DNA from: Antedon mediterranea
Lineage: Eukaryota > Echinodermata > Crinoidea > Comatulida > Antedonidae
Assembly: GCF_964355755.1 (NCBI RefSeq)
Contig: NC_092671.1
Span: forward strand, 20,984,001-21,048,000
Length of the DNA: 64,000 bases
Direction of reading: 5' to 3'
The notes beneath the pieces were generated by a model. It searched no databases and was not told where the DNA came from. It was given only the letters and a program-made list of their open reading frames with translations. Below, one piece after another: positions 1 through 64,000 of this stretch; within the stretch, counting starts at the first letter, position 1; each line of letters begins with the position of its first letter. A program made the translations under genes and the position numbers.

Positions 1-21
1 AAACACACGCGATTCAATACA

Positions 22-163
22 TTGGGAAAACAATTCTATTTGACGCACACGCACCCTCTGATAATAAAGAAATTTCACACGATGTCTCGTGTCCTGAGAC
101 AAAAGTACGAAGGATCGGATCGGAAAAACAATTCCTTTTGACGTACACGCACCCTCTGATATG
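22..163. repeat. Two ~40-bp direct repeats
   Basis: Two near-identical stretches (about 22-64 and 121-163), each with AACAATTC, then TTTGACG, then CACGCACCCTCTGATA, lie about 100 bp apart. This is a partial tandem duplication. No gene is supported here. Confidence 0.6.
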
Positions 164-2130
164 AAAATACCATGTGCGTTCCTGCATGGTGTAGTCCATT
201 ATACGTGTAAAATTAGGGGTGTCCACTTTTAGTACTAAAGTTAAACCGGTACCTTAACCCGAAGATCGTTGGAAGTATATTATATTTATATTTTATCGCA
301 CCCATCTCAATAATCCAGCCGACAGATCATCGAAAAAATTAACAAACGCCTTTTTACCGAACTCAAGGAAATGGTATAGTCCACAATACACGTGCAGAAG
401 GCTAAACAGAGAGAGAGAGAGGGGTCGGCGTCCGTCTCCGTGTTTTGAATTCTTATAAATATGGATTATACTAACAAAAAAGCTTCAGGAATCGAAACTC
501 GGAAAATAACAATAATTTATATTCTACAACATAATGTCATTGGCTTGATTTTTACCGTGTTTAACACTCTGTGTATGAATAGTTGTAGTTAAGGCCTACA
601 AACAAATTGTTTTTGTACCCTGTGTTCTCCGTCCGCTGCGCCGTAGTGCTGCTAAGTGCTTGCTGTTGTTAGGTCTTTACCTGTTGGGCCTGGCTTCACA
701 TGCCTTTTTTGATCGCATTGTTTGAAACTAAACGAAACATTCAACACAGGAAGGTAAACTGTGAACGCTAAACATCGTACCTTAACAATTATTATTTATA
801 TGGATCGTAAATACACGTAATATTTATATGAAATACAAAAAGATGTAGGCCTAGACAGTCCTCTCCTACTACTACTACGCAATCTGATGAATAAGGGAAA
901 TTCCCCCAAAAATGTTTGCTGGTAGAATTTTTTTTTTTTTTTAATTCCACCCGGGCGCTCAACCGGAAACAAGCTATTTTTTAAATTTTAGCCTAGTTAT
1001 TAAAATATTTTTTTATTTTGGCCTTGGTGCCCCTTCGATTTAAAACAAATGGCCTTGGTGCCCTCCCATTTGGCCTTGGTGCCCCTCAAATCAACGAAAA
1101 CCGGAGGCCAAATGGCCTTGCCCCTAAAATCCCCAAATTCGAGGCCTGCGTGCGCGCTGTTTAATCTTGGTAATGAAAATGGAGTCAGCTCTCGGTATCC
1201 CTATTTATAGATTTTGTTCAGTAAATGTAGTCTATGGTGTATATCATTGAATTTGTATGATTTTGAGTTGTATTTTGAGCACACTACCATTTCGTAGAAT
1301 CTTTCTTGGCTTTTGCGCGTACAGTTTTCTCTCTGCATGGTCTTTAGAAACACCCATCAGTAGATTTCGTTTTAAATTTTTAACTTGTTTACATACTACT
1401 TTTTAAAAATGTGGATTAGATAATTTTTTTGAAGAGATATGTAACACGATGGATAACCCCAGATCTGACCAGCTTTATGTTGCCTAAGATTAAAGAACGT
1501 GCTTGTATTGATTGGAGGAGTGATCTTGCATTAAAATCTTATCTTTTAGACTTATCAAATTATCAAAGAAACTCCCTACCTAGAAAAATATTTACTTGAA
1601 CCATTAGACTTGGAAAGCGCAAGCATAAAAAAAGAGAAAGAGAAAGATATTCACACAGTTTGTAGTTAATAATTAGGTTAACAGAAATTCAGCCGATCCC
1701 GCTTCAAAAAGTTAATCAATAAGCATAATTTTAGGTGTAAACAAATTGAAATTCTCAACAAAGAAATACATAGAAATAATGCCCTCTATTTTAGTCTAGA
1801 TTTGTATGCATTTAATTTAGGAGAGAATATCTCAACTGTTATATAGGATGATTTGACCCCAAGGAACAACATGGGATATGTGCCAAATTCGCTATCCGAG
1901 GAGAACATGCTCAAAACCAGGGTCAAAGGTTAAAAATGTGTGGTTCTTATATCTCGACAACCACTTGTCGTACAGATTTGCTTTTGGTGTCAAATTGTTC
2001 AGAATATATTCGGTCTAACACAACTTTTAGCAAAAAAATGACCGGAAATGCTTTTATTGACCTTTGACTCAAAAAATCATTGTTCTTTCTTCAGATATAT
2101 TTATGATTATTTGTTAAAAAGATGTCCTTT
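164..2130. other. AT-rich DNA without a recognised gene
   Basis: No open frame of convincing length or family resemblance was found. The only local structure is at about 1019-1110, where GGCCTTGGTGCCC recurs three to four times as a short degenerate repeat. This may be intergenic or intronic DNA. Confidence 0.5.
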
Positions 2131-2460
2131 AATCGCAAAAATACATACAAATCAAAGATAGTTCTTTAATAAAGAATCACATACCCATTTTTGCCCTAGT
2201 TAATTGTATACTATAAATACACAATTTATGGAAAATATGTTTTTGTTACCATGGAAACGTGTAACAAAATAAAATGTGTTGATTAATCGCAAAAATACAC
2301 AAAATCGAACATAGTTAAAAAATTATAAATCACATCATGCCCATTTTTTCACCAGTTAATTGTATAAGATAAATACACAATTTTCAATCAAACTGTTTAT
2401 TAAAAATATGCTTTTGTAACCATAGAAAATATGTAATAAATAAAAATATGTTGAATCGTA
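2131..2460. repeat. Diverged tandem duplication, ~150-170 bp unit
   Basis: The block running from AATCGCAAAAATACA through AGTTAATTGTATA to AAATATG is present twice (about 2131-2285 and 2286-2454), and a third start follows. The copies are clearly diverged. It sits just upstream of the Penelope insertion and is noncoding. Confidence 0.6.
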
Positions 2461-2503
2461 AACATTTTTTGCACAATGAATTTTCTTTTTCAAACTGTCA
2501 AAA

Positions 2504-3293
2504 TTACATCATGTGTTTGAATAAGTGCATTTTGTAGGATTGTAGATAATAAATAAATAATTTTGTTTGACAAATCCAAAAGAAATTACTCGCATTCTTT
2601 AGCTTTCGCCATCTTGGCTGATGGCTTGATCACAAGTGATCCGGTCCACTACTACTTCCTGGAAATCTGTTGTTATTGTTTCTAGGTGACGTCATACTTT
2701 TTCGTAGCAGTGATGTGTATACGTGATCGAGATATACAGCCCCTTCGTCGCGGTTGATTGCGTTAGTCCCCCTCTTTCTGATTTGGATTGCCTCTCTGAT
2801 TCTACGCTTGAATGGGTTAGAGTCTCTGTCAAGAATTTTTGCCCCATCCCAATCGATGATATGGTTTTCTTGCGCTGCATGGTCTGTGATGGCGGATTTG
2901 TGGATTTCGGATGTTGATTCCTTTCTTGTTGCCCGAGTGTATTTACGATCGGTGACCGTTTCAGTGTCTTTTTGGTGTTCTTTCAGTCTTACTCCAAATT
3001 GACGACCTGTTTCCCCAATATACGATTTCTTGCAACTTTTGCAAGGGATGTCGTAAACAATGTCACTTGTTTGGGTGATGTCCTTCTTGTCTTTGGGGTG
3101 GACTAAAATGCTTTTAAGAGTGTTCGTTGGACGCATGGCATGTCACCTAGAAACAATAACAACAGATTTCCAGGAAGTAGTAGTGGACCGGATCACTTGT
3201 GATCAAGCCATCAGCCAAGATGGCGAAAGCTAAAGAATGTGAGTAATTTCTTTTGGATTTGTCAAACAAAATTATTTATTTACATCATGTGTT
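2504..3293 (-). mobile_element. Short Penelope-like element with inverted terminal arms and 14-bp TSD
   Basis: The endonuclease fragment is enclosed by inverted arms of about 141 bp (2550-2690 and 3142-3282) that differ at about one base. Outside them the direct repeat TTACATCATGTGTT occurs at 2504-2517 and 3280-3293 and looks like a target-site duplication. Left of the arm, 2518-2549 has no partner, like the unpaired extension often seen at one end of Penelope elements. Terminal repeats that can be inverted and a 5' truncation are known features of this class; the reverse transcriptase is missing. The element lies in AT-rich DNA 270 bp before array 1. Confidence 0.8.
2630..3136 (-). CDS. Penelope-like GIY-YIG endonuclease domain (5'-truncated)
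   Basis: This 168-residue minus-strand frame is the C-terminal end of a Penelope-like polyprotein. Residues around 26-50 read VYDIPCKSCKKSYIGETGRQ, that is, the CxxC linker seen before the nuclease followed by a GIY-YIG core in the form SYIGET, with a downstream R and a conserved EH. In the family this nuclease nicks target DNA for target-primed reverse transcription. The upstream RT is absent, so this is a truncated copy and not a functional retroelement. The last ~20 residues are encoded by the left inverted arm and are probably not part of the original protein. The Met start is simply the first available and the original frame probably extended further. Family assignment is firm; activity is unlikely. 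Confidence 0.85.
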   Translation of the reverse strand: MRPTNTLKSILVHPKDKKDITQTSDIVYDIPCKSCKKSYIGETGRQFGVRLKEHQKDTETVTDRKYTRATRKESTSEIHKSAITDHAAQENHIIDWDGAKILDRDSNPFKRRIREAIQIRKRGTNAINRDEGAVYLDHVYTSLLRKSMTSPRNNNNRFPGSSSGPDHL

Positions 3294-3559
3294 CATTGAA
3301 GAATTTGTTTCTGATAATTGTCTTTCATATTTTCTTCCATGAATGTAGAGATTAAATACCTGTTGATAAATAATAATTTAATTAATTAAAATAAATTAAC
3401 TTTAAAAAATAATCTGTATTAATTTAAAAAAATGTTAACTGAAGAAAATGCAAACATAGATTTTTATAGCAGTATAACAGTTTTTAAATTAATCAATTAA
3501 AACTAAAAACCTACAAAATATGATTCCTTTCATACTTTATTAAAAAACATAATCCTCAA
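3294..3559. other. AT-rich spacer before array 1
   Basis: Low-complexity A/T sequence with TTAATTAAATTAA-like runs. I see no gene or element ends here. Confidence 0.5.
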
Positions 3560-5052
3560 CTAGAATTTAATTCGTCACTTTGACGAATTATAGGTGATCA
3601 TTTTTATCATTTTTATAAAATTAACATTTTTTAAACATGCATGTACGTTAACATACGATCGTTAAAAGTTGATGTACGCCATCCTATGACATGATTGCAT
3701 ATACACTTATAGTGCTGAGTTGTACCTATGTGTCATACAATATGTACAGTAGTGTAGCATAGGTGAAATTACGGGACTCGTATCGTGTTCTAATTTTTTG
3801 GTATGATGGAATTTTCAAAATAAACTCGAAGATGACAATTTCGAAAGATAATGAATTGAGCAAATAAATATAAGGATTGGAAGAAAATTTGACACGTAGA
3901 AGCGCAATGCGCGGTCTTTGAAATTTGTATAACTTTGACTAAATAAATTTAAAAACTACTTTTTAACTTCAACTGGCCATATGATAACATCACAACATCC
4001 GATAGGCTTAATTTTAATATGAATTCATATCTACATTTCATCAGCTTTCATAATAAGTTATAATCTTCAAGGTCACCTTTAATTCTGAAGAGCTATAAGA
4101 TATTCAAATGTATGGTGTAGCTGAAATTACACGACCTAGGTTATTCAAGTTTTTACGCGTGATGACGTCATCAAAATAAAAATGTTGACAACTCATTAGA
4201 AGAATAATTAATTGAGCAAGCACATACTAAAAGTTGTGCGAAAATCGGGCTCAAATAACGGAGATGCGCTCTATTGAATGTGATAACCCACACAAAAAGA
4301 AAAAAATTCCTAATTTTTTAATTCAAGTGGCCATTTGATGACGTCATACCATTTTGTACGTCTAATGTGTATATACATTTGTATCTACAACTTATTGGCT
4401 TCCATAATAAGTTAAAAAAATTGGGGGTCATCTGCCATTCTGAAGAGTTATATTCATTTTAAAAAGTCCTTATTTTTTACCATTTTTAGCACTTTTGTAC
4501 AATTAGTGTGCGCATTTTGTCATTTTTAACGTGCTCGTATAGCGTTATTTTAAGTCGGAATGGACTCAAAATTGGTGAATGTACTAAGGATTGTGAGTAG
4601 AATGTGATTTATACATCAAATTTGATTTTTTACGCATTTTAAGAATCGTGCGCACAAAAACACATTTTTGCGCAGTAATTTTTTGAAACGCGCAAATGGC
4701 CTAATTCATGCTCTAAATTGATCAAAACCTAATTTTGCGCGTTTTAAATTTTTAACGCGCGATTTCACGTGCATGACCTTGAAACGCGCAACTTTTTATT
4801 TGCTAATATTTTTACCCTTGACCTGAAGTTTACCTGTAGTGAATTTCATTAATATGTCATAATGAATTATGGAGATATGATTGATAATGTGATTTCACAA
4901 AATGGCGTATAAATGACGTCACGGATGAGTGATCACGCTGGAAAGCTGATTAGGATTAAGTTATATTATTTGAAAGATATTTTGGTAATCATTGACATTA
5001 AACTTTTTGAGATAATTGTTACACAAAATAGTGTACAGAAACAATAAAAAGA
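3560..5052 (+). mobile_element. Element A1 (type A), body; its 3' end is at 14567-14643
   Basis: This is the outermost element of array 1. It starts CTAGAATTTAATTCGTCA; the 5' hairpin stem is AATTCGTCA with loop CTT and TGACGAATT, followed by TAGGTGATCATTTTTAT. The matching 3' hairpin (GGTGATCA arm) is at 14611-14642, about 9.5 kb away because elements B1 and B2 inserted at 5052. The rejoined length is about 1.57 kb. The body resembles A2 (11198) more than any type B element. Confidence 0.8.
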
Positions 5053-6632
5053 CTAGACATGTAACTCGTCACTTTGACGAGTTAGTTATCCGCACGACAA
5101 ACGCCACGTGCACGTCATATGTTAGAATATTGCACACAGAAAAAGATTATGACCTGAACTGAAGAATATGATATGTTATTATTGCTGAATTTCTATTATT
5201 TTGATTCATATAATATAGTATACACAGTATAATCTGTATCCATATCACATACAGTGTAGAATAGCTGAAATTACGGGACCCGCTATTTATTGCAATTTTT
5301 AACATGTTGACGGTTTTAAAATGAAACGCGCAGGTAGCAATTTCGGAAGGAAGTTATCTCAGCAACAACATATTAACGTGTAGAAGAAATTTGAATACGT
5401 GAAATATTGATGCGCGCTTTTTTAAATGTAATGCATTATGACGTAAAAGATGAAAATACGACTTTTTTTATTTAACTGGTCATATGATGACGTCACAACA
5501 TCTGATTGGCAAAATGTTTACATAAATTCGTATCTACAATCCAATAGCTTCCAGAAAACGTTTTAATCATGATTATCACGTTTTATTCTGACGACCTATA
5601 ACAGATTGAAATTTACTGTAAAGACGAAAATAAGTAACCCACGTTATTTACATTTTTAGACATGATGACGTCATAAAAATTAAAATATTTTTAACTCATA
5701 CGAAATATAGTTGATTGACCTAGATAATATAAAAATCGGGGTAAAAATGGAAAACAGATAATTGGAGATGCGCTCTATTAAATGTCATGCGCTATGATAA
5801 AAGATACAAAAATCCTATATTTTATATTCGCATGGCCATACGGTGACGTCACAATGTTCGGTTAGCCATATTAATGCATGATCCAAAATCTACAACTCAT
5901 CAACTTTCAGAATATGCAAAAAAAATTACTTTCACCGTTTAGTTTAGGAACTACGACTGTTTAAAAAAGGGCACAATTTTGACAAATTTTGACGATTTTT
6001 TGAACTTTTTCATAAAAAATGCACGTAAATTATCCAATTCAACGTGCCCGTATGACGTAATTTTAAGTCGAAATTGTTCAAAAGTTGGTAAAATTACTAG
6101 AAAAGGCTGGAAAAACATAAATCACGCGAAAAAAAATTGTTTTCAACGCTACGTGCGTACCGCGCGCGTAAAAATTTGAGCGCACGTGGGAATTTTTTAC
6201 ATGCTCTAAATGACATGAAACGCGTAGAAAGTTGATTAGATATTGATTTTTCGCATTTTGAAATTTTAAACGCGCGTGCACGCGTAACTTCGTGTGAAAC
6301 ATGCCAATTTTTTTTCACATTCAGTTAGCGCAAGATATCAATTAAACTTTTGTTAAGTTTCAATTTAAATTGCTATATGGTTTTCAATCTATGTTAAATA
6401 GGCGAAACTCGTAAAAATGCGCGTAAGTCATGTTGCGCAACTCTGACGTCATTCAAAAATAGGAGGTGCACAACTTCACCTGAATGATCTCATGCTGACA
6501 AAGTTATAACATGTTATGTTTACACGTTTTTGAGATACGCGAGACACAAAAATAGAGGAGAAAGAAAGAAAAAAAAAAAAAAAAAGTAACAGGACAGTTA
6601 CAAGGAGTTATCCGCTGAGTGCGGATAACTAA
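5053..6632 (+). mobile_element. Element B1 (type B), complete
   Basis: This is an uninterrupted copy and so defines the element. CTAGACATG leads to a 5' hairpin (AACTCGTCA, loop CTT, TGACGAGTT), then AGTTATCCGCACG, a ~1.4 kb noncoding body, GAGAAAGAAAGA with a poly-A stretch, then ACAGTTACAAGG and the 3' hairpin AGTTATCCGC, loop TGAGT, GCGGATAACT (6605-6630). Length is 1580 bp. It is inserted in A1, and B2 follows directly after its end. Confidence 0.85.
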
Positions 6633-8161
6633 CTAGACATGTAACTCGTCACTTTGATGAGTTTGGTTATCCGCCGCGCAAGTGGTGCAACATTAACATT
6701 AAGGGGATAGGTTGAGGACAAAAGGAAGTGTTCACGTTGGCATTATGACCTGAACTGAAGAATATGATATGTTATTCGCTGAATTTTATTATTTTAATTC
6801 ATATATAGTATACACAGTATAATCTGTATCCATATCACATACAGTGTAGAATAGGTGAAATTAAGGGACCCGCTATTTATTGCAATTTTTAACATGTTGA
6901 CGGTTTTAAAATGAAACGCGAAGGTAGCAATTCCGAAAGGAAATTATCTCAGCAACAACGTATTAGCGTGTAGAAGAAATTTGAATACGTGAAATATTGA
7001 TGCGCGCTCTTTTAAATGTAATGAATTATGACGCAAAAGATGAAAATACGACCTTTTTTATTTAACTGGCCATATGATGACGTCACAACATCGATTGGCA
7101 ACATTTTTACATAATTTCGTATCTACAATCCAATAGCTTCCAGAAAAAGTTTTAATCGTGATTATCACATTTTATTCTTACGAGCTATAACAGATTAAAA
7201 TTTACTGTAAAGATGAAATTAATGCCACACGTGATTAAAATTTTTAGGCATGATGACGTCAAAAAAATTAAAATATTTTTAACTCATGCGAAAGATAGTT
7301 GATTGACCTAGACAATATCAAAATCGGGGTAAAAATGGAAAACGGATAAGTGGAGATGCGCTCTATTCAATGTGATGAGCTATGACGAAAGATACAAAAA
7401 TCCTAAATTTTATATTCGCGTGGCCATACGATGACGTCACAATGTCCGGTTAGCCATATTAATACCTGATCCGATATCTACAACTCATCTACCTCCAGAA
7501 TATGCCATCCACAAAAAGTTGACCGTCTAGTTTAGAAATTACACTGTTTAAAAAAAGGCATATTTTAAACGAATTTTTTAACCTTTTCACAAAAAACGCG
7601 CGCAAATTGTCCAATTCGACGTGCTCGTATGACGTATCTTCAAGTCGAAATTGTTTAAAATTTGGCAAAATTACTAGGAAAGGCTGGAAAAACATAAATC
7701 ACGCGAAAAAAATACGTTTTCAATGCTACGTGCGCACCGCACACGTAAAAATGTTCGCACGCGTGGGAATTTTTGAAATGCTTAAAACGACATGAAACGC
7801 GTAGAAAGTTGATTATAAATTAATTTTGCGCATTTTGAAATTTTAAATGCGCATGCGCGCGTAACTTTGTGTAAAACACGCAATTGTTTTTCAACAGAAA
7901 GTTAGCGCATGATATAAATTAAACTTTTGCAAAGTTTCACTTTAAAATGTTATTTGGTTTTCGACATATGTTAAATACGAGAAAATCGTTAAATCGCGCG
8001 TACGTCACGTTGCGCAATTGTAAACATCATGAAAAGCTTCGCTTGACGACGTTACATAAATGTCAAAATGTTAACATAGTTAACAAAATGTTATGTTTGC
8101 AAGTTTTAGAGAAAAGCATTACACAAAAATCATACAGAAAGAAAGAAGATTAAGAAAAAGA
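6633..8161 (+). mobile_element. Element B2 (subfamily B'), body; 3' end at 14509-14566
   Basis: It has CTAGACATG, the 5' hairpin with one G-U pair (TGATGAGTT arm), then TTGGTTATCCGCCGCGC. The same GGTTATCC signature is in its 3' hairpin at 14536-14565 (loop region TGCAACTTCGTTG). It is interrupted by B3 at 8161 inside AAGAAAAAGA/TGATGATG. It was inserted directly after the end of B1. Confidence 0.8.
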
Positions 8162-9686
8162 CTAGACATGTAACTCGTCACTTTGACGAGTTTGGTTATC
8201 CGCCGCGCAAGTGGTGCAACATTAACATTAAGGGGATAGGTTGAGGACAAAAGGAAGTGTTTACGTTGGCATTATGACCTGAACTGAAGAATATGATATG
8301 TTGTTATTGCTGAATTTTATTATTTAAATTCATATAGTATACACAGTATAATCTGTATCCATATCACATACAGTGTAGAATAGGTGAAATTACGGGGCCC
8401 GCTATTTATTGCAATTTTTTAACATGTTGACGGTTTTAAAATGAAACGCGAAGGTAGCAATTCCGAAAGGAAATTATCTCAGCAACAACGTATTAGCGTG
8501 TAGAAGAAATTTGAATACGTGAAATATTGATGCGCGCTCTTTTAAATGTAATGAATTATGACGCAAAAGATGAAAATACGACCTTTTTTATTTAACTGGC
8601 CATATGATGACGTCACAACATCCGATTGGCAACATTTTTACATAATTTCGTATCTACAATCCAATAGCTTCCAGAAAAAGTTTTAATCGTGATTATCACA
8701 TTTTATTCTTACGAGCTATAACAGATTAAAATTTACTGTAAAGATGAAATTAATGCCACACGTGATTTAAATTTTTAGGCATGATGACGTCAAAAAAATT
8801 AAAATATTTTTAACTCATGCGAAAGACAGTTGATTGACCTAGACAATATCAAAATCGGGGTTAAAATGGAAAACGGATAAGTGGAGATGCGCTCTATTCA
8901 ATGTGATGAGCTATGACGAAAGATACAAAAATCCTAAATTTTATGTTCGCGTGGCCATACGATGACGTCACAATGTCCGGTTAGCCATATTAATACCTGA
9001 TCCGATATCTAAAACTCATCTACTTCCAGAATATGTCATCCACAAAAATTTGACCGTCTAGTTTAGAAATTACGACTGTTTAAAAAAAGGCATATTTTAA
9101 ACGAATTTTTTAACCTTTTCATAAAAAACGCGCGCAAATTGTCCAATTGGACGTGCTCGTATGACGTATCTTTAAGTCGAAATTGTTTAAAATTTGGTAA
9201 AATTACTAGAAAAGGCTTGAAAAACATAAATCACGCGAAAAAAATACGTTTTCAATGCTACGTGCGCACCGCACACGTAAAAATGTGCGCACGCGTGGGA
9301 ATTTTTTACATGCTTAAAACGAGATGAAACGCGTAGAAAGTTGATTATAAATTAATTTTGCGCATTTTGAAATTTTAAATGCGCGTGCGCGCGTAACTTT
9401 GTGTAAAACACGCAATTTTTTTTCAACAGACAGTTAGCGCATGATATAAATTAAACTTTTGCAAAGTTTCATTTTAAAATGTTATTTGGTTTTCGACATA
9501 TGTTAAATACGAGAAAATCGTTAAATCGCGCGTACGTCGCGTTGCGCAATTGTAAACATCATGAAAAGCTTCGCTTGACGACGTTACGTGAATGTCAAAA
9601 TGTTAACATAGTTAACAAAATGTTATGTTTGCAAGTTTTAGAGAAAAGCGTTACACAAAAATCATACAGAAAGAAAGAAGATGAAA
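8162..9686 (+). mobile_element. Element B3 (subfamily B'), body; 3' end at 14443-14508
   Basis: Nearly identical to B2 and to U1 (49686) of array 2, including the leader after GGTTATCCGCCGCGC. Its closing hairpin at 14477-14506 is the same B' type as that of B2. It is interrupted by B4 after AGAAAGAAGATGAAA. Small Met-started frames in the body (near 9139 and 9479) recur in sister copies but show no protein family and drift in length, so I do not call them genes. Confidence 0.8.
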
Positions 9687-11197
9687 CTAGACATGTAACT
9701 CGTCACTTTGACGAGTTAGTTATCCGCACGACAAACGCCACGTGCATGTCATACGTTGGTATATGGCGCACAGAAAAAGATTATGGCATTATGACCTGAA
9801 CTGAAGACTATGATATGTTGTTATTGCTGAATTCTATTATTTTGATTCATATATAGTATACACAGTGTAATCTGTATACATATCACATACAGTGTAGAAT
9901 AGGGGAAATTACGGGACCCGCTATTTATTGCAATTTTTAACATGTTGATGGTTTTAAAATAAAACGCGAAGGTAGCAATTTTGGAAGGAAATTATCTCAG
10001 CAACAACATTTTAACGTGTAGAAAAAATTTGAATACGTGAAATATTAATGCGCGCTCTTTTAAATGTAATGAACTATGACGCAAAATATGAAAATACGAC
10101 TTTTTTTATTTAACTGGCCATATGATGACGTCACCACATCCGATTGGCAAAATTTTCACATGATTTTGTATTTACCATCCAATAGCTTCAAGAAAACGTT
10201 TTAATCGTGATTATCACATTTTATTCTTACGAGCTATAACAGATTGAAATTTACTGTAAAGATGAAATTAATGCCACACGTAATTTAAATTTTTAGGCAT
10301 GATGACGTCATAAAAATTAAAATATTTTTAACTCATGCTAAATATAGTTGATTAACCTAGACAATATCAAAATCGGGGTGAAAATGGAAAACGGATAAGT
10401 GGAGATGAGCTCTATTAAATGTGAGGAGTTATGACGAAAGATACAAAAATCCTAAATTTCATATTCGCGTGGCCATACGATGACGTCACAATGTCCGGTT
10501 AGCCATATTAATGCATGATCTGATATCTACAACTCATCAACTTCCAGAATATGTAATAAAAATAATTTTTACCGTTTAGTTTAGAAACTACGATTGTTTA
10601 AAAAAAGGCTTAATTTTGACAAATTTTTGAAGTTTTTCATAAAAAAAGCGCGCAAATTATCATATTCTACGTGCTCGTATGACGTAATTTGAAGTCGAAA
10701 TTGTTTAAAAGTTGGTAAAATTACTAGAAAAGGCTAGAAAAATATAAATCACTCGAAAAAATGACGTTTTTAACGCTACGTGTGCACCACGCGCGTACAA
10801 ATTTGCGCACGTGTGGGAATTTTTGACATGCTCAAAATGACATGAAACGCGTAGAAAGTTGATTAGAAATTGATTTTTCGCATTGTAAAATTTTAAACGC
10901 GCGTGCGCGCGTAACTTCGTGTAAATCATGCCATTTTTAGTTCACAAAAAGTTAGCGCACGATATAAATTAGACTTTTGCTAAGTTTCAATTTAAATCGT
11001 TATATGGTTTTCGATCTATGTTAAATACGCGAAATTCATAAAAACGTGCGTAAGTCATGTTGCGCAACTCTGACGTCATTCAATGATAGGAAAGCACAAC
11101 TTCACGTGATTGCCCATATGTTGACAAAGTTATAAAATGTTAACTTTACACGTTTTAGAGATACGCTCTGCACAAAAATGACAGAAAGAAAGAAGAA
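9687..11197 (+). mobile_element. Element B4 (type B), body; 3' end at 14361-14442
   Basis: Starts CTAGACATG with 5' hairpin and AGTTATCCGCACGAC. Very close to U2 (51209) of array 2. Its closing hairpin at 14415-14440 has the loop CATAG, as does the closing hairpin of U2 at 56236, which independently confirms the pairing. It is interrupted by A2 after GACAGAAAGAAAGAAGAA. TGACGTCA occurs at 10126, 10303, 10481 and 11071. Confidence 0.8.
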
Positions 11198-12719
11198 CTA
11201 GAATTTAATTCGTCACTTTGACGAATTATAGGTGATCATTTTTATCGCTTTACTTACATTAATATTTTTTAAACATGCACGTACGTTAACATACAATAGG
11301 AAAATGTTGATGTATACCATCCTGTTATACGCTTATAGTGCTGAGTTGTGCCTATTATGTGTCATATACAATATGTACAGTATATACTGTATATCTATAT
11401 ACAGTGTAGCATAGGTGAAATTTCGGGACCCACATTATGTTCAAATTTTTTGGTATGATGGAATTATCAAAATAAACTCGAAGATGACAATTTCGAAAGA
11501 TAATGAATTGAGCAAATAAATATAAGGATTGGAAGATAATTTGACACGTAGAAGCGCAATGCGCGCTCTTTGAAATTTGTATAACTTTGACTAAAGAAAT
11601 TTAAAAACAACGTTTTAACTTCAACTGGCCATATGATAACATCACAACATCCGATAGGCTTAATTTTTATATGAATTCATATCTACATTTAATCAGCTTT
11701 CATAATAAATTATAATCTTCAAGGTCACCTTTAATTCTGAAGAGCTATAACATATTCAAATGTATGGTGTAGCTGAAATTACACGACCTTGGTTATTAAA
11801 GTTTTTACACATGATGACGTCATCAAAATAAAAATGTTGACAACTGATGAGAAAGATAATTAATTGAGCAAGCACATACTAAAATTTCGGCGAAAATCGG
11901 GCTCAAATAACGGAGATGCGCTCTATTGAATGTGATAACCCACACAAAAAGATAAAAATTACTAATTTTTAAATTGAAGTGGCCATTTGATGACGTCATA
12001 CCATTGTGTACGTCTAATGTGTACATGAATATGTATCTACAACCCAATGGCTTCCCGAATAAGTTAAAAAAATTTGGGGTCACCTGCCATTCTGAAGAGT
12101 TATATTCATTTTAAGAAGGCCTTATTTTTCACCATTTTCAGCACTTTGATGCAATTAATTTGCGCATTTTGTTATTTTTAACCTGCTCGTATAGCGTTAT
12201 TTTAAGTCGGAACTGACTCAAATTTGGTGAATGTACTAAGGATGGTGAGTAGAACGCGATTTGTATAAAAAAATTGCAATTTTTACGCTTTGTTGTAAGT
12301 ATCGCGCGCGCAAAATATTTTTTTTGCGCAGTAATTTTTTGAAACACGCAAATGGCCTAATTCATGCTCTAAATTGATTAAAACGTAATTTTGAGCTTTT
12401 TAAATTTTTAATGCGCGATTCTACGCGCATGACCCTACGTGCGCGCGCGTTTTTACTTGCTAATATTTTTACCCTTGACCTGAAGTTTACGTGTAGTGAA
12501 TTTCATAAATATGTGATAATGAATTATGGATATATGATTGATAATGTGATTTCACAAAATGGCGTATACGTGACGTCACGGGTGAGAGATCACGCTGAAA
12601 AGCTTATTATGGCTAAGTTAAAGTATTTGAAAGACATTGTGAAATTTTTGTGATCATTGCTATTCAACTTTTTGAGATATTTGATGAACAAAAAGTGTAC
12701 AGAAAGAAGAATAATAACA
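11198..12719 (+). mobile_element. Element A2 (type A), body; 3' end at 14305-14360
   Basis: Starts CTAGAATTTAATTCGTCA with the type A hairpin and TAGGTGATCATTTTTAT. It closes with the type A hairpin at 14328-14360 (GGTGATCATTT arm, loop TATTCT). The body is the closest relative of A1. It is interrupted by B5 within AATAATAACA/AATAAAG, upstream of the 3' hairpin. Confidence 0.8.
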
Positions 12720-14304
12720 CTAGACATGAAACTCGTCACTTTGACGAGTTAGTTATCCGCTCGACAAACGCCACGTGCACGTCATACGTTACAATATTGC
12801 GCACAGAAAAATATTAAGGCATTATGACCTGAACTGAAGAATATGATATGTTGTTATTTCTGAATTCTGTTATTTTGTGTCATATAGTATACACAGTACA
12901 ATCTGTATACATATCACAAACAGTGTAAAATAGGTGAAATTACGGGACCCGTATTTTATTGTAATTTTTAACATCTTGACGGTTTCAAAATGAAATGCAA
13001 AAGTAGAAATTTCAGAATGAAATTATCTCAGCAACAACATATTAACGTGTAGAAGAAATTTGAATACGTGAAATATTGATGCGCGCTCTTTTAAATGTAA
13101 TGAAATATAATGCAAAAGATGAAAATACGACTTTTTTTATTTAACTGGCCATATGATGACGTCACGACATTCAATTGGCACAATTTACACATGATTTTGT
13201 ATCTACAATACAATAGCTTCCTGAAAACGTTTTAATCGTGATTATCACATTTTATTCTTACGAGGTATAACAGATTAAAATTTACTGTAAAGATGAAATT
13301 AATGACCAACGTAATTTAAATTTTTAGGCATGATGACGTTAAAAAAATTAAAAAAATTTTAATTCATGCAAAAGATAGTTGATTGACCTAGAATATATTA
13401 AAATCGGGGTGAAAATAGACAACGAATAAGTGGAGATGCGCTCTATTAAATGTGATGAGCTATGACGAAAGAGACAAAAATCCTATATTTTATATTCGCG
13501 TGGCCATACGATGACGTCACAATGTCCGGTTACCCATATTAATGCATGATCCGATATCTACAACTCATCAACTTCCAGAATATGTAATTAAAAAAAAGTT
13601 CTCCATGTAGTTTAGAATCTATGACTGTTTAAAAATAGGCATAATTTTGACAAATTTTTGAACTTTTTCACCAAAAACGCGTGCAAATTATGTAATTCGA
13701 CGTGCTCGTATGACGTAATTTTAAGTCGAAATTGTTTAAAAGTTGGTAACATTACTAGAAAAGGCTGAAAAAACATAAATCACGCGAAAAAAATATGTTT
13801 TTAACGCTACGTGTGCACCGCGTGCGTAAAAATTTTCGCGCGCGTGGGAATTTTTGACATGCTCAAAATGACATGAAACGCATAGAAAGTTGATTAGAAG
13901 TTGATTTTTCGCATCCTAAAATTTTAAACGCACGTACGCGCGTAACTTTTTGTGAAACATGCTATTTTTAATCCATAGAAAGTTTGCGCTTGATATGACT
14001 TAAATTTTCACAAAGTGTCAAAACAAAATTATGTTTGGTTTTTAGTCTATGATCAATCATTGAAATTCATAAAATCACGCGTACGTCACGTTGCGCAACT
14101 CTGACGTCATTCAAAAATAGGAGGTGCACAAGTTCACGTAAATGTCGATGTGTTGACAAAGTTACGATATGTTCTGTTTACACGTTTTAGAGAAACGCGA
14201 CGCACAAAAATGACAGAAAGAAAGAAGTATAATACAGAAAAAAAAAAAAATTTGATGAAACAGGACGATTACAAGGAGTTATCCGCTACTAAGCGGATAA
14301 CTAA
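12720..14304 (+). mobile_element. Element B5 (type B), complete, innermost
   Basis: Uninterrupted copy from CTAGACATG to the 3' hairpin AGTTATCCGC, loop TACTAA region, GCGGATAACT at 14277-14302. About 1.58 kb. As the innermost bracket it should be the youngest insertion of the series. Its body shares a 3' section with the second half of U4 in array 2. Confidence 0.8.
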
Positions 14305-14643
14305 ATAAAGATTTTGTACAATAACAATAGGTGATCATTTTATTCTAAATGATCACCTAATAATACAGAAAAAAAAAAAAAAAAAAAAGATGATGAAACA
14401 GGACAGTTACAAGGAGTTATCCGCCATAGTGCGGATAACTAAAAAAAGATGATGATGATTTCGTACAATCACAAGAGGTTATCCTGCAACTTCGTTGCGG
14501 ATAACCAATGATGATGATTTCGTACAATCACAAGAGGTTATCCTGCAACTTCGTTGCGGATAACCAAAAAAAAAAAGAAAAATAATAATAAAGATTTCAT
14601 ACAATTACAATAGGTGATCATTTTATTCTAAATTATCACCTAA
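14277..14643 (+). repeat. Six stacked 3'-terminal hairpin modules
   Basis: Each module has a leader resembling TACAATCACAAGAGG or GACAGTTACAAGGAG, a perfect or near-perfect hairpin, and a short AATAA-like tail. Positions: 14277-14302 (B), 14328-14360 (A), 14415-14440 (B), 14477-14506 (B'), 14536-14565 (B'), 14611-14642 (A). The order is the exact reverse of the open 5' ends B5, A2, B4, B3, B2, A1. Confidence 0.85.
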
Positions 14644-16615
14644 TTAATAACCACAGAATATCACTTGAAAATAAGTGGACCTGTCCATAATGTATTTAAC
14701 TTTCATGGTACGGACGATTCCATTTACCATAATAGGGATGTTGAGCATTTCACACTAATATGTTTTAAAACACTTTAAAATAATAAAGTACCTAATATTA
14801 TTATTATTCGGAACTTTATGAATAGCAAATATATTAGTCATAATTATAATCAATGTTGGTTAAAATTTAATATAGATTTAACCTCCGTTAAGCCAAAATT
14901 CTACTGACAGTCTTCTGCAGGAAGTCCTAAGTTAGCCTCAGCCTGAGTAGAGACAATATAACTAAATGGACTAGCCTATATGGCTTGATTGAGAATCGAA
15001 AAACATGTGCCTACTATTTTCTTTTTCCGTTCATCAATTCTCAACCAATCATTTTAAAGGCCAGGTGCAGGCAAAAAATTTCTATTGATCATACATTCCA
15101 ATAATTATCGATCTATAGTTTCCCATATGTTTCATAATTTTTGGGATTTTATTTTTGTTACATGGGCTTGTTGAAAATAAGCACTTTCTTATCAGTGGGG
15201 GTTCAAATTACACAGTAAAATCTCTATTCTTTTGTACACAAATTTTGTAATAGAGAGGCATATTAAAAAGCTATGAAAAATAAACGGTGTGGTAAAAATG
15301 TTATCAGATGACTAAATATAGGTAATATAACTTGAATATTACATTTCTGATATTTTTATTCAACTTCAGATTTTTATTTTCATGCTATAGCAAAAATTAT
15401 CCACCGTATATCCACCATCTTTTTTCACTTTCTAGGGTGTCACCAGTCATGTTATTACATTAGGTCAACTACCTAACTACTGAAAAAAAAAGACTTCTGG
15501 TTTTTATGGAAGAATTTTGCAAAATTTTGTATTTGACCATATTAAGGGAAATTCATGTTTTTTTGTCTTGATTTCTGTTACAAATATTTGATTTATGTAC
15601 AATTAACCAACTACTATATTTAAAATTTATGCCTCTACCTGAGCTTTAATATTTCAACAATAGGTACTTCAAACATTATATTTTCATATTATTTGTGTCT
15701 TTGATTTAAAATATTGCATCAACCTACCCAAAAAACGAAGACAATTTTTGAAAGTTCACCAATTCTGTTCTAGACATCGTAATGCTTTGCCTTTGCATTT
15801 CACTTCGGAAACCAATCTAATTGTCAATCACCTCAGGTTGTCACGGAAACTCCAATCAAAAAGCATCATACTCTTAGATGATCTCCAAAAATGGGCGGTG
15901 ATAAACGGCAAACCAATCAAAGGGCGAGAATCCAAAATCGTTCAACCGTAAGCCCTCATAGACTCTTTTCCCAGACGGTTTTTGGTTTCAGCAGCTGGAA
16001 TCTATAAATTATAGTAGAGTTTACAAAGTCGCAAAACTGTCAGCCTTAGTACTATAGCTACCGCGATGAAACGATTTCTTAATGAGTTTGTCCTCCTGGG
16101 ACATAGCCGGCTAGAGCCGCTGCGCGAAAACATCAGTGTCAGGGCTGATTATAACATTATATTTACCACCATGGTCTGCAGCATACTTCGCATGAAGAAA
16201 CATTTTGGTGTCTGCCTCCTCTTAATTAGAACTTCTCCATTTGATTCTGAAATAGAATTGCATAATGTACCATGAGTTATGAATACATTTATTCCCATGA
16301 GGTGATCTGCTTCACACATGCTCCATATCTGAAAGAAGAACTTGATTAGCTGCTATTCCTTGTTGTAGCTATCAGATAACAATTTTTTCCACTTTTTTTT
16401 AATTTGCTGTTTGGCTTTTGATATTTTAATTGTTTGTTTGCCGGTGGCTGCTCTTCAACTTCGTTCAGCATTTTTTATGCAGTTTGTGTAATTGCTACAT
16501 GTGATCGCAGAATTCTCCTTTGTTTAGTAACAGGTTCTGCTGTTGACTCTCTTTTGTTGACTTTAATCCTTGAAATTCCTCTGTAAAAAAAAAAAAATTA
16601 GGTTATACTGTACAG
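14644..16615. other. AT-rich DNA without a recognised gene
   Basis: No frame shows family resemblance. A 67-residue frame at 15748-15951 and a 69-residue frame at 16066-16275 have no recognisable motif. Poly-A and poly-T tracts are common. Intergenic DNA or a large intron is possible. Confidence 0.45.
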
Positions 16616-17579
16616 TAGGTTATATGCATGAATGCATATAACCTCTTGATTCTGTCACGATCTTTATTTATTTCTTTATTTATTTATTCTTTCCTTAGCA
16701 CTATTTTGTCTGTCAATTATCTTGATATCAGTTTCATCTAGCTAAGTCAATTTTTCATAGTATATTCCTTATAGCCAGGAATCGATGTGGTTATGTTTTC
16801 ACGGTGCGCAAAAATAATCAAAAATTATGATCTACAGTACACACCATTTAACGAAATCACGTTTGTAATACAGTCAACTCTCCCAATACCGGACTCTCCC
16901 AAAACCGGAATTCACGAAAAACCGGACTTTTTTGGAGGGCCCAATTTGTCCCTATTCTAAATGTACTGTAATTTATTATGAAAACCGGAATACCCAATTC
17001 CGGAATCCGGACAAATTATGAAGTCCAAAACACGAAAATTAGCTTCTGAAAACCGGACTGGCAGTTAAAAAACTCCAAATATTTACGAAATAACAACGTA
17101 ACATCGTCGTCGCTGACTCAGATTCAATACATTCACAACGTACAAAAGCTTTTAACCACACCCTGATCATGCATGAAGTGCGCGACGTTTCGCGGTACGA
17201 TCAAATAATGTTGCCATGGAACGTTACACTGTGATTGACAGGTCAGTTCATTGTTAACCCACGAGGCGGCAATTGCTTTGTTGCGTATCGAACTGCGGTG
17301 GGCTTTCTCACATCGAAGCGCTATGTCTTAATGTCTATTGTTTTTAGCAGGGAGTTGTTAACAACTCCCTGGTTTTTAGCATATGAATTGTTTTTAATAA
17401 AGTTCAATTTACATTTCACTTTGTGTCTTTGTTTTGTTTAAGTTATTGTTAAATTCACAATTGCAATAGGACTTTAAAAGTTTAACTAAAAATGTGCATC
17501 ATTATAAATTTGGAAATCATCATGGCAAAACGTAAACGAAATGAACTTGACTTAACTACGAAAATTAGATTGATAGCAG

Positions 17580-19555
17580 TAGGTATCCCAATGAAAAAAT
17601 TCAGATAAATTTTTTTACTTTTTCTTTCAGTTAACCATAAAGAACTTAATGTAATTAGCATTTTGCAATTTAAATGATTGAAATCCGATTACCCGTTCTA
17701 AAGTTATGGTTATTTAAAGTGGTAAAAAATATACGATTTTTTGCCTAAAATTGTGTTTTTTGCAGTTAAAATTGGAAGCATTTTTAAAAGGTTATAACTT
17801 TTACAATAATTAGTTAAAAGTTTTGAATTTTGTTAAACCTATAGATATCACAGAGTTGTACAACTCTATTTTTTTTGGAGCCTCAACGAAACCTATTTTT
17901 AAAATTATTGGTCCGCAAAGTGGTAGGAAAGCATTTAGCGCCCATTTTTGCTGGAATTCCCTAAAAAAATGCAATTTTTCAATGATCTGTAACTTTTGAA
18001 CTACTGTACTAATTCATTTAATTTTTTTTGTACTTGTTAGAATGTAGTGTATATTTCATTAATAAATATATTTTAGATGTGTATATAAAAAAAAAAAAAT
18101 TTTTAATGGTGAAATTTAAAATGATCAAAAAAAAAAAAATGAAAAACTATGTTAAAAACTGTGTGTACTGTTTCCTTTCTTTTACACTAATTTTCGGTAA
18201 GTATAATTATTAGAATATTTTAATATACTTTATACCGTATTTATAATTTCAATCATAAATAATTTTATTTTAGGCCCGTATGATTATGACACCAAATCTA
18301 AGCCGGGCTAAGATATGCTCTTTTAAGGCAAACACACAATGGGTCAAAATAAACTCATTTAAAATAATCAATGTTAATTAAAACAATTAATTGTTTACAT
18401 GAATAGTATATATAACATTATAAAAATTGTTTTCTTTTCGTATTTCTAACCGTAAGTACGTTATTAAATTGAAATACGGAGCTAAAGTTTAGGCCAAGTC
18501 AGCAGTCGCTCCCGTTAAAGTATTTCGGTCGCAGTTAATGACTTTCGACCGCCGTATACAGAGTCAAATGTAACGTTGGTATAAAATTAGCTTAATAAAT
18601 TTCTTCGGTACATTTTAACCTAACGCATTTGCATTGTATACTTGCATAATAAATCTTCCGCACATTACATCAATTTTAAGTTGTTAAATTAATGTGTAAA
18701 ACCAGATATTCTACGACGGAATAGGACATGTCAATCTCCGACATCGCTGCTGTCACACATCTCGCGTCGAGCCGGCCGAAGTCGAGCGAGGAAAACTAAA
18801 CAACGTGTTTAAAATATGGAACGTACCATTCGCTGATAGGGTGCATTGATGTATTAAACGGAAAACGTCACAACAAACTAGCGCGTACTTTACAGTACAA
18901 TATTTTACTCACTACAATATTCACCGGATTATAATGGTTCAATCTTAGATATTCTGAACGGGATTTACGCCTCATGCACCATTTTAAAATGTAGTTCGCA
19001 CAATTACCATGCACAATACGTTTGTAATCTATGTTTTATCGATTTCAATGTAGATTTAGCTATAATTTAATACCAAAATCCATAAAAATTTTTCCATAAA
19101 CGGTGATTCAAAATTTGGGGTTTTGTCACCAAAATTGATCTTTCGTTACGAAAACCTATTTATAGAAGACGATTTTCACATCAAATTAAAGCTCATTTAA
19201 AGCCTGATAACAATTAACATACAACAAAAATTAATCCGCTAGCTTCAATGGTAATCGTGCAATCGTGTTTTGAAAACTGATGGGGATTTTCCGATGAGGT
19301 TTTCAACGCGCGGAAATCGGCTCGACAGGATTTTAGAACCGTTTTAAAATCGCATTTTCTCGGCAACTACTTCATTAATTTTAATTGTAAACACACTTAT
19401 ACATAGATTAAAACAAGTACTTTCAAACAATATAAATTTTTAAAGTATTAATTAAGAGTGAACACGATTTATTTACCATCAGTCATACTACTTATTTAAA
19501 TTTTTTTAATATTTCAAAAGTGATACCCCTCTGTACGCTTTCATTGGGATACCTA
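17580..19555. mobile_element. TIR element (TAGGTATCCC family), copy 1, nested in Tigger
   Basis: TIR TAGGTATCCCAATGAAA at the left is mirrored at 19539-19555, with a 7-bp duplication ATAGCAG on each side (17573-17579, 19556-19562). It interrupts the transposase frame cleanly. No coding capacity was recognised in 1976 bp. A second, inverted copy is at 30420. The superfamily is not assigned; a 7-bp duplication is unusual. Confidence 0.8.
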
Positions 19556-19790
19556 ATAGCAGATGTAGAAGGTGGAATGAAAGTAATGGAAGCAACGAAA
19601 AAGTATGGGCTTGGAAAATCAACGATCTATGACATTATGAAAGCTAAGGATAAATATCGGAGCAAGAAGGAAGTCAGCAAAGGTACAACATTCAGAGTGA
19701 TCAAAACTAAGTTTTTGGACATCGACCAGCTTATGTTAGTTTGGTTTAGAACTGCTAGGGATAAACATATCCCCATTAGTGGACCCTTAA

Positions 19791-21931
19791 CACTTTGACT
19801 GCCAAACACGAAGATCTTCGTTTTTGGAAACGCAACGCTTGACTGCCAAACACGAAGATCTTCGTTTTTCGCGTTTTTTTACGAAATCCGGTAGGTAGGT
19901 AAATTATTGGTATATACTATAAATATGGACACTAAATTCGGTCTGGACCGTGAATATTTTACCTTTTGAAAGTAACTAATCTGGTTACGAACGATTGTCA
20001 AAATGGTACCTGTTGAAATAACATACACCGCGCATCACAGTAGCGCGTACAACGATGGTTTGGCGCATTGTGTATCGGTCGCACGCTAGCTATGCCGCCG
20101 AAGCATTACAAAGGTTTATGTGGATTGGCATGTTTGTTTGTTATCTGAATAAAAAATAATGGATGAATTTTCAATAAGAAGTCTTTAATTTTATTATTGT
20201 ATGTATACCCTAATTGTTTTGGTGTTTCACTGTAAGTGGCAGAGTTTCACGCCACAAACTTGTTTAGAAATGGTATGAATATTATCATCAGTTTACTAGC
20301 TAGGCTAGTAGTACTAGGCTATAGCCTAGGCCTAGTCGTAAAACGGTTCCGGACCAACTTTAGGCCTAGTTAACTAGGCCTTGTGTCTTTACTAGGGTGT
20401 CACGAAACCTAAGATCACGAAAGCTCCGACCCCCTAAAACCTAAGATCACGAAAGCTAAGACCCAACACCTAAGATTACAAATACTAAGATATACAGCTT
20501 AAAAACAATACTTGTTTATCCATACATAATTTTAAACACAGTAGGTTTCATTTATTACCATAATTATAATTTAATACTACCGCAAAACATAGATAAACTC
20601 ACATTATTTTCGCCCGTTGAGTAAATGTATATTTTTTCTTTACAACAAACAAACTTGACGGGTTGTTTGTTGGTATATATTTACTCTATTGTGTTGGTTC
20701 AGAGGATGTTTTTCTTACGCACCTGCCTTTCTTGTATTTTGACTCCAAATTTGTTGACTAACTTTATCCTGAACACCACACTTTAAAATTAGGACTTATA
20801 AGTACTTTCAGAAGGAGAAACACATAATAACAAATAAATAAATCCTTTAAATTGATGATTTTACAGATGTGTTTCTGGCGTGTTTCTTTGTATACTGTAA
20901 TGTAACTCCTCGAGCTCCCCATGCTCAATGTTTTTGTTTCTATGGAGCGCCAAAAGAGCAACAATAATAGTACAAGTATAAAAACAGAAAGAAAACGAAA
21001 CAAAAAAACTTATCATGATTTTTAAATTAAAATTTATTTGCCAGTATTTATTTCTTCGTACTTGCATGATTATACTATTATCATTACAATTTTAATTTTA
21101 CATTGTTCCATCCACACTGTAGATGGACTCCACAGAGTTTTCAGCCCTCTATATAATTTTTGCTCTTTTGACGTTCCATAGAAACAAAAACATTGAACAT
21201 GGCCCATGGGGTAGGCCTACTGTACTGTAGGCTAGTCATTTTGTGTGCGAGAAAAACGTCTGTAAAATCATCAATTTAAAAATGTATTTGTTACTTTTTA
21301 TGTGATTCTTTTTCATGAAAGTGCCAATTCTAAGGTGTGGTATTCAGAATAAATGTTGGGAGTTAAAATACAAGGCAGGTGCGAAAGATAAATATTTGTA
21401 ATCTTAGGTGTTGGGTCTTAGCTTTCGTGATCTTAGGTCTTATGGGGTCTTCGCTTTCGTGGTCTTAGGTTTCGTGACACCCGTCTTTACTATGTGGATT
21501 TTGGCAAAACATTGATGTAAGATTTATGATTTATAAAATGTAATACATTTTTCGATAGTGATAACTTGTTTTTATAGGCCTACCGGTGCCGTGTAAGTAA
21601 CTTTTTCGTTGTTTGTTGATCTCACCGGGCGATATTTTCATATTGTGATGTCTTGCACAAAATCGCGAATATCTCGACTTTCTTGCACGAAACTAAGAAA
21701 AACTCAAAAAGTGCGTTACTTTCATTTTACTATTACAACTTATATATTGCGATTTGAAAATCGTTCTTGGTACCATTGTAAAGCTAAAATCTTTATGATT
21801 ATTTTAGTCTAAATTACATGTAAATCAGATCACATACATAGTTTCAATCAGCTTTAATAAAAACATCGAATTGGGCTATAAACGCTGGCGGTGGCAGTTT
21901 CTAACTGGAAAAACCTCTGGCAGTCAAAGTG
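19791..21931. mobile_element. piggyBac-type non-autonomous element, nested in Tigger
   Basis: Ends CACTTTGACTGCCA / TGGCAGTCAAAGTG with TTAA on both sides (19787-19790, 21932-21935), the piggyBac target and TIR style. Near the left end the segment CTTGACTGCCAAACACGAAG is repeated after 44 bp and contains the small palindrome CGAAGATCTTCG. No transposase is seen. A Mutator-like element (20395-21482) sits inside. Confidence 0.85.
20395..21482. mobile_element. Mutator-like foldback element nested in the piggyBac element
   Basis: Terminal GGGTGTCACGAAACC is mirrored at the right end, and a 10-bp duplication GTCTTTACTA flanks it (20385-20394, 21483-21492). The arms match over ~100 bp. Further inverted matches continue inward, for example CGCACCTGCCTT at about 20719 against AAGGCAGGTGCG at about 21371, and a stretch near 20850 against one near 21265. 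Most of the element could therefore fold back. Duplication length and long TIRs fit a Mutator-like superfamily. It is noncoding. Confidence 0.75.
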
Positions 21932-22246
21932 TTAATAAAGGCAAAGGCAGAGCAATTTGCAGAGGAATTGAACCTTGTGGACTTCAAAGCATCTGATGGA
22001 CCAGTGATTGCTGATGATGAACCAGAAGGCGAAGAGGATGAAAACACTGATGATTTTAGAACTTTATCTTTTAGCGAAATGTTATCTATGATTGGTCAAA
22101 TTAGGCACGGTGTTCGTTCAAAGGCACATCATTTTGAAATTATCGATCAACAACTTCAGGAATTAACGGAAATTATGAAGAAAGAAATTTTAATTAAACG
22201 CAGAAACTCCAAACAGGCGTCTTTAGATGATTGGTTTAAAATCTGA

Positions 22247-24200
22247 TAAAATGTAAATGTCTGCCATAATTTGTTAATTTTAAATTTATAGTGTTAATAA
22301 ACTTTGAAATGTTACCAATTAATTATTGTGTCATTATTGCTTGGCTCGTTTACCTAATCAATTTTCATCGTTGCTATCAAATTACTTAGCTTAAAAAACA
22401 TGTGGTCTAGGTGTGGGCGTTTTTATTTGATTATGACACCTCTGCATATGCGCATCAATCAAATCCGCGCTCTCCTATTTTTATCACACATGCTCTGCAT
22501 CAACACGGAAAAAAAAATTGTAAATGAAAAAGTAAAAAAAAAAGTTTTTAGATTAGAAACGGGGTAACTTCTTCTGTCAGTCTGTTTTATTGCCGAAATA
22601 CGATAGCTCAACAGACACGTTTAATATTTGTCTAGACAAAACCAAGCACACGTGCTGTAACAAGTTTGATTTGCTTGCTGCCTCCACCGTCGTGACACCA
22701 GTCTGCGTGACACACACTATTCATCATGTCCAAAAAACAGAAGGTGCAACATCATTTAACCTACTATTACTGTATAATAATAATATTGTATACAGGCTAT
22801 CCTGCGATATTTTTGCTATAAAATAAGAGACCCACAGATAACCGATATGAAAATTCTAGAGTAGTAGTACTCTCTATCTGGTACTAGGCCTCTAAGTAGG
22901 AAGAGGAATAGGCGCGTGCGCAATGAGCGGGAGGGATTTGAGGCCGGGAACAAAGGTGAACGATCCGAAATTATTTTCATTGCGGTTCAAGCGTCGATAT
23001 CTAGACTGTATCAAGTTACAAGGGCCAAAGCGTCTAGTTACGCACTACCCTGGCGGTGTCCCTTTGTACGAATTAATTAAAGTTACAATTCTATATTTAG
23101 AAGTTGGCCCAGCTTACGCCGCCGCGAGCGTCGATATCTGAGTCATGCTACATCCAGGGACCAATACGTAGTTACAACAAAGTGATATCCTCCCTATTTG
23201 TAAGAATCGGCAATTCATTCGGAAAGCACAGCGTACTAAAATGTTCATTCAGAAGGCGAGCGCAGAAATGCATATTCATAATAATGCTCCCCTAAAATGG
23301 GACGAAATAGGACGCCCTCACTCGGATTTTCATAGAAAGTCTTTGCGAAAAATACTTTCGCCACCCTGAAGTTCGGAACTGTGAATAAGTGAGGTGTGCA
23401 AGACCCTTAACAGATGATCGAATCAGAGTGCGTTAGCGGATCTCGAACACCATAAAATGCATTTTTTTTCTGGGCTTCGCCCAGTGTATTTAGCCTACGG
23501 TCGCGTATGCCCCCCCGCAAAAATAATCTTGGATCCGCCCCTGGCTAGAGCTCGTGAAAAACAATAAACAGACCGAAATTATGTTCACCGTACGTACGTA
23601 GGCCTAGGCCTATTTGCCGTTAAAAACACATTGAGAAACAATAATTTACTACTGTAACATGTTTTATGGGTACATAATGTAACTTTTAAAAAAGGTAAAT
23701 TAAATTAGCTTAATATTAATAAAGTAGGCCTAGGCCTATCAGTATCTATATATAAATTTACGTAAGGGCAAAATTCGGTAAATCGCGCCTTACTTCTAGA
23801 ATTTTTACTCGATGGTATATAAAGTTGGTTCGTACTTTCGGTACTGATTTTAACCACCTGATGTAACCCTGTTTACTAATTAAATTAAGTTAGATAATTA
23901 GTTATTGACGATTAAAACGAATTTAGGTTCAACGATTTGCCCCAAATAGGGGTGTTTTCCGATCGTGGTATACACTGTCTAATGGATGTCCATCTTGAAA
24001 AATACCCGCCACAAAAATGCGAGGAGGCTTCGCATTTTCCTATCTCCTCCTACGATAATTGTTTTTAATAGCTGAAAACCGGTTGAACAGTTCGAGTACA
24101 GCATCATAATGTTGAAGACAGGCCGATTTTCTTTAAAAAATACTATTTTGATACATTTAATATACGTTTTTACAAATGTATTGATTTGTGATGAATGGAA
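22247..24200. other. Tigger 3' part and unclassified inserted DNA
   Basis: This holds the transposase 3' flank and then DNA without a recognised gene. CCGCCCCTGG near 23536 resembles one end of a hAT-type element (CAGGGGCGG when inverted), but no partner end was found. Several short Met-started frames have no family resemblance. Confidence 0.4.
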
Positions 24201-24960
24201 CATTCCAAATTATTTGGTTTAACCATATAGGTATAGATTTAGATTTATGGGCCTCCTTGGAGAATAAACATAAATAGTATTGCAATGCTGTACAATACTG
24301 TTAAGGTATTAACCACTTTTGATCGCAATTTGAATCGCAAATTTCTTACTGTGAGTGTTGGTACTGTTAGATGTAATATAAAAATATATACAAATAAACT
24401 TTATTACTGTGAGTGTGGGTAGGCCCTACTGTTAGATTATAAACATATAATATACAAATAAACATTCCAAATTATTTGGTTTAACCATAGAGGTATAGAT
24501 TTAGATTTATGGGCCCCCTTGGAGAATAAACATAAATAGTATTGCAATGCTGTACAATACTGTTAAGGTATTAACCACTTTTGATCGCAATTTGAATCGC
24601 AAATTTCTTACTGTGAGTGTTCTGTTAGATGTAATATAAAAATATATACAAATAAACTTTATTACTGTGAGTGTGGGTAGGCCCTACTGTTAGATTATAA
24701 ACATATAATATACAAATAAATAAACGTTATTACTGACAGTTGCTTCTCAACGTTTGTATTAATTAATAATTTAAAAATATATAAACGTCGTAGTGGTGTA
24801 TCGTTACATGTACTTTACAATTTCAATCGACTATGACAGTGAGAGTTTTAACAAAGTACCGTATTAAATCGTAAATGTTTTACTGTATTTAGTGGTATAT
24901 TATTTATAGGCCTATAAAACATTAAAAACAATATTTCGTTACTGAGTGGATAAGAATATA
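24201..24960. repeat. Dispersed repeat with an internal 262-bp tandem duplication
   Basis: Sequence from CATTCCAAATTATTTGG to AATATACAAATAAA is present twice in tandem (about 24201-24462 and 24463-24723). The whole region through ACTGAGTGGATAA (about 24951) recurs in inverted orientation at about 40131-40600. TIRs were not located, so the repeat class is unknown. Confidence 0.65.
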
Positions 24961-25975
24961 TTTTAAAATGTTTCCTCTTTGTACCTATCTTCTTCCCCCA
25001 TCCCTCAACCCTTAATGTTACATACAAAACACAAATTGGGTTTGTTTAAATGAGTCCAAATAAAAAAATTTGACTCATTTTGTTTCTCTCTCGGAAGTAA
25101 TTCCCAGGGTGCTAATTTTGGTTGACTACATAAATCATTGTGTATATTTATTCGTTTCTGTAAACGACAATGTATTATAGTCCTGCGGTACGTACATTTG
25201 AAATCTCCATTTTTTTCTCGCTGGAAATACTGTGTATTCGAGAACCATCTGTGGGCACGACCTAGATGGTACGCGAGCGAAGCGAGCGTGCCATCTAGTT
25301 TATTTAATTCAAACTACAGTAGCTTGACACAATCATAGCCTAGGCCTTCCCTACGCTAGACCGCGTACCGGGCAGCATTCGGACCGGTGATTCAAGCATT
25401 TTCAGTGACAACGTGATAACTTCAAAAATATGTTTTCAGGAAACTGGAATTTCGAAAAACCGGAAAATATATGCCTGCCCTAGGGTGTCCGGTATTGGGA
25501 GAGTTGACTGTAGTATCTTCACAAGCATGAATCACTTTTAAACAAAATTTGGTACTCATAAATTTCAGGTCAAATTTCATCATATGGCAATACAATTACG
25601 TGTCAAAATTTATTTTCAATGAAATAGAGTACTTTTCAGGCAATTTTAAAGCAGAAATGTCACTAAAACATTAATAAAATCCATATAAAGTAATACACTA
25701 ATAAAAACGGCTCATCCATAGCGTTACTTTTAAGATTTCGCCGTTATCACGAAAAAGCAAATTTAAAATAGCCACTTGAGCAATTCAATTACTTCCGGTT
25801 CGTATGCAGAAATATTTCCGTGACGTCATCTCGGGTGCTTCGCTTGGTTAGTTACACACACGAGTTGTTGGACACTGTATTTCTCTATTGTATTTCGCAT
25901 TCTTTTGTTTACGTAATCAATCTCTTGAGGCACTTTTGTTAAAGTTAACTTTTGTTGGTGTTAAATCAAAACACA

Positions 25976-26351
25976 ATGCCGTATTGTGCAGCATTTAATT
26001 GTACCAATACAACAAGTGGAGGATAAAATCGCGACCGGAATATAGGATTTTTTTCCTTCCCAAAGTCTTCGGGTCTGAGAAAGGCATGGATCCACGCCGT
26101 CAGACGAAAACATTTCCAGCCTAGCAAATTTGCAACGATATGTTCGGAGCACTTCTTGGAAGAAGACTTTGCGAAATACCCACCTAAACTTCGTGAAATA
26201 TGGGATTCAAAGAAAAAGTAAATTTGAAATTGAAAGACGGGGCAATACCTTCGAAGGTTACATTGCCTTCAGAAAGCACCGCCACCGAGAAGATCCCAGG
26301 CCCAGCTGCTAGTCGTAGTAGAGGCGCCTTTCAAAAACGTAGGCGAAGAGA
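25976..26351 (+). pseudogene. THAP zinc-finger exon of a Kolobok transposase, with in-frame stop
   Basis: From the ATG the frame reads MPYCAAFNCTN, then an in-frame TAA at codon 17 (26024-26026), then FFSFPKS, LRKAWIHAV, and CSEHFLEEDF. This is the C2CH signature of THAP (Cys4, Cys9, then Cys-x2-His in CSEH) with the expected FPK, W and F positions, which in the family bind DNA. A shift after about 26217 leads into a frame with KLKDGAIPSKVT, the usual sequence just after a THAP domain. The segment ends at AGAGAA followed by GTAAGT, a good splice donor. The stop and shift make it a pseudogene. In the host context it belongs to the transposon and not to a cellular THAP gene. Confidence 0.8.
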
Positions 26352-26825
26352 AGTAAGTGTTGTTTTTACTTTTTCATTATTGCACTAACTAGGCTTACCA
26401 CCACCGCCGAATTTACCTGCCTGGATCGACAGGACAGGCCCCCTATGCCTAACCTCCACAAATTCTCATTTTAATGATAATAATAATAATAATGCCTTGT
26501 CAGTTTGGATTATAATATAAATGATGTGAATGAGAGGATGGTGTGTGCTGATCAGATAATGCAACAATTTTAAGTAGGCCTAGGCCTATATTATTATTTT
26601 ATTTATTATATGTCAAACAACAATATGTTTTATATACTTACAATAAAAAATAATTCAGGAAGGTTTATTTTTTTTTATTGCTAATTCGGTTCATTCAGTT
26701 AATTTATTCATGTTTGATATTATTTGCATAATAATAGTAATACAAGTTACTTTTACTTCTACAGAACTAAAGTGGTTTATTGAAAATAATATGTCCAGTG
26801 TAAATCATTTCTTGTATATTTTTTT

Positions 26826-26999
26826 AATAGAATATATTGAAAAGTTGCTAACTGAAGTGTTTGAAAGAAGACGAGCGAAGTCAGTCAAGATGCTCTTATG
26901 AATTATGCAAAAGCACCACCGGCCGTTAACGCCACATACCAACCGTATGACAAAGCAGACTTGGTCAAGAAAAGATGTACTCGTTTTCCAACTAAATAA
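26826..26999 (+). pseudogene. Probable C-terminal remnant of the Kolobok transposase
   Basis: Two overlapping frames together resemble one C-terminus: YIEKLLTEVFERRR in one frame and, one shift later, MNYAKAPPAVNATYQPYDK followed by ADLVKKRCTRFP before a TAA at 26997-26999. The polar segment ending in TRFP near the stop is reminiscent of endings I associate with THAP/Kolobok transposases. The DDE core between this and the THAP exon was not recognised, so most of the gene is deleted or decayed. The assignment rests mainly on its position inside the Kolobok element. Confidence 0.45.
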
Positions 27000-28550
27000 C
27001 ATTTTAATAATCAAGGTAATAAAGTCCTTATTTGCATGTCTTACAATACACATGGTGAAACATACAGTAATTATATATGTTCTTGTCAGTATAAACTTAT
27101 AAAAATAGTTTTCAAAATTTTTTTTCTTTATCCTCAATCATGAATAAACTTAACTAAATAACTCTTTTGTTTATTGTTTTAATTGTAGGAACTGAACTTT
27201 GGCGAAACTGGTCGATTTCCAATCTATGCAACTGTACAATGTGACTGTACAATGTGCTAATTAGTCATGGAATTTTGGGGTATTTAAAGCCTACATATTG
27301 TTGCGCAGGAAATGCATTCCTAATAGTTGACACTACGCAAGACGGAAGTATTTTTCTTTTGCCCTTCCCAAGTAGCTTCCATACCCAAGTTGTAAACCTC
27401 CAGTAGGCAACATGGCGCGATATAGTCTGAAAACATAAAGAAAATTGTGATTAGTTAACAAAATAAATTTACCATCTTTAATGTCTCATTACAAGACAAG
27501 AAGTTGCATTGTTTTTATGGAAACTTGCCGGACCTTTGGGTCGGTAGTTGGTTTATTGAATTTGTTAATTTAATGTTGTCAGTTTTGTCATTAAAAATCT
27601 TATTTCCACTACAATACTGTTATACTTACAAACTGTTTCGTAATTAATTTGAGCGTTAATTCAAATATAGTATTTTATCAAACTTACTGATTCACTGGAT
27701 GATCATCGTCAAATGGACCTTCCTGTTTAACATAATGCCAGAAGGACACTTCAAGAACATCGCGGTCCAGACAGTTGTTTTTTAACCCAGTATGCTGTGT
27801 TATGCATCCAACCGCTCCCCCATTTTCTCTACCATCTCCTCTGTCTCATAACAACATACAGACTCAACAGCAGTTGTTGCTGTACAATGTGAGCACTTGC
27901 ACCTGCATAGAATCAACATTACAGCACTCAAATATATACTATATGCTGTTACTATACTAATTAATAGATGAAAATCAATATAAGCAAGGTCCTCCCAATC
28001 CCACCAAAAAAGCCCCAAACAAAAGCTAGGCTTCTGTAGCTAGCCTAGTAGAAATAGAATAAAGCCTATTACTGTGGCTAGCCTATTAGTATTGGCCTTA
28101 GTATTATAGAGTGTAGCAGCAGGCCTATAATTACGAAAAAATAATTACATTTTATTACAGTAAATATACTCAAAAGCCTAGTAAAATCAACAAATTTGAT
28201 CCAAAACAAAATGTCTTTCCCACCACCTTCCTCGCTGGCCGCATATGTATGGCCGTGATTTGTGTTTTTTTTGTGTTGTCCGATGCAGTCGGCGGGGGTA
28301 GAATCACAATTGTGAAAAGGCTACACATAACATACTTAGCTAACTAACGAATAATAAAGTATTAAAATGATTTTATTATAAAAACAGAAATAAGGAAGAT
28401 TTAAAGACTGTTTTACGATCGGTATTTAAACACTAACAAATATAACGTAGGCCTAGGCCGCGCCTATGACGGAGCCGATGCTAGCTAATTGATAGGCTAC
28501 AGAGCCTCCCGAGCCCGCTCCTCCCGAGTAGCCTATTTAAACATACCATG

Positions 28551-28630
28551 TTCAATTTCCTTCTCTTTCCTCCCTTCCTTCTCTTTCCTCCCTTCCTTCT
28601 GCCTCAACATCGTCTTCTTCTTCCTCATCG
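28551..28630. repeat. Polypyrimidine tract
   Basis: CTTCCTTCTCTTTCCTCCC-type sequence with TTCTTCTTCC following. It is a simple-sequence tract within the Kolobok element. Confidence 0.7.
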
Positions 28631-30039
28631 TCATTTTCAAATTCCCCAGCCTTTCTCAAAGGCTCATATTGGTATGGCTGAATTTCTAACGGAAAAGTTT
28701 CTTCTTCGGAATCGGAATACATTTTGCGAGGATTGGCTTTTTCATGTACTCATCCAGCGTGATCGTTTTCAGGGAAGATAGCGAAACCCGATATGACGTC
28801 ACGACTGTAAAGTTAATGAGTTGGCTCTAAACGCTCTAAATCGTATTTTCAAACGTCGATTTTAGCGGTAAAAATTGCATAAAAAATTTCAAAAAACCTA
28901 ATATATATTTTATTATACCTAAACAATCATCACAAATACTCAAATAGGTGTTGACATTTCTGCTTTAAGGGTTTAAAAAATGTCCATGAGTGCGCAGATT
29001 TTTGCACGTGCACTGCGCGTTAAACGTTACTGCATACTCTTTTTGTCTGATTTCTGTTGTACAACCTTTCTTTAATAATATCATCATATTTTGTTCACTT
29101 TTCAATTCGAATTTGCGTTATATACGAGCACGTCAAACGTGACAGGCTACGTACATGTAAGTTAACAAAATGGTGAAAATATGCTAAATTTTAAAAATAA
29201 TATAGATCGTCAGAATGCTCGGGAACACCTATTTTTTATTTCATTTTCTTGAAGTGTATGTATCATATGTATGATTTATTATGAAATTAAGAGAACAAAA
29301 GTTGATAAAGTCATCATTTATTGCATTTTAAATTTAAATCATTTTCTTAGGCCTAAATAACAAACTTAGTAGTCGTATCCCGCTGTGTAAGGGAATCTGA
29401 TTGAACAGTTACTGTTGCACAGCTCCATGAGTTAAGAAAATTTTTTGATTGGTCAATTGTGCGACCTGTATTGACCTGCAAAAATCTTATTTTATGTTCC
29501 AAACAGCGGTAACTGTGCACCAGTTTGCGGTACCCAATTTGCGGTAATGCTTTTATTTGATACGCCGCTCGAGTTTGATCACGTGACTGAGAATTTTCAA
29601 CTTTTCAATGTAAACAAGATCGTAGTGTTTGAAAGCATAAATAAAACACAAACAATTCATAATAATATTAATTCTTGTTTATTATGTTTAAAATTAATTG
29701 AAAATATGTTTACATTTACACATTTAATGTGAAAATAATGAAAAAATATGAATTAAAAACCAACCTACCGCTAATTAGATCAGGCCACATGGCTGGTCCA
29801 ATTAGCTGTAAGTAAGAAAATCTTAAAATGGACTAGTCCATGAGGTATTTTATTGGTTATCTGCACTTGGTGGATTACCCCTTGTTATTGTCAGGATCTT
29901 TTTTTTTTCTGTCTTAATCTTATCTCTTTTCTTATTTTGTTGCACGTGTGTATCTAATTCTGATCAACATAATATTGTAGAACTTTGTCATAAGATTGAC
30001 CTGTATCTGTACTGTAGATGTGCAAGAAACTTTGTTATT

Positions 30040-30415
30040 ATGACGTCAGAGTCACGCAGTGCACAGTACGCATGATTTTATGAAATTTTATGGTTGCTCA
30101 TAAATAAATAAGAATTTATTTTTCAATGAAACTTTACGAAAGTGTATTTCATAATATGGAGCAACTTTTGGCATGATCAAAATTGGGTGCTACGCAAAAA
30201 ATTACGGAAGTACGCGTATTTGAAATTTAAAAATGCGCAAAATTAATTTCTAATCAATGTTGCGTACATTTCAGGCCATTTGCGTTTTGCGCGCGTAAAA
30301 AGCGTAGAAAAATGGTTTTTGTAATTAATTTTTGTTTTTCATACCTTCTGTAGTAGATTACATTCATTTTGATGAACTTTAAATTTAATTGAAAAATAAC
30401 AGTGCATGTTGAACT
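30040..30415 (-). mobile_element. Minus-strand fragment of the array element family
   Basis: The segments ATGACGTCAGAGT, GCGCAAAATTAATTTCTAATC and TTTTGCGCGCGTAAAAA match, in inverse orientation, the 3' part of the array bodies. Neither terminal hairpin is present. Confidence 0.6.
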
Positions 30416-30419
30416 TTAA

Positions 30420-31865
30420 GTAGGTATCCCAATGAAATCGCACAGAGGGGTATCACTTTGGAAATATTAACAAAATTTGAATAAGTAGTATGACTTTGAT
30501 GGTAAATAAATCGTATTTACTTTTAATTAATACTTATAAAATTTATATTGTTTGAAAGTACTTCTTGTTTTAATCTATGTATAAATGTGTTTACAATTAA
30601 AATTAATGAAGTAGTTGCCGAGAAAATGCGATTTTAAAACGGTTCTAAAATCCCAGCGAGCAGATTTACGAGCGTTGAAAACCTCATTGGAAAATCCCCA
30701 TCAGTTTTCAAAACACCATTGAAGCTAGCGGATTAATTTTTGTTGTATGTTATCAGGCTTTAAATGAGCTTTAATTTGATATGAAAATCGTCTTGTATTA
30801 ATAGGTTTTTCGTAACGAAAAGTCAATTTTTTTGACAAAAATACAATTTTGAATCACCCTTTACGGAAAAATATTATGGATTTTGGTATTAAATTATAGC
30901 TAAATCTACATTGAAATGAAATCGATAAAATATAGATTACAAACGTATTGTGCATGGTAATTGTGCGAACTACATTTTAAAATGGGGCATAAGGCGTAAA
31001 TCCCGTTCGGAATTTTTAAAGATTCAACCGCACGCGTTTGTTGTGGTGTTTTCCGTTAAATAAATTAATGCACCCTATCAGCGAATGGTACGTTCCATAT
31101 TTTGAACACATTGTTTAGTTTTCCTCGCTGAGTTCGGCTCGGCCGGCTCGACGCGAGATGTGTGACAGCAGCTAGCAATGTGATCAGCGGAGCTTGACAT
31201 GTCCCTTTCCGTTGTAGAATATCTGTTTTTAGATATTAATAACAGCTTAAAATTGGTGTATTGTGCAGAAGATTTATTATGCAAGTATACAATCCAAATG
31301 CGTTGGGTTTAAATGTACCGAAGACATTTATTAAGCTAATTTACCAACGTTACATTCGACTCTGTATACGGCGGTCGAAAGTAATTAACTGGGACCGAAA
31401 TACTTTGACGGGAGCTACTGCTGATCGTGAGTAAGCCGTTACTTGGTCTAAACTTTAGCTCCGTATTTAAATTTAATAACGTACTTACGGTTAGAAATAC
31501 GAAAAGAAAACCATTTTTATAATGTTATATACTATTCAGGTAAACAATTAATTGTTTTAATTAACATTGATTATTTTAAATGAGTTTATTTTGACCCATT
31601 GTGTGTTTGTCATAGAGCATATCTTAGCCCGGCTTAGATTTGGTTTCATAATCATTCGGGCCTAAAATCTTGTTTATGTATTCAAAATTTATATATAATA
31701 GTATTTATGATTGAAATTATGAATATAAAGTATATTAAAATAATATAATAATCATACTTACCAAAAATTTGTGTGAAATAAAGGAAACAGTACACAAAGT
31801 TTTTAAAAATCAAACTTGAAATATTGTATAAAAAAAGCTAAACAGAAATTTAAGAAAAAAATTTA
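30420..31865. mobile_element. TIR element (TAGGTATCCC family), copy 2, truncated and inverted
   Basis: Begins TAGGTATCCCAATGAAA and is the inverse of about 18100-19555 of copy 1 at a visibly diverged level. The distal TIR is missing. Element S1 of the array family starts right after it at 31873. Confidence 0.75.
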
Positions 31866-33454
31866 GCGAAAATTAGATTTGAACTCGTCACTCTTGACGA
31901 GTTATTTATCCGCACGACAAATGCCGCGTTCACCTTACGAATTTTGCATACAGAAAAAAGATTACTTTGCATTATGACCTAAACTGAAGAATATGATATG
32001 TTGTTAGTGTTGAATTCTGTCAATTTTATGTCATGTAGTATATACGGTATAAACAGTATATTAAATCTGTATACATATTACATACAGTGTAGAATAGGTG
32101 AAATTACGGAACTCGCCATTTATTTCAATTTTTAATATGGCCAAGGTATCAAACTGAAACACTAAGATAGCAAATTCGAAAGGACATTATCTCAGCAACA
32201 ACATATTAACGTGTAGAAGAAATTTGAATACGTAAAATATAGATGCTCGCTCTTTTAAATGTGATGAACTATGACGCAAAACATGAAAATACAACTTTTT
32301 TTATTCAAATGTCCATATGATGACGTCACAACATCTGATTGGCAAAATGTTCACATGAATTCGTATCTACAATCTAATAGCTTCCAGAAAACGTTTTAAT
32401 CATGATTTGCTATAACAGATTGAAATTTACTGTAAAGATGAAAATACGTGACCCACATTATTTACATTTTTAGACATGATGACGTCATAAAAATTAAAAG
32501 ATAGTTGATTGACCTAGACAATATCAAAATCGAGGTGAAAATGGAAAAAGAATAAGTGGAGATGCGCTCTATTAAATGTGAGGAGCTACTGTATGACGAA
32601 AGATGCAAAAATCCTGTATTTTATATTCGCGTGGCCATACGATGACGTCACAATGTCTGGTTAGCCATATTGATGCATGATTCGATATCTACAACTCATC
32701 AACTTCCAGAATATGTAATTAAAAAAAAGTTCACCTCGTAGTTTAGAATCTATGACTGTTTAAATAAAGGCATAATTTTGACGAATCTTTAATTTTTTTC
32801 ATCAAAAACGCGCGCAAATTGTCCAATTCTACGTGCTCGTATGACGTCATTTTAAGTCGAAATTGTTTAAAAGTTTGTAAAATTACTAGAAAAGGCTGGA
32901 AAAACATAAATAACTCCAAAAAATAATGTTTTTAACGCTACGTGCACACCGCGCGTAAAAATTTTGGCGCTCATGGGAATTTTTGACATGCTCAAAATGA
33001 CATGAAACTTGTAGAAAATTGATTAGAATTTTTTTTTTTTCATTTTTAAATTTTTAATGCACGTGCGCGCATAACTCTGTGTAAAACACGCAATTTTTTT
33101 CCACAGAAAGTTAGCGCATGATATAAATTAAACTTTTGCAAAAGTTTCAATTTAAAATGTTATTTGGTTTTTTACCTATGTTAAATACGCGAAATTCATA
33201 AAATCGCGCGTAAGTCACGTTGCACAATTGTAAACAAGCTGAAAAGGTTCGCTGCACAACTTTATATGAATGACGATATGTTGAGAAAGTTACGAAATGT
33301 TACTGTATGTTTGCAAGTTTTTTTTTTATCTTTTATGTGTCTCTCCCATCTTTATTCATTCAATATTTATTCATTCAATAAAGTATATACAAAATTCATT
33401 ATTATAAATGAGGGTACGTTTATTTTAAATACATAATATAAAAATAACGCTTAA

Positions 33455-33500
33455 AAAAGAACGACGTTTCGACTCCATCATGGGGTCATTATCAAGTCCA
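33455..33500 (-). ncRNA. Hammerhead-ribozyme-like motif of the Penelope element (degenerate)
   Basis: On the minus strand TTGATAA is followed by a small hairpin (TGACCCC, ATGAT, GGAGTC), then GAAAC and GTCGTT. This order (CUGAUGA-like, stem II, GAAA, very short stem III) is that of the hammerhead motifs known in Penelope elements. The first box has two mismatches to CTGATGA and no stem I pairing was found, so it is probably inactive. Confidence 0.45.
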
Positions 33501-33601
33501 ATGAATAAAATATAAAACAACAACTAATTAAGTAGCACAAGCCAAGGGTCAAAGTTTAATAACAAAAGACCTATTGTCTAACATCCTGTCAAATGAAAAG
33601 C

Positions 33602-33871
33602 TTAAGCTTTTACAGAGTCACTTTTTTTATTCAGACTAGGTTTTAATTGTCTGATATACAACATTTCATAGATAAGACAGTCAAATTTGTTTTTGCATTT
33701 CGTAAGTATACTAAAACATGAATTAATTTTACTTGGATTAACAATCACGTTATGATCCTTCAAATGCTGTCCTATTAAGCATCTACTATGTTCAACAATG
33801 CGTTGGTAGAGGTGTCGGCATGTATATCCAACATAACTTGCATCGCACAAGTCACATTTAAATTTATACAC
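33602..33871 (-). CDS. Penelope-like GIY-YIG endonuclease domain
   Basis: The frame reads VYKFKCDLCDASYVGYTCRH near its start: a CxxC zinc-linker followed by the YVGYT form of the nuclease core, then an EHxxxxIGxHLKDH segment and a conserved FDCLIYEMLYIRQLKPSLN ending. In the family this domain cuts target DNA. It is out of frame by one base with the preceding RT C-terminal frame (33864-34424), so this copy is broken. The fragment is a recognisable C-terminus of normal length. It shares the family, but not close sequence, with the copy at 2630-3136, so two Penelope lineages are present in the window. Confidence 0.85.
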   Translation of the reverse strand: MYKFKCDLCDASYVGYTCRHLYQRIVEHSRCLIGQHLKDHNVIVNPSKINSCFSILTKCKNKFDCLIYEMLYIRQLKPSLNKKSDSVKA

Positions 33872-34424
33872 AACACATTGTTGACTTAGTAGGTTTCTTT
33901 TCGACTTTCCTAATGTTATCTTTAACTTTTTTACTTATGAATACAGGGACAATGCTTTTGTTTATCTTGTGACTTAGTTGGCATAGCTGTCGCTTGACGG
34001 AGTTCGCAGATTTCTGGTCTTTGAATGGCAGGATGATTCGCACTGGTATTTCGGATAAATCTGTTTCACCTTCTGCAGTGTTGTTATTGCTCTCTGCTGG
34101 TTTAAAGTTCTGTATGGTTGTTGTTATTAGTTCATCTGGATATTTCAGACGCTTAAAAATCTTCCTTAGAATTTCACATTCATCATTAAAAAGCTGGTGG
34201 GTCGACGATAGTTTGTAAGCCCGATTTAACATAGTTATAATAAGTGACCTTTTATACTTGTCAACGTGACTATTGTAGTGTAGCAATAAGCCTGTGTCTG
34301 TTGGCTTTCTATAAACCCGTGTGTGCAATTTTTCCAAATCTTTGGTTATCAGCATTCCTAGGAAAGGGATTGAATTGTTCACGGCAGTTTCCATTGTGAA
34401 CAAATGTTCCTTTAACCGAGACAA
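33864..34424 (-). CDS. Penelope-like reverse transcriptase C-terminal region and linker
   Basis: 186 residues. The segment NNSIPFLGMLITKDL followed by RVYRKPTDTGLLLHYNSH is the conserved C-terminal RT region (thumb side) of Penelope elements. Then come a helical section and a charged linker (FISKKVKDNIRK) leading into the nuclease. The frame ends a few residues before the CxxC linker because of a one-base shift near 33870. The upstream palm with the catalytic YVDD is not in this orientation but inverted at 34425-34745. Confidence 0.85.
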   Translation of the reverse strand: MSRLKEHLFTMETAVNNSIPFLGMLITKDLEKLHTRVYRKPTDTGLLLHYNSHVDKYKRSLIITMLNRAYKLSSTHQLFNDECEILRKIFKRLKYPDELITTTIQNFKPAESNNNTAEGETDLSEIPVRIILPFKDQKSANSVKRQLCQLSHKINKSIVPVFISKKVKDNIRKVEKKPTKSTMCCV

Positions 34425-34834
34425 TTCAAGTTATTGCTGATAAAGCATTTACTAACAACTGGTTCAACGATAATTATGGACTAAACTTAGATAAGGACGA
34501 TTTAATTGTACTCCTCAATATAGCAACGAAAGATCAGCTATTCCAATTTAATGGTAACTTGTATGAACAGGTTGATGGAGTTGCAATGGGATCACCTCTA
34601 GGGCCCCTTATGGCAAATGTATTTATGTGCCACATCGAGGAACGCCTTGAATCTACGAACCACATTCCCAAATACTACAAACAGTATGTTGATGACGCAC
34701 TAGTATTCATGCCAAATCTAGAAGCAGCCAATGAATTTTTAGCTTTTTATTTCCACTTTGAAGGTTCGTCGTTAAAGAGACGTTTAGCCCGGTGCCTTTA
34801 TTCCACCATGACAATATTCATTTACAAGTGTTGA
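34425..34834 (+). pseudogene. Penelope-like reverse transcriptase palm (inverted segment)
   Basis: An open plus-strand frame from 34425 encodes QVIADKAFTNNWF, EQVDGVAMGSPLGPLMANVF and YVDDALVFMP. The AMGSPLGP box and YVDD active site are RT motifs B and C in their Penelope form. The similarity ends near EAANEFLAF (about 34745). Residues after that are unrelated, so the rest of the frame is fortuitous. It belongs to the same protein as the minus-strand segment next to it; the orientation switch makes expression of a whole protein impossible. Confidence 0.8.
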
Positions 34835-35094
34835 CCTTTTTATTTTTTCTCCTTTTTTATCCCATAGAAAGTCATACATACTATGTTATCAACTTGTTTT
34901 ATGACATGTTCAGGTGTTGTTAAAATACTTGTCATGTAAATCAGTTTTGCTAAAGCTAGTTTTTTTTTTTTCTCTTTTGTGGCGTTAACCACTATTTATT
35001 CATTTCATTTCATCAACAGATTAATACAATTATTTCTAATAATAATAATAACTATTCATTGTTATTCTTACTTTTGTTTGGTTTGGTGTATTTA

Positions 35095-35128
<34 letters not shown>

Positions 35129-35529
35129 TTTTTATTTTATCAACGTTACTGTTCTTGGAATCAGAGCATTATTTCTTTTCTGTTATCCACCTTTTTTCAT
35201 AATTTTCTAGTATTTTTTTGTTCTATAATTCTCAACATCTAACATTGTGAACACTTAACTAATAAATGTACTGTAGGAGATACATTTACTAATGTTGTAT
35301 AGTTATTTTCGGTAGTATTTTTGACATACAATTCATTTATACCCTATATACAGATTATATACATTATTTTAAAATACGAATAAAAAAAACAAAAACAAAA
35401 ATATTAAAAATGCTTTTCTTACTCCTGTGTCTAGTTTTATGTCTCATGGTTATATTTGTTTGCTTATCTTCTCGTGCGTTACTTATGTTGCGTTACGTTT
35501 CTTTTTTGTTTTCAATATTAATTTATACA
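34835..35529. other. Low-complexity T-rich DNA between two retroelements
   Basis: Contains (TA)n at 35093-35110, a T run at about 35110-35133, other T tracts and GTTATT-rich sequence. It may include 3' tails of minus-strand retroelements. No gene is seen. Confidence 0.4.
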
Positions 35530-36380
35530 ATTTTTTTTTTTTTTTTTTATTTATATTTCATATAAGATAAAATGAAACTGCCTATGTGTATTATACAACA
35601 TTTTTATGTAATATATTTTAAATAATCAGATTCACATCAATATAAATTATAATAGGTGGTTAAGGTAAGATCTTTTGTTTTTTTCCGCCATAAAAAGACG
35701 AGACAATGATCCGGTCCATTTGTTTACATTTTTCAAAGTATGTGCCTTGTAAACGCTGAAGCATCCAATAGAGAACATGTGGTCTACATATTTGTTTCCT
35801 GTACCTAGTACAATGTTTCGATAATTTGCCTCGATCCCAAATTTGTGCATGGTGTAAACGTTAATATATTCCCATAAGGGTTTTACTTCAGTGCATTCAT
35901 AAAAGAAATGGGCATCATCCTCTACTACGTTGCATTGTAGGCAAGTATCTGTGTTGCTTATTTTCCATTTTAACAGCCTTCTTTTGGTAGGTGTTATACA
36001 ATGCAATAGTTTGATGTTCAACTGTTTAAGTTTATTATCTTTAATATCTTTAATTTTTCTTTTCCATGTTACAGACCAATCGTTCTCCATGTTAAAATAT
36101 GTTTCCCATTTTGTTTTACTTTTGGATGGTTCTAGACATTTTTCCTTAATAAAGAAAGAACATATTTGTTTGCTACTCATATTCAAACATCGAACGTGTG
36201 TTGTTTTTGAGTGCTAAAGCTAGTTGTTTCAAGATTACAACTTTACCAAATAGAGTCAAATTTCTTTTTCGCCAAGAATTGAGTATATGTTTTAGTGATT
36301 CGATTTTTTCGGTCCAATTTTTTGTATAACACAAAGCTTTATCATGGCCTACGAATACACCAAGTATTTTAAAACCAAAT
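35530..36380 (-). mobile_element. L1/Tx1-like LINE, 5'-truncated 3' end
   Basis: A minus-strand ORF2 C-terminus is followed by a short 3' flank and a T run on the plus strand (about 35530-35548), that is, a poly-A tail of the element. An upstream minus frame (about 36180-36366) has GFKILGVFVGHDKA, NWTEKIESLKHILNSW and RNLTLFGKVVILK, characteristic of the segment after the RT in L1/Tx1-like LINEs. Its right edge coincides with the break in element S1. Confidence 0.75.
35647..36186 (-). CDS. LINE ORF2 C-terminal domain with zinc knuckle (L1/Tx1-like)
   Basis: 179 residues. The segment KLKQLNIKLLHCITPTKRRL leads to CLQCNVVEDDAHFFYECTEV and PLWEYI, the C-terminal CxxC...HxxxxC zinc-binding region that ends L1/Tx1-like ORF2 proteins. 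In the family this region helps bind template RNA and target DNA. The frame is separated from the upstream RT-side frame by a shift near 36180. It is a dead fragment of an inserted retroelement, not a host gene. Confidence 0.75.
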   Translation of the reverse strand: MNMSSKQICSFFIKEKCLEPSKSKTKWETYFNMENDWSVTWKRKIKDIKDNKLKQLNIKLLHCITPTKRRLLKWKISNTDTCLQCNVVEDDAHFFYECTEVKPLWEYINVYTMHKFGIEANYRNIVLGTGNKYVDHMFSIGCFSVYKAHTLKNVNKWTGSLSRLFMAEKNKRSYLNHLL

Positions 36381-36846
36381 ATACGTGTGACACAAAAATT
36401 ACAAAAAGAAAGAAGATAAAGAAAAAAAAAAGATGATGATTTCGTACAATCACAAGGAGTTATCCTGCAACTTCGTTGCGGATAACTAATAAATCCAGAG
36501 AGACTTGGAATAATGTTAAATCACTAACTGGGTGATGTAAAAATAAAACTTCCTTTAAAATGCTCAGGTTTTAATGATGAAACATTGGCACGATCGTTAA
36601 ATGAATTTTATTGTAGATTTGACACTGATAATTTTGAGGATAAGTTTGTAATAATTTAGATACCAGAAGTAATCCTGTTAACATCTCAGTCAAAGACGTT
36701 ACACAGATCTTCTGTAAAATTATAATTAGGACTAGCAGGTATTTTAATTAGAGAATGTGCAACCCAAATTTCCCCCATTTTACAACATATTTTTCAGCAA
36801 ACACTACAATCAGGTGTTATTCCCTCCATCTAGAAACATTCATTAA

Positions 36847-37671
36847 GGGTATGTTCAGACTCACAGAGTTACGGTTGAGTTATGTACGCGCCGTACATAT
36901 TTTTGTGTCTGAACCATGCCACGGATTAGCGTTAGGGAGCTGTTACTCCGCGCCAGTGGCGTTAATAACTCCAGCGGGAGAGGGTAGATTTCATAAGGCT
37001 AATCCATTGATGCATCAGTGATTTCAACCTCCGGTCAACGTCAGCCAATGAAAAGACACGACCGCAATTAGCAGCAGTCTATTCGCGAGGTTTTTTTTAA
37101 TAGCAAAACAATATAACCTATTCCTCGAGCTAGCCTAGATCAACAGCAACATTCGAATTAAAATGAAACGTGTTACATGGAAAAGTACAGAAGTGGCTGA
37201 TTTGATTTCATTATCAGCCTTGAATTTATAGACAAGATAGAAATTGGAAAGCTAGCGCCGGCAACAAGATGGCTGTTTTTAAAGAAATTGCATCTAAACT
37301 GCAAAATTCTTCCTGACGAAGTTGACGTCGGCGACATGATTTGACAAAATTAATTAAAATCATACAAATAATGGCAAAGTCATTGTCCGTGTAATAATTA
37401 TGTTCAAAATTACTATCTTCTGTAAGGATTTGCAAAAAAATCGGCAAAAAAACCATTGCATTTGAAGGTAACATTGTATTATATTGCTAGGCCTAGCTAA
37501 GTTTTGTAAACTTTCGCGCGTGTCACTCTCAGCTCTGTTGTTACGTTATTGTGTCGCAAGACGTTTGGAATGCTAATCGTTGTATCTGAACACCTTGACT
37601 TTTAACGCCACGGATTACCGTACGCCTTGCGTAGATAACTCCACTGTAACTCCGTGAGTCTGAACATACCC
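36847..37671. mobile_element. PIF/Harbinger-type MITE
   Basis: TIR GGGTATGTTCAGACTCAC is mirrored at the right end, with TAA on both sides (36844-36846, 37672-37674). A three-base TWA duplication and a GGG-TATGTTCAGAC start are the Harbinger style. 825 bp, noncoding. It interrupts LINE codons that read through once it is removed. Confidence 0.85.
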
Positions 37672-38102
37672 TAATTGTCCCCATTCCTAAATCATCTACT
37701 GTAAACAACTTGAATGATTACTGACCAATCACTGATCATTAAGTGTTTAGAGATATTTATTGTAAATTTAATCAAGCCTGTTGTTGAACCAAAACTTGAA
37801 GCCATGCAGTTCGCATACATTGCGTTCGCATTGTTTTGTAGAGGATGCTACAGCAACCCAGGTCCACTATATCAAAGCGCATCTTGAAACTTCTAACTCC
37901 TATGCACGTCTTCTTTTTATCGACTTCCGCCTTCAACACCTTGCAAAGTCATGTGCTTCTTCCTAAACTTCTAATGAGTTAATTAAAGTGGTCCCAGAGT
38001 ATATAAATACCTAGGAACTACAGTATAATAGACGAAAAGCTGGACCGGTGTATTAACATTCAAAAACTCTATAAAAAAGGACAACAACAGCTTTATCTGT
38101 TA

Positions 38103-38962
38103 CCGTATATTTCGGTGTATAAGTCGCACCTGTGTATAAGACGCACCCCCAACTGAGAGTAAAATATCGGTTTTTTTTATATCGTCGATGTATAAGACGC
38201 ACCTTATATTTCATCAAAACAATGTTTTTTAAAATTGTAATCAATATTATTGTAATAATATATTTTGTTATATCTACAACGGCGTCCTTTATTTAGGTTT
38301 TTTCTTACCTAGGCTCGGCCGCGCCCAGCCTCAACAAGTTGTTTCTAACTTGTTATTCATGAATTTCGCACCCGCGCAACATCGAGTGCATGACCGTGTG
38401 TGTAACATGCACGTGTGTGGGCTAGCCTCGCTCGATCATTTCAAGAGGGCGCACGTTTTCACGGACAATCGTATTCGATTAGTATCTATGTATCCGAGAA
38501 GTGTGTACGCTAGGTCCATGCTATAATCACCTGGAGAATATACTAGTCGAATACCGTACACCATGTGGCCACCAAAAGAAGGGCTTGCGCTTGGGGTACG
38601 GCGATCGTACGTATAACTTCTGTATAAATAAATACTATTCCAATCGTACGACGTAAACGTTTACAAATGAAATTTTATCGGAGTGCCATAATGAATAAAT
38701 CTTTTCATCATATTTAGTATAACATCATGCTGAAATGACTTGAAAACTAGGCAGAAGCAGGTTGCCGTTACGTTAGTTAGTTACTGTAGCTAGGCCTAGC
38801 CTACTCAGGCCTAGCAAACGAGGTGACGATAGCCTAGGCCTAGGCCTAGGCCTATGTACAATCTGTGTAGTGAGGCATTTATGTTCGGTGTATAAGATGC
38901 ACCCTTAATTTAGAGGTCAAATTTGCGTGTCAAAAGTGCGACTTATACACCGAAATATATGG
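38103..38962. mobile_element. TA-target MITE (CCGTATATTTCGG family)
   Basis: CCGTATATTTCGGTGTATAA is mirrored at the right end and TA flanks both ends (38101-38102, 38963-38964). The motif GTATAAGNCGCAC recurs inside both ends. It contains the run of TAGGCCTA copies near 38836-38854. It sits in the L2/CR1-like LINE. The TA duplication suggests a Tc1/mariner-like or ISL2EU-like family; which one cannot be decided here. Confidence 0.75.
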
Positions 38963-39282
38963 TAAGACAACTTAGGAAATTTAATGTTAGCAAACAAATC
39001 CTTATACTGTTTTACCAGTCGACCATACTTAGTGTTCTTTTTGTAGAATTATCTGGGTGGGAGGCTTGTTTTTATATGAAAAAGATAAGGAACTATTAAA
39101 TAAAATTACCAGAAGGGCTGGGCGGGTTATGGGAGTTGATGTATCCGTACTTAATTTCAACTACAATGCCGGTGTTCTCTCCTTGGTAAAAGATACTCTC
39201 CCAAACAGACCACCCCCTCCATAAGGAATACACTTTCTTCCATCTAATATTCATATCCGTCTGCCTCGAAGCCGTACTAAAT

Positions 39283-39320
39283 GCGGATGACCAACAAGTG
39301 CGGATAACCAATAAATATAA
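39283..39320 (+). repeat. Solo remnant of an array-type 3' end
   Basis: AAATGCGGATGACCAACAAG then TGCGGATAACCAATAAAT resembles the right arm and tail of the 3' hairpin modules (GCGGATAACCAATAAAG at 56338). No left arm is present. Confidence 0.35.
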
Positions 39321-39546
39321 GGTGATCGAATAGTACTGTATGTTGTTAATGACATGAATATGATATATCTGCCACAGTATGCATTTAAGTATAAGGATAG
39401 GCTGGCTTTGTAAAACCAATAATGTTTTTAACTAAATTGTTCTGTTTTACGTAATTGTTTGCATAATAAAAGACACAGACGTATATTCTCTATAATATAT
39501 TAAGTACAGTGCATATGAATAGAGGTAAATTATTATATGCCTAATT

Positions 39547-40100
39547 AGGTTATATGCATTATCATGCATATAACCTCTTGATTCTGTCAAAATCTTTATT
39601 TGTTTATTTATTCTTTCCTTAGCACTATTTTGTCCGTGAATTATCTTGATATCAGTTTCATCTAGCTAAGTAAATTTTTCAGAGTATATTCCTTATGGCC
39701 AGGAATCGATGTGGTTATGTTTTCACGGTGCGCAATCAAACATTACGTGGTCTACGCGCGATTTAATGAAATCACGTTTGTAATCATATCTTCACAAGCA
39801 TGAATCATTTTAAAACAAAATTTGGTAATCATAAATTTCAGGTCATATTTCATCATATGGCAATACAATTACGTGCGTAGCGCATATAACGCATGCGTAC
39901 GCGCGCTTAAAATGTTCAAAATTGTCAGAATTTATTTTCGATGAAATTAGAGTACGTTTCAGGCAATTTTAAGCGTTTAAAAAATTACCATGAGTGCGTA
40001 GATTTTTGCACGCGCACTGCGCGTCAAACGTTAATGCACACTTTTTTTGACCGATTACTGTTGTATAACCTTTCTTTAATAATATCATCATATTTTCAAA
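39547..40100 (-). mobile_element. H element copy 2 (minus strand)
   Basis: Hairpin 39547-39576 has arms AGGTTATATGCAT and ATGCATATAACCT with loop TATC. The body to the right matches copy 1 without the Tigger and Kolobok insertions. It continues to about 40095 (TAATAATATCATCATATTTT), then adjoins the inverted repeat at 40131. The 5' end of the element is not identified. Confidence 0.65.
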
Positions 40101-40130
40101 GAGTAACCATTTTTCAATATATTCTTTATA

Positions 40131-40600
40131 TTAAATTATTTATAAATTTCTTTATTATCCACTCAGTAACAAAATATTTTTTTTATAGGCCTATAAATAA
40201 TATGCCACAGTAAAGAGAGTAAAACATTTTCGATTTAATAACGTTGTTAAAATTGTCACTGTCATAGTCGATTGAAACATGTAACGATACACCACTACGA
40301 CGTTTATATTTTTTGAAATTATTAATTAATACAAACGTTGAGAAGCAACTGTCAGTAATAAAGTATTATATTATTATGTGTTTATAATCTAAAAGTAGGG
40401 GCTACCCACACTCACAGTAATAAAGTTCATTAGTATTTGTTTATATTATATCTAACAGTACCAACACACACAATAAGAAATTTGCGATTCAAATAGCGAT
40501 CAAAAGTGGTTACAGTATTGTATAGCATTACAATACTATTTATGTTTATTCTCCAAGGGCCCATAAATTTACCTACTTGTGTTAAACCATGGAGGTATGC
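40131..40600. repeat. Inverted copy of the 24201-24960 repeat
   Basis: Runs from TTATCCACTCAGTAAC to about TTAAACCATGGAGG and matches the Tigger-internal repeat in inverse orientation, but with only one copy of the 262-bp unit. It ends about 165 bp before the MRPL45 exon. Confidence 0.65.
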
Positions 40601-40765
40601 AAGCATGGTTAAACCACTCTCATTTGGTGTCCCCAGGCTATATTTACAGACAGCAATGCTGGCCATCAATTTAGTCCTACTAGGCAATATGATTCATGAG
40701 AGATAACACCCTTCCCACTTCTACAATGTTTGCAAAATTATTGATATCTTCCAAAACATTTTTAG

Positions 40766-40961
40766 GTACTTGGCATGCCTGCTATTGTTGTTCGACATGG
40801 GTCGTTTAAAGGCATGCTTCTAAAGAAGGATAAAAAACGCATTGATGAACGAGACGCTTTCCGTGCAGACCCTACAAAAATGGTGAAACATATGTTAAAG
40901 AAAGCAGGACTCAGAGTTGCTCTTCCGGACAACCACAGACCAGTCACAATTACTTGTACAG
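40766..40961 (+). CDS. MRPL45, internal exon (N-terminal part)
   Basis: Mitochondrial large ribosomal subunit protein mL45, a matrix-side component that helps hold the ribosome at the inner membrane. The exon follows ACATTTTTAG and ends ACAG before GTACTG, so both splice sites are good. It encodes 65 codons plus one base: MPAIVVRHGSFKG, LLKKDKKRIDERDAF, then KMVKHMLKKAGLRVALPDNH and RPVTITCT. The last part matches in spacing and residues the human MRPL45 segment around [21 protein letters not shown], as I recall it. The phase-1 end fits exactly with the next exon at 57953. It starts in phase 0 with VLG, so an upstream exon with the initiator is expected but was not found. It lies between a TE fragment and a SINE-like unit. 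Confidence 0.85.
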
Positions 40962-41222
40962 GTACTGTAAATATGTTACACAAACTATAATATATATTAT
41001 TATTAGGTAGTATTATGTGCTATGGTTATTTGATTGGTTAATAACACATCACAACCACATTATTTTTAAATAAATGCTAAATAAGTCGGTAAAACTACAA
41101 TTTCCAAAACTCATATCTCCAAAAATAAATACGCTGACCGCCGGTAAATTTTATAAAAAAATTAAGTGATTTAAAACTGAACGACTGATTTGAGACTATT
41201 TTGCACACGTTACACAAGCATC

Positions 41223-41300
41223 CCAATGAGTGAGTGGTCAAGCAGGCGAACTGTGTTACCCTGCCATATTAACATCGGAAAAGGGGTCGAGCCTTACTCT
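41223..41300 (+). repeat. tRNA-derived SINE-like head
   Basis: GAGTGGTCAAGCAGGCGAAC resembles a Pol III A box region, and GGGGTCGAGCCTTACTC about 50 bp later a B box (GGTCGAGCC). Flanking sequence up to about 41385 may be the SINE body. A functional tRNA is unlikely since no clean cloverleaf was found. Confidence 0.4.
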
Positions 41301-41393
41301 CTCCATGACTATAAACCGTAGGTCCAATGTACACATCTGGCTCATGTGCACCCAGCACATTTTTGATAAAGAGAAAATTACATTTAAACGTCC

Positions 41394-41954
41394 GTCAGCT
41401 CAATAAGTGCCATTGAGGTGGAGTAGCCTTTTCTAAATCCAAACTGATGCTGAAAAAGGACCTTATTCTTTTGAAGAAAGGAATAAGTTCGATCATATAT
41501 AATGCGTTCAAATAATTTCGAAAAAATGGATGGAAATAGGGTGGTAGTTGCTGATTTCAGAGGTGTTACCGGATTTAAAGACGGGAGTTACAATAGCGCG
41601 CTTTAATTTTTCTGGAAAAATACCGCGTGAAATCGAAGAATTAAAGATATGACAAAGGGGTTTGGAAATACTAATATTGCGATCATGTGGAATTTTACTG
41701 GCAAGTGTGGGTCCAATGTCAACAAAAAAGTCATTGAAGCTATTAGCAATAATCTTTGGATCGCTAGTTAAGGTGCCATTACAATTAATACGTTTTACAT
41801 TGTTGCTTTTGCTGGGAGTAGTATGAAGTACATTTCTAATTGTAGACCAAGTTTTTTTAATATTGTGTTGATGTTTGGTGAAGAGCTTAAGAAAGTAATC
41901 AGATTTTGAAGAGCGAATTATAGTAATGAGCAAATTACGATATCGTTTAAACAT
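41394..41954 (-). pseudogene. LINE ORF2, reverse transcriptase N-terminal part
   Basis: The frame starts with a linker (KTWSTIRNVLHTTPSKSNN), continues with IANSFNDFFVDIGPTLASKI, then LKRAIVTPVFKSGN and SNYHPISI, which are RT motifs 0-1 (consensus AxVxPIFKxGD...NYRPISI, here with H in place of R). A shift near 41508 leads to DRTYSFL, KNKVLFQHQFGFRKGYSTS, the next RT motif. The palm with the YxDD site is not present, since the element ends at about 41388. Jockey/CR1-like affinity is likely from motif style. Confidence 0.8.
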
Positions 41955-41978
41955 CGTTTCATTCTTAGACGTTGGGTT

Positions 41979-42890
41979 TTAAAAAAATCTGGAATAAAGT
42001 TTTTGCTTGTGCTTAATCGATTTAAGAATGCTAATTGTAACCCAGGACTGGATATTTACATTCTTTTTTAATTTGAACTTAAAAGGAAAACAGGTATTAT
42101 AAATGTCATTTAAAGATGTTTCAAATAAGTTGTAAGCTGAATTTGGATCATTATTGTAAATAACATGATCCCATGACGTTAAATAAGGTTTTAATTTAAA
42201 TTTGTTAATATTTTCGGGACTGAAATTTCTAGAGGGTGGAAGTTCATGATTATTATATTGTTTATCAATTGGAGTGTAAACAATATTAAACACAGGAAGA
42301 TTTTCATATCGAAATTCGTTTGTATGAATATGATCTAAGAGGGTTGCCGTTGTGTCGGTCATTCTAGTAGGTCTGTGAATAAGAGGTAGAAATGAGTTGC
42401 TAAAAAGAGAATTCATAGACATATTAACACGATTATCATACTGGTATTGGATTAAATCGATATTAAAGTCTCCGAGTAAGTAAACAGATTTCTTTTCACC
42501 ATTTAATTTAATTAATATATCATCAAACAAATCAGAAAAATAATTAAAATCAAGACTACCAGCTCTATAAATACAACCGATAATAATATTAGATTGTGAG
42601 GATTGTTCAATTTCGATAAAGATAGAATCACAAACAGATTCAGGCATGCTGACATCATGTCGAACTTTAAATGAAAGATGTTTGTGGACATATATACCAA
42701 CACCACCGCCGCGCTTAAGTTCTCTGTTTTTAGAAACAAAAGCGTAATTTGGAATTTGAACAACTGGGTTATCAGTGTCAAGCCATGTTTCACTACTTGC
42801 AATGATATCAAAAGTAAAATTAATGGATTTAAGAAACCTACATATAGAATCAATGTTACGTTGTAAGCTTCTAGAGTTAAAGTGTATCAT
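41979..42890 (-). CDS. LINE ORF2, apurinic-type endonuclease domain
   Basis: 303 residues. MIHFNSRSLQRNIDSI, SSETWLDTDNP, RGGGVGIYVHKHL, and LLGDFNIDL are the EEP-type endonuclease motifs (N, the E in SETWL, GGGVxIYV, GDFN). A DHIHTN segment corresponds to the late SDH-type motif region but with the usual D/H pattern altered. In LINEs this domain nicks target DNA to prime reverse transcription. It is followed after a short gap by the RT frame (41954), and the two were one protein originally. The upstream sequence up to about 43015 may be the 5' part of ORF2. Confidence 0.85.
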   Translation of the reverse strand: MIHFNSRSLQRNIDSICRFLKSINFTFDIIASSETWLDTDNPVVQIPNYAFVSKNRELKRGGGVGIYVHKHLSFKVRHDVSMPESVCDSIFIEIEQSSQSNIIIGCIYRAGSLDFNYFSDLFDDILIKLNGEKKSVYLLGDFNIDLIQYQYDNRVNMSMNSLFSNSFLPLIHRPTRMTDTTATLLDHIHTNEFRYENLPVFNIVYTPIDKQYNNHELPPSRNFSPENINKFKLKPYLTSWDHVIYNNDPNSAYNLFETSLNDIYNTCFPFKFKLKKNVNIQSWVTISILKSIKHKQKLYSRFF

Positions 42891-43289
42891 TGATAGACAA
42901 TTGTAACTATCAATATTTTTAGTGGCATTTATAAAATCATCAGAGTGGTAGTATTTAGAAATAATTTTATTGGTGTAAAATTGATTATCAGGATCTCTTT
43001 CAGAATTAAAATTTTAAGCGTTCAAGAAGGGGTTAAATACAATATCATCATGCGTGCCCCTGGAGGGATGCGTAGTACGAGATGACATAGAACAATTAGA
43101 CGGAACATTAAACATTGATAAAATAAAAAACTAGCAAATGAAAGAGCAGCCGAGATGGATTCAGGACATGTTTAGAGACGAGGCAAAAATTCAAAATGCA
43201 AAATTAGACAGCAGTAAATATAAAGCAAATAGGTGTACAATTGATCAAGTGAAATCAATATATGCGGACAGAAAAATCGGTACAAATTA

Positions 43290-43560
43290 TGCAAGTACAG
43301 AATTCAATTGAACAAAGAACATACACAGATGCATATACAGTTTAAATATTCAAGGAAGAAAACAAGATATGCAAATATCAAAAGGTGGTACAGATATGCA
43401 AATACGGAATTCAATTGAACAAAGACATACACTAATATGCTAATACAGTTAAAATATTCAAGGAAGAAAACAAGATATGCAAATATCAAAAGGTGGTACA
43501 GATATGCAAATACGGAATTTAATTGAACACATACACTAATATGTTAATACAGTTTGAATG
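43290..43560. repeat. Tandem repeat, ~107-bp unit, ~2.5 copies
   Basis: AATTGAACAAAG, CATACAC, ATATTCAAGGAAGAAAACAA and GGTGGTACAGATATGCAAAT recur in the same order from about 43305, 43413 and 43519. It lies in the ORF1-ORF2 linker region of the LINE. Confidence 0.75.
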
Positions 43561-43681
43561 TTCAAGGACGTAAACAACAAGAACCGACTAATTTATTCAA
43601 GATGCAATGAAATAATAAAATGGCAGTTACAGCAGGCATTAACTGTTCACAAGGAAAAAACAAAAAAACAACAAAAGAAAA

Positions 43682-45144
43682 GTGGCCGTACTCACCAATC
43701 ACACTTAAGTGAGATATTTCCCTTAAATCCTAAGGATTTCCCTTAAATCAAGAAAATATTAAGGGTTTCACTTAAGTGGTATTCACAAAGGGTTTAAGGT
43801 TAAGGGAAACCCTTAACTTGGTCTATTTTTCCCTTAACTTTTAAGGGACCTCAGAGGTCCCTTAAAAGTTCCCTTAACTCTATTCGTACCTTGGTTTTGC
43901 TGACGATTCTGCAAGTGCGAGTACTATGCCTACTTATAGATGGCCCCAGTCTAGGCTAGGTAGAGATGCTAGGCCCCCTGTTGGTCTGCCCACTAACCAG
44001 CCTAGGATTCATGTTTGGTTTGAGTAGCATCTAGACCTTTTTTTGCTGATCCCCACCCATACAAATTAGTCTATGCCTATATATTGATTTATTTGTTTTG
44101 TTTTGACTGCCATTATTTTTGTGGAAGATGGCTTCCCATTTCGTTGTAATAGAAATTAGCCCCATTCTAGTAGGCTAGGTTCAACTTTAACGATTACGAT
44201 CGTTACGATCGTTAAAACTGACCAATCAAATGGTCCACAAATTACGTCATTGCAGTTTGTGAAAAAATAGGTACGCGCTGACATTCTTGAATGTTTACAA
44301 CGCGACGATGTTTTTCACCTTTTTTGTACACTTTTAAGGTCTGATATTTAAAAAAAACAAGTGTAAGTTAAATTAAATTATAATATTAAACCAATTAAAT
44401 TCAATGTTTGTCTTTAGTGTAAGCCTAGATTAAGATATCAACGAAAGTATGTCCTAGGCTGGGTTTAAGCATCAAAACCCGTAACTTTTTCAATTTTCAC
44501 GCGGTCCCGGCTGCGCGTGGCCGGCCTTAGTTTTGCAACACTTCACGTCCGCGTGTCCCAGCAACGCTCGAGAGAACCAAGAAACTATGAACGATCGCGT
44601 AAAAATGTGTAAATATTAGCGGTCCGACTCGATCATCGTCATCGCTATTTTATTTTCAACTTTAACGATTTTAAAAACTCAACGCAACTCAACGTATTTC
44701 AACGTCGACAGGAAAACAGGCTTTAGTAGCATCTAGGCTAGACCTATTTTTCTTGATCCTCATACAAATTAGTCTAGGTTTAATATTCATTTACTTGTTT
44801 TTGTTTTGACTGCCATCGTCACGTCTATACATTTTTCTCTTCATCCTCCCCGTCCCCCCAACCCCTTACTCTTTTTTTAAATATGCAAATTAGTTTTGGA
44901 GAGGAAAGTGATTGGACCATAGGGGAATTAAATCCTCTGTGATTGGACAATGGGACAACTCATGAATATTTATGATTATTTTTACCCTTAAGTTTTACCC
45001 TTAAATTAAGTGTTTCCCTTAGGTAAGTGAATCCCTTAACTCATTTGTGAATACCCCTTAAGTGTTTCCCTTTGTTAAGGGAATTCTTAAATTTTAAGGG
45101 TAAGTATTTCCCTTAGCCTAAGTGAGATTGGTGAATACGGCCAC
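43682..45144. mobile_element. Unclassified TIR element (GTGGCCGTA ends)
   Basis: Left GTGGCCGTACTCACCAATC is mirrored by GATTGGTGAATACGGCCAC at the right (45126-45144). Both subterminal regions are rich in CCCTTAA and CCCTTAAGT blocks in mirrored order. A ~100-bp segment (GTAGCATCTAG..TTTTGACTGCCAT) is present twice in direct order, near 44022 and 44725. The target duplication is unclear, so the superfamily is open. It is noncoding. Confidence 0.65.
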
Positions 45145-45181
45145 AGTTCTTTTTGTAGTCAGTCTGAGTAATCTTGAGAAA

Positions 45182-45565
45182 TTAACCAAGTTGATCAAGC
45201 GATTTTATTAGCGCGGTGACTGTTGTCCCACGGTTGGTAAAAGTTGCATAAATTCGTCCTCCCGATGACCAGGATCTAGAAACGTTTTGGTGTGTATAAA
45301 CGCGATGAAAAAAGTCACTACGGGTCTTGGTCAGATCTTCATGTATTGATACACCAGAACCTTTGAGTTTTTTCCTAGACGTGATTATCTTGTTCCTTAG
45401 GTTATACGAAACAAGTTTAACTAAGATGGCTCTAGGTCGATCTGAGTTCTTCCTCCCAACGCGATGAGATCGGTCAATATCGCCAATACAACACTTAATA
45501 CCAAGCTTGACATTACAAATATCACTCACAGCGTTATCCATGTTTTCGGCGTCAGACTCCTTCAC
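45182..45565 (-). CDS. LINE ORF1-like RNA-binding protein, truncated
   Basis: 127 residues. GDIDRSHRVGRK, RPRAILVKLVSYNLRNKI, then SRKKLKGSGVSIHEDLTKTR form the conserved core of ORF1 proteins in many animal LINEs (RRM-like plus C-terminal domain, binding the element RNA). The frame continues upstream without a Met as SLRIYGVKESD to about 45625, where Penelope-type sequence begins, so the N-terminus is lost. It ends LIKSLDQLG. It has the orientation of the ORF2 at 41979-42890 and probably belongs to it. Confidence 0.75.
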   Translation of the reverse strand: MKESDAENMDNAVSDICNVKLGIKCCIGDIDRSHRVGRKNSDRPRAILVKLVSYNLRNKIITSRKKLKGSGVSIHEDLTKTRSDFFHRVYTHQNVSRSWSSGGRIYATFTNRGTTVTALIKSLDQLG

Positions 45566-45625
45566 ACCGTATATCCTTAATGAAATTGAAAAAATTCATC
45601 TCCTTCCCAATATATTTTTGACATA

Positions 45626-46050
45626 AAATTTTCGTTTTTCATGAAGGTGAAAAATAAACGTTGAGACTTACCAACGTTTCGTGCGTTAGCATCGCACTTT
45701 CTCAAGGTAGTGGTGTCAGCTTGGTTTGCCGACACTGATCATGGCATAGTCATGTGATGTTGTTGTGACATGCGCCCTCTCTGAGTTATTGCTTGAAAAC
45801 CTCTGGGTGAATCCCAGAGGGGTCCGCCCCGGCCGGCCGTCTCACTTCTAACAGGTCATCATATATGTGTGGCAGCCACTTTCCTCCTTGGTCTGATGTT
45901 GATGTTCGCTAATAACAATAATAATTTTTGCGTCAGGACAATGCTTCGGTAACCACTGGTCTTAAAAGAATTAATTTTTGTCTCAAATTTGTCATATATG
46001 TATTTTTGTACACTTGAAGAATAATATCACTTTTGATATTTGACCTCAAT
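45626..46050 (-). mobile_element. Penelope-type terminal segment with ribozyme-like motif
   Basis: Noncoding. On the minus strand at about 45712-45655 it reads CTTGAGAAA, hairpin GTGCG-loop-CGCAC, GAAACGTTGG, the general order of a hammerhead motif of Penelope terminal repeats. The rest (to about 46050) has no recognised frame and is assigned only tentatively. Confidence 0.4.
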
Positions 46051-46058
46051 GTTCACTC

Positions 46059-47181
46059 CAGTGGCGGATCTAGGGGGGGTGAATAGGGTGGCTAGCCACC
46101 CCCCTTAATTCTCAAAAAAAAAAAAAAAAAGATGCAACCTAATCGCGATTGACCGTCGCTAGACGTGGATTAATCTTTTAATTAAGAAGAGTAGGCGCGC
46201 CTAGCTAGGCCCTACTAGAGCTAGGGTTAGCATTAATAGTTGTGTGTAAATAGGCCTACACAGTGAAAGAGCTAACAGTTTAATTACTATTATGAATTCA
46301 AGAGTTTAAAAAGAAAACACGATTTACAATCTTCGGAAAATACCCATTTTCAAAACACACGCACTCCTAAAACTACCAGCGTCACGTTGTCAAGCTCGCT
46401 CCTCGTGTGAATGCTGACGTCATCACTCTCCAAAATACACCATTTTCCACCATTGCAGTTAATTTCCGCCGGCCTGGTCCGTGTGTGCACAAAGCGTTAG
46501 CGTGGTATATTTACACCCCTGAGTGGAGTGTAATATCGGGAACTTTTTTCTCGCGCATGAAAGTTTTTTGTATAATATTATGGTATGCAGTATAAACGAT
46601 AAAAATAAACGAGAAACATGGTGTTCTTTTATTATTTTATAGGCATAAAATAAACATGAAATGTCTTGTATGTACACGGGACGGCCGAAAAAAGTATGTG
46701 GCGTATTTGGCGTTTTTTTATTTGTGTTATAGACACGGCGATTACTGCGATCATTGTATACCAAATTACATTGAGTTATTCACCCGGCTGTAGGGTATAT
46801 ATCTCTGAGGTTAACAGACCACCAAAACACGGTACACAACACATGCACTCTATCGAGGCATTTTCGGAGTACCGCATTACCAAAATGTTCATTTTGTTTG
46901 AAGGTTTTTCGATCAAAGTTTATTATTAGTTCGTCGAAAAAGATCCGTACAGTATTTAGGAAGGATGTATTTAACTTTACATTATGTAATATTTGTTATT
47001 AAGTGTGATGGAAACAGTTTCTCTAGCCTATTAAACAGTGTGTAAGCATCTATTTTTTCAAAAATTTTCGGAGCCTCGGGAGGGGGACACCCCCTCCCAA
47101 ACCCTCCCCCGCTCGGTGCTACGCACCTCGTTTGCCACTTTCGTGGCCACCCCCCCTCGTCAGATCCTAGATCCGCCACTG
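46059..47181. mobile_element. hAT-like MITE with 5-bp duplication
   Basis: CAGTGGCGGATCTAGG is mirrored by CCTAGATCCGCCACTG at the right, with CACTC on both sides (46054-46058, 47182-47186). The TIR style is that of hAT elements; a five-base duplication would place it in the hAT5-like group. An A run lies near 46116. 1123 bp, no transposase. Confidence 0.75.
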
Positions 47182-47186
47182 CACTC

Positions 47187-47410
47187 ACCGAATAAACGGT
47201 GACTATGTCACTCCCATGAAACATCATATGGAATAATCGGCATCTATTTCCATTAGATTATACCCCCTCCCATTGAATAAACAACTTTCTTCCAATAAAT
47301 GTCCACCTAAACAATAAACAGCCCAGGCCGTTTTTTCAATAAATACTGTACTTTAAATCTAGCACATCTAGGGTCTAGCGTGCTGTTAAACAGAATAATC
47401 GGTTAAAAAC
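47187..47410. other. Short unique segment
   Basis: No gene or element recognised; intronic DNA of MRPL45. Confidence 0.4.
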
Positions 47411-47806
47411 GGGTGTTTCGAAACTAGAGACCCGAGACCAGAGACCCAAGACCCAATACGAAAAGGGAGACCTAAATATTCGAAAAGGGAGACCCACGTA
47501 CGAAAAGGGAGACCCCACTATACGAAAAGGGAGACCCTAATATACGAAAAGGGAGACCCTAATATACAAAAAGGGAGACCTAAATATACGAAAAGGGAGA
47601 CCTAAATATACGAAAAGGGAGACCCAAATATACAAAAAGGGAGACCCCACTATACGAAAAGGGAGACCCCACTATACGAAAAGGGAGACCCCACTATACG
47701 AAAAGGGAGACCCTAATATACGAAAAGGGAGACCCAAGGTCTCCCTTTTCGTATTGGGTCTCGTGTCAGGTCTCTGGTCTCGGGTCTCTATAGTTTCGAA
47801 AGACCC
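47411..47806. mobile_element. Mutator-like MITE with an internal minisatellite
   Basis: GGGTGTTTCGAAACTAGAGA is mirrored by TCTCTATAGTTTCGAAAGACCC, and GTTAAAAAC (9 bp) flanks both ends (47402-47410, 47807-47815). Between the arms about a dozen copies of a ~20-bp unit (TATACGAAAAGGGAGACCC) make up most of the 396 bp. The unit itself is part of the TIR, present inverted at about 47745. The start resembles the Mutator-like element at 20395. Confidence 0.8.
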
Positions 47807-47865
47807 GTTAAAAACAGATGATTTCATTTGTACAGAAACCGGTCCTATATATTTGTCTACTTTTG

Positions 47866-49460
47866 GATTGGGGGGGGGGGGGGGGGGGGGGGTAGTTGAC
47901 CGGGGATTAGTTGACCGGGGGGGTAGGTAGTTGACTGGGGATTAGTTGACCGGGGGATTAGTTGACCGGGGGATTAGTTGACCGGGGGGTACTTGACCGG
48001 GGGGTACTTGACCGGGGGGTACTTGACCGGGGGGTACTTGACCGGGGGGTACTTGACCGGGGGGTACTTGACCGGGGGGTACTTGACCGGGGGGTAGTTG
48101 ACCGGGGGGTACTTGACCGGGGGGTAGTTGACCGGGGGGTGGTTGACCGGGGGGTGGTTGACCGGGGATTGGTTGACCGGGGGGTAGTTGACCGGGGAGT
48201 AGTTGACCGGGGAGTAGTTGACCGGGGAGTAGTTGACCGGGGGGTAGTTGACCGGGGGAGTTGACCGGGGGTAGTTGACCGGGGGGTAGTTGACCGGGGG
48301 GGGGGGGTAGTTGACCGGGGGATAGTTGACCGGGGGCGGGTAGTTGTTCGGGGGGGGGGAGTAGTTGACCGGGGGTAGTTGACCGGGGGTAGTTGACCGG
48401 GGGTAGTTGACCGGGGGTAGTTGACCGGGGGGGGGTAGTTGACCGGGGGGGGGTAGTTGACCGGGGGGGGTAGTTGACCGGGGGGGGTAGTTGACCGGCG
48501 GGGTAGTTGACCGGGGGGTAGTTGACCGGGGGGTAGTTGACCGGGGGGGTAGTTGACCGGGGGGTAGTTGACCGGGGGGTAGTTGACCGGGGGGGGGGGG
48601 TAGTTGACCGGGGGGGGGTAGTTGACCGGGGGGTAGTTGACCGGGGGGTAATTGACCGGGGGGGGGGTAGTTGACCGGGGGGGGGGGGGTAATTGACCGG
48701 GGGTAGTCGACCGGGGGGTAGTCGACCGGGGGGTAGTCGACCGGGGGGTAGTCGACCGGGGGGTAGTCGACCGGGGGGTAGTCGACCGGGGGGTAGTCGA
48801 CCGGGGGAGTCGACCGGGGGGTAGTCGACCGGGGGGTAGTCGACCGGGGGGTAGTCGACCGGGGGGTAGTCGACCGGGGGGTAGTCGACCGGGGGATAGT
48901 CGACCGGGGGTTGTTGACCGGGGGGGTTGTTTACCGGGGGGGGGGGGTAGTTGACCGGGAGTGGGGGTGGTTGAACGGGGGTGGGGTATTTGACGGGGGG
49001 GGGGGGTAGTTGACCGGGGGATAGTTGATCGTTGACCGGGGGATAGTTGATCGTTGACCGGGGGATAGTTGATCGTTGACCGGGGGGGGGGGGGTTGACC
49101 GGGGGTGGTTGTCCTAAGGGGGTGGTTGTCCTAAGGGGGTGGTTGTCCTAAGGGGGTGGTTGTCCTAAGGGGGTGGTTGTCCTAAGGGGGTGGTTGTCCT
49201 AAGGGGGTGGTTGTCCTAAGGGGGTGGTTGTCCTAAGGGGGTGGTTGTCCTAAGGGGGTGGTTGTCCTAAGGGGGTGGTTGTCCTAAGGGGGTGGTTGTC
49301 CTAAGGGGGTGGTTGTCCTAAGGGGGTGGTTGTCCTAAGGGGGTGGTTGTCCTAAGGGGGTGGTTGTCAGGGGGTTGTTATCCTAAGGGGCTAGTTGTCC
49401 TAAGGGGGTAGTTGTCCGGGTGGTAAACATCCGGGGGTAACTGCTAGGGGGTAGGTGTCC
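47866..49460. repeat. G-rich minisatellite, ~1.6 kb, 15-18-bp units
   Basis: Units of TAGTTGACCGGGGGG type with variable G runs (47880-48700), a block with TAGTCGACCGGGGGG (about 48700-48905), mixed units, and a homogeneous block of GGTGGTTGTCCTAAGGG (17 bp) at about 49100-49370. Strong G runs on the plus strand occur in almost every unit. A 100-codon frame (47962-48264) is a by-product of the repeat and not a gene. Located in the MRPL45 intron. Confidence 0.9.
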
Positions 49461-49685
49461 TAGAACAGTAAAACAACTATGAGCCTCGTTGATACCGCCT
49501 CGTAACCACGTATTGACGTTTTACTATAATATTGAATATGCACTGTTAGTGTTACTTTAAAAAAGGATGTAATAAAACTGTGTACAATATTAGTAGGTAA
49601 TAGGTTTTTTGTGCCCCCTCTGTACACACGCCTGCCGGCTATTTGTTTATCATTTTAATGAATGTAGTACGAGTCTAACTCCAAA
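49461..49685. other. Unique spacer between minisatellite and array 2
   Basis: No gene seen. Ends in TCTAACTCCAAA directly before the 5' end of element U1. Confidence 0.5.
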
Positions 49686-51208
49686 CTAGACATGTAACTC
49701 GTCACTTTGACGAGTTTGGTTATCCGCCGCGCAAGTGGTGCAACATTAACATTAAGGGGATAGGTTGAGGACAAAAGGAAGTGTTTACGTTCGTATTATG
49801 ACCTGAACTGAAGAATATGATATGTTGTTATTGCTGAATTTTATTATTTAAATTCATATAGTATACACAGTATAATCTGTATCCATATCACATACAGTGT
49901 AGAATAGGTGAAATTACGGAACCCGTTATTTATTGCAATTTTTAACATGTTGACGGTTTTAAAATGAAACGCGAAGGTAGCAATTCCGAAAGGAAATTAT
50001 CTCAGCAACAATGTATTAGCGTGTAGAAGAAATTTGAATACGTGAAATATTAATGCGCGCTCTTTTAAATGTAATGAATTATGACACAAAAGATGAAAAT
50101 ACGACCTTTTTTATTTAACTTGCCATATGATGACGTCACAACATCCGATTGGCAACATTTTTACATAATTTCGTATCTACAATCCAATAGCTTCCAGAAA
50201 AAGTTTTAATCGTGATTATCACATTTTATTCTTACGAGCTATAACAGATTAAAATTTACTGTAAAGATGAAATTAATGCCACACGTGATTTAAATTTTTA
50301 GGCATGATGACGTCAAAAAAATTAAAATATTTTTAACTCATGCGAAAGATAGTTGATTGACCTAAACAATATCAAAATCGGGGTGAAAATAGAAAACGGA
50401 TAAGTGGAGATGCGCTCTATTCAATGTGATGAGCTATGACGAAAGATACAAAAATCCTAACTTTTATATTCGCATGGCCATACGATGACGTCACAATGTC
50501 CGGTTAGCCATATTAATACCTGATCCGATATCTACAACTCATCTACTTCCAGAAAATGCCATCCACAAAAAGTTGACCGTCTAGTTTAGAAATTACGACT
50601 GTTTTAAAAAAGGCATATTTTAAACGATTTTTTTAACCTTTTCATAAAAAACGCGCGCAAATTGTCCAATTCGACGTGCTCGTATGACGTATCTTTAAGT
50701 CGAAATTGTTTAAAATTTGGTAAAATTACTAGAAAAGGCTGGAAAAACATAAATCACGCGAAAAAAATACGTTTTCAATGCTACGTGCGCACCGCACACG
50801 TAAAAATGTGCGCACGCGTGGTAATTTTTGACATGCTTAAAACGACATGAAACGCGTAGAAATATAATTATAAATTAATTTTGCGCATTATGAAATTTTA
50901 AATGCGCGTGCGCGCGTAACTTTGTGTAAAACATGCAAATTTTTTTCAACAGAAAGTTAGCGCATGATATGAATTAAACTTTTGCAAAGTTTCACTTTAA
51001 AATGTTATTTGGTTTTCGACATATGTTAAATACGAGAAAATCGTTAAATCGCGCGTACGTCACTTTGCGCAATTGTAAACATCATGAAAAGCTTCGCTTG
51101 ACGACGTTACGTAATTGTCAATATGTTAAGATAGTTACCGAAATGTTATGTTTGCGAGTTTTGGAGAAAAGCGTTACACAAAAATCATACAGAAAGAAAG
51201 AAGAAGAA
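49686..51208 (+). mobile_element. Element U1 (subfamily B'), body; 3' end at 56264-56338
   Basis: CTAGACATG, hairpin, then TTGGTTATCCGCCGCGC as in B2 and B3. It is interrupted by U2 after AGAAAGAAAGAAGAAGAA. Its remaining 3' module (TTCGTACAATCACAAGAGG and the B' hairpin) closes the array. Confidence 0.8.
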
Positions 51209-52718
51209 CTAGACATGAAACTCGTCACTTTGACGAGTTAGTTATCCGCACGACAAACGCCACGTGCACGTCATACGTTGGAATATTGCACACGGAAAAA
51301 CATTATGGAATTATGACCTGAACTGAAGACTATGATATGTTGTTATTGCTGAATTCTATTATTTTGATTCATATATAGTATACACAGTGTAATCTGTATA
51401 CATATCACATACAGTGTAGAATAGGGGAAATTACGGGACCCGCTATTTATTGCAATTTTTAACATGTTGATGGTTTTAAAATAAAACGCGAAGGTAGCAA
51501 TTTTGGAAGGAAATTATCTCAGCAACAACATATTAACGTGTAGAAGAAATTTGAATACGTGAAATATTAATGCGCGCTCTTTTAAATGTAATGAACTATG
51601 ACGCAAAATATGAAAATACGACTTTTTTTATTTAACTGGCCATATGATGACGTCACCACATCCGATTGGCAAAATTTTCACATGATTTTGTATCTACCAT
51701 CCAATAGCTTCAAGAAAACGTTTTAATCGTGATTATCACATTTTATTCTTACGAGCTATAACAGATTGAAATTTACTGTAAAGATGAAATTAATGCCACA
51801 CGTAATTTAAATTTTTAGGCATGATGACGTCATAAAAATTAAAATATTTTTAACTCATGCTAAATATAGTTGATTAACCTAGACATATCAAAATCGGGGT
51901 GAAAATGAAAAACGGATAAGTGGAGATGCGCTCTATTAAATGTGAGGAGTTATGACAAAAGATACAAAAATCCTAAATTTCATATTCGCGTGGCCATACG
52001 ATGACGTCACAATGTCCTGTTAGCCATATTAATGCATGATCTGATATCTACAACTCATCAACTTCCATAATATGTAATAAAAATAATTTTTACCGTTTAG
52101 TTTAGAAACTACGATATTTTAAAAAAAGGCTTAATTTTGACGAATTTTTGAAGTTTTTCATCAAAAAAGCGCGCAAATTATCATATTCTACGTGCTCGTA
52201 TGACGTAATTTGAAGTCGAAATTGTTTAAAAGTTGGTAAAATTACTAGAAAAGGCTGGAAAAACATAAATCACTCGAAAAAATGACGTTTTTAACGCTAC
52301 GTGTGCACCACGCGCGTCAAAATTTGCGCACGTGTGGGAATTTTTGACATGCTCAAAATGACATGAAACGCGTAGAAAGTTGATTAGAAATTGATTTTTC
52401 GCATTGTATAATTTTAAACGCGCGTGCGCGCGTAACTTCGTGTAAAACATGCCATTTTTAGTGCACAAAAAGTTAGCGCACGATATAAATTAGACTTTTG
52501 CTAAGTTTCAATTTAAATCGTTATATGGTTTTCGATCTATGTTAAATACGCGAAATTCATAAAAACGCGCGTAAGTCATGTTGCGCAACTCTGACGTCAT
52601 TCAATTATAGGAAAGCACAACTTCACGTGATTGCCCATATGTTGACAAAGTTATAACATGTTAACTTTACACGTTTTAGAGATACGCTCTGCACAAAAAT
52701 GACAGAAAGAAAGAAGAA
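51209..52718 (+). mobile_element. Element U2 (type B), body; 3' end at 56182-56263
   Basis: Closest to B4 of array 1. TGACGTCA at 51648, 51825, 52002 and 52592, at the same spacing as in B4. Interrupted by U3 and U4 after ACAGAAAGAAAGAAGAA. The closing hairpin has loop CATAG as for B4. Confidence 0.8.
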
Positions 52719-54317
52719 CTAGACATGTAACTCGTCACTTTGACGAGTTAGTTATCCGCATGAGAAACGCCACGCACACGTCATACGTTGAAATTTTGCG
52801 CACAAAAAAATATTTTGGCATTATGACCTGAACTGAAGAATGTCATATGCTGTTAGTGCTGAATTCTGTCAATTTTGTGTCATATAGTATATACAGTATA
52901 AACAGTATAATCTGTATGCGTATTACATACAGTGTAGAATAGGTGAAATTACGGGACCCCCCATTTATTCCTATTTTTAACATGGCGGCGGTATCAAAAT
53001 GAAACACTAAGATAGCAATTTTGGAAGCAAATGATCTCATCAACAACATATTACCGTGTAGAAGAAATTTGAATACGTCAAATATAGATACGCGCTCTTT
53101 TAAATGTGATGAACTATGACGCAAATTATGAAAATACGACTTTTTATATTCAACTGGCCATATGATGACGTCACAACATCTGATTGGCAAAATGTTCACA
53201 TGAATTCGTATCTACAATCCAATAGCTTCCATAAAAAGTTTTGATCATGATTATCACTTTTTATTGTGACGAGCTATAACAGATTGAAATTTACTGTAAA
53301 GATGAAAATAAGTGACCCACGTTATTTACATTTTTAGACATTATGGCGTCATAAAAATTAAAATATTTTTAACTCATGCGAAAGAAAGGTGATTGACCTA
53401 GACAATGTCAAAATCGGGGTGAAAATTGAAAACGGATAAGTAGAGATGCGCTCTATTAAATGTGATGAGCTATGACGAAAGATACAAAAATCCTATATTT
53501 TATATTCACGTGGCCATACGATGACGTCACAATGTCCGGTTAGCCATATTATTACATGATCCGATATCTACACCTCATCAACTTCAAGAATATGTCATCC
53601 ACAAAAATTTGACCGTCCAGTTTAGAAATTACAACTGTTTAAAAAAAGGCATAATTTTGACAAATTTTAACGAATTTTTTAACTTTTTCACCAAAAACCC
53701 ACGTAAATTATCCAATTCGACGCGCAAGTATGACGTAATTTTAAGTCAAAATCGTTTAAAAGTTGGTAAAATTACTACAAAAGGCTGGAAAAACATAAAT
53801 CACGTGAAAAAAATTGTTTTCAACGCTACGTGCGCACGGCGCGCGTAACAAAATGCGCGCGCGTGGGAATTTTTTACCTGCTCAAAATGACATGAAACGC
53901 GTAGAAAGTGGATTAGAAATTGATTTTTCGCATTTTGAAATTTTAAACGCGCGTGCGCGCGTAACTTCGTGTAAAACAAGCCATTTTTTTTACACAGTCA
54001 GTTAGCGCAAGATATAACTTAAACTTTCGTTAAGTTTCAATTTAAATTGTTATATGGTTTTCGATGTATGTTAAATACGCGAAATTCGTTAAAACGCGCG
54101 TAAGTCATGTTGTGCAATTCTGACGTCATTCAAAAATAGAAAAGCACAACTTCAGGTGAATACCCATATGTTGACAAAGTTATGAAATGTTAACTTTACA
54201 CGTTTTTGAGATATGCTCTGCACAAAAATGACAGAAAGAAAGAATAATACAGAAAAAAAAAAAAGATGATGAAACAGGACAGTTACAAGGAGTTATCCGC
54301 TGAGTGCGGATAACTAA
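52719..54317 (+). mobile_element. Element U3 (type B), complete
   Basis: Uninterrupted copy from CTAGACATG to hairpin 54291-54315 (loop TGAGT, as B1). The spacer GACAGAAAGAAAGAATAATA and a poly-A run, intact here, show the sequence into which other copies inserted. Confidence 0.8.
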
Positions 54318-56181
54318 CTAGACATGAAACTCGTCACTTTGACGAGTTAGTTATCCGCACCACGACAAACGCCACGTGCACGTCATACGTTTGAATATTG
54401 CACACCGAAAAAGATTATGTCATTATGACCTGAACTGAAGAATATGATGTGTTGTTAGTACTGAATGCTGTATATTTTCTGTCATATAGTATACACAGTA
54501 TAATCTGTATACATGTCACAAACAGTGTAAAATAGGTGAAATTACGGGACCCATATTTTATTTTAATTTTCAAAAGGAAACGCGAAGGTACTGTAGTAAT
54601 TTCGGAAGAAAATTATCTCAGCAACAACATATTAACGTTTAGAAGAAATTTGAATACGTGAAACATTAATGCGCGCTTTTTTAAATGTAATGAACTATGA
54701 CGCAAAAGATGAAAATATGACTTTGTTTATTTAACTGGCCATATGATGACGTCACAACATCTGATTGGCGAAAAGTTCACATGATTTCGTATCTACAATC
54801 CCATAGCTTCCTGAAAACGTTATAATCGTGATTATCACATTTTATTCTTACGAGCTATAACAGATTAAAATTTACTGTAAAGATGAAATTAATGACGCTG
54901 TTAATTAAAATTTTTAGGCATGGCGACGTCATAAAAATTAAAATTATTTTTAACTCATGCGTAAGATAGTTGATTGACCTAGACAATATTAAAATCTCAG
55001 AGAAAAAGGAATACAGATAGGCGTGATGCGCTCCATTGAATATGATGAGCAATAATGAAAGAGACAAAAATCCTATATTTTACATTCGTGTGGCCATACG
55101 ATGACGTCACAATGTCCGGTTAGCCATATTGATTCATGATCCGATTTCTACAACTCATCAACTTCCAGAATATGTAATTAAAAAAAAGTTCACCTCGTTG
55201 TTTAGAATCTATGACTGTTTAAAAAAAGGCATAATTTTGACAAATTTTTGAACTTTTTCATCAAAAACGCACGTAAAGTATCCAATTCAACGTGCCCGTA
55301 TGACGTAATTGTAAGTCGAAATTGTTTTAAAATTGGTAAAATTACTATAAAAGGCTGGAAAAACATAATTCAATAAAAAAAAAATACTTTTAGCGCTACG
55401 TGCGCACCACGCACATAAAATTGTTCGCGCGCGTGGGAAATTTTGACATGGTCAAAATGTCATGATCAGCGTAGAAAGTTGATTAAAAATTAATTTTGCG
55501 CATTTTGAATTTTAAATGCGCGTGCGCGCGTAACTTTGTGTAAAACACGCAATTTTTTTCCACAGAAAGTTAGCGCATGATATAAATTCAACTTTTGCTA
55601 AGTTTCAATTTAAATTGGTATATGGTTTTAAATCTATGTTAAATACGCGAAATTCATAAAATCGTGCGTAAGTCACGTTGCGCATTTCTGACGTCATTCA
55701 CAATAGGAGGTGCACAACTTCACGTGAATGCCCATATGTTGACAAAGTTATGAAATGTTATGTTTACACGTTTTTGAGATACGAGAGATACAAAAATAGA
55801 GGAGAAATGCGCGTGCGCGCGTAACGTCTTGTAAAACATGGCATTTTTAATCCACAAAAAGTTTGCCCTTGATATGACTTAAATTTTCACAAAGTGTCAA
55901 AACAAATTTATGCTTGGTTTTTAGTCTATGATCAATCATAAAAAATCATAAAATCGCACGTAAGTCACGTTGCGCAACTCTGACGTCATTAAAAAATAGG
56001 AGGTGCACAACTTCACGTAAATGTCCATATGATGACAAAGTTATGAAATGTTATGTGTACAAGTTTTTGAGATACGCGAGACACAAAAATGGAGGAGAAA
56101 GAAAGAAGAATAATATAAAGAAAAAAAAAAAAAAGATCCAGGACGATTACAAGGAGTTATCCGCTACTAAGCGGATAACTA
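54318..56181 (+). mobile_element. Element U4 (type B), complete but chimeric
   Basis: Starts directly after the U3 hairpin. A second version of the 3' body (55807-56105) follows the first (about 55510-55806). The second resembles B5 (GATATGACTTAAATTTTCAC). The hairpin at 56155-56180 is also of the B5 type. Confidence 0.75.
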
Positions 56182-56338
56182 ATAATACAGAAAAAAAAAA
56201 AAAAAAAAAGATGATGAAACAGGACAGTTACAAGGAGTTATCCGCCATAGTGCGGATAACTAATAAAAAGATGTTGATGATGATGATGATTTCGTACAAT
56301 CACAAGAGGTTATCCTGCAACTTCGTTGCGGATAACCA

Positions 56339-57530
56339 ATAAAGATATAGAACACATTTTGAGAATTCAAAGTGTTGATCTTTTTTAAGAATCTCATATT
56401 ACCATGAATCATCTTTTTACATAATATACAGCATAAGCATGTACAATCTAATTTAATTGTCACACAATTGAATTAACAAAGGACAAGGATTTCAAATAAA
56501 CTGTTACAAATAAACAATTATTAATGAAATAGTTGGGGTATTGTTGGGTCCATGGGAAATCAACAATGTTTAGTAGACTTATTTAATTTGTTATTTAAAG
56601 TTGAGGGTAGTTATTTTTTAAACATATTGGAATACCATGAAAATAAAGAAAGATATGTTTTATGATTTCTTAATCACCAAGCAGAAATACCGCTGAGATA
56701 AATGAAAGCAATTCAATCTGTTCGCTACCGGGAATAAATTGAGATTCGATATACTATCACCACTAATTGTGTTTTTTTTTTCCTCGGCGGAAGTGATCGA
56801 CTTCATATTCAAAATCCGAATGTATTCATCGTTAAATAATAATAATTATTATTATACAATGACCCCACTTCTGTTTTGGGACATGGTTTTCCTCTTCGGC
56901 ATTATTTGCCGAATTATTGTTACTCCATCTCCATTGCTACAACACACGTCGCGGAATAATATCGCTTAACATAACGATGTAATTTGACCACCCAAAGCTC
57001 GCACGTGGCGTGACGAATTGAGAACGACGAACCCGATGATTCACCCGATGATATGCATGATTGGCCACCCGGGAGCCGAGTCGACCACGAGTTGGAACTG
57101 TATTCAACCGAGCGACGCTCGGTCGTCGTCGGCGGCTGCACTTACTGACCTCTGTCATATTTTATAAAGGAAAACTGCAAACAACATCGTCGATTTGTGA
57201 AAATGGCCCCTTTTTTTTTTTCTAGGCCTACCTAGTAGTATACCTGTTAGTACTTTATTTACTTGCGAAAAACGTTGTTTGAATTTTATCGGTAGCCTAG
57301 GCTATAATAAATATAGAAATAAATATGATCTTATGTACTAGGCCTAGCTCCTGCTACTACTTACTAATAATTAATACTACTAGACTACCCTAGGCCTATC
57401 TAATGGCTGGTGCTAGCTAGGCCTAACCCTATGCCAGAGCCTACGTACGTATTTGTTGTTTTATTTAGCTCTATTCTACTCATTACTGCTATTATAATTT
57501 ATAAAATGGCCTAGTTTGTTCGTATATTAT
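56339..57530. other. Intronic DNA without a recognised gene
   Basis: A GC-richer patch at about 56930-57160 contains open minus-strand frames without family resemblance. Numerous TAGGCCTA and CTAGGC motifs follow (57225-57430). Confidence 0.4.
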
Positions 57531-57690
57531 TCGTATACGTCCCGTATACGATATTCTTATCATGAATAAACAACGTATACGTTACGTATGCTAAACGTAT
57601 ACGACGCCAACTCTTTGTGGAGCAACAGAGTGGAAATAATGTAAACAGTGAAATCGTATACGTTTTCAGCGTATACGGATCATATACGGC
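57531..57690. repeat. Cluster of CGTATACG palindromes
   Basis: About six copies of CGTATACG in 160 bp (first near 57533, last near 57671), in different contexts, so not a simple tandem repeat. Confidence 0.7.
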
Positions 57691-57774
57691 TTTTTTGCAA
57701 AGGATAGTACTTGTTGGAGTTATATTATTTTGTACAATGTAGGTATTAAATTGAAAACTTCTTTTTTCTAAAAA

Positions 57775-57861
57775 TCGCATGGTCGGAGTATAAGTCGACC
57801 CCCGATTTTGCAATTAAAATTTTCCCACAAAGTCTCGGCCTATACTCCGGAAAATACGGTA
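57775..57861. repeat. Short hairpin with CCGTATTTTCC-type end
   Basis: GGAGTATAAGTCGA and TCGGCCTATACTCC face each other, and the right edge reads GGAAAATACGGTA, similar to the end of the TA-target MITE at 38103. It may be a very short or decayed MITE. Confidence 0.45.
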
Positions 57862-57902
57862 GGTGCATCATTTTTTTAAATTAATTGTCAGTTAAATTGT
57901 AA

Positions 57903-57932
57903 AAATGATCACCTATAATTCGTCAAAGTGAC
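57903..57932 (-). mobile_element. Minus-strand remnant of a type A 5' end
   Basis: Read on the minus strand: GTCACTTTGACGAATTATAG then GTGATCATT, as in A1 and A2, starting within the 5' hairpin. It ends 20 bp before the MRPL45 exon. Confidence 0.7.
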
Positions 57933-57952
57933 ATGTGATTTGTTGTTTACAG

Positions 57953-58017
57953 GTGCTATTTTTGAAGAGTATGTTCCTCCTGAAGGTGATGGTAAAGTGT
58001 CAGCTTTGTCCACTGAG
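57953..58017 (+). CDS. MRPL45, internal exon 2
   Basis: Begins after TTGTTTACAG and ends GAG before GTAATT. With the single base carried over from 40961 it encodes GAIFEEYVPPEGDGKVSALS and then TE, matching human MRPL45 ([20 protein letters not shown] in memory) at YVPPEGD and the serine-rich end. The phase 1 entry and phase 0 exit agree with both neighbours. The later part of the protein (TIM44-like mL45 fold) is not found up to 64000, so more exons lie beyond the window. The combination of two spliced exons in order, both open, argues for an active gene rather than a processed pseudogene. Confidence 0.85.
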
Positions 58018-58489
58018 GTAATTGTTTATTTGTTTTCAAACCAAATCCAAACACTATTTAGTTACTATAGTTCTTATAATATATCGATGTGATGTGTTTT
58101 GTTATACTATAGTTATTAGCAGTTACCCGTACAATGGATGCGCACCATCTTATATAGATTGCAAGTTTCCAGAACCAAAAAGATAGTACAGTAATATACT
58201 GTAGTACAATCCAGTGCACTCTTCCCTGGTAAATACACAAATCTGTAAATGGATGTACAGTACTGGTTAGAGGACTTTCGACATTCCTCGCGTGTTTTGA
58301 ACGAGTGTTGACCGAGCGTTGTTCGAGCATTGTTAGCGATATTCACAAGCGTTGCTAGCTTCGAGTAATACATTAAGGTCACAATCCACGCATGAACGGT
58401 TTTATCGAGCAGCGATTTCTGGGTAGCAGTTTATCTCGATGTCATTGTCTTTCGTGTTCCACGGCATTAGCATGAAAAAGCACCTCGAA

Positions 58490-59650
58490 ATACACCTTGT
58501 GCCGCCTTATATGGAGAGCTTGGTTGGTCTCCAATTAACGAGATTCATAACGCTCTTCGTATGAAATACTTCCATAGAATTATAAAGATGGAAAACTATC
58601 GATGGCCAAAAATTATGTTTATTGGAATGCTACAACTTAATTGTGAATTTAAAGACTTAAGGTATAAGTTTCTATCTTGTATAAACGATATTCTCTTGAA
58701 GTGTAATTGTGAATCCAAAAATATTTTCACCACTCTCTCAAATTATAAAGAAGTCTACTTTCCAATTTCTGAAATCTTAAGAAAACTTAACTATATAATG
58801 ATAGATGAATGGAGAATTGAATTGCAAAATAAATCAAGTCTCCACATCTATGAAACATTAAAATCAAAACCTGGACTTGAAAATTACTTAATTGATAAAA
58901 CTAATTTTGAAGGTGCTGCATTAAAATTTAAAGCTCGTTCAAATACGCTACCTTTGAATGATAGAACTGCAAATTGGAATATTGATAATAATAAAAAATG
59001 TAAATTGTGCGGTACAAATTCGGACGAAGACATCCATCATTTCATCCTTAATTGTCCAGCTTTAAATAATATACGTAATCAGGAATTATTTAATTTATAT
59101 GTGGATATGTATAGAAATGGCAGCAAAGATATGTTTGATACTTTTTATACTTCTCCTGAAAATGACAAACTTAAATATATTTTGGGATACTCAGATAATT
59201 TAATTGATGAAGAGTGTGAAAATATTTTAGATAGTTTTTGTAAAAGATACCTAAAACAAGCATGGCAATTTTGAAATGATTCACTGAATTCCATGACTCA
59301 ATAACTATGTTATCTACATTGCTACATTAAGTAAATTGAAAAAAAAAGTGGGAGGGGGGAGGAGTTGGGGGTTTTTCGTAATAAGCTGTGTTTATCAGCT
59401 GATTTTATTTTATTTTATACACTTTTACTATATCTTGTTTTGTATTCATTGTGTAAAGTAATGATCTACTGTATGTATCGATGTAAATTGGGGGGGGGGG
59501 GGGGGGTAGGATAGGGGTTGATAGTTGCTTTTGCCTTTTTTACTTTTCTGTTATTTGTTATATTTTATATTGTGAAGGATGCACCTTTGTGCTAAGTGTG
59601 CCACCGATCTAAAGGTGTAATTCCAAATAAATAAATAAATAAATAAATAA
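58490..59650 (+). mobile_element. 5'-truncated LINE 3' end
   Basis: ORF2 C-terminal frame (58497-59274), a 3' UTR with a G run at 59490-59506 and an (AAATA)-type tail AATAAATAAATAAATAAATA ending near 59650. Same orientation as MRPL45, in the intron after exon 2. Confidence 0.8.
58497..59274 (+). CDS. LINE ORF2 C-terminal region with zinc knuckle
   Basis: The open frame extends upstream of the first Met as ALYGELGWSPINEIHNALRM, a typical post-RT motif of animal non-LTR elements. Further on, EGAALKFKARSNTLPLNDRT is followed by CKLCGTNSDEDIHHFILNCP, the CxxC...HHxxxxC zinc-binding end. Length from the Met is 237 residues, and the RT domain itself is missing by 5' truncation. The frame has no stop until 59274, so insertion may be relatively recent. 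The clade (Jockey/I-like or other) cannot be fixed from this part. It is part of a retroelement, not a host gene. Confidence 0.8.
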
Positions 59651-60830
59651 GGCCGCTGTCGGCGACAATAATTTATTTTAGAAATACCAAAGTCAATCAT
59701 TCAACGTAAGTCAAAAACATATTCAGTGATGCGTCACGTGACGGTGATTAACACTGTAAACAAGCTTAATAATAGACGATTTTCGTTCGTTCAGCCGTGA
59801 CCAGCCAAGCGTAAACAACTTCTGAACGGAGGGTCGTGTATGAGAAAACGAATTACTGTAAAATGTTCTTAAAAGATTGGCCTACATAACTGTATGATTG
59901 AAAAAAATAATTAAACAAAATTTCACCGCCTAAAATCCACCGAAAAAAACACTACGGTGGTGACAAACGCCTACTGTATGCTTTACTCTGGAGTTTTTTA
60001 CAATGGATTTTAAGTGGTGAAAACAATTTGTTTAATTTAAGAACATTTTCCATTAATTTTTTTATCTTGTATGGCCCTCTGCTGTTAATGAGGAACGATT
60101 CTTCAATTAACATGGTGTCCAGAAAACACTGTTAAAATGTTATTTCTGTTGGTGGCTACTATTGAAAATATTAGGGGCAACACATTATTTACACACAATA
60201 CAGAGGCATTATAGTAGTAAAAGGATTCTCATCTAAAATGTTAAGGGTTTTCATCGAAGACATTAACGCGGAAAACGTACAATACAGTAATTGATCGATT
60301 ATTTGATTGAACCGTCCGCCGACTGGGCGCTCAAAGGAACAGAATAATGGCCTGACTGATGACTCGGAATTAACAATTATTCATTTTGATGTAAAGCACG
60401 AAGATATATATGTTCTCAATATAATCATAATATAATTAAATGTTTATGCGCCGATTTAATAAATTCCGCCTTTCATGTGTGTACTCCTAATTTTTAACAG
60501 TTTACCTTTTAAAAAAGGTAAACTGTGTGAGTGTTTGTGTGAGAGGAAATTGTACTGATAGAATCAGTAGAATATTTAATACTATGATTAGGACAATACA
60601 TTTTGATTAGAAATTTTTTTTCTTTCCAGGACAAATTCAACTTCAAATGAGAGGTGTATACATAGCTACGATAGGCCTATGGTTTAAGTACGAATGAATA
60701 GGTGTCATATTGGCTGATAATTAAAATATCTAATTTTGATCTGCGGGCCCCCAGCCTTCTTTTTCCTCTTACCATCCCAGCCACAATTAACAAACCTTAA
60801 CAACTCTGGACCTGGACAGTTCAAATTTAG
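59651..60830. other. Unique DNA with one strong hairpin
   Basis: No gene recognised. At 60497-60526 a 14-bp perfect stem (ACAGTTTACCTTTT, loop AA) is present. Confidence 0.5.
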
Positions 60831-61480
60831 TTACTTTTCCTAGTACAATTCCAATCATATACTTCATTACGCCAGACAAATTATGTTAGCCATCACTCCC
60901 AACCCATAATCCCTCAGTGGCAGTTTTCAAATGTAGTACATTTCCAGTATTGTTTCAGTAATGGTGATAGGCCTACATCCCCACCCCAAACTCTCATCCC
61001 CTTCCCAGGGATAATTAAAATACTTAAACAATTTCTTACCACATTTGATAACCTACTACACCTAGCCTAAGGAAAATCCCCACTATCCCCTGAACCCCAA
61101 CTTTCACACCCTATCTCCCAACCCTTCTCTCCCACCAATTCCCCCTCTCCCACCAATACCCCTCCCTCACCAATTCCCCTCCCCCTTTTTGAAATGTAAT
61201 TTAAAACCTTCCCGGTACAATTGCGATCATTTTGATAACCCATATGTATGGTTACGTGCAGAAACAGAAATTTGTATAACGAACAAACATCGAAAGTGGG
61301 GAAAAGTGGACCATTTTGACCACATTTTAGCCCCTAACTTGGATCCTAGATGGCGGATGATGTTCAAATGTAGTTTAGAACCTTCCCGGTAAAATTGAGG
61401 GCATTTTGATGCCCCATATGTAAGGTTACGTGCAGTAACAAAAATTTGTATAATGAACAAACAGACAAACAAACTATCTC
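60831..61480. repeat. Degenerate tandem repeats, ~175-bp unit
   Basis: The segment with ACCTTCCCGGTA, CATTTTGAT, CCCATATGTA, GGTTACGTGCAG and AATTTGTATAA is present at about 61195-61290 and 61370-61465. Weaker relatives (TTCAAATTTAGTTA, TTCAAATGTAGTAC) lie near 60820 and 60925. The intervening DNA is C-rich and simple. Confidence 0.6.
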
Positions 61481-61489
61481 ACTTATAAT

Positions 61490-62284
61490 ATAGATAAACC
61501 AAAAGTCATTTTGTATTAACACTTAGTGAAAATTTAAGTCATATCAAGGGCAAACTTTCTATGGATTAAAAATGGCATGTTTCACAAGAAGTTGCGCGCA
61601 CGCGCATTTAAATTTCAAAATGCGCAAAATTAATTTCTAATCAACTTTCTACACTGATCATGGCAATTTGTAAAATGTAACGCGCGCAAAAAAATTTAAG
61701 CGTAAGGTGCGCACGGAGCATACAAATCATGTGTTTTTCTCTTTTATTATAATTTTACAGCCTTTCCTAGTCATTTTAAAAAAGATTGACATCATTTCAA
61801 ATTTAAATGACGTCATACGACATGTTGATTTAGACCATTTGCGCGCGTTTTAGTTGAAAAAGTTATAAAATATTGTCAAAATAATCCCACTTTTGAGTCT
61901 ATTATAGCTCTTCAGGATCAAAGGTGACCCCCTAACATCTCGGATGTTATGACGTCATCGTATGGCCACACGAATGTAAAATATAGGATTTTGTCTCTTT
62001 CGTTATTGCTCATCACATTCAACAGAGCGCATCTCGCTTATACGTATTCCATTTTCCCCAAGATTTTAATATTGTCTACGTCAATCAACTATCTTTCACA
62101 TTAAGTTAAATATTTTAAATTTTATGACGTCATGTCTAAAAATGTAAATAACGTGGGTCACTTATTTTCATCTTTACAGTAAATTTCAATCTGTTATAGC
62201 TTGTCAGAATAAAAAGTGATAATCATAATTAAAACGTTTTCTGGAAGCTATTGGATTGTAGATACGAATTCAACGAGCGCATCT
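61490..62284 (-). mobile_element. Minus-strand fragment of the array element family (A/B mosaic)
   Basis: On the minus strand it has GTATCTACAATCCAATAGCT, TTTACTGTAAAGATGAAAAT, GGCCATACGATGACGTCAT, then GGGGTCACCTTTG as in type A, and finally GCGCATTTTGAAATTTAAAT. The order follows the array bodies, but the TGACGTCA-containing middle switches from type B to type A. No terminal hairpins. Confidence 0.7.
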
Positions 62285-62479
62285 CTCTTTTAGCTCCCAA
62301 AATTCTTCAAATTTGTATTAATGGAATTATTTAGATAATTATCTTCTAAAATTGTTTTCTTTACAGTGTTCTCCCCAGGATTCAGATCAAGCGTCACGCT
62401 TCCGCCCACCGCATTCCGACACTAAGTACTTGAGTCACAGCCTCACAATGTTGGGGCGAAGCGATTTTTGGTAATTTAC

Positions 62480-63110
62480 ACCCTAGATGGCCGGAAATGG
62501 TACTCTCGCATATAACATTTATGTTGAATGACACCACTAGTTTGGCCGGAAATAACACTTATAGCGCGCTAGCAAACAGCAAAACGATCGTTGCCTACTT
62601 TTTCCGCCAGTAAACATACGCGATAAGAAACATTTTTTGCGTTCATTACGAACATCGAGGGGGAAGTCATCAATGAAAAAAAATAGGCCTAAGCCTACTC
62701 ATAAGTAGGACAACTCTAGTTGGCCGGAAACAAAACTTTATAGCGTACCAGCAAACAGTAGAACCATCGTAGCCTACTTTTTCCGCCAGTAAACATACGT
62801 GAAAAAACTAGGACAACTCTGTAATTGGTCGGAAAGGACACTTTATAGCCCGCTAGCAAACAGCACGATTGCAGCCTACTTTTTCCGCCGGTAAACATAC
62901 GCGATAAGAAACATTTTTTGCGTTCATTAGGAACGTCAAGGGGAATTCCCCGATAAATAAAGACAAATCTGTAGTTGGCCGGAAAGGACACTTCATATCG
63001 CGCTAGCAAACATCCCAATCGTAGCCTACTTTTTCATAAACATACGCGATAAATGAAAAAAAAAAATATGCCTACTATACTCGCTTCATAGCGCGTTAGC
63101 AAACATTAAA
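62480..63110. repeat. Tandem repeat, five irregular units
   Basis: Units contain TTGGCCGGAAA, CACTTTATAGCGCGCTAGCA, AACAGC, TAGCCTACTTTTTCCGCC and AGTAAACATACGCGATAA. Starts near 62484, 62533, 62719, 62825 and 62975. Units differ by internal deletion. Minus-strand open frames across it follow the repeat and are not genes. Confidence 0.75.
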
Positions 63111-63114
63111 AGGG

Positions 63115-64000
63115 TGTGTAGAAAGCGACGACCTCGAATTGGACGACCCAACGACCCGGGCGACCTCGAATTGAACGACCCATAACACAAAACCGACGAC
63201 CCCTATAGCCTAGCCTAGCCTAGGCCTAAGTGTGGTATAACATCCCGAAGCCGAACATAGCCAAAGATCTTTAAACTATACCTTATTATATAATACTCGC
63301 AAGCAAGCAATTGATTGAAAAAATACAGAAATATCGCCATTTGATACTGATTGTGTCGACACGAACAAACGAAAAGATATGGAACGCCAAGAGTGCATCA
63401 TTAAAACTGCATTCGACATATTAAAAATAAATTAAAAAGAAATAAATATTATACAATACATGGTTAAACCATGGACGTATAATTACATCTCGTCTTCTTA
63501 TAACGAACACTATAGGCCTACCAAGCAGCGTAACATGTGCATGGGGGGATATGACCGGTTGGGCCGCCGACAAGTTGAGCCGCCGGTAATTTCTATGAAA
63601 CGGCCAGTGCGTCTTTTACGAAATTTCGCGTAGTGATAGAGTGGTGTCCTAGTAGGCCCTACATAAGTTCATGGTCTTTAGGTTTATTGTGTCATGAAAA
63701 TAAATAATAATTACATACTACAATTTTGTTGGTTTGAAACAGCAAAGGAAAGTAGTCATATTTAATAATTTAATTGTTTTTAATCTTTCAAGGTAAAAAT
63801 GCAGTGCACTCCATAATATTTTCTCGCGTGTATGCCTACACGTAAAATCACGTTGTCTCTCAGGACTAATAGAGTATTGATATTCTTCGAATGAGGTTAA
63901 ATAATAATTATTTTTTATTTACTATCTTTTATTATCATATTTTATTGAATTTTACAATGTTAATACACAAAATATTTTACAAAAAAACGGTGATTTTATG
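63115..64000. other. Possible single end of a Mutator-like element, then AT-rich DNA
   Basis: GGGTGTGTAGAAAGCGACGA with repeated CGACGACC and CGACCTCGAATTG resembles the left ends at 20395 and 47411 in style. No right end is seen up to 64000. No gene recognised. Confidence 0.3.

Follow-up and report, generated by a model that had tools for sequence, protein, structure and literature searches.

Probable stepwise nesting of non-autonomous Helitron-superfamily elements with Helitron2-like ends in the crinoid Antedon mediterranea

Organization of the two arrays

The window analysed here is the whole 64,000-nucleotide stretch of Antedon mediterranea contig NC_092671.1, and it contains two arrays of related elements, all lying on the minus strand. 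Array 1 (3560-14643) consists of seven element ends and seven hairpin modules that together form a single balanced last-in-first-out nest. Sequence reading of 3300-15000 together with an end scan places the starts of the element ends, as met along the plus strand, at 3560 (A), 5053 (B), 6633 (B′), 8162 (B′), 9687 (B), 11198 (A) and 12720 (B), and the modules close at 6632 (B), 14304 (B), 14360 (A), 14442 (B), 14508 (B′), 14567 (B′) and 14643 (A). The hairpin loop divides B into three subtypes (b1, b2 and b3), all of whose loops are also present in array 2; in these terms array 1 opens in the order A, b1, B′, B′, b3, A, b2 and closes with b1, then b2, A, b3, B′, B′, A. The initial annotation had described seven ends and seven hairpins balanced with matching subtypes, and reading and scan recovered the same order.

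The outermost element, A1, has its body and 3′ end at 3560-5052 (CTAG terminus at 3560, next minus-strand base T) and its 76-nt 5′ terminus at 14568-14643. Within A1 lies an uninterrupted 1,580-bp element, b1_1 (5053-6632), which adjoins Bp1 (body and 3′ end, 6633-8161; 59-nt 5′ terminus, 14509-14567). There follow Bp2 (8162-9686; 66 nt, 14443-14508), b3_1 (9687-11197; 82 nt, 14361-14442) and A2 (11198-12719; 56 nt, 14305-14360), and the innermost element, b2_1 (12720-14304), is again uninterrupted at 1,585 bp. The depth of nesting is strictly six, the closed b1_1 standing beside Bp1 and the outer A enclosing both.

Array 2 (49686-56339) is balanced four to four, with ends at 49686 (B′), 51209 (b3), 52719 (b1, closed at 54317) and 54318 (b2), and with stacked modules closing at 56182 (b2), 56263 (b3) and 56339 (B′). 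Its outermost element is Bp3 (body and 3′ end, 49686-51208; 76-nt 5′ terminus, 56264-56339), followed by b3_2 (51209-52718; 81 nt, 56183-56263) and two adjoining uninterrupted elements, b1_2 (52719-54317; 1,599 bp) and b2_2 (54318-56182; 1,865 bp). An internal 292-bp tandem duplication at 55514-56100, whose halves are 82% alike, is carried by b2_2; it is possibly old, or built from two variants.

Terminal structures and affiliation of the elements

Read on the minus strand, all 11 array elements finish in CTAG, followed by T. In the three 3′ ends folded, a hairpin stem ends 9 nt (b1_1), 8 nt (A1) and 10 nt (Bp1) before the terminus, slightly shorter than usual but in keeping with the hairpin, some 10-12 nt before a terminal CTRR, by which the Helitron superfamily is recognised; two of the three are strong (z -2.9 and -4.2), and that of Bp1 is weakened by mutation (z 0.1). 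The opposite end begins with TT in 11/11 elements, rather than the TC canonical for Helitron1, and a strong terminal hairpin is present in all five 5′ modules folded (z -5.9 to -7.9). Helitron1 elements have neither a 5′ hairpin nor a terminal inverted repeat, whereas the array elements carry both, the inverted repeat being asymmetric.

The arrangement of these repeats resembles that reported for Helitron2 in the part of the account by Bao and Jurka (2013, PMC3627910) drawn on here, with a 5′ T, a terminal hairpin whose 5′ inverted repeat lies within 0-2 bp of the terminus, and a partner repeat placed roughly 30 bp from the 3′ end (about 20-30 bp in the working definition), just upstream of the 3′ hairpin. 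In the array elements the 5′ repeat starts 0-1 nt from the end (11/11), the 3′ repeat lies 30 bp (b1_1) or 31 bp (A2) from the 3′ end, and the 5′ repeat is exactly complementary over 8-13 nt to a stretch just upstream of the 3′ hairpin (11/11). This complementarity follows subtype, being 8-13 nt for A with A, at most 5 nt for A with B or B′, 11-13 nt for B with B, and 9-10 nt for B with B′; the terminal repeat segments thus co-vary, A and B differing throughout, and B and B′ by matched changes.

Each of the nine insertion sites has T on its 3′ side, A|T in six and T|T in three with no target duplication seen, boundaries inside A/T tracts being uncertain by 1-2 nt. The same part of the Helitron2 account gives TTTT|T or C as target (TT in Helentrons), unlike the array elements, which end in CTAG and insert mostly at A|T, as does Helitron1. 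The layout is the published Helitron2 plan combined with a 3′ end and target of Helitron1 type. Among 10 scanned frames, out of 39 of at least 95 aa, none gave a RepHel gene or a remnant of one, and an Rfam search returned nothing at gathering thresholds. The 21-base end motif matched no viral contig; a single bacterial contig containing it was taken as chance. By their ends and targets the units look like members of the Helitron superfamily, and we consider it likely that they are non-autonomous members with Helitron2-like ends that accumulated by stepwise nesting.

The initial annotation placed each new insertion upstream of an older 3′ hairpin. Serial insertion stands, but the polarity is, to judge by structure, reversed: because a hairpin lies 8-10 nt from CTAG at the other end, and because the layout is Helitron2-like, the stacked modules are read as 5′ ends. 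On this reading, newcomers went in a short way downstream of an older element's 5′ terminus.

Pairing of bodies with 5′ modules

When each body is rejoined with its bracket-assigned module, 10 of the 11 elements measure 1,569-1,599 bp, a uniformity that supports the nest; the exception is b2_2, with its duplication. The junctions rejoin without target duplication, and across the join b3_1 and b3_2 match the uninterrupted b2_2 and, except for 3 nt, b1_2. A search of the window with the end motif, allowing at most three mismatches, gave 25 matches against 1.4 expected (the maximum in 100 shuffles was 5); 11 of the matches are the array ends, 10 are those palindromes read on the opposite strand, and four are others.

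With the subtypes fixed, 180 × 6 orders of the stacked modules are possible (array 1 × array 2), and a single one of these is the nest in both. Among 120,960 within-array assignments of modules to bodies the nest has the top agreement between body and module (r 0.7233), tied by three others that swap only A1 with A2 or Bp1 with Bp2; because these same-subtype swaps tie, the pairing within A and within B′ rests on the brackets. Swapping the b1 and b3 modules in both arrays gives a nearly equal 0.7225, and for the six b elements taken alone 4 of 720 permutations, the nest counted, equal or beat it. The first-in-first-out assignment gives r -0.09.

Body identities are 90.2% for A1 and A2, 96.6-97.7% among the three B′, 98.0% for b3_1 and b3_2, 87.3% for the b1 pair and 85.4% for the b2 pair. 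By raw identity b1_1 and b1_2 are each about 88-89% identical to the b3 bodies, slightly closer than to each other, and b2_1 is 88% identical to b3, closer than to b2_2. In maximum-likelihood trees of the bodies A, B′ and b3 are supported, b1 moderately so (83/88), and b2 is left without resolution; in trees of the last 45 nt of the modules b1, b3 and B′ each form identical groups, and b2 (93/98) and A (98/96) form pairs. The refuting outcome named in the initial annotation, body and module trees that disagree on the pairing, did not appear as any supported disagreement, though the b2 bodies give no resolved group to compare. Terminal branches are short in Bp1 (0.013), Bp2 (0.010) and b3_1 (0.010) and long in A2 (0.054) and b2_1 (0.079); the order of ages is compatible with the nest, and because of the two long branches it is not decisive. 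The nest and its order are well supported, the weakest point being which b1, b2 or b3 module goes with which body, and the mirror order, pairing scores and trees together give good support to the original proposal of repeated nested insertion rather than tandem duplication.

Positions and orientation of insertions

The seven interrupted sites lie at nucleotides 56, 59, 66, 76, 76, 81 and 82 from the 5′ end of the older element. All seven fall within nucleotides 50-90, although only 4-7% of the W|T sites of those elements are found there, and lengths indicate no other insertion within the bodies, the duplication in b2_2 aside. The chance figure for position is 8.8e-10 (3.5e-8 allowing for 40 windows; 1.4e-5 for array 1 alone) on the assumption of independence, which the near-identical sites of b3 in B′ may break. 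All nine inserted elements have the orientation of their host element (one-sided p 0.002, or 0.004 for 8/8 if one event is shared). These p values are optimistic, the events being few and noticed through their forming arrays.

Much of this could follow from plain target preference, under which the history is the same but the transposase prefers T-rich tracts of a given orientation that precede A|T or T|T, of which the element by chance has one, the 5′ end playing no special part, an account that we regard as possible, if on the doubtful side. The T-richest 30 nt start at nucleotides 42-69 in 11/11 elements and coincide with the hot spot, the interrupted sites lying inside or at the edge of them, and the part of the Helraiser study cited here (PMC4778049) describes insertion at AT, with TT among the alternatives, and a preference for AT-rich flanks, most pronounced on the 3′ side. 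Against this, none of 14 other A/T runs of at least 10 nt outside the arrays is interrupted by this family, as compared with 7 of 13 family 5′ tracts (p 0.002), an exploratory comparison that is subject to ascertainment bias and in which a run once broken would be shorter and more readily overlooked. The sites at which A1 and Bp3, the outermost elements, entered host DNA lie outside T runs, so that a T tract is not required for insertion, an observation that tells against our favoured account as well. In addition, at two of the interrupted sites a second element, Bp1 or b2_2, lies flush with the 5′ boundary of a b1, where the junctions read CTAG|TTAG. For b2_2, insertion at an A|T made of a host A and the first T of b1 would explain the junction, a configuration discussed for adjoining maize Helitrons in the part of PMC2267711 used here; the case of Bp1 is a T|T site.

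Proposed history and competing explanations

In the stepwise history that we favour, A1 would have entered host DNA at A|T, followed by b1_1 and Bp1 into A1, Bp2 into Bp1, b3_1 into Bp2, A2 into b3_1 and b2_1 into A2. At each of the interruptions a T lying 56-82 nt past the older 5′ terminus, within the T-rich stretch that follows the terminal hairpin, would have received the CTAG 3′ end of the newcomer, with Bp1 coming to adjoin b1_1 inside their shared insertion site in A1. A RepHel-type transposase supplied from elsewhere may open the 5′ end of resident copies, and the T-rich strand beside the hairpin, exposed as single-stranded DNA, could then take up a circular incoming copy, which would fix both position and orientation. 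According to the same part of PMC4778049, Helraiser cleaves single-stranded but not double-stranded ends, and its insertions are randomly distributed without local hopping, so that tethering gains no support. We give targeting at an opened resident 5′ end somewhat less than an even chance, since the T tract alone may suffice. It is conceivable, though we think it rather unlikely, that the 5′ end is an oriented landing pad for elements of its own kind, that families grow by stacking 5′ ends, and that the subtype-matched terminal repeats act as address codes, the match being sharper for A against B and B′ than for B against B′. By such codes each 5′ end would recognise its own 3′ end, and mobilisation could take a nest in its entirety or in the form of a many-headed element.

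A different history, in which a composite of B′ containing b3 and its contents moved as a unit into both places, draws on the insertion point of b3 in B′, which is equal within one or two bases in the two arrays, and on the next insertion, which lies at the identical point of b3 in both. We judge it improbable: there are 35 differing sites between Bp2 and Bp1 and 47 between Bp2 and Bp3 (p 0.06 for this divergence comparison), the shared derived sites number one for Bp2 with Bp3 as compared with three each for Bp2 with Bp1 and Bp1 with Bp3, the contents of b3 differ (A2 in one array, b1_2 and b2_2 in the other), and Bp2 lies inside Bp1 whereas Bp3 lies inside other DNA.

Tandem duplication, a rolling-circle concatemer or circle integration by homologous recombination would account for same-strand units of about 1.5 kb and for the two CTAG|TTAG junctions, but these processes predict one hairpin per unit whereas six are stacked in mirror order with different subtypes, and both adjoining pairs combine different subtypes, making such origins very improbable. 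We rejected tandem and concatemer models on the missing per-unit hairpin and the first-in-first-out score given above, and circle integration by recombination on the reasoning that it would give alternating hairpins. An assembly artefact in a repeat, for which units of up to 98% identity might be cited, is more remote still, as misassembly would not be expected to yield mirror-ordered, subtype-matched brackets twice with exact ends.

Relationship to previously described elements

Self-insertion and multiple 5′ termini have been described before for Helitrons of Fusarium and maize in the portions of the reports considered below. The FoHeli elements of Fusarium oxysporum (PMC5148889) have Helitron2-like ends, and self-insertion was proposed for them; in FoHeli1 copies the 5′ end is repeated over its first 31, 65, 73 or 85 nt, a pattern consistent with insertion just behind that terminus. 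Most of those presented there are relics in which extra 5′ ends accompany one 3′ end, whereas here both ends are kept and the order of seven plus four elements can be read. Maize Helitrons (PMC2267711, PMC3288121) likewise include nested elements and elements of different types adjoining head to tail at a G/T junction, and multiple 5′ termini occur in 17.6% of helA; they have canonical TC...CTRR ends, and the sections of these papers cited here describe no oriented hot spot behind a 5′ hairpin. The DINE-1/HINE elements, non-autonomous Helentrons (PMC4067079), are similarly non-coding, with subterminal inverted repeats, a 3′ stem-loop and T-rich targets, but differ in their TT insertion and their microsatellite or central repeats, and the excerpted description includes no CTAG end. 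A Helitron-like family linked with (GAAA)n tracts is named in a reference title in PMC3789558.

What is unusual is the combination of an intact, readable nest with an oriented hot spot, and of Helitron2-like ends with a CTAG end and A|T targets. In the portions of the literature examined we found no intact balanced nest, and we make no claim that none is in print; what may be new, on the evidence of a few events in one window, is that the hot spot is oriented and sits behind the 5′ hairpin of elements whose nest is preserved in full. Such a nest provides ordered, oriented insertion events into known sequence and bears on Helitron target choice, on how copies pile up, and on the origin of elements bearing more than one 5′ end. 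That the 5′ end should act as a target is also a clear prediction, countable in any genome with this element family.

Relics and other features of the window

Outside the arrays the balance of 5′ and 3′ ends is lost, and the copies are relics that do not test the nest. They include, at 29853-30290, a decayed 5′ end whose tract is uninterrupted, on the plus strand and so opposite in orientation to the arrays; a minus-strand 3′ part without 5′ end at 31870-33302, an old copy that may end in CTAA|T near 31870; and an internal piece at 61486-62272, plus in element polarity. A lone minus-strand 5′ end at 36381-36489 has a B′-type loop but a B-type stem, both sides of which have changed together, and runs into unrelated, probably retrotransposon-derived DNA. 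At 57859-57940 (plus strand) there is a possible 80-nt micro-element of A type, with a decayed 5′ repeat, a 3′ repeat and half of a 3′ hairpin.

A satellite block at 47456-49417, mostly G-rich with 15-, 17- and 22-bp units and a strong GC skew, stops about 270 bp from array 2. A 1.4-kb inverted pair (18152-19555 and 30421-31806) is 83% alike, and the frame at 19436-19798 gives a sub-threshold CENP-B_N match. Probable retrotransposon fragments are located at 2630-3142 (minus), 34400-34834 (plus), 35647-36213 (minus), 41979-43013 (minus) and 58471-59274 (plus), with GIY-YIG, reverse transcriptase, zf-RVT, and endonuclease and zf-RVT domains; among the protein matches listed are soft coral, leech, and Antedon mediterranea itself at 36% identity.
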